This document shows, piece by piece, positions 1 through 26,649 of a stretch of 26,649 nucleotides of DNA; position 1 is the stretch's first letter, and every line of letters starts with the position of its first letter. The translations under genes and the position numbers were made by a program. Origin of the DNA: an uncultured Eubacteriales bacterium (GTDB lineage: Bacteria; Bacillota; Clostridia; Christensenellales; QALW01); the NCBI GenBank assembly GCA_900552055.1, contig URYI01000013.1:1-26649 (forward strand). The letters are read 5' to 3'. The notes under the pieces are model-generated. The model was not told the origin of the DNA, did no database searches, and saw nothing but the letters and a program-made list of their open reading frames with translations.

Positions 1-83
1 GGCGGCCGCAGGCCGCTAAACGCCGCCCCCGCGCCCCGCCTTTAAGGGTGAAAATCAAGCGCCGCAAAATTCATCCCTTTAGA

Positions 84-431
84 TCAGCTCTGCTCCTTAG
101 CCGGTTCCAGATATCTAACGCCTTTGCCCGCTTTTATTGCATAATCTATCTCCGACCGCGTGCTGGAACCAATATATCCGCCGACATTCAGCACAAATAT
201 CTCGTCAGCCATATCTATCTTACGCTTATGCATATCATCCAGCATAGCCTTAGTCTCTGTCACAGTATCTTCAGGCATGCCTTCCCAAACCTCATCATCG
301 CCCGAATGGCCAAACAATCCAACACTAATCACAATGTTGCCTTCAAGCGTCAGCTTCTTCTGCGCCTCTATAAAGGCGTCCTTAAAACGAGTGCTGCCGC
401 ACAGCGTAATAACTTTATACTTCCCTACCAT
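84..431 (-). CDS. DUF4406 / nucleoside 2-deoxyribosyltransferase-like protein
   Basis: A 115-residue protein with the Rossmann-like fold signature of the nucleoside 2-deoxyribosyltransferase/DUF4406 group. The N-terminal CGSTRF motif (residues 11-16) follows a hydrophobic first strand. A later stretch reading ADEIFVLNVGGYIGSSTRSE ends in the usual second nucleotide-binding segment with the acidic residue (SEIDYAIKAGK). The family cleaves or binds N-glycosidic bonds of nucleosides or nucleotides; many short members are uncharacterised, so the exact substrate is unknown. It is on the same strand as the ACT-domain gene just upstream (start of this gene 38 nt after its stop) and probably belongs to the chromosome flanking the mobile element. 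The ATG at 431 gives a family-typical N-terminus. Family call is confident; function is not. Confidence 0.75.
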   Translation of the reverse strand: MVGKYKVITLCGSTRFKDAFIEAQKKLTLEGNIVISVGLFGHSGDDEVWEGMPEDTVTETKAMLDDMHKRKIDMADEIFVLNVGGYIGSSTRSEIDYAIKAGKGVRYLEPAKEQS

Positions 432-469
432 ATAATCATACCCAAAGCAAATTAATAGCTGACAGTAAA

Positions 470-835
470 TTAAACTATACTGTACCCGGCTTTCTTAAGA
501 AGCTGCGCAGCCCTTTCAAAATTCTCTTGCTTAACCAGAATATAGTCCGTATTATAAGTAGATACTGCAAATATTCCTATCTTATTATCTGCCAGCAGAC
601 CCGACAGCTTTGCGATAACTCCAATCAAAGAAAAATCCAGAACACCCTGTATACGGAACCCCTTCCAGCCGTCACTGCGCTCGCCAGCATTTTTAGGGGT
701 ATTCTCCGTCCGGCATACAAGGGACACTTCCTCATCCGTCTTTCCAATAAAATAAAAATCCTGATTCAGGTCAATATCATCAGCGGAAGCTACTTTGCAG
801 ACAGTCAGATTATATTCCAGCTTTTTAAGTTCCAT
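470..835 (-). CDS. ACT-domain protein (small ligand-binding regulator)
   Basis: A 121-residue protein whose C-terminal half reads as an ACT fold of the CASTOR/aspartokinase type: FSLIGVIAKLSGLLADNKIG, then IFAVSTYNTDYILVKQENFERAAQLLKKAGY. That is the beta-alpha-beta-beta-alpha-beta pattern used to bind amino acids. A first ACT-like half (residues 1-60, ending at the SLVCRTENTP strand) precedes it. A strong GGGGGAG ribosome site lies just upstream of the ATG at 835. Stand-alone proteins of this kind are common in Clostridia; their ligands are mostly unknown. It sits between the DUF4406 gene and the recombinase end of the mobile element, so the element seems to have inserted immediately upstream of it, possibly separating it from its original promoter. 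Confidence 0.75.
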   Translation of the reverse strand: MELKKLEYNLTVCKVASADDIDLNQDFYFIGKTDEEVSLVCRTENTPKNAGERSDGWKGFRIQGVLDFSLIGVIAKLSGLLADNKIGIFAVSTYNTDYILVKQENFERAAQLLKKAGYSIV

Positions 836-960
836 ATTAATCTCCCCCCGCCCGGTAAAGCCCTTTTAGAATGCTTCCAGACCCAAGAAAATACCGTTAT
901 CTCAAAATTACAAGTACAGCTTAAAATTTTAGGACGATATAATAAAGCGCTATTTCCTTT
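836..960. other. Probable left end / attachment region of the mobile element
   Basis: The change from chromosome-like genes to the element's recombinase falls in this interval. On the minus strand the last codons of the recombinase run to a TAA at 921. From there to the ACT-gene ribosome site there is a short stretch that could be the remnant 3' end of an interrupted upstream gene (an open minus-strand reading of about eleven codons ending in TAA near 865). Serine-recombinase ICEs usually end within or just past the recombinase gene. The exact crossover dinucleotide cannot be fixed without the other end of the element or an empty site. Confidence 0.35.
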
Positions 961-2732
961 CCCTCAGCATAAGCGCCACCGTCTCTATATGTGTCGTTGC
1001 TATGATAGGAACACGTTGACTTTGCCTCATCGGTTGTATGGGAACACAAACCGGCGCTTTGTTTTGCTGCCTTGCTGTTCTTTCTCGGCAGCTTATAAGC
1101 TGTACCGTCAACGCTATTCTTAAAGCCTGTTTTGTAGATAAAGGTTAGCATGGCAGGGTCTTTGTTACCATCTTCATCATACCCTCCAACGATAACTTTT
1201 TCAACTACGCTTTCAAAAACATAGCGGTCAAAGGTTTCAAGCACTTCATTTTGTTCAAGCGTCTTTCTAAATTCAGAAATGCGGCGTTTCATAGTGCTTT
1301 CCGTTTCAGAAGCGTCCTGCAAATCTCGGCAAGTGCTATTTAGCTGCTCGATCTGCTCCGTCAAATCAAAATATTTTTCTTCATAGGTTGCCTTGTCAAT
1401 AATTCCTTCCAAGTGCATATCAACAAGTTTTGCCCGTTTTGCTTCAAGAGCCTCAATATCCTTTTCAGCTTTTGCTAACTGTTTCCCAGCGTTCCCGGCT
1501 GATAAAGCTTCTTCTGTTCGAGAAATAAACTCACCCAGCACATCTTCATTATTTTTACAAAGCAAACGATAGGACTCAATAAATGCTTGTTCTATCGTTT
1601 CTTCTGCTATGCCTTTGCTGTCGGGACAAAATTTTTTGCCTTTCTTGGTGGCTGTTACACATTGCCAAATAATTTTATTATATTGTGTCCCGCTGTGCCA
1701 ACTTCGTCGTGTGAGAGTACCGCCACAAAAACCACATTCAAGCAAACAACTAAACGCATATTTACGACTGAACTTTTCGCGTTTACCGTCCGTACCTAAT
1801 CGGCGCGGCTTTGCGCGGCGTTTTAATATTTCTTGTGCTGCATTAAAGACTTCTTCCGAAATAATAGCTTCATGGTGGTCGCGAATATAAAATTGATCTT
1901 CTTCGCCAAAGTTATCTAAACGGCGTTTTGAGATAGGGTCAAGGGTAAAAGTTTTCCCCATCAAAATATCGCCTTTATATTTCTCGTTCTTGATAATGCC
2001 GATTACTGTTGTTTCAGCCCATGTGCTACTGCCGCGTTTCGTTTTATAACCGAGATTTTGCAATTCTTGTGCTATTACAGAACCGCCTGCACCCTCAATA
2101 TAACGCTTAAAAATATACCGTACTATCTCGGCTTCTTCGTCGTTTATGGTAATGGTTTTGTCCTCCGGGTGATAGTCATATCCCAAGCAGCCTTGAAATC
2201 CAACCAATTCACCGCGCTGCATTTTCATCTTCAAGCCCTTTTTAACATTAGCGGAAATATTTTCAACTTCCTGCTGTGCAACAGAACTCAAAATAACAAG
2301 CAGTAATTCACCGTCCATAGTCAGCGTATTTATATTTTCTTCCTCAAAAAATACGGCAATCCCTTTTTCTTTGAGCATACGCACATACTTCAAGGTATCA
2401 AGGGTATTTCTTGCAAATCTTGAAATGGATTTTGTAACAATTAAATCAACGTCGCCGTTCATGCAATCGTTAATCAGGCGTTGAAAATCCTCACGCTTTG
2501 TTACTTGCGTACCCGTTATTGCTTCGTCCGCGTAAATGTCAGCTAAAGACCATTCCGAATTGTTGTTAATTAAGTCGGTGTAATATTGTACTTGCGATTT
2601 ATAGCTGTTAATCTGATCTTCGCTGTCTGTGCTTACGCGGCAATACGCCGCGACACGCAATCTTTTTGTCAGATTAGTCTTTGCTCGCGACGACAGAGTA
2701 TTACGCGCTTTTATAATCTCAACATCTTTCAT
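921..2732 (-). CDS. Large serine recombinase (site-specific integrase of the ICE)
   Basis: A 603-residue large serine recombinase, which cuts and joins attP and attB through a phosphoserine intermediate to integrate and excise the element. The catalytic domain starts at RVAAYCRVSTDSEDQ, with nucleophile Ser34. It continues with the family's KSISRFARNTLDTL segment (arginines for catalysis) and the long E helix reading SSVAQQEVENISANVKKG. The Recombinase domain follows, then a zinc ribbon with two Cys pairs (CGFC near residue 333, then WQC...KFC). A long coiled coil (roughly 420-500) controls directionality in this family. A GAGGGCGG ribosome site precedes the ATG at 2732. Length matches TndX/TnpX-type enzymes (about 530-710). 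The final ~50 residues (Cys/His/Ser-rich, then ALYYIVLKF) lie against the element border and may be partly encoded by target DNA. Confidence 0.92.
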   Translation of the reverse strand: MKDVEIIKARNTLSSRAKTNLTKRLRVAAYCRVSTDSEDQINSYKSQVQYYTDLINNNSEWSLADIYADEAITGTQVTKREDFQRLINDCMNGDVDLIVTKSISRFARNTLDTLKYVRMLKEKGIAVFFEEENINTLTMDGELLLVILSSVAQQEVENISANVKKGLKMKMQRGELVGFQGCLGYDYHPEDKTITINDEEAEIVRYIFKRYIEGAGGSVIAQELQNLGYKTKRGSSTWAETTVIGIIKNEKYKGDILMGKTFTLDPISKRRLDNFGEEDQFYIRDHHEAIISEEVFNAAQEILKRRAKPRRLGTDGKREKFSRKYAFSCLLECGFCGGTLTRRSWHSGTQYNKIIWQCVTATKKGKKFCPDSKGIAEETIEQAFIESYRLLCKNNEDVLGEFISRTEEALSAGNAGKQLAKAEKDIEALEAKRAKLVDMHLEGIIDKATYEEKYFDLTEQIEQLNSTCRDLQDASETESTMKRRISEFRKTLEQNEVLETFDRYVFESVVEKVIVGGYDEDGNKDPAMLTFIYKTGFKNSVDGTAYKLPRKNSKAAKQSAGLCSHTTDEAKSTCSYHSNDTYRDGGAYAEGKEIALYYIVLKF

Positions 2733-2793
2733 TTTGCCGCCCTCATTTTTGTATTCTCATCATAGTGTATTATATAACAAAAAGGCAAACAAT

Positions 2794-2943
2794 TCAAGAT
2801 GTTAAGTCTGAATTTATCTTATAATCTTTCATTAAGCGATTTTTGATTAGGGAATACTCTTTTTCCGTTATCAGTTTCTTTTCAAGTAATTGCTTCAAAA
2901 AAGCAAGCTGCATACTGTATCTAATTAAATTAACATCTTTCAA
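2794..2943 (-). CDS. Short SHOCT-like protein, TTG start, upstream of recombinase
   Basis: A 49-residue reading frame, below the usual length cut-off. The start is TTG at 2943, set by a GGAAAGGGG ribosome site about 7 nt upstream. The sequence LKQLLEKKLITEKEYSLIKN matches the SHOCT pattern (short helical motif, L..L...G.IT..EF...K..L), often found at C-termini and as tiny free-standing proteins in phages and ICEs. It ends 62 nt before the recombinase start in the same direction, so it is probably co-transcribed and could act as a recombination accessory or regulator. An excisionase role is only a guess: there is no recognisable winged-helix or MerR-like HTH. The first residues (MKDV) equal those of the recombinase, perhaps from a shared start context. 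Confidence 0.6.
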   Translation of the reverse strand: MKDVNLIRYSMQLAFLKQLLEKKLITEKEYSLIKNRLMKDYKINSDLTS

Positions 2944-3395
2944 AGAATATTCCCCTTTCCTTTTTTAATATGAAATAGGCTTAAAACGGACGGTTGATAG
3001 CGCAACCTCACGGGAGTTTCACCCCTGCTCATTCAAGGCAGCCTTACCCAATGCCTGCGACGCTTTGAACGCTCGGACTATGGCTATAAGGGAGTATCAT
3101 TGTCCCGTCTGTATGTCGTCGCCCATAAGCCGCTGCGCTTATTTTCCGGCGCGGTGGTGATTGCTCGCTCATTTAGAGGTCATGGCGCACCCGCCGTATG
3201 GCTCTGTATAGACGGAATGTATCCGCTTGCCTGTTATGCTGCGCCGCCGTTATCTTGCGGGCTTTCTTTGTCAAGGAGCAGTCGGGCTTGTTATCCCGCA
3301 AAAGCACACCGTTTCCGATATGCTTTTGCAGAACGACAAATAGCCCATAACGGGAAGCGTGGAAAGGGGTACACGCTCCCCGCATGGGCTAAAAA
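2944..3395. other. Non-coding stretch between SHOCT-like gene and HTH gene
   Basis: About 450 nt more GC-rich than the neighbouring AT-rich intergenic DNA, with no reading frame that resembles a protein. It contains short inverted repeats, for example GGTTG/CAACC at 2992-3007, and the larger hairpin annotated at 3342-3390. Reading frames across it on both strands give basic, low-complexity translations typical of non-coding GC-rich DNA. It may hold a structured RNA or recombinase/excisionase binding sites for the element's regulatory end. No specific RNA family could be recognised. Confidence 0.4.
3342..3390 (-). terminator. Stem-loop after the HTH gene
   Basis: AGCCCAT (3342-3348) pairs with ATGGGCT (3384-3390). 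An inner arm GCGTG/CACGC with flanking G-C pairs makes a long interrupted stem. It begins six bases past the stop of the HTH gene at 3396, so it is well placed to end the sigma/HTH transcript. The trailing T-run on the minus strand is weak (ATTTGTCG), so termination may be inefficient or the structure may have another role. Confidence 0.45.
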
Positions 3396-3638
3396 TTATT
3401 TTACGTTAAAAGCAAGCGTACGTGTAATCAACTGTACCTGTAACCTATTCCGCATTTCCTCATCAATGTATGAATAGATGTTCCCAGAGTTGTCTTTTAG
3501 TATACGAGTACAAAGTTTTGCTATGTAGCCCTGATAATGTCTTAAGATTACACACATGGCTTGGGCGTTGCCGCTTACCGCTGCGGAAATGACAGAGAAT
3601 GGCAACAAATTTTCAGTTTTGCTAATAGTATTCGTCAT
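3396..3638 (-). CDS. Small helix-turn-helix regulator (HTH_16 type) of the ICE
   Basis: An 80-residue protein of the type that follows the sigma-like gene in Tn916/Tn1549-related elements. The central segment reads FSVISAAVSGNAQAMCVILRHYQGYIAKLC, which resembles the HTH_16 family (a helix-turn-helix related to sigma region 2). The C-terminal half carries an acidic patch and ends EEMRNRLQVQLITRTLAFNV, as in homologues. Its start overlaps the end of the sigma-like gene by 17 nt, indicating translational coupling and joint action. It is likely to help the sigma-like protein control excision or transfer genes. Role inferred from family and position. Confidence 0.75.
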   Translation of the reverse strand: MTNTISKTENLLPFSVISAAVSGNAQAMCVILRHYQGYIAKLCTRILKDNSGNIYSYIDEEMRNRLQVQLITRTLAFNVK

Positions 3639-4059
3639 CTGTTTTTTCCTCCAAATACTGTTTGATTTTCACAAGTGCGTTTTTTCTGTGACGAAAAATC
3701 GTACTGCGTACAACATTCAACAGTTTGCCAATTTCCGCATCGCTCATACCAAAAAAGTAAGACAGCAGAACAATATCACGTTTCATTTTGGACAAATCGC
3801 TAAGAGCTTCAGCAAGCAATTCATTTTTGACGTTTACATCAAAGCCGGATACCTGGAAACAGAAATAATCGCTTTTATATTCATCTATTGTGAAAAGCTG
3901 ACCGAGTTCACTTTCGCTTAAATCCGAAAAAGATATTTCGCGGGCAGCACGTTTTGCAAGCTCAATCTGATAATTTTTCGCTGCTCCTTTCAGAGTTTTC
4001 TTTGCCCAAGCATCATACTGATGTTGTATAGTTTCCTTGTCCGAAGAAGAGTATTCCAT
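3622..4059 (-). CDS. Sigma-70-family-like ICE regulator
   Basis: A 145-residue sigma-70-like protein similar to the Orf7 class of Tn916-type elements. The C-terminal region is a sigma region 4 HTH: LSKMKRDIVLLSYFFGMSDA then EIGKLLNVVRSTIFRHRKNALVKIKQYL. I chose the ATG at 4059, not the upstream one at 4128, because GGAGGAGG lies 7 nt before it (at about 4067-4074). The 23 extra codons of the longer frame include that ribosome site and look non-coding. The protein probably directs RNA polymerase to, or tunes, transfer and excision promoters of the element. It is followed by the coupled HTH gene. The AT-rich cargo operon upstream is separated by a terminator. Confidence 0.82.
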   Translation of the reverse strand: MEYSSSDKETIQHQYDAWAKKTLKGAAKNYQIELAKRAAREISFSDLSESELGQLFTIDEYKSDYFCFQVSGFDVNVKNELLAEALSDLSKMKRDIVLLSYFFGMSDAEIGKLLNVVRSTIFRHRKNALVKIKQYLEEKTDDEYY

Positions 4060-4129
4060 AGAATTCACCTCCTCCATGTGGAGTAGAAAATGGTGTAAGA
4101 ACTTGTCACCTTCGCCCCTTTCGTTCATT

Positions 4130-4557
4130 ATCCAATTGGAAACAAGCTATTTGTTGCGTTTTACAAAAAAGAAAAGTAATAAAAAACAAAATGCGCCTGT
4201 CCGCAAAACGCAGATGGGCGCAAAAAAGCACAGTCAGTATTTAGTTGCATTATCCAGTCATATTCGCAACTAGAATACGCCGCTGCAGAACATGGGGGTT
4301 GTTCATTGTATTTCATTCGACAGGTTATAACAAATGAAAAAAGAACTTTAATGCTTAGTAATTTTAAATAAAATCAGCGCAGTTTATAAATCACGTAGCA
4401 ACAATTATTTTGTCCATTGTTAAGACTTTATTCGATTCAGCTTTTATTTAATCCGCACTGAAAAACTAAGGCTTTCTATACAACGAATCGTTTCATGCGA
4501 ACCACAAATTCATTTTACTGTTTGAATAATAAAAGCATATTATTTTGTTTGTTGTGT
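4130..4557. other. Intergenic junction between ICE backbone and cargo operon
   Basis: About 430 AT-rich nucleotides with no convincing gene on either strand. It holds the minus-strand terminator at 4192-4222 and should carry the promoter of the sigma-like gene, although no hexamer pair stands out. The cargo probably joins the ICE backbone somewhere here: base composition changes between the sigma gene and the last cargo gene. A search for a matching repeat at the other cargo edge (about 16.65 kb) gave only the short shared string TTTTTTGCGCC, in inverted orientation. Confidence 0.4.
4192..4222 (-). terminator. Rho-independent terminator downstream of the cargo operon
   Basis: Read on the minus strand, TGCGCC and GGCGCA form the outer stem around a loop containing TGCGTTTTGCG, which can extend the pairing. 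The stem is followed by TTTTGTTTTTTATT. It lies about 340 nt past the last cargo gene (4558) and before the sigma-like gene, so it would keep cargo transcripts from running into the ICE regulatory genes. Confidence 0.65.
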
Positions 4558-5493
4558 CTATAGTGCTGGTGCCGATAAGTAATTGGAAAATAATTCGTTT
4601 AAGATATCATATTCGCATTTTAAAATATATTTAAGCTCATCTATGCTTGATTGAGAATTTTCAAGCATGGAATTTATATATGTATCTATATCTTTCATTG
4701 CCGTTTTATACTTATTTATTAATTGGTTGTTTTCATCGAGCAAATATATTAAACATTGATACAGGATTTTCTTTTGCAGCTTTATCACATTTAAAGAACG
4801 CTCTATTAAGTCATTGTCCTGTACATAGCCTTCTTTTATATACTGTATAAATTTAATAATGGCCTCAATACCCGTATATTTGGTGTAATCATTCTTTACC
4901 GAATGAATATATTCGTATAATTGACCGGCAAATTTACTGTAATTAAATCCCATAACCTTTTCGGTTTTTTTGAGATAGTATATATTTATATGATTATTTT
5001 CTAATATTAAACTGTCTGTAAATTCCTTTTGACCGATATCTATTATCTGATAGTAGCCATTTATATATAAAACAGCTCGGAAAGATTTTCCTTTATCAGC
5101 GCCGATGAGCAAATAATCATTTTGGTTATGGAATTCCATATATCTTTCGCTATTGCTAATATAATATTCATCAAAAGACCCGTAAACATAATACTGATGC
5201 AAGATACAAGCTTCCGCTATCTCTGCTGTAATAGGTTTGTTTTTAACAATAAACGCAGGAAGGGAGGCTACGGCATTGGTTAATAATCCATCGGCTGTAA
5301 ACATAAAATTATTTGAATAAAAATTAAGCCATATAGCCGGACGGTAATCATATAATGCTAGCTGTATTAAATTGGAATGAATATAATTTTGAAAGTCAGC
5401 ATTATTGCTCGTTAATATCCCCGTGCTAAAAATCTCAAGGTTATAATATCCTAAGACTTTTTCCAATGAAAAAGGCAAAAGTACCTTATCCAT
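4558..5493 (-). CDS. Cargo protein of unknown function, BtrH-like motif (paralogue 2)
   Basis: A 311-residue soluble-looking protein and the last gene of the cargo operon. Its first ~180 residues are homologous to the protein encoded upstream at 5521-6501. Both have an F/WMFTxDGL block (here residues 63-70) and a G-x-F/Y-DEYYI block followed by FH, then DYLLIGAD (here 105-133). The pattern 'D.YY(I)...Y..FH...DY...GAD' faintly resembles the butirosin BtrH N-terminal family, which moves acyl groups from a carrier protein. However, the usual early catalytic Cys is not visible and the second His of the motif is Asn here (FHNQND). The C-terminal ~120 residues are helical and charged. A role in acyl or peptide handling is plausible given the ACP in the operon, but unproven. 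GGAGG ribosome site before the ATG at 5493; 27-nt gap from its paralogue. Confidence 0.7.
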   Translation of the reverse strand: MDKVLLPFSLEKVLGYYNLEIFSTGILTSNNADFQNYIHSNLIQLALYDYRPAIWLNFYSNNFMFTADGLLTNAVASLPAFIVKNKPITAEIAEACILHQYYVYGSFDEYYISNSERYMEFHNQNDYLLIGADKGKSFRAVLYINGYYQIIDIGQKEFTDSLILENNHINIYYLKKTEKVMGFNYSKFAGQLYEYIHSVKNDYTKYTGIEAIIKFIQYIKEGYVQDNDLIERSLNVIKLQKKILYQCLIYLLDENNQLINKYKTAMKDIDTYINSMLENSQSSIDELKYILKCEYDILNELFSNYLSAPAL

Positions 5494-5520
5494 TTAAATA
5501 CCTCCTCAAGCATATGATGT

Positions 5521-6501
5521 TTAAAAGCAAGTAAGCAAATCAGGAAGAATTTTTTCTTCCATACTAATACTATCTTGTATATAATTTATGATTCTTTCTC
5601 CAATAGTAGCATCAAAAACAAGGTTAAATCTCATAGATAGTTTTAATACTATTTGACTATTTTCATAAATATATTCCAAAAACGCCAAAATATTATCATT
5701 AATTGATATATGTATATTTTCTTTAAGATATTTAAATCTAGCCAGCATAAATTTTTTATGCTCTGCAAAAGCATAGATTGACCTTATGTCTAAATTCAGC
5801 TTATGATTAATAGTGTCTATACAATGATTTAGGAGAGCATGACAAGCACAAATGCCAAAAAAATCCGATTCCATCCTGCTATTGGGTTGAGAAAAAATAT
5901 ATTTATATAAACTTTCCTTGATTAGCGCCAGATTAATATCTAAATCTATACTGTTATTAAATTTTATAGGCCACATGTGTATTCGGCCATCTGATACTAT
6001 AATAGATTTTATAAAGTGATTAAAATTAATTTTATACGGCTGATAAAAGCCATTTTTTAGGTATCCCGCAGATAGAAACTGCTTATTTTCAGTATCTGCG
6101 CCGTATATAATGTAATCATGGTCAAAATGAAACTTATTATATGAGCTTTTATCCGGAATATAATATTCATCATAGAGTCCCATCATATAATAACCTGCCT
6201 TTAATGACGAAATTACAATATCACAAATATCAAAAGATTTAGATGTAAACATAAAACCAGGCAATTCCAACATATTTAATGTTATCAAGCCATCTTTGGT
6301 AAACATCCAATTTTCATAACGATTATTATAATTAAGTCTGGTTCCCGATTCTTCCCAGTTAGCATAATATATTAACTGAATATAATGAGACAATAAATAA
6401 GGATAATATTTTAAATCTTTAGAAAAAATTATCCCTGATAAATAGGCCTCCGGATGATAAGCTTTAATTATTGGATTTAGATTAAATGGCAAAGAAATCA
6501 T
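5521..6501 (-). CDS. Cargo protein of unknown function, BtrH-like motif (paralogue 1)
   Basis: A 326-residue protein, paralogue of the next gene downstream. The shared blocks are WMFTKDGLITLNMLELPGF (residues 65-83) and GLYDEYYIPD with FHFDHDYIIYGAD (108-136). It has the FH..HDY..YGAD arrangement that recalls the His-containing strand of BtrH N-terminal/papain-like folds, and it retains the second His that its paralogue lacks. No signal peptide or membrane segment is seen. Several Cys occur at 220-235 (GICACHALLNHC) in the helical C-terminal part. A GGAGG ribosome site precedes the ATG at 6501. The 100-nt gap after the SdpI-like gene is the longest interior gap of the operon except that around the precursor. 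I do not recognise a defined function; acyl transfer, precursor processing or immunity are all possible. Confidence 0.7.
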   Translation of the reverse strand: MISLPFNLNPIIKAYHPEAYLSGIIFSKDLKYYPYLLSHYIQLIYYANWEESGTRLNYNNRYENWMFTKDGLITLNMLELPGFMFTSKSFDICDIVISSLKAGYYMMGLYDEYYIPDKSSYNKFHFDHDYIIYGADTENKQFLSAGYLKNGFYQPYKINFNHFIKSIIVSDGRIHMWPIKFNNSIDLDINLALIKESLYKYIFSQPNSRMESDFFGICACHALLNHCIDTINHKLNLDIRSIYAFAEHKKFMLARFKYLKENIHISINDNILAFLEYIYENSQIVLKLSMRFNLVFDATIGERIINYIQDSISMEEKILPDLLTCF

Positions 6502-6603
6502 ATAAATCCTCCGTTCGGACTATAAAGTAGCCTCTCTCTGTTTTTTTAAATATTGGATTGACAAATGTAGTTCATCTTCTCATATCTAACTTAATTGTAC
6601 CAG

Positions 6604-7173
6604 TCAATCTAAGGTATAATTCTGCTTTTTGCCTTTTTTCACTACACAACTCATATAAAACAAACTCAAAAAAATTGGAACGAGCAATAGCAAGTTATTC
6701 AACAAAAAGCGCAGTCCACCTCCAATGTAAAAGGTCAACAAAAACTGGGGCATAATAAAAAACGTCGTTATGCAGGAAAACATACTGTGTACTTTATGCC
6801 ATAAAACAGGATTTTCAATAAGGACAGGCGTTCTTAAGCCAAATAACCAATTCGGTTTGGATTTGGGAGCATAGACTGCCCATCCTGTCATCACCAAAGT
6901 ATATATAGGTCCAACCACGCTATAACCATCAATAACCATCTGGTCTTGGATACCTTTTGAAAACCAGAACAGCAAAAATGCAATAAAATATACTATATAA
7001 AAAATCGTGTCCAAAATATTTCTTTTTACCAGCATAGATATCACTCCCACTGCAACAGGTATGATAATCAATAGTATCTGATATACAGAAACGGTTGACA
7101 GCCATATAAGACCAATTACGCCCAATACTAATCCACTCAGTACAAAAGAAATCTTATATTGGTTTCTCATCAT
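6604..7173 (-). CDS. SdpI-family membrane protein, candidate immunity protein
   Basis: A 189-residue integral membrane protein with about five or six hydrophobic segments (for example 10-46, 53-71, 85-102, 131-152 and 156-176). The cytoplasmic motif PNWLFGLRTP, followed by ENPVLWHKVH (residues 107-129), is the hallmark of the SdpI C-terminal region. In Bacillus subtilis, SdpI is the immunity protein against the membrane-collapsing toxin SdpC and also signals through SdpR. Family members often accompany peptide toxins. Its start codon overlaps the stop of the lipoprotein gene by one base (TAATG), so the two are translationally coupled. Within an operon making a putative channel-forming peptide, self-protection is the simplest role; this is inferred from family and context. 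Confidence 0.82.
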   Translation of the reverse strand: MMRNQYKISFVLSGLVLGVIGLIWLSTVSVYQILLIIIPVAVGVISMLVKRNILDTIFYIVYFIAFLLFWFSKGIQDQMVIDGYSVVGPIYTLVMTGWAVYAPKSKPNWLFGLRTPVLIENPVLWHKVHSMFSCITTFFIMPQFLLTFYIGGGLRFLLNNLLLLVPIFLSLFYMSCVVKKGKKQNYTLD

Positions 7174-8561
7174 TATCCTCCTATTTTACCGGCGATAATC
7201 CAGCCGTATATATCTTCCATAACCCTTGAATCAACATTTCCCGGCTTAAGCATATCCTCCGCCAGCCAACCACTGCCCGGCACAAATAAATGATTCAGTC
7301 CCGCATATTCCCGGATAACAACATTGTCCTGAACAAGCTTTTTTTCCCATAAGTCCTTTTCTGTTCTATCCACATTTTTATCATTGCCTGCAAACAGCAT
7401 CAAGCAAGGAACTTCTATATGTTCCATTTCCGTCGCAGGATCATAGTTTTTCAAATATAAATAGTAATATTTATTAAGACCCAAAAGCAATTCCGGACCC
7501 TCGTTTGAGTTTTCATTCAGATTTTTTATTCTGTCCCTTGCCGCCTTATATTCTTCCAGCATGACCTGCATGGACGGATCTGTTTCAGAGTTATGCTCTT
7601 TCATGTATAGTTTCTGCTGCTTGACCATTAAATCTTCCACAGGCGAATAGCTTGCGCCCATAAAAATCAGTCCGGACAGCGGCAAACCTTTCTCAACTGC
7701 CAGCTTATATATCCGAGGCAACAGGTAACCTGATTGGCTGTGACCAATTAAATAAATGTTGTCAAACCGATATACATCATCACCGTTAAAAAACTCAATG
7801 ATAGCCAATACGTCCGCGATTACTTCTTCATAGGGCGTTATGGTTTTAATGTCTATCGTATCCATGTAATAATAAGTGCGTTTGTAAAATCTGTATGTCG
7901 CGATTCCCTTATCATACAAAGCCTCGGCCATATCCTGATATGGCTTCAAAAGGCCTGTTGAACAGTTATAGTCCTGCGGTCCCGAACCATGTAAAAAAAT
8001 AGCGATGCTATTGGTAGGATTTTTTTCCGGAGACAGCAATATGCCGGGTAGCTTATTTTCGGTTGCTCCCAGGCTTAAAGGTGTACCTTTTTCGTTTGGA
8101 GTACAATCGATGATAGGGTAAAAATCAAATCCTACCAGTTCATGCTTCTCCGAAAAAGATATTGTGACGGTAAAGGCATCCGTCTCGGTGCTGCAGGTAT
8201 AATTGCATATAGTATACCCACCCAGCGCCTGTTCTTCTATGTCCGTAACCTGCGTAAAAGCGCCGCGCTTGCTTTCCATTTGTTCAACAAAATATTGCAG
8301 CACGGAAGGTTTTAGAAAATCTTTCAGCGTCTGGTCATAATGATATGTTTTCATCATACGATCATACGCTTTGTTCTGAAATAAATCTACAACAAAAGCT
8401 TTCCCGGCCTCTGCATCCGAAGCAAAGTTTGTCGGCGTAACGCTTAATGCGGTTGGCGTGTTGCCCAGCTTCGGCGTACTTGTCAAATTCGGGTTGCCGC
8501 TGCACCCATTCAACAAAAACAAAATCATAATAATTACGGTAATTGCTGTCGCTTTCTGCAT
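7173..8561 (-). CDS. Lipoprotein alpha/beta hydrolase with DUF3887-like domain
   Basis: A 462-residue exported lipoprotein. The signal peptide has a hydrophobic core and an LLNGC lipobox (Cys20), followed by a Ser/Thr/Pro-rich linker. Residues about 48-150 form a DUF3887-like domain (AGKAFVVDLFQNKAYDRMMK). Residues about 170-462 form an alpha/beta hydrolase: the HGSG oxyanion region near 191, nucleophile elbow GHSQSG (Ser275), likely acid Asp394 in AGNDKNVD, and His424 in GLNHLF. It would act outside the membrane on an ester, amide or acyl substrate. In this operon it could degrade or deacylate the product, or protect the membrane. Clostridial genomes carry many such hydrolases as housekeeping genes, so cargo-specific function is not certain. 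Coupled to the SdpI-like gene. Confidence 0.82.
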   Translation of the reverse strand: MQKATAITVIIMILFLLNGCSGNPNLTSTPKLGNTPTALSVTPTNFASDAEAGKAFVVDLFQNKAYDRMMKTYHYDQTLKDFLKPSVLQYFVEQMESKRGAFTQVTDIEEQALGGYTICNYTCSTETDAFTVTISFSEKHELVGFDFYPIIDCTPNEKGTPLSLGATENKLPGILLSPEKNPTNSIAIFLHGSGPQDYNCSTGLLKPYQDMAEALYDKGIATYRFYKRTYYYMDTIDIKTITPYEEVIADVLAIIEFFNGDDVYRFDNIYLIGHSQSGYLLPRIYKLAVEKGLPLSGLIFMGASYSPVEDLMVKQQKLYMKEHNSETDPSMQVMLEEYKAARDRIKNLNENSNEGPELLLGLNKYYYLYLKNYDPATEMEHIEVPCLMLFAGNDKNVDRTEKDLWEKKLVQDNVVIREYAGLNHLFVPGSGWLAEDMLKPGNVDSRVMEDIYGWIIAGKIGG

Positions 8562-8573
8562 ATTCTTACTCTC

Positions 8574-10358
8574 CTAACAATATTTTTCATACTGCATGCT
8601 ATACAGATATCGATAAATTCCGTTTTTATTTATCAACTCTTCATGGCTTCCGGTTTCTGCAATAATTCCATTATCTAATACTATAATTTTATCCATCATT
8701 TTCAGATTGCTTAATCTATGTGAAATTAACAATAAAGTGTTTTTATTCAACTTATCAAAAACACTCTGAAATATTATATGCTCTGATTCAATATCTAGTG
8801 ATGCAGATGGTTCATCCAATATATAAAATTGAGCTTTTTTATAAAAGAAGCGAGATAATGCCAATTTTTGCCATTGCCCGCCAGATAATTCTTTCCCATG
8901 CTCATCAAAACTTTTAGTTAGATAGCTATATATTCCATCCTCCCAATTTTTTACAAATGAATATGAATCGCTTTGAACACAAGCTTTTATAATATCCTCG
9001 TCTTTATGTTCCGCTCTATTAATATCTGCTAGAATTACATTATCTTTTAAGCTAAATGAATAATTTATATAATCTTGTAACATAGTAGAGAAAATATTAT
9101 AATAATCTTGAAAATCAAATTCAGTTATATTAATTCCATTTAACAATATTTCACCTTCTTTTACATCATATAATCTTAGTAATAGTTTTACAATAGTACT
9201 TTTCCCACAACCATTTTTACCAACAATGCCAATCTTGTCACCCTTATTAATAGTAAAAGAAATCCCTTTAAGAACGTATTCTTCAGTATTTGGATATTTA
9301 AATGAAACATTTTTAAATTGTAAGCTTTTAAATTCTTTAATATTAATGGGGACTGGATTTTCATATACAAGTGGTTTCCAATCCATAAACTTATAATAGT
9401 ATTCTACCTTTATACGTTGCTGGATTAGTTCTGAAATAGCTGCAATAATGCCAAAAGTAGTGGTAGTTATTTGTCCCATAATTCCAAGATAATAAGTGAA
9501 ATCTCCTACCGTATTATCACCTTTTGAAATATTATATATTACATAGCCAGCAAAAAATATAGTAATAATATTAGGCAAAAACATAGTTAAAAAAGAAGCT
9601 GTAAACTGTTTAGATAATATTTTTCTTTTACTTGTAAACCAGTTCAACCATTGCATTTTATATCGCGCATGTAAATTATCTTTTACTCTATTAATTCTTA
9701 TATCCTTGCTGAAATATTTGGATATCAATGTGTCATAAGTATAATTCATTTTTCTCACTTCATTGATTGTTCCTCTATTCCAGTTATACAACTTAAGCGC
9801 ATAGTTCCTATCAAATATAAAATTAGGTAAACACGAGAGTACAATGATGAATGGAGCCCACCATATATAATTAAAAAATATAACAAAAGCAGTAAAAAAC
9901 TGAATTGTAATCTGTATAACACTGAGTAGATTCCATACTAGCTGAGAAATAGAATTAACATCCCTCGTCACATTAATAGTTTCATTATATAGTTTAGGAT
10001 CATCAAAATATGAAATATCCAACTTGTTGATTTTATTAATAATATCATTAGAAATAATGAAAGATATCTGCTCTGAATGTATGATAGTAAAATAATTTAT
10101 AATTTTTGATATTACTGCGTTAAAAATCTGTACTATGCCTAACAAAAAAAACCAATATAGGCATCTATTTGTATCAGTGACTATTAATGCATCAGTAATC
10201 TTTCTAATTGTTAAAAGATTAATTGCGGGTATAAAGGCACTTATTGCCATAAAGAGAATACGAATAATGGTTATAGCAACAGAAGCCTTAAGAGAAGTTT
10301 TAAGACTAGTAACTAGAGTAATACAATATATTTTTACCGATTTAAAAAAAACGCTCAT
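8574..10358 (-). CDS. ABC exporter, fused membrane and ATPase domains
   Basis: A 594-residue half-transporter. Membrane domain, residues about 25-325, with six hydrophobic segments; ATPase domain about 345-594. The ATPase has Walker A GKNGCGKST (380-388), signature LSGGQWQKLALSR (491-503), Walker B FYILDEPSASLD (511-522) and switch His547. It would work as a homodimer to export the mature peptide. There is no N-terminal C39 peptidase domain, so it cannot remove a leader itself. It begins two bases after the stop of the PaaK-like gene. Members of this subgroup are common in lanthipeptide, cyclic-peptide and other RiPP operons. High confidence for exporter; substrate inferred from context. Confidence 0.9.
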   Translation of the reverse strand: MSVFFKSVKIYCITLVTSLKTSLKASVAITIIRILFMAISAFIPAINLLTIRKITDALIVTDTNRCLYWFFLLGIVQIFNAVISKIINYFTIIHSEQISFIISNDIINKINKLDISYFDDPKLYNETINVTRDVNSISQLVWNLLSVIQITIQFFTAFVIFFNYIWWAPFIIVLSCLPNFIFDRNYALKLYNWNRGTINEVRKMNYTYDTLISKYFSKDIRINRVKDNLHARYKMQWLNWFTSKRKILSKQFTASFLTMFLPNIITIFFAGYVIYNISKGDNTVGDFTYYLGIMGQITTTTFGIIAAISELIQQRIKVEYYYKFMDWKPLVYENPVPINIKEFKSLQFKNVSFKYPNTEEYVLKGISFTINKGDKIGIVGKNGCGKSTIVKLLLRLYDVKEGEILLNGINITEFDFQDYYNIFSTMLQDYINYSFSLKDNVILADINRAEHKDEDIIKACVQSDSYSFVKNWEDGIYSYLTKSFDEHGKELSGGQWQKLALSRFFYKKAQFYILDEPSASLDIESEHIIFQSVFDKLNKNTLLLISHRLSNLKMMDKIIVLDNGIIAETGSHEELINKNGIYRYLYSMQYEKYC

Positions 10359-10360
10359 TT

Positions 10361-11560
10361 TTACCCCATAAATCGTATATACGAAAATTTTCGATTACTA
10401 TCCATAAAATCTTTTTCCTGGGTAGTAATTTCAATATCAAAGTTATAATCTGGTATGCCTAGTTGAAAAAATTTATTCTTAAAGTAATTTTTTCGCATTT
10501 CTAAATAATTCACATAATTGCCACAAGTTAGTATCACCATTCTAATTGATTTCCCATTAACCTCAACATAAAATTGCATAATATAATGTTCACTTATGTT
10601 AATCTCGTCAATAATATTAAGAAAAAAAGCAGGATCTAACTTGAGAGTATCATTAATAGTAATAACCTCGCTCTCTCTACCTCTTTGTAATTTTAATATG
10701 CCGCCATTACAACCACATTTGCATTTTGTTTTTCGATCAATGTGTCCTATATCGCCAATAGCATAACGTAAAAGAGACATAGCCTTATTTACTAATCCAG
10801 TAACAATTAGTTGGCCAGAGTATAATTCATCTTCTACATAAACATTATTTTCCAATATGTGCATATTACCATATGGACAAGTTAAAGCAATTCCATTAAA
10901 TTCAACACTTCCATAAAGATTGGCTATTGGAATGTTAAAAATACCCTTAAGCTCTTGATATACTCTATTTTCTACGAATTCACCATTTAGCTCAATATAT
11001 CTAAGGCTATCCATAACAACCTTTTTTTTCTTTATATGTCTCGCTAATATCAGAATAATTGATGGTTGACCTAAAATCCACTTGGGTTGAAATTCCAAAA
11101 TCAAACTTATGTACCTATCTAGAATCGCTTCATCATATTTGTATCTCCCCAGAGATAATGTCCTTTCATTATTATACAAAATAACATCTAATAAAACGCA
11201 TTGTTCTCCTGTGGAAGCACTAGAATGAAAAGTTATAAATTTATCATTAGGCGAAATATCATACCATTTTTTACGAAGAAGCCACGTATAAAAATTTGAC
11301 TGAGTGAAATCGCTTTTTGTCCATTTAACTTTAAGCGGTAGACCAGTTGTACCCGAAGTCGATACTATGATCATATTATTTTTTTGCTCATGACTAATGA
11401 TAGTATCATAGTTATTTATTACAGCATCTTTTTTAATTATAGGTAAAATAGCTATATCTGTACTTTCAATATATTCTTTATGAATATATTGATTATAAAG
11501 TGTATTATAAAAATTAACATTCTTATATGCATAGTTGAGAATGTTTATTAGATTATTCAT
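10361..11560 (-). CDS. PaaK/CapK-like adenylate-forming enzyme
   Basis: A 399-residue ANL-superfamily protein of the phenylacetate-CoA ligase/CapK branch. The phosphate-binding loop is STSGTTGLPLK (residues 67-77). Further on, LYGSVEFNGIALTCPYGNMH matches the branch's YG.tE motif and the 'C..G.lHi' strand. CKCGCNGGILKLQRGRESEV carries the Cys cluster and the GR hinge to the small C-terminal domain. Such enzymes activate a carboxylate as an acyl-adenylate; some load CoA or a carrier protein, others modify polysaccharide or peptide. Here it may activate an acyl group, or the peptide's own carboxylate, for a later step. Its ATG overlaps the radical SAM stop by one base (TAATG), tying it to the maturation genes. 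Substrate unknown. Confidence 0.82.
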   Translation of the reverse strand: MNNLINILNYAYKNVNFYNTLYNQYIHKEYIESTDIAILPIIKKDAVINNYDTIISHEQKNNMIIVSTSGTTGLPLKVKWTKSDFTQSNFYTWLLRKKWYDISPNDKFITFHSSASTGEQCVLLDVILYNNERTLSLGRYKYDEAILDRYISLILEFQPKWILGQPSIILILARHIKKKKVVMDSLRYIELNGEFVENRVYQELKGIFNIPIANLYGSVEFNGIALTCPYGNMHILENNVYVEDELYSGQLIVTGLVNKAMSLLRYAIGDIGHIDRKTKCKCGCNGGILKLQRGRESEVITINDTLKLDPAFFLNIIDEINISEHYIMQFYVEVNGKSIRMVILTCGNYVNYLEMRKNYFKNKFFQLGIPDYNFDIEITTQEKDFMDSNRKFSYIRFMG

Positions 11561-12546
11561 TATATCATCTCAATTCTAATACTATCTTGTTCAAAAGCAC
11601 TTAAGTCGTATATACTTTTTACTTTCCTAATAGTAGTTAACACATCTTTATTCCCCCATATCCTGTTGTATCCCAATTTCCAATAATCTATCAACCGCAT
11701 ATTATCTATATTGCCAACAACAATGGGTATATATGGAGTTATAGTTAAATCACCTATTGATGAAATATTCATTACTATAGGATATTTACGTTTACTTAAA
11801 AGCACAATAAACAAATGCTCTAAAGGATCTCCCCACTCAAAATTTACCATTGGATACTCTTCTTTAAGGGCCGATAGACGATACACGAAATCAAAAGTTT
11901 CCATATTACTTAACAGTAAATCATTACAGAACTGATTACCTCTCCCCATAGGGATAAGAGGCATCATTCTTATAGTGCTACATCCAAGACTTGTTATATA
12001 TTTAACATAGTTTTCAAAAGTTTTATAATTTAATTTATTCGGGCAACACGATACCATAGTTCCTATATCTTCTTCCATTAAACACATTAAAGCATTAATA
12101 GCTTTCTTAAATGAACCTTGCATATTTCGAAATATATCGTGTTGATAGCCTAACCCATCAACACTTATTTGTACTTTAAATACCCCAGAATCTTTTAAAC
12201 GTTTAGCAACATTTTTATTTAAAAGCAACCCATTAGATACAATGTTTACAGCTACATTACTATTTGATATTATTTTAATAATATCATATATATTTTCATT
12301 TAATAATGTTTCACCACCACAAAGACAGCACTGAGTAGGATGCATATCAGCAATTTGATGTGCTATATCAAGGACTTTTTCTCTACTTAATTCGTTACTA
12401 AAATTATGTTTTGAAGTATCTCCACTACTATTATAGCAATGGCGACAACGCATATTACATTTGTTAGTAATATCCCATGAAACCATATGTGGTCTTTGCA
12501 TACTATTATTGTATTTTACTTTATTATAGTTTTTCATCAAATCCAT
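11560..12546 (-). CDS. Radical SAM peptide-modifying enzyme, SPASM cysteines lost (epimerase candidate)
   Basis: A 328-residue radical SAM protein. The 4Fe-4S motif CNMRCRHC places cysteines at 30, 34 and 37, followed by the SAM-binding GGE (77-79) and the ISVDG strand (127-131). The architecture continues into a SPASM-like segment at 265-289: GDLTITPY...VVGNI...LIDYW, matching the usual 'G.v.pC....GNi.e..l..iW'. The auxiliary-cluster cysteines there are replaced and the last Cys in the protein is Cys207. It should therefore bind only the SAM cluster, unlike sactisynthases. Position right after the precursor gene argues for direct action on it. Radical SAM epimerisation (PoyD-type L-to-D conversion) fits the alternating core; Cys167/168 (VSCCPN), 189 or 207 could donate the hydrogen atom. 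The specific chemistry is inferred. AGGAG site precedes the ATG. Confidence 0.88.
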   Translation of the reverse strand: MDLMKNYNKVKYNNSMQRPHMVSWDITNKCNMRCRHCYNSSGDTSKHNFSNELSREKVLDIAHQIADMHPTQCCLCGGETLLNENIYDIIKIISNSNVAVNIVSNGLLLNKNVAKRLKDSGVFKVQISVDGLGYQHDIFRNMQGSFKKAINALMCLMEEDIGTMVSCCPNKLNYKTFENYVKYITSLGCSTIRMMPLIPMGRGNQFCNDLLLSNMETFDFVYRLSALKEEYPMVNFEWGDPLEHLFIVLLSKRKYPIVMNISSIGDLTITPYIPIVVGNIDNMRLIDYWKLGYNRIWGNKDVLTTIRKVKSIYDLSAFEQDSIRIEMI

Positions 12547-12605
12547 ACGAATTGCTCCTTAATTTTTGAGCCAACCCTAAATAGTAGTTGTTAAGAATAA
12601 AACAA

Positions 12606-12779
12606 TTATTTACTTATAATATTAACATTTAAACTTACATTTGCATTAGCACTTACATTTAGATTAACCTGCGCAATTGCATTTGCTAAATACAAAACAT
12701 TTACTGCTACTCCGGGAGTGCCCATTGCTGCAACATCATTTTCGTTGTTATCAACCAGAATAGGCTTATCATATGCCAT
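12606..12779 (-). CDS. RiPP precursor peptide with NX5N asparagine ladder (polytheonamide-like core)
   Basis: A 57-residue peptide behind an excellent ribosome site (GAAAGGAGGTG, 7 nt before the ATG at 12779). It is located between the methyltransferase and radical SAM genes, the usual place for a precursor. Residues 1-20 form an acidic leader-like part (MAYDKPILVDNNENDVAAMG); residues 21-57 form the likely core. Asn occurs at 27, 33, 39, 45, 51 and at 41, 47, 53, every six residues and always at odd positions. Even positions 24-54 are all Val, Leu, Ala, Ile or Tyr. The C-terminal string VNLNVSANANVSLNVN resembles the end of the polytheonamide core as I recall it. In that family, Asn side-chain N-methylation every six residues makes a hydrogen-bond ladder along a D/L beta-helix. 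No Cys is present, so no lanthionine or sactionine. Lys57 is the only core lysine. The leader is far shorter than the proteusin nitrile-hydratase-like leader. Confidence 0.85.
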   Translation of the reverse strand: MAYDKPILVDNNENDVAAMGTPGVAVNVLYLANAIAQVNLNVSANANVSLNVNIISK

Positions 12780-12808
12780 TATTGCACCTCCTTTCCAATG
12801 ATAATTAA

Positions 12809-12814
12809 ATTATA
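12809..12814 (-). promoter_or_regulatory. Possible precursor-specific -10 box
   Basis: A perfect TATAAT on the minus strand between the methyltransferase stop and the precursor ribosome site, preceded by ACGA. A separate promoter would let the precursor be made in excess over its enzymes, as is common in RiPP operons. No good -35 hexamer is present 16-18 nt upstream and the region is AT-rich, so chance is likely enough to keep confidence low. Confidence 0.22.
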
Positions 12815-12819
12815 TCGTA

Positions 12820-14205
12820 CTATTTAAAGTTGGCTTTCTTAATCATGCCCTGGCGCTCTAATGACGAACAAATTGACAGATACTTTAATAGTAAAGTTAA
12901 TTCCCCTTCTTTTCCATACTTAATTTTGAATTTGAAAGGCATGTGAGCAATTATTTCCTGTACGCTAGTAACCCCATCCATTCTACGAATAAATTCGGTT
13001 AATTCATCATCAGCAGCTAGACTGTTATTATTTGAAATTTTAATAGTGTAAGTTTCTGAAAGCTTTGTAACGCTTGAAATATCAATATTTGGAATATCCG
13101 TCTTATTCCATCGGTCATTTAAATACATTTTTCTATTTGGCCTTTTATTATTAGTCACTATTATAGTAAAATTATAAAAGTAATCGGCCCCTATATTATT
13201 GTAGATATCCATCCATTGATTAGCATGGATACTATTATTACCATTTATTTTACGTGCTAATTCGGCAAATCCATTTGCCTGCTGGTTAATAATTGTTTTA
13301 TCACTATATATAACTACATAGCTCATATCAGGCAACATTGAATCCAAAGTATCATCTAAAAAAACTTTGGATTCATTACCAATGGCTTGTCCTATCATTA
13401 AGGCACGACCATTAGGTTTTAAATATAGTGTATAACCGTTAAGTATGTTTTTAATAATATCTTTTCCGTCTTCGCCACCATTTCCTGCGATAGGAAAATC
13501 TATATCTTTGGGAATGGGTATAAATGGCGGATTGGAGAGAATAAAATCAAATCTCTCCTCTTTGTCTATAACATTATATAAATCGCCACAGCGTACATCC
13601 ACTTTATTTTCTACATTATTAATATAAGTATTAAAAATTGCTACATCTTTTGATTTTGTATCAATATCTACAGCTATTACTCTATCAGCAGTTTTTGCTG
13701 AAATAATAGCTTGTATACCACTACCGGTGCATAAATCCAATACATCGCCGTGAACCATATTAATAATAGCTCTAGTCAGCCAATAAGTATCTACGCCTAT
13801 ATATGGCTTTTGATCATTATTTTGACATGTAGGATAATAATAAACATTTGAAACCAAAAAATAGCAATTACTATATGAAGTCAATAAATAGTTATTCAAC
13901 CAATAATGGTTATCATCAAAATTTAGCACCTCAAGATCATATAAATGATTAATAACATCTTGTGATATAAATTTTTCAACTATCTCGCGCTTAACTGGAT
14001 CACCTAATAAAAGGAAAGCCAATATTCCTTGCATGTCAGTGTCAATCTTTTTAAGTTCCTTCTTGACCATAAAATAATCCGGTACAGGATTAGTAAAATA
14101 ATTCGATTCTCCCAGCAATATTGTTAACATTAAATGATAATTAATTTCATCAAGACATTCTTTAAATTTATGTAATAAAATTTTATTAGCTTTTTCTATC
14201 TTCAT
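12820..14205 (-). CDS. SAM-dependent methyltransferase with NPPF motif (Asn N-methyltransferase candidate)
   Basis: A 461-residue protein. Residues 1-110 are an unassigned helical region. The class I methyltransferase core (about 135-350) has motif I VLDLCTGSG (155-163), the acidic AVDID at 178-182, and motif IV FILSNPPFIPIP (221-232). NPP(F/Y) is the signature of enzymes that methylate planar amide or ring nitrogens (PrmC/HemK on Gln, DNA adenine methylases, RsmC/RlmG types). It fits methylation of Asn side-chain amides in the precursor. The C-terminal ~65 residues (DDELTEFIRRMDGVTSVQEI... LKYLSICSSLERQGMIK) look like a small winged helix similar to PqqD-type recognition domains, perhaps for leader binding. 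It ends 40 nt before the precursor gene. Fold certain; peptide Asn as substrate is inference. Confidence 0.82.
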   Translation of the reverse strand: MKIEKANKILLHKFKECLDEINYHLMLTILLGESNYFTNPVPDYFMVKKELKKIDTDMQGILAFLLLGDPVKREIVEKFISQDVINHLYDLEVLNFDDNHYWLNNYLLTSYSNCYFLVSNVYYYPTCQNNDQKPYIGVDTYWLTRAIINMVHGDVLDLCTGSGIQAIISAKTADRVIAVDIDTKSKDVAIFNTYINNVENKVDVRCGDLYNVIDKEERFDFILSNPPFIPIPKDIDFPIAGNGGEDGKDIIKNILNGYTLYLKPNGRALMIGQAIGNESKVFLDDTLDSMLPDMSYVVIYSDKTIINQQANGFAELARKINGNNSIHANQWMDIYNNIGADYFYNFTIIVTNNKRPNRKMYLNDRWNKTDIPNIDISSVTKLSETYTIKISNNNSLAADDELTEFIRRMDGVTSVQEIIAHMPFKFKIKYGKEGELTLLLKYLSICSSLERQGMIKKANFK

Positions 14206-14216
14206 TATCTTAACTC

Positions 14217-14465
14217 CTATTTATTGGTTATTTTTGCACTAATATAATTCTCTAGGTCTTTAAGCGTCGCAATATCTTCATACTTAAGATTATCATCAAA
14301 CTGTATATCAAATTCGGATTCAATTTCTAAAATTAATTGTATTATGCTGATAGAATCAAACCCTAAATCGTTAATTATATCCGTATCATTTTTAATAGGA
14401 ACATTTTCATATAATATAGAAACTGAATCCTGAATAATTTTCATTAGCTTTTCATGAACACACAT
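14217..14465 (-). CDS. Acyl carrier protein
   Basis: An 82-residue acidic four-helix carrier protein. The phosphopantetheine site is DLGFDSISIIQLILEIE, with Ser38. The downstream helix III reads YEDIATLKDLENYI, as in fatty-acid and stand-alone biosynthetic ACPs. It would hold an acyl group as a thioester, loaded by the acyl-AMP ligase encoded just upstream and offered to the GNAT domain. Its start overlaps the end of the GNAT gene by 14 nt, with GGAGG before the ATG, so the two proteins are made together. No phosphopantetheinyl transferase is visible in the window; a host enzyme would be needed. Confidence 0.93.
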   Translation of the reverse strand: MCVHEKLMKIIQDSVSILYENVPIKNDTDIINDLGFDSISIIQLILEIESEFDIQFDDNLKYEDIATLKDLENYISAKITNK

Positions 14466-15246
14466 AATTTTGATCCTCCATTAATTTATAATAAGAAATA
14501 TAATTGTAAAGATTATCTTCTTTTAATAATCTAGCTTCAAACAAATACCCATTTTTTTCAATAAACTCCATAAGCCTTGTGTCTAGGGTTTCTTCCTGAA
14601 TAACTATTTTAATTTTATTTTGATTAAGTTGACAAAGCTTTTTTTCCACATTATGATATAATGTACTTAATCTATCAATGTTTCCGTCTGCATCTTGCAA
14701 TAAACAAATTTTAAGTGGTTGGCTGTGGTTATGAAGGTTTTGAATTCCTATAATACAATCAACGGCATCTCCAGATTTTGTAAAAAAATAATTTTCTTGA
14801 TTATGAAATCCTCTCATACGTAATGAATATTCATTAAAATATACAGTTTTAGGTGATATAGTATAAATAGTTTTATCTTTATTTCCTAATTTTTTAGTTA
14901 TCTCATTAGCAATAATGGTGTAAGTCCTTTCACCTGCAACATCAAATTCATTTTGCTCAACAAAGCTGTCAAAAAACTTTTCATTAAAATCAATTATATC
15001 TAAAAATTTAAGTTCAGATAAAAAGTCATAAATATAAGACATACTTTTTTCTTTGGTTAAATTATACTTAACCGAAAATTTATCAGCTAACCTATCAATG
15101 TTATTATCACGTTTTATTTGTTCAATTATAAAAATGCCTTGATCATTAACAAACTGTTCGCCGTATTTTGATTGAATTAGATAAAAACCATTTTGTTCAT
15201 CCTGATAAATTATATTTTGCAAAATTCGTATACAATCAATATTCAT
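14452..15246 (-). CDS. RRE (PqqD-like)-GNAT acyltransferase fusion
   Basis: A 264-residue protein with two parts. Residues about 15-88 read like a PqqD-type RiPP recognition element: strands GFYLIQSKYGEQFVNDQGIF, then a helix-turn-helix (IIEQIKRDN... DRLADKFSVKYNLTKE) ending FLSELKFLDII. Residues about 105-256 look like a GNAT acyltransferase: YFFTKSGDAVDCIIGIQNLH, ICLLQDADG, the helix DRLSTLYHNVEKKLCQL, then KIVIQEE and LMEFIEKNGYLFEARLLKED. GNAT enzymes paired with an ACP acylate peptide N-termini (goadvionin) or Lys/Orn side chains (selidamides). An RRE on the enzyme points to the precursor peptide as acceptor. It overlaps the acyl-AMP ligase by 4 nt (ATGA) and the ACP by 14 nt. The family assignment is by eye and the GNAT part is divergent. 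Confidence 0.7.
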   Translation of the reverse strand: MNIDCIRILQNIIYQDEQNGFYLIQSKYGEQFVNDQGIFIIEQIKRDNNIDRLADKFSVKYNLTKEKSMSYIYDFLSELKFLDIIDFNEKFFDSFVEQNEFDVAGERTYTIIANEITKKLGNKDKTIYTISPKTVYFNEYSLRMRGFHNQENYFFTKSGDAVDCIIGIQNLHNHSQPLKICLLQDADGNIDRLSTLYHNVEKKLCQLNQNKIKIVIQEETLDTRLMEFIEKNGYLFEARLLKEDNLYNYISYYKLMEDQNYVCS

Positions 15247-16325
15247 AATATACCTCCATAATTTCTTATTAATTTCCCAGAATACGTTTTTTCCAAATTC
15301 TTTTTTAATATAAATTTTTTAGGAATTTCGTACGGAGCTAAAACCATATTACAGACGCATTTAATATCTAATAATGACGAATCATCTAGTTCTCGTTCAT
15401 TGTCTGTTGTGTAATAGCAAATAAGAGATTCTTCATCATCGGCTTTGCATATTAAACATTCTTGCACTCTACCACATGACATTATAACTTCCTCAATAGT
15501 TTCCGGGTACACATTATGTGAGTTTATATTTATCATATTGTCTGCTCTGCCCAAAATAAACAGTTCATTTTCTGTAGTTAAATATCCAATATCCTTAGTA
15601 TCTATCCACACGTCTTGCGTATTGTATGAAATACCTTCATTAACGACGTAACCAGAATATTTTGTTTTTGTTTTTACTATAATAATTCCAGGCTCATTAG
15701 CAGCTACATTTTGTCCATTCCGATTAATTATTTTAACCTCTACTCCGTCAATAGGTTTACCAACTGAACCAGCTATATTATTTGACACCTTTGTTTGCGC
15801 GGTAACACGTGGTCCAGCTTCTGTTAATCCATATACATTAAGAATATACTTATCGGGATACCGCTGTTTTATGTTCATATGTAACTCTTGACTTAATATT
15901 GCTCCACTTGTATAAATAGTTTTTAAAGAAAGTAAATCTTCTTTCTGTACATTATACTTATACAAAAACCACATCAGAGTTGGATTAATACATATAGTGT
16001 TTATCTGAAATTTTTGAATATTACTAATTATTTCACGAAACATCATTTGAGAAGAAAATAATATAAAATTTATATGATATTTTAAACAAACTAAAAGTTC
16101 CCCCACCAAGGTTGAAACATGACATAACGATTTTATAATGGCAAACGATTCAGGGTAAGAAATATCCATATATTTATAGATAGCATCCGCATTAGTATTA
16201 ATGGCGTAGTGAGATAAAATAACGCCTTTTGAATTACCCGTTGTTCCAGAACTGTATAAAACTACTGCTTCTTCATTACTATATTTATTATGGAACTTAT
16301 CATAAAGCCATTTAGGAGCCGACAT
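15243..16325 (-). CDS. Acyl-AMP ligase, N-terminally truncated
   Basis: A 360-residue ANL-family enzyme that should activate a fatty or other carboxylic acid with ATP and load the ACP. Visible motifs: phosphate loop SSGTTGNSKG (25-34), YGLTEAGP (165-172), the DIGYLTTENELFILGR hinge (245-260), and catalytic Lys351 in KTYSGKLIRN. Full-length relatives have well over 100 residues before the phosphate loop; here only 24 remain from this ATG. In-frame upstream codons continue without a start to a TAA at 16410-16412. A separate frame begins 106 nt upstream with a good ribosome site and an ANL-like N-terminus (see 16372-16431), so a deletion plus frameshift is likely. The catalytic parts are intact, but the acyl-binding N-domain is incomplete, so activity is doubtful. 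Confidence 0.8.
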   Translation of the reverse strand: MSAPKWLYDKFHNKYSNEEAVVLYSSGTTGNSKGVILSHYAINTNADAIYKYMDISYPESFAIIKSLCHVSTLVGELLVCLKYHINFILFSSQMMFREIISNIQKFQINTICINPTLMWFLYKYNVQKEDLLSLKTIYTSGAILSQELHMNIKQRYPDKYILNVYGLTEAGPRVTAQTKVSNNIAGSVGKPIDGVEVKIINRNGQNVAANEPGIIIVKTKTKYSGYVVNEGISYNTQDVWIDTKDIGYLTTENELFILGRADNMININSHNVYPETIEEVIMSCGRVQECLICKADDEESLICYYTTDNERELDDSSLLDIKCVCNMVLAPYEIPKKFILKKNLEKTYSGKLIRNYGGIL

Positions 16326-16371
16326 TACTTTTGGTGTTTTACATAAATATTCAATAATATCAAGAGTTTTA

Positions 16372-16431
16372 TCACTCTCGTGTGGATAACCTAATTGAGT
16401 TATTTCCGATTAAACCAATTCGTTGTTTCAT
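16372..16431 (-). pseudogene. Displaced 5' fragment of the acyl-AMP ligase
   Basis: A 19-codon frame (MKQRIGLIGNNSIRLSTRE) behind GAGGT, 4-5 nt before the ATG at 16431. MKQRIGLIGNNS is just what is expected near the N-terminus of an acyl-AMP ligase ('R.gl..nnS..yi'), and it is also the first ribosome-site/ATG pair downstream of the operon promoter. The frame then stops at 16372-16374 while the ligase body continues in another frame, offset by one base. Fusing the two would still leave only about 50 residues between GNN and the SSGTTG loop, shorter than usual. Both a frameshift and a loss of roughly 50-100 codons are therefore suggested. A sequencing error could explain the shift but not the shortness. 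Confidence 0.5.
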
Positions 16432-16513
16432 TCTACCTCACCAACAAAATTTGAGTAAGCATTTAGAATTATAACTAGCAACAAAATCTTGGTCTCATAA
16501 TATCGTTATATTA

Positions 16514-16541
16514 ATAATAACATATTATTTAGCTTTGTCAA
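16514..16541 (-). promoter_or_regulatory. Sigma-A-type promoter of the cargo operon
   Basis: On the minus strand: a perfect -35 TTGACA (16536-16541), a 16-nt spacer, and -10 TATTAT (16514-16519, five of six matches). Transcription would begin near 16507, leaving a leader of about 75 nt before the ATG at 16431. No other strong promoter was seen inside the closely packed operon, so this one probably drives all cargo genes. No clear operator palindrome is present. Confidence 0.65.
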
Positions 16542-16754
16542 GATAGAACTTAAAAAATTCATATTATTTTATGATAGTCAGGAAGAACTCGATTGCAGTC
16601 ACACAAAACACAATTAAGCTAGATGTAAGATTTTGTTTAATATATGAAAATGTAGAAAATACAAGACATCAACAGCGGCTGCAATCTTTTTTTGCGCCAA
16701 AATTAAGGAAATGCGCAACAATTACCGCTTTTTTGACGGGATAATAAGTAGAAT
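16542..16754. other. Gene-free junction between cargo and conjugation genes
   Basis: Together with the leader and oriT-like region this makes about 400 nt without a gene. The left part is AT-rich like the cargo. From about 16670 the composition shifts toward the ICE backbone (AACAGCGGCTGCAATC onward). The cargo edge is probably in 16640-16690. Reading frames here are short and do not resemble proteins. Confidence 0.4.
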
Positions 16755-16806
16755 AGCAAGCATAGGAAGTGGGTACCCACTTCCGTAATTTTGGGAAGTG
16801 TCCCAA
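16755..16806 (+). repeat. oriT-like region: 34-bp repeat copy A with 20-bp palindrome and hairpin
   Basis: Positions 16765-16784 are a perfect 20-bp palindrome (GGAAGTGGGTACCCACTTCC). Positions 16791-16806 form a TTGGGA-AGTG-TCCCAA hairpin. Together they lie 34 nt upstream of mobC, where origins of transfer of MOBP systems normally sit. The 34 bases 16755-16788 recur exactly, inverted, at 24134-24167 over the 3' end of topB; the first eleven bases here equal the last codons and stop of topB. This looks like a duplicated module. oriT function is inferred from position next to mobC/relaxase; no nick site can be assigned. Confidence 0.55.
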
Positions 16807-16839
16807 GCCCTCGAAAAAGAGAAAAGGAGCAACAAGCGC

Positions 16840-17169
16840 ATGAACGGCAGGAAACGGACGGTACAAATTAAATTCCGTGTTACAGAGGAAGAACGAGCGT
16901 TGATTGAACAGAAAATGAAGCTGATACCTACCCGGAATATGGGAGCATATCTGCGGAAAATTGCCATTGACGGATATATTATTCAGTTAGACCATACCGA
17001 CATAAAAGCTATGACCGCCGAGATACAGAAAATCGGCGTCAACGTCAATCAGATTGCGCGCCGCGTTAATGCGACGGGCAGCGTCTATGAGCAGGACATA
17101 GCAGAAATTAAGGGGGCGTTAGCGGAAATATGGCGGTTACAAAGATTAAACCTATTAAAAGCACGTTGA
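16840..17169 (+). CDS. mobC: MobC-family relaxosome accessory protein
   Basis: A 109-residue protein of the bacterial mobilisation (MobC) family. Residues 1-35 carry a ribbon-helix-helix-like start (RKRTVQIKFRVTEEERALIEQKM). They are followed by the typical RNMGAYLRKIAIDGYI, and then IGVNVNQIARRVNATGSVYEQDI near the C-terminus. MobC binds the origin of transfer and helps the relaxase open and nick DNA. I chose the ATG at 16840 over the frame's earlier ATG at 16798 because AAAAGGAG lies about 10 nt upstream of it and the earlier start would place translation across the oriT-like hairpin. The gene overlaps the relaxase start by 40 nt. Confidence 0.88.
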   Translation: MNGRKRTVQIKFRVTEEERALIEQKMKLIPTRNMGAYLRKIAIDGYIIQLDHTDIKAMTAEIQKIGVNVNQIARRVNATGSVYEQDIAEIKGALAEIWRLQRLNLLKAR

Positions 17170-18473
17170 GCAAGGCACTTGACTACATACAAAATCCAGA
17201 TAAGACAGACGAAAAAATGCTGGTGTCCTCGTTCGGTTGCTCGCCGGAAACGGCAGATATTGAGTTCGGATTTACCCTGTCGCAAGCGTTTGAAAAAGGA
17301 AACAACCTTGCACACCACTTAATCCAATCATTTGAGCCGGGCGAAGTGGATTACCAAAAGGCGCATGAAATCGGGCGGCAGCTTGCCGACGCAGTAACCA
17401 AAGGCCAACACGAATATGTTTTGACAACGCATATTGATAAGGGGCATATCCATAACCACATTATTTTTTGTGCAGTCAACTTCGTAGATCACCGCAAGTA
17501 CATTTCCAACAAACGCACCTATTACGGCATACGGAACATGAGTGATAAGCTGTGCCGGGAAAACGGCCTGTCCGTTGTTGTACCCGGCAGAGGCAGAAAA
17601 GGGAAAAGCTATGCCGAGTATCAGGCGGAGAAAACGGGTACAAGCTGGAAAGGCAAATTGAAAATCGCCATTGATACGCTTGTTCCCCAGGTATCAAGTT
17701 TTGAAGAATTGATACAGCGGTTGCAGTTTGCGGGCTATGAGATAAAGCCGGGCAAATATATCTCATGCCGTGCGCCGGAACAGGAACGGTTTACCCGATT
17801 GAAAACACTCGGCGCAGACTATACCGAAGAAGCATTAAAGGAACGGGTCAGCGGCAAGCGTACCCGCACCGCCAAAGCTCCGAAAGCAAAGCGCGGCGTC
17901 AGCCTGCTGATTGATATACAAAACAGTATCAAAGCACAGGAAAGCCGGGGCTATGCACAATGGGCGAAAATCCACAACTTGAAACAGGCTGCAAAAACGC
18001 TCAACTTCCTAACCGAAAAGAAGATTGAACAGTACGCGGATTTAATCGCCAAAATATCGGAAATTACGACGGCGAGCGAACAGGCGGCAGACGCATTAAA
18101 AGGCGTCGAAAGGAAACTTGCAGATATGGCTGTGCTGATGAAGAATGTTTCAGTCTATCAAGAAACCAAGCCTGTTTATAACGCATACCGCAAGGCAAAA
18201 AATAAAGAGCAGTACCGCACCGGGCATGAAAGCAGCTTAATACTCTATGAAGCTGCTGCCAAAGCATTAAAAGCGGCAGGGATTGAAAAGCTCCCAAGCC
18301 TTGCCGCCCTGCAAGCCGAATATGAAAAACTGCAAGAACAAAAAGAAGCTCTTTATGCTGATTACGGCAAGCTGAAAAAGCAAGTTAAGGAATACGGCGT
18401 TATCAAACAAAATATTGACAGTATTTTGCGAAAAGGGACAGAGCCGGAACAGGACAAACAAGCAGAACGTTAA
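17130..18473 (+). CDS. MOBP-type relaxase (relaxase/mobilization nuclease)
   Basis: A 447-residue relaxase that nicks one strand at oriT and carries it into the recipient through a tyrosine linkage. The likely nucleophile Tyr19 lies in ALDYIQNPDKT, a motif typical of Clostridial ICE relaxases. The metal-binding histidines are in DKGHIHNHIIF (106, 108, 110). The N-terminal ~240 residues are the nuclease domain. The remainder is highly charged and helical, with probable coiled coil (for example LAALQAEYEKLQEQKEALYA near 395-415) for relaxosome or coupling-protein contacts. It overlaps mobC, consistent with a coupled pair. The gene ends 68 nt before the antirepressor start. Confidence 0.92.
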   Translation: MAVTKIKPIKSTLSKALDYIQNPDKTDEKMLVSSFGCSPETADIEFGFTLSQAFEKGNNLAHHLIQSFEPGEVDYQKAHEIGRQLADAVTKGQHEYVLTTHIDKGHIHNHIIFCAVNFVDHRKYISNKRTYYGIRNMSDKLCRENGLSVVVPGRGRKGKSYAEYQAEKTGTSWKGKLKIAIDTLVPQVSSFEELIQRLQFAGYEIKPGKYISCRAPEQERFTRLKTLGADYTEEALKERVSGKRTRTAKAPKAKRGVSLLIDIQNSIKAQESRGYAQWAKIHNLKQAAKTLNFLTEKKIEQYADLIAKISEITTASEQAADALKGVERKLADMAVLMKNVSVYQETKPVYNAYRKAKNKEQYRTGHESSLILYEAAAKALKAAGIEKLPSLAALQAEYEKLQEQKEALYADYGKLKKQVKEYGVIKQNIDSILRKGTEPEQDKQAER

Positions 18474-18540
18474 TAAAATACAATAGAAAAAAGAACGATT
18501 TTATGGTAAAATAAAGATGTTTGAAAAGAGGTGCGCCAAA

Positions 18541-19416
18541 ATGGAAAACGATAAATTACAGCTTTTTGAAGATAAAGCAATCAGAACAGCATGGGACGAA
18601 GAAGCGGAAGAATGGTATTTTTCTATTGTAGACGTGGTTGCGGTTTTAACTGATAGTCCTAACCCTCAAACTTACTGGCGTGTACTGAAAAAACGCTTAA
18701 AAGACGAGGGAAATGAAACCGTTACAAATTGTAACGGTTTGAAAATGACCGCCGCAGACGGTAAAAAACGATTGACCGACGTTGCAACAACAGAACAGCT
18801 TTTGCGCATTATTCAGTCTATCCCGTCGCCCAAAGCCGAGCCGTTCAAGCTATGGCTTGCCGAAGTCGGGCGGGAACGGATAGAAGAAACCATAGATCCG
18901 GAGCTTACCATTGAACGCGCTTTGGAAACCTATCTGAAAAAGGGATATACCCGCGAATGGATAAACCAGCGGTTGCAGGCAATCCAAGTCCGCAAGGAAT
19001 TGACCGACGAATGGCAGGACAGAGGCGTACAAAAAGGCGTCGAATATGCCATACTCACCGACGAAATCACCCGCGCATGGTCGGGCATGACAACGCGGCA
19101 GTATAAAAAGCTGAAAGGTCTTAAAAAAGAAAACTTGCGGGATAACATGAGTACAATGGAAATTGTACTGAATATGCTTGCGGAAGCTACAACGACAGAA
19201 TTATCAAAAGTACATCAGCCGCAAGGCTTTGAAGAAAGCAAAGAAATTGCAAAACGTGGCGGCAGCTATGCAGGAGAAACGCGGAAATCTATTGAAGCGG
19301 ACACCGGGCGTCCTATCATTACCTCTCAAAACGCGGCGCAATTAAATACTGTTGTAACGAATATAATCGAGGGCGTTGCGGACGCGGAAAAAGAGGACAA
19401 GTCAGAGGATAAGTAA
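18541..19416 (+). CDS. Bro-N / phage antirepressor-like protein
   Basis: A 291-residue protein with a Bro-N domain at residues 1-110: QLFEDKAIRTAWDEEAEEWY, then FSIVDVVAVLTDSPNPQTYW and RVLKKRLKDEG. The segment ending TTEQLLRIIQSIPSPKAEPFKLWLAEVG is the classic antirepressor/'damage-inducible protein D' signature. The C-terminal half (SGMTTRQYKKLKGLKKENLRDNMSTMEIVLNMLAEATTTE) is a conserved region of this long subclass. Such proteins occur in phages and ICEs and probably bind DNA or a repressor to influence element induction. ATG at 18541 is chosen because AAGAGGTG sits 8 nt before it; the ATG at 18517 overlaps that site. Confidence 0.85.
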   Translation: MENDKLQLFEDKAIRTAWDEEAEEWYFSIVDVVAVLTDSPNPQTYWRVLKKRLKDEGNETVTNCNGLKMTAADGKKRLTDVATTEQLLRIIQSIPSPKAEPFKLWLAEVGRERIEETIDPELTIERALETYLKKGYTREWINQRLQAIQVRKELTDEWQDRGVQKGVEYAILTDEITRAWSGMTTRQYKKLKGLKKENLRDNMSTMEIVLNMLAEATTTELSKVHQPQGFEESKEIAKRGGSYAGETRKSIEADTGRPIITSQNAAQLNTVVTNIIEGVADAEKEDKSEDK

Positions 19417-19423
19417 TAGAATT

Positions 19424-19454
19424 GTTCATATCTGTATGATATAATAGTTCATAT
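19424..19454 (+). promoter_or_regulatory. Extended -10 promoter flanked by direct repeats
   Basis: TG-A-TATAAT (19437-19445) forms an extended -10 element 25 nt before the GTG of the DUF6050 gene. It is bracketed by two copies of GTTCATAT (19424-19431 and 19447-19454), 23 nt apart. Two turns of helix between identical octamers around the -10 suggests a repressor site. No regulator can be named. Confidence 0.45.
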
Positions 19455-19469
19455 AAAAGGAGTGATACC

Positions 19470-19838
19470 GTGTCGTATAGGGAAATATGGAAAGATTTTT
19501 TTAAGAAAACCGTCCTGCCTGTTGTGATTGCCTTATGCCTGTTCCTCATGTTCAAAAATGTGTTTACCGAGAACGGACAGACCAATTACTTATATATATG
19601 GCTGTGCTGCGGTATCCCGTTCGGTATTCGCCGTATGTTTGTGTGGCTTGTGCCGCATGGATACGATATAGCCGGAACAGTAGGCATTGTAGCTCTAAAC
19701 TTTATTTTGGGTGGCTTAATCGGCGGCGTCATTTTAATATGGCGGCTTGCTGTGGCTGTATGGTATCTTCCGTTGACGATATACCGCTTGTGTACGGCAA
19801 ACAAGGTTATCCCACTTCAAACCGATATGGAACAGTAA
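19470..19838 (+). CDS. DUF6050 family membrane protein
   Basis: A 122-residue membrane protein beginning with GTG at 19470 behind AAAAGGAG. It starts with a short basic, amphipathic segment (MSYREIWKDFFKKT). Hydrophobic segments follow at about 14-28, 42-62, 70-88 and 90-106. YIWLCCGIPFGIRRMFVWLV is characteristic of the ICE-borne DUF6050 family as I remember it. Function is unknown; presence in many Tn1549-like elements suggests a role in element maintenance or transfer. It has its own likely promoter with direct repeats and ends at a strong bidirectional terminator. Confidence 0.7.
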   Translation: MSYREIWKDFFKKTVLPVVIALCLFLMFKNVFTENGQTNYLYIWLCCGIPFGIRRMFVWLVPHGYDIAGTVGIVALNFILGGLIGGVILIWRLAVAVWYLPLTIYRLCTANKVIPLQTDMEQ

Positions 19839-19852
19839 CAAACAAAAAAGAC

Positions 19853-19887
19853 GGGGCGCGGCAGCCAACAAATGGCAGCCGCGCCCC
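19853..19887. terminator. Bidirectional terminator between convergent genes
   Basis: GGGGCGCGGC (19853-19862) pairs with GCCGCGCCCC (19878-19887). A nested GCCA/TGGC continues the stem around a short loop. The minus-strand transcript of the Cys-rich/TTRAP operon reads into a TCTTTTTTG tract after the stem; the plus-strand side ends with a weaker TTAATAT. It separates the convergent DUF6050 and Cys-rich VLP genes. Confidence 0.75.
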
Positions 19888-19996
19888 TTAATATATGTTA
19901 CGGAGTAGAACGCCGTTTTTACGGGAAAAGGTATAAATACCCTGCCTTATGCTGTTTGCGTCTGAAAAGCCGCATGGCACAAGGCATTTTCAGCAC

Positions 19997-20362
19997 CTAC
20001 TGCGTAACCTTGCCGCGCTTTTTTCTCATACGCTCGACGGCCTGCTTGCGGGTAATGCGTTTCCGGCAGTCCGGGCAGTATTTCGCATTGTTAGAGCCGG
20101 AAGCAAAGAACGCACCGCATACCGTACACCGCCGCTTGTCCTCATTTTGATATAGCTCGGCATAAAGCAATTTGTCAGCGGGAAGTACAGCGGTACAAAA
20201 CCATTTGCAAAGCAAGGAATAGGAAATAAGCTGCGGACAGACGCACGTTTCTCCGTCGTCAAGCAAAATACAATTTCCGTCAATACAGTTGCAGCACGAT
20301 TTCCGTATCAGGCTGTTCACCCTGCGGCTTTGCTGCGGCGTCAGCCGCTTTCGCTCACTCAT
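19997..20362 (-). CDS. Cysteine-rich VLP-domain protein
   Basis: A 121-residue cysteine-rich protein. It has RKSCCNCIDGNCILLDDGETC, then VCPQLISYSLLCKWFCTAVLP and a second zinc-ribbon-like part, CTVCGAFFASGSNNAKYCPDC. The block ending in AVLP is what the Cys_rich_VLP family is named for. The last residues are strongly basic (KRITRKQAVERMRKKRGK). It probably binds zinc and nucleic acid, but no function is established. The start overlaps the TTRAP stop by four bases, so it is the last gene of the Ard-TTRAP-VLP operon. Confidence 0.82.
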   Translation of the reverse strand: MSERKRLTPQQSRRVNSLIRKSCCNCIDGNCILLDDGETCVCPQLISYSLLCKWFCTAVLPADKLLYAELYQNEDKRRCTVCGAFFASGSNNAKYCPDCRKRITRKQAVERMRKKRGKVTQ

Positions 20363-20565
20363 ACCTCGTCAGCGGCATAAGCGGAAAGCTCTGCATATTC
20401 TTCTTCGGTCAAAGCGTCTGCTTTGGAAAGAGTGCGTTTTGCAAGCTCCCGCATATCCGTGTCCATATACGGCAGCGCGGCGCTGATCTGTTCCATAGCT
20501 TCACGCTTGCTGCCCTCATGGTAAATGCTCAAAAGGTTAATTTCTTCAACGGTCAATCTGTTCAT
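20359..20565 (-). CDS. Transposon-transfer assisting protein (TTRAP-like)
   Basis: A 68-residue acidic helical protein. MNRLTVEEINLLSIY at the start, AALPYMDTDMRELAKRTLSK in the middle and LTEEEYAELSAY at the end fit the TTRAP family of conjugative-transposon proteins. It is thought to help transfer, without a defined mechanism. It starts 4 nt after the giant antirestriction gene and overlaps the Cys-rich gene, so it is tightly coupled to both. Confidence 0.72.
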   Translation of the reverse strand: MNRLTVEEINLLSIYHEGSKREAMEQISAALPYMDTDMRELAKRTLSKADALTEEEYAELSAYAADEV

Positions 20566-20569
20566 CTGC

Positions 20570-23500
20570 CTATACCTCCAAATCGTGATTTTTTGATTTT
20601 TCCATCTTTTTTGCAGCGTTTTTCTCTTTTTCCGCTTTAAGCTGCGCCCGGATAGACGGTTTCTTTTCCGGCTGCGCTTCCTTTTCGGTTTTTATGGCAT
20701 TTGCAAGGTCAAGCAGCGAGATCGGCTCACCCGCCATTGCTTTCTGTTCCAGTTCCGCGACGGTCGGCGTCTGCGGCGTGTTGTTAATTATGCCGTCAAA
20801 ACGGTTGTCGTTCTGCTCTACGGTGTCCTCGACGTGCTTTAAGGGATTATCCCGCTGCGGCTGCTCGTTGGCTATGGCAAACGCCTGTGTACCGTTTCCC
20901 ATAATGAGATATTGTCCGTCCTCCGACGTATGATGAACACCATAGCCTGCCGCTTTCATTTGTTCCGCGGTCATATCGGTGAGATAGAACGTACCCCGCG
21001 GCGTTCTGATTGCTTCGCCTGTCATATGCTCGTCCGGCACAAGAATTTTTTGCTGCTCCTGCAAAAACTCCGGCACTTGCTGAAAACCTGTCCTGTCTAC
21101 ATAGTGGGCGGTGTTCCCGCCGTTCTGATGAAGCACCACAACATCCGAAACGGAAAGACTATGCCCCTTGAAATCGGCTGGGTGGTCGATATTGAATGTT
21201 TCAAAGATACGGTCAAGGGTCATATCCGGCGCAAGTGGCGCGGTATAAATAAGATTGTAATTTTCACGGTTTACGGTATGCCCCACAGCCTGCAAGCGGT
21301 CGTAAGGCTCAAACTGTAAATCCCGTGTTTCTTCGGAACGGGTTAACTGATAAATACCGAATGTGTCCTCTTTTCCATGAAGTAAAAGGGCTTCTTTGGT
21401 CGGCTCGGCTTCTTGAAGCCTCTGCTGCATAGCTTTGTATTCCCGTAAGGCTTCCCATGCTTCTTTCTCTACACCGAATAAGCCGCCTTTTTCTGCGTGT
21501 TCCCGTAAATTTTCAAGGTCAGTAACTGTGCCCTCGGTATTGTCCTCATAGATACGGTATATTTCCATATCCTCCTGCGTGTATAACTGCTCTGCGGCTT
21601 CCTGCCGTAAAGGAAGCATACCGTCCCAAGCATAACCGTAATCCCGCATATCCTTAACGCTGATTGTAGGGTCGGGTAAAGGAAGTTCAATTTTTGTTTC
21701 CTGCTTCTGTTCGGTTTGCCGCTGCTGCTGCAACTCGGTAAAATGCCCCTCAATCTCGTTAATCAGTTCATTTGCGGTGTTCTGTATTGTTTCAAGGGAC
21801 GCCTTTAATTCGGTCATTTCCTTTCCGCTGCTCCAACCTGCCACATATCCGAAAGAGTAGTCCGACGTATCAAGCCCGAAATGCTGGCATACCGTATAAG
21901 CGACGCTTTCAGCCTGCACCTCGCGGCTGCGGCGGTCAACGCGGTTTTGTTCCTCCGGCGGGGCGTTCAAGTCCACATCATGCAGCTTCGCATGAGCGAT
22001 TTCGTGAATGGCGGTCTTTACTGCCTGCAATTCACTCACGCCCTCTTTGATAGCAATACGCTTATCGGTTAAACTGAAATATCCGTTTGCGCCGTTTGTA
22101 ATTTCTTCAAATCCAATCGGAACGGGGGACGCTTTTTCAAGGGCGGCGAAAAAATCCTCGTACTGCTCCACGTCGGCCAGCAGCGGTTTAACGGAGAGTT
22201 CGGGGAACTCCTTGCCCTCGGTCTGCGAAATATCAAAAACGGCTACGACCTTAAATGCGGGGACGGTAATTTCCGTTTCTTCCTTAATCGGTTTTCCCTC
22301 GCTGTCAAGCATGGGCTTTTTGGTGTCGGGGTCGATTTTATCAACCTGTTTTTTCACCTTGTAGGGCGCGGGTGCAAAGATTTTAATACCTTTTTCGTCT
22401 TTCTTTACATGGCGTTCAAACTCCTTTTGCCATTGTGAATAGCCCTTTACCAAATTGCCGCCCTGCATGGCAATTAAGATTGTGTTGTTTAAGCTGTAAT
22501 CATGGAACTTTGACATGGCGGTTAAAAACTCTTTGTAACGGTCGCTGTCAAAAACCGCTTGTATGCCCTGTTCCAATCGGGCGGTAATCTCCTTTATTTT
22601 GTCGGCGGGATTTTCGGAAGTAAGGATAATAGGGACAACGGGGCGGAGCTGTTCGACGGTCTGTGCTGTCTGCGTCGGGGCAGCAGCGTCAAAATCTACG
22701 GTCTGTTCTGGCTGCGGGTAACTCATAATACGGTATTCCTCCGGCACACCGCGCCCCTCAAACTGACGCTCCCACTCGTCGCCGCTTTCTACGATATATC
22801 CGTACTCGGTAAACGCGCCCTTTTCCTGCTCGGCGGCGTGTTTGCCAAAGGCTTCAAGGTCAATGCCGCCTTTCCATTCTTCGGGCATATTCACCATGCC
22901 GGATTTATTCAAATAGTAGTCGCCCAAATCGCGGGGCGTGTGTACGTCGGGGATATGCACAAAGTAGTCCACGTTGTAGGTAAAGTCGATAATCTGTCCG
23001 ATATTCTCAAAGCCGTTTTTCTGTTGTAAGGCTGCGTTCAGCTTGCCGATCTCGGCAGGGTCAAGCTGTTCAATCCGCGCCGCTAAAAAATTTAGTTCGT
23101 CCACGTCGGCGGCGCATACCATTTCATAAGGCAGGGCAATATGTTTTTCCGGGTCGTCGGAATAGCCGCGAATAGAAAAATCCTGCGGGTTGTCGGCGGT
23201 AACGCCGACGCTCTGCATAGCTTCGTGAAGCTGCTCCTTTGTGGCGGGCATATCCAGCCAATAACCGCTTGGGTCTCCCGCTGCAAAGCGGCTGCGGTTG
23301 CCAATCAAAATAGAAAACTGTTCGCTCATGTGTTCACGCTCCTTTTGCTGTTCGGTAGTTTCGGGGATAGCTGCCGCCTGTGGCTGTTGCGGGGGTTCTT
23401 CGCCCTCAATGGTGTAATCCGGCATTAGCATACCGTTTACTTTGAAATATTCAGCATATTCTTTGGGGATTTTCGGGGAAATTTCCGTAAATAAATGGTC

Positions 23501-24040
23501 GTATGCTTTGATACGTCCATTCAGATATTTTTCCATAGCTGCCTTGTCGGAAAAAACCTTTCTGTCCTGTCCGGCGATTTTCGCCTGCTCGTTTCGGTTA
23601 GGGCTGTTGGTGCGCACACTCCATGTAAGCGTCCACGAATACGGAATAGATTTCTGCATTTCTCTGTCATACCGGGTGTTTTCGTAAATGTAGTAGCTCA
23701 TCTGATAGACCCGGTTGCTGCGGATATGGCGGTCATACTCGCTTTTCTGCCATTCATTAGAGGTGTGCTGAACGGCGGGGGTTCTTGCATATTCAATCGC
23801 TTTGTCAAGCAAAAGCGTATTTCCCGCCTGTTGTTCCCATGCGGCGGCTTGCTCTTGCAGATTTTCAAAAACAGTCTGCTCGGCGGCTGCGCTTTCCTGT
23901 CGTAGCCGCAACAACTCCGCAAGCGATAAATCAACCAGCTTGGATATATCCGCTTTTTCACTTTCAAAATAAATGGTGCGCTCAATTTTCATTTTTTGAG
24001 CCGTTTCTAATCGGTCAAAATCAAAACTTGAATAGGACAA
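20570..24040 (-). CDS. ArdA-ArdC-YodL-DUF4316 antirestriction fusion protein
   Basis: A protein of about 1156 residues if it starts at TTG 24040, which has GAAAGGAG 10 nt upstream. The longer frame (ATG 24115) would begin inside the loop of the topB terminator and is unlikely. Domains, numbered from that longer frame: a DUF3849-like N-part (about 45-240); an ArdA-like region (265-460) with DPSGYWLDMP and GDEWERQFEGRGVPEEY; an ArdC-like N-domain (505-640) with FHDYSLNNTILIAMQGG; a zinc-peptidase-like HEIAH (704-708) with Glu736 in QAESVAY; a YodL domain (about 918-1018); and a DUF4316-type basic tail. ArdA mimics DNA to block type I restriction; ArdC binds DNA and protects incoming single strands. 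It likely shields the ICE on entry. Operon with TTRAP and the Cys-rich gene. Confidence 0.85.
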   Translation of the reverse strand: MSYSSFDFDRLETAQKMKIERTIYFESEKADISKLVDLSLAELLRLRQESAAAEQTVFENLQEQAAAWEQQAGNTLLLDKAIEYARTPAVQHTSNEWQKSEYDRHIRSNRVYQMSYYIYENTRYDREMQKSIPYSWTLTWSVRTNSPNRNEQAKIAGQDRKVFSDKAAMEKYLNGRIKAYDHLFTEISPKIPKEYAEYFKVNGMLMPDYTIEGEEPPQQPQAAAIPETTEQQKEREHMSEQFSILIGNRSRFAAGDPSGYWLDMPATKEQLHEAMQSVGVTADNPQDFSIRGYSDDPEKHIALPYEMVCAADVDELNFLAARIEQLDPAEIGKLNAALQQKNGFENIGQIIDFTYNVDYFVHIPDVHTPRDLGDYYLNKSGMVNMPEEWKGGIDLEAFGKHAAEQEKGAFTEYGYIVESGDEWERQFEGRGVPEEYRIMSYPQPEQTVDFDAAAPTQTAQTVEQLRPVVPIILTSENPADKIKEITARLEQGIQAVFDSDRYKEFLTAMSKFHDYSLNNTILIAMQGGNLVKGYSQWQKEFERHVKKDEKGIKIFAPAPYKVKKQVDKIDPDTKKPMLDSEGKPIKEETEITVPAFKVVAVFDISQTEGKEFPELSVKPLLADVEQYEDFFAALEKASPVPIGFEEITNGANGYFSLTDKRIAIKEGVSELQAVKTAIHEIAHAKLHDVDLNAPPEEQNRVDRRSREVQAESVAYTVCQHFGLDTSDYSFGYVAGWSSGKEMTELKASLETIQNTANELINEIEGHFTELQQQRQTEQKQETKIELPLPDPTISVKDMRDYGYAWDGMLPLRQEAAEQLYTQEDMEIYRIYEDNTEGTVTDLENLREHAEKGGLFGVEKEAWEALREYKAMQQRLQEAEPTKEALLLHGKEDTFGIYQLTRSEETRDLQFEPYDRLQAVGHTVNRENYNLIYTAPLAPDMTLDRIFETFNIDHPADFKGHSLSVSDVVVLHQNGGNTAHYVDRTGFQQVPEFLQEQQKILVPDEHMTGEAIRTPRGTFYLTDMTAEQMKAAGYGVHHTSEDGQYLIMGNGTQAFAIANEQPQRDNPLKHVEDTVEQNDNRFDGIINNTPQTPTVAELEQKAMAGEPISLLDLANAIKTEKEAQPEKKPSIRAQLKAEKEKNAAKKMEKSKNHDLEV

Positions 24041-24073
24041 TATTGTTTCGCTCCTTTCTCGGTTGTATAAGGG

Positions 24074-24090
24074 TTTGGGACTATCCCAAA
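24074..24090. repeat. TTTGGGA/TCCCAAA inverted repeat upstream of the Ard fusion
   Basis: Seven-base arms around a CTA loop. It resembles the TTGGGA/TCCCAA hairpin beside mobC (16791-16806), and it accompanies the second copy of the 20-bp palindrome in the same order when read on the minus strand. It lies 34 nt before the TTG start and upstream of its ribosome site, so it may be a regulator site for the Ard operon. Confidence 0.45.
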
Positions 24091-24095
24091 AGGAA

Positions 24096-24135
24096 AAAAT
24101 CCCTATTTTGCGCATAGCGTCAAAACAGGGATTTT
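24096..24135 (-). terminator. Rho-independent terminator of topB
   Basis: Arms 24096-24110 and 24121-24135 pair over 15 positions with a single mismatch around a 10-nt loop. On the minus strand the stem is followed by TTTTTT. It begins 21 nt past the topB stop. Its position shows that the Ard fusion gene must start below 24096 and needs its own promoter or read-through. Confidence 0.8.
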
Positions 24136-24167
24136 ACGGAAGTGGGTACCCACTTCCTATGCTTGCT
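24134..24167 (-). repeat. 34-bp repeat copy B over the topB stop codon
   Basis: An exact inverted copy of 16755-16788. It includes the last codons and TAG of topB and the 20-bp palindrome at 24138-24157, which overlaps the stop codon. The pair flanks the mob, antirepressor, DUF6050, Cys-rich, TTRAP and Ard genes. Confidence 0.75.
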
Positions 24168-26271
24168 GCGTAACTTCTCTGTCCCTCTGAACAGCAATAC
24201 GGTAATTTACATATTTACCGCCCGTGTCAGCTAAAAGCACCGTCCCACCGTAGGTTTTACCCGTTTTCGGGGAATAGAACTTTTTTACCTTTGCTTTGCC
24301 GCTTTTCAGAAGTGCAGCGGCAATCGCCGGGGCAAAGGCTATCCTATGTTCCTCAAAAAATCGGTCGTTTTTCCACATCATAAAGGTGCAATCCCTGTTG
24401 GAACAAAAATAGCCTTTTTTACTTTCGTACACGTCGCTGCCGCAGCGGGGACATTTGCCGATCACCCGTTTTTCCTCTTTGAAAAGTTCCGTGTTGGTGT
24501 CGGTTAAAAAAGGATAGGCTTTTACAAGCTCCCGCGTCATATCCTCAATGCCGCGCATGAAGTCCTCCGGCGCGGCGGCTCCTTTTGCAATCTGCGTCAG
24601 CCTGTTTTCCCATTCTGCCGTAAGCTGCGGAGAAGTAAGCACTTCCGGCAATATGCAAATCAGATTGTTTCCGTCTTTGGTGGGGATAAGCTGCCTGCCC
24701 CTGCGCTCTGCAAAGCCGCCCTTTATGAGCTTTTCAATAATAGCGGCACGGGTGGCTGGGGTACCAAGCCCTTTTCGTTCTGCGTCCGGGTCGGTATCTT
24801 CATTCCCTGCGCGTTCCATAGCGGATAGTAAAGACGCTTCGGTGTGTGGTTTCGGGGGCGTCGTGTCGTGTTCCGTTACCGCCGCACCCGGCTTGTCAAA
24901 ACTCTGTCCCTCGGTAAAGGGCAGCGCGTCCAAAACAAGCTCGGCGGCTTCGCCCTCGTCGTCCGGTTTTATTTTCAGCGTCGCCCGGTAGCGGCGTTCT
25001 AACTCTTTCCACCCGGCAGCAAGCACGATTTTTCCCTTTGCCGTAAATTCATTGTCAGCGCATACAAAAACCGCCGTAACCACTTCAAAAATATGCGGCT
25101 CGGCGGCGGCAAACAAAAGGCGCGCCTCTGCAAGTGTCAAGATATTGCGTTCACTTTCCGGCAGCGCGGCAAGGTCGGCTTTTGCAAGCTCCATTGTGGG
25201 AATAATGGCGTGGTGGTCGGATACCTTTTTGCTGTCGAGCAGACGGGAAACGTCGGGCGTGAAATCGGAGCCCTCCATAAAGGGCAGCTTGCCGCAAAGC
25301 ATGGCGGCGGTCTGTGTCGCCGTACCGCCCATATCGTCGGTTAAAAAGCGGCTGTCCGTTCTCGGATAGGTTAAAAGCCGTTTTTCATATAAGGCTTGCG
25401 CTAAATCAAGGGTCTGCTTTGCTGTATATCCGAACAGGCGGTTTGCTTCCCGCTGCAAGCTGGTAAGGTCAAACAGCCTCGGCGGGGCGACGGTTTTCTT
25501 TTCGCGGGTGACGGAAGTACAAACAGCCCGCGACGCTTCACAAGCGGCTTTCAGTTTGTTTGCTTTGTCGGCTTCGGAAATCTTTGCGCTTGCCGCTTCC
25601 GCACCGCCGATATGCAGGCGCACATGATAGTATTTTTCTTTCTTGAATGTTGTAATTGCCGTGTCCCTGTCTACCAGCATTTTCAAGGTCGGCGTCTGAA
25701 CGCGCCCCACGTTCAAGGTGTGATGATACAAAACAGAAAAAAGACGGGTCGCGTTAATGCCGATCAGCCAGTCCGCTTTTGCACGGCAGAGAGCAGACGC
25801 AAAAAGCGGCTCGTATTCCTTTCCGTCTTTCAGATTTGAAAAGCCTGCCCTAATCGCCGCGTCCTCCATTGAAGAAATCCAAAGGCGGCGCATGGGCTTT
25901 TTACAGCCCGCCATTTCATAGATAAAACGGAAAATCAACTCGCCCTCACGCCCGGCGTCGCAAGCGTTGACGACTTCCGAAACGTCAGCGCGATGCATAA
26001 GCTCCTTTAAGAGCTTGAATTGCCTGCCTTTATCCTTTGCAACGGCGTACTTCCATTCCTGCGGCAAAATCGGTAAGCTGTCATAGCTCCATTTTCGGTA
26101 TTGCTCGCCATAGGCGGCAGCTTCCGCAAGCCCCGCCAAATGCCCGGCGCACCAAGAAATGAGATAGCCCGTGTCCTCGATATATCCGTCTTTCTTGTTT
26201 TTTACACCGAGAGCAGCGGCGATACTCGCCGCCACACTCGGTTTTTCTGCAATCACAAGGGTATAACTCAT
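24157..26271 (-). CDS. topB: DNA topoisomerase III (type IA)
   Basis: A 704-residue type IA topoisomerase. The N-terminal Toprim begins MSYTLVIAEKPSVA; the metal-binding DAGREGE is at 105-111. The catalytic tyrosine is Tyr302 in LLTYPRTDSRFL. The clamp domain includes GLGTPATRAAIIEKL. A C-terminal four-Cys zinc ribbon (CPRCG...FCSNRDC) comes before a short basic tail. ICE-encoded TopB relaxes or decatenates single-stranded transfer intermediates and is standard in Tn1549/Tn916-related backbones. Its ATG overlaps the DUF4366 stop by four bases (ATGA), so it lies in the conjugation operon continuing to the right. The end carries the repeated palindrome and a strong terminator. Confidence 0.96.
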   Translation of the reverse strand: MSYTLVIAEKPSVAASIAAALGVKNKKDGYIEDTGYLISWCAGHLAGLAEAAAYGEQYRKWSYDSLPILPQEWKYAVAKDKGRQFKLLKELMHRADVSEVVNACDAGREGELIFRFIYEMAGCKKPMRRLWISSMEDAAIRAGFSNLKDGKEYEPLFASALCRAKADWLIGINATRLFSVLYHHTLNVGRVQTPTLKMLVDRDTAITTFKKEKYYHVRLHIGGAEAASAKISEADKANKLKAACEASRAVCTSVTREKKTVAPPRLFDLTSLQREANRLFGYTAKQTLDLAQALYEKRLLTYPRTDSRFLTDDMGGTATQTAAMLCGKLPFMEGSDFTPDVSRLLDSKKVSDHHAIIPTMELAKADLAALPESERNILTLAEARLLFAAAEPHIFEVVTAVFVCADNEFTAKGKIVLAAGWKELERRYRATLKIKPDDEGEAAELVLDALPFTEGQSFDKPGAAVTEHDTTPPKPHTEASLLSAMERAGNEDTDPDAERKGLGTPATRAAIIEKLIKGGFAERRGRQLIPTKDGNNLICILPEVLTSPQLTAEWENRLTQIAKGAAAPEDFMRGIEDMTRELVKAYPFLTDTNTELFKEEKRVIGKCPRCGSDVYESKKGYFCSNRDCTFMMWKNDRFFEEHRIAFAPAIAAALLKSGKAKVKKFYSPKTGKTYGGTVLLADTGGKYVNYRIAVQRDREVTQQA

Positions 26272-26649
26272 TCTTTATCCTCCTGTTTTTCATCTGTTTC
26301 GGGCTGTCCGTCCTCGCTTTGCGGCTCGTCCTCGTCGTATTCATCAAAATCAAAGTCCGCAAGCCCGTTATTTCCCTTTGCGCTCTGCTTCGGTTTCATA
26401 ATCTTAAAGTAATAGAGCGCACCGCCGCCGCCAAGCAGAGCGATTACAAAAAACAGAATAATGCCGCCCAAGCTGCCGTTTCCCTTTTTCGGTGCGTCCG
26501 GCTTTTCCGCTGCGGCTTCCTTGCCCGCGCACTCGCTTAAATTTTTCGCGCACACCGGGCAATCCGTATTGACCTTTCCGGCTTCGCATTTTTCGGTACA
26601 AATGCAAGCGGCGGGGGGTTTCTGAGCCTGCCCGTTTTCAATAATCGCC
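26268..26649 (-). CDS. DUF4366 membrane protein, partial (continues past window end)
   Basis: The frame is open to the window edge, so the N-terminus is missing. What is visible: a Cys-rich stretch (CICTEKCEAGKVNTDCPVC, then AKNLSEC), a Lys/Pro linker, one membrane segment (GGIILFFVIALLGGGGALYY), and a strongly acidic cytoplasmic tail. This matches the C-terminus of DUF4366 proteins, which lie next to topB in Clostridial ICEs and probably belong to the mating-pair machinery at the membrane. A GTG at 26555 could be mistaken for a start, but in-frame coding with the family pattern continues upstream of it. Confidence 0.8.
   Translation of the reverse strand, partial: AIIENGQAQKPPAACICTEKCEAGKVNTDCPVCAKNLSECAGKEAAAEKPDAPKKGNGSLGGIILFFVIALLGGGGALYYFKIMKPKQSAKGNNGLADFDFDEYDEDEPQSEDGQPETDEKQEDKE

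What the first reader, a model, noticed from the sequence alone, without database searches (positions are those of the whole stretch)
12606..12779. Hidden 57-aa precursor with an every-sixth-residue Asn ladder, polytheonamide-like but with a minimal leader
Seen: Asn at 27/33/39/45/51 and 41/47/53; every polar core residue from 27 to 53 is at an odd position, and even positions 24-54 are only V, L, A, I or Y. Known: polytheonamide- and aeronamide-type RiPPs have NX5N repeats; Asn N-methylation on one face of a D/L-alternating beta-helix (about six residues per turn) stabilises a membrane channel. Those peptides use long nitrile-hydratase-like (proteusin) leaders and come mainly from Proteobacteria, Entotheonella and similar producers. 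Inference: this is a short-leader, Clostridial, ICE-borne counterpart, with no proteusin leader and a different enzyme set. An amyloid-like beta-strand peptide is the main alternative.
Basis: partly seen in the sequence, partly recalled or inferred. Interest (0 to 1): 0.95.

Follow-up and report, generated by a model that had tools for sequence, protein, structure and literature searches.

The report
Asparagine-ladder pore peptide with lasso-style leader
A bacterial gene cluster on a likely mobile element encodes a 57-residue peptide with an asparagine at every sixth residue, beside a close structural relative of the enzyme that methylates asparagines in the toxin aeronamide, so it likely makes a coiled, membrane-piercing peptide by a route that uses a short lasso-type leader instead of the long leader of its known relatives.

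The parts
12606..12779 (-). 57-aa precursor peptide ORF (ATG to stop)
   Evidence: no Pfam or NCBIfam family; same peptide, with four extra residues, in public protein P0001
12756..12773 (-). leader motif YDKPIL (YxxPxL, residues 3-8)
   Evidence: shared by 7 short-leader precursors beside this radical SAM family; motif recognised by lasso RREs (PMC13381572)
12609..12713 (-). presumed core, residues 23-57; Asn ladder residues 27-53 at 12621-12701
   Evidence: core boundary is inferred
12785..12794 (-). Shine-Dalgarno AAAGGAGGTG
   Evidence: sequence
12820..14205 (-). AerE-like methyltransferase, 461 aa, Y135/D139/N225-P-P-F active site
12823..13113 (-). predicted C-terminal RRE domain of the methyltransferase (residues 365-461)
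   Evidence: AF2 model; hhalign to the RRE-GNAT N-terminus 92.5% probability, E 4.9e-7
11560..12546 (-). radical SAM enzyme (CxxxCxxC plus family-specific CxCGGE); likely epimerase, untested
14452..15246 (-). 264-aa predicted RRE-GNAT fusion protein
   Evidence: C-terminal half of the model is low confidence
14217..14465 (-). acyl carrier protein
   Evidence: Pfam PP-binding E 2.4e-10
15243..16325 (-). AMP-forming acyl ligase lacking its N-terminal part
   Evidence: Pfam AMP-binding from profile position 162; upstream frame break
10361..11560 (-). second adenylate-forming enzyme (DVU_1553/FlxY/PaaK-like)
8574..10358 (-). ABC exporter without a peptidase-domain hit
7173..8561 (-). DUF3887 plus alpha/beta hydrolase; role unknown
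6604..7173 (-). SdpI-like membrane protein, possible immunity protein
   Evidence: Pfam SdpI 23.1 bits, below its 28.2 cut-off
4558..6501 (-). two ~320-aa proteins (4558-5493 and 5521-6501); weak BtrH_N match in the latter
   Evidence: E 0.049, not significant

Best explanation
The 57-residue frame is likely the precursor of a peptide whose ladder asparagines are predicted to be N-methylated on their side chains by the adjacent AerE-like methyltransferase, after the neighbouring radical SAM enzyme would have turned alternate residues to the D form, giving a predicted six-residue-per-turn beta-helix that would insert into membranes as a pore. The leader motif YxxPxL is likely held by RRE domains, one fused to the methyltransferase and one to the GNAT-like protein; this would replace the long proteusin leader. 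The GNAT domain, with the carrier protein and adenylating enzymes, would cap the N-terminus with an acyl group. The ABC transporter would export the product and the SdpI-like protein would protect the producer. Shown by sequence or computation: ladder, shared leader motif, AerE relationship and active-site residues, RRE-like domains, co-occurrence of the genes. Inferred: every chemical step, the helix and the pore.
Against: No experiment exists. Neither PoyD nor YydG is among the 25 shown of 84 NCBIfam models that match the window's radical SAM enzyme; the shown ones are heme-pathway, GeoRSP and SkfB-type, so its chemistry is open. Two relatives with ladders carry an additional YydG-like radical SAM gene in or near the cluster (L081 10791-11870, E 2e-27; L088 2891-3883, E 1.4e-60, about 6 kb away; both below that model's cut-off). 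None was seen in the window, so epimerisation may need a second enzyme. L134 has a partial Asn hexad repeat without a methyltransferase, and a 60-aa peptide in the Collinsella region that has a methyltransferase is only 10% Asn with no lag-6 pairs. L095 has the enzymes but no ladder peptide was found. 14 further small ORFs in the ten radical SAM loci carry the leader motif by chance or otherwise (14 of 1,260). The GNAT half of the 264-aa model is low confidence (pLDDT 56.6 overall). One acyl ligase is truncated. The window's SdpI match is below Pfam's cut-off, and the neighbours scanned in L095 and L133 were DUF3784 and bPH_5, not SdpI. L001's ladder frame has no leader from its only standard start.
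Confidence: 0.6

Rival explanations
1. The Asn are N-methylated but the peptide stays all-L (or is epimerised at few sites); the radical SAM enzyme does another reaction, and the product is not a beta-helical pore but for example a surface or signalling peptide.
For: Radical SAM enzyme without PoyD or YydG among its shown best models; the same family sits beside very different, Asn-poor hydrophobic cores in L132 and L133 and, more distantly, L136; a separate YydG-like gene near the L088 and L081 ladders.
Against: Strict odd/even polarity and six-residue period fit a D/L beta-helix; AerE was solved with 'modified peptide substrate, AerA-DL,34' (PDB 7rc6 title), which I read as a D/L peptide; the radical SAM gene is the only one among 20 window proteins scanned; no auxiliary-cluster cysteines are conserved.
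Confidence: 0.22
2. The methyltransferase modifies something else (for example a ribosomal protein or a small molecule), and the peptide is an unmodified amphipathic bacteriocin or amyloid-like beta-strand peptide.
For: Alternating polar/apolar residues fit an amphipathic beta strand; catalytic-domain Pfam hits are generic MTS/PrmA; the second-best fold match is a small-molecule methyltransferase of gentamicin biosynthesis.
Against: Whole-length AerE fold including the N-terminal domain; predicted fused RRE domain; ladder peptides recur in 4 of 5 clusters with the full enzyme set.
Confidence: 0.1
3. The ORF is a chance or non-expressed frame.
For: No close homologue outside the same sequence.
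Against: Strong Shine-Dalgarno, position between two peptide-modifying enzymes, leader motif and ladder shared with peptides in comparable places in other genomes.
Confidence: 0.03

Closest known systems
Aeronamide and polytheonamide (NX5N proteusins; AerE/PoyE pathways)
   Same: Asn every six residues in an alternating core; methyltransferase of the AerE fold with the same active-site residues; radical SAM enzyme in the cluster
   Different: 57-aa precursor with a YxxPxL leader instead of a nitrile-hydratase-like leader; predicted RRE fused to the methyltransferase; radical SAM enzyme not evidently of the PoyD family; acyl carrier protein, ligases and RRE-GNAT in the cluster
Lasso peptides
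   Same: YxxPxL leader motif; closest fold match of the RRE-GNAT N-terminus is a lasso RRE with its leader
   Different: no lasso cyclase among the window proteins scanned; radical SAM enzyme and methyltransferase instead
Epipeptides (YydF/EpeX with YydG/EpeE)
   Same: short precursor and a radical SAM enzyme; Val/Ile-rich targets (EpeE acts on Val36 and Ile44, PMC8326336)
   Different: YydG's model is not among the window enzyme's 25 shown best; candidate donor cysteines lie in CxCGGE, not at a later Cys223
Linear polyphosphorylated peptides, LPP (PMC13381572)
   Same: Bacillota RiPP with a YxxPx leader read by an RRE
   Different: those are polyphosphorylated; the words radical SAM, GNAT, acetyltransferase, N-methyl and SdpI do not occur in that paper's main text

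Membership tests
Aeronamide/polytheonamide-type proteusin | long nitrile-hydratase-like (NHLP) leader | tested here: not met
   57-aa ORF, no Pfam or NCBIfam leader family
Aeronamide/polytheonamide-type proteusin | NX5N core repeat | tested here: met
   Asn 27/33/39/45/51 and 41/47/53; NX5N named as the core motif of polytheonamides in PMC9259500 (passage)
Aeronamide/polytheonamide-type proteusin | AerE/PoyE-family Asn N-methyltransferase | tested here: met
Aeronamide/polytheonamide-type proteusin | PoyD-family radical SAM epimerase | tested here: inconclusive
   PoyD not among the 25 shown of 84 NCBIfam models for the window enzyme; model TIGR04517 matched 0 of 4 relatives' genomes or records, but its 14 control genomes were silent too
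Aeronamide/polytheonamide-type proteusin | D residues at alternate positions and N-methyl-Asn in the product | not testable with these tools
   needs mass spectrometry or NMR
AerE-type methyltransferase | N-terminal domain plus catalytic domain aligned end to end with AerE | tested here: met
AerE-type methyltransferase | equivalents of Y137, D141, N231 | tested here: met
   Y135, D139, N225 in 58 of 58
Lasso peptide | YxxPx[L/V/I/F/A] leader motif | tested here: met
   YDKPIL, residues 3-8
Lasso peptide | asparagine-synthetase-like lasso cyclase and B2 peptidase | tested here: not met
   no such Pfam hit among 20 window proteins scanned; smaller ORFs not scanned
Sactipeptide/ranthipeptide | cysteine in the core for a thioether link | tested here: not met
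   no cysteine in the peptide
Epipeptide | YydG-family radical SAM epimerase (TIGR04078) | tested here: inconclusive
   not among the 25 shown models for the window enzyme; a YydG-like second gene lies near L088 and L081, below the model's cut-off

The most novel reading that the evidence does not exclude
This is the founding window of a RiPP class that rebuilt the polytheonamide beta-helix independently of proteusins: a lasso-type YxxPxL leader is held by RRE domains fused to an Asn N-methyltransferase and to an N-acyltransferase, a new CxCGGE radical SAM epimerase with two active-site thiols makes the D/L backbone, and an acyl cap taken from a carrier protein finishes an ion channel, all spread among Clostridia on a mobile element with its own SdpI-like immunity. 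Relatives without the methyltransferase make Asn-poor versions of the same helix.
Probability: 0.42. Interest if true: 0.93.

Novelty: new variant of a known kind. Interest (0 to 1): 0.86.

Why it matters
Polytheonamide and aeronamide chemistry has been tied to long proteusin leaders and few producers. If this cluster works as proposed, the same pore architecture can be reached from a 57-residue precursor with a leader of about 20 residues, with the methyltransferase tethered to its substrate by its own RRE. That would give a small system for making N-methyl-Asn peptides, a new radical SAM family to test for epimerisation, and a simple predictor (YxxP leader plus alternating core beside a CxCGGE radical SAM enzyme) for many unnamed clusters. 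It also raises a testable question in microbial ecology: whether mobile elements of anaerobes carry gramicidin-like channel weapons.

Tried and rejected
Searching for homologues of the peptide itself found only the same sequence (P0001) and a fused variant (P0002), and no relative in viral contigs, so relatives were reached through the methyltransferase and the radical SAM enzyme. Plasmids: no near DNA match to the cluster; 12 records with a methyltransferase match, none covering 80%; 106 with a radical SAM match, of which the Collinsella record was best. Viral contigs with the methyltransferase gave four weak matches (E 2e-7 to 2e-5), with the radical SAM enzyme six, one of them strong (L126). 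Nine genome searches with the methyltransferase profile at E 1e-40 gave 2 of 391, 1 of 11, 1 of 22, 1 of 58, 1 of 22, 2 of 398, 1 of 21, 1 of 46 and 1 of 14; these overlap, and the hits are four genomes in all (G204, G313, G527, G002). In the two large ones at most 4 candidates per genome were scored (5), so they are lower bounds. L089 has a methyltransferase frame with stops, other radical SAM enzymes and no ladder. L135 gave no precursor that I could name. BLASTP between the window and L088 precursors finds nothing significant; what they share is the motif and the pattern. Fold matches of the RRE-GNAT come from a low-confidence model; families absent from that list are not excluded. Papers: PMC11285071, PMC8326336, PMC9259500, PMC10731318 and PMC12710340 were seen in passages; PMC13381572 as abstract, outline and passages; all others only in search listings. 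The AerE structure paper was not seen, only PDB titles. That AerE prefers D-Asn is recalled (the letter is missing in the review text). Literature searches for prior reports.

Full report
Observation. The minus-strand ORF at 12606-12779 encodes MAYDKPILVDNNENDVAAMGTPGVAVNVLYLANAIAQVNLNVSANANVSLNVNIISK. The statements about parity and Asn positions in the finding are right. Eleven polar residues in 24-54 fall on one parity (P 6.8e-5). With parity kept, the six Asn pairs at lag 6 still exceed shuffles (P 0.003), whereas the unbroken five-rung run alone is only marginal (P 0.055). The hexads differ at DNA level (28-72% identity), so the period is not a plain tandem repeat. A scan of 24,549 open frames in 96 sources met the ladder criterion in four distinct peptides only.

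Neighbourhood. Reading along the minus strand: a truncated acyl ligase, a 264-aa protein, an acyl carrier protein, a 461-aa methyltransferase, the peptide, a 328-aa radical SAM enzyme, a second adenylating enzyme, an ABC exporter, a hydrolase, an SdpI-like protein and two unknown proteins. Mobile-element genes flank it: serine recombinase 921-2732, MobC 16798-17169, relaxase 17130-18473, ArdA/ArdC 20570-24115, topoisomerase 24157-26271.

Relatives. Eleven distinct fetched loci carry the methyltransferase at E 1e-40 or better. Five also carry the radical SAM family and the RRE-GNAT: window, L001, L081, L088, L095. Four of these five have an Asn ladder; L095, a 15.8-kb contig, has none found. 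The six methyltransferase-only loci (L002, L003, L004, L005, L007, L089) have none in the stretches held. The ladder peptides are L088 9781-9948 (55 aa, next to the methyltransferase), L001 12516-12671 (frame with unclear start), and the central part of L081 10069-10794, whose C-terminal part is DUF5969. Lag-6 excess over parity shuffles: window 0.003, L001 0.008, L081 0.006, L088 0.10. Contig-length matching suggests that more methyltransferases lie on the same contigs as the radical SAM enzyme (15 of 68 hits compared; 14 of the 34 best).

The radical SAM enzyme. 404 homologues at E 1e-20 or better. In 55 aligned sequences (50 of the 120 listed plus five loci) the only invariant cysteines are the CxxxCxxC set and C74/C76 in CxCGGE. 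The SkfB, MoaA and PqqE alignments lack the latter pair. No C-terminal auxiliary-cluster cysteines are conserved. Known radical SAM peptide epimerases finish with a protein thiol as hydrogen donor (Cys372 in PoyD, Cys223 in EpeE; PMC8326336, passages). My inference is that C74/C76 have that role here. This is not shown, and the best NCBIfam models are of heme-pathway, GeoRSP and SkfB-like enzymes.

Substrate and enzyme co-vary. Ladder cores beside the methyltransferase hold 22-43% Asn; those of L132, L133, L134 and L136 hold 3-11%. The L081 60-aa peptide, in a region that has a methyltransferase with its own ladder precursor, holds 10%. L134 has a VNAAAV-type hexad repeat without a methyltransferase (lag-6 P 0.0003 by plain shuffle), so the six-residue period may belong to the radical SAM product in general and the methylation be an added stabiliser. 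That is the reading I favour.

Function. PMC11285071 (passages) reports that Asn N-methyl groups stabilise the polytheonamide helix and that polytheonamides are membrane-active against Gram-positive bacteria. SdpI- or DUF1648-type genes near the window, L132, L001, L081 and L088 clusters fit self-protection against a membrane-active product. In L088 the gene is about 8 kb from the peptide, so the link there is loose, and the window's match is below Pfam's cut-off.

Limits. No chemistry is shown. The window's radical SAM enzyme could do something else; two ladder loci have an additional YydG-like gene that was not seen in the window. The methyltransferase assignment is the firmest step, the acyl cap the weakest.

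Noticed in passing
window 15243-16431 (minus strand): The first acyl ligase lacks roughly its N-terminal 150 residues; a short upstream ORF starting near 16431 breaks off out of frame.
   Followed up: partly
P0002 and P0001: A public 76-aa protein fuses part of the RRE-GNAT protein to residues from about 16 to 57 of the peptide, suggesting a deletion variant or an assembly chimera; P0001 has four extra residues at the C-terminus.
   Followed up: no
L081 10069-10794 and 10791-11870: Collinsella aerofaciens record: a 241-aa protein with an Asn ladder in its middle and DUF5969 at its end, followed by a YydG-like radical SAM gene and an AerE-like methyltransferase without RRE.
   Followed up: partly
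L134 6353-6586 and L133 13260-13478: Two genomes have near-identical clusters with different cores; only one has a VNAAAV hexad repeat, as if helical turns were added or lost.
   Followed up: partly
L001 8049-9998: Radical SAM enzyme and RRE-GNAT are fused into one 649-aa ORF.
   Followed up: yes
L088 2891-3883: Gene with a full-length match to the YydG epimerase model (205 bits, below its 300 cut-off) about 6 kb from the ladder peptide.
   Followed up: partly
L126 6064-9065: A viral-contig record ends in the same radical SAM family, just downstream of a gene that looks by eye like a serine recombinase, suggesting mobile-element carriage elsewhere.
   Followed up: no
window 4558-6501: Two proteins of similar size with one non-significant BtrH_N match; BtrH-type enzymes transfer acyl groups from carrier proteins (recalled), which would fit the carrier protein here.
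   Followed up: no
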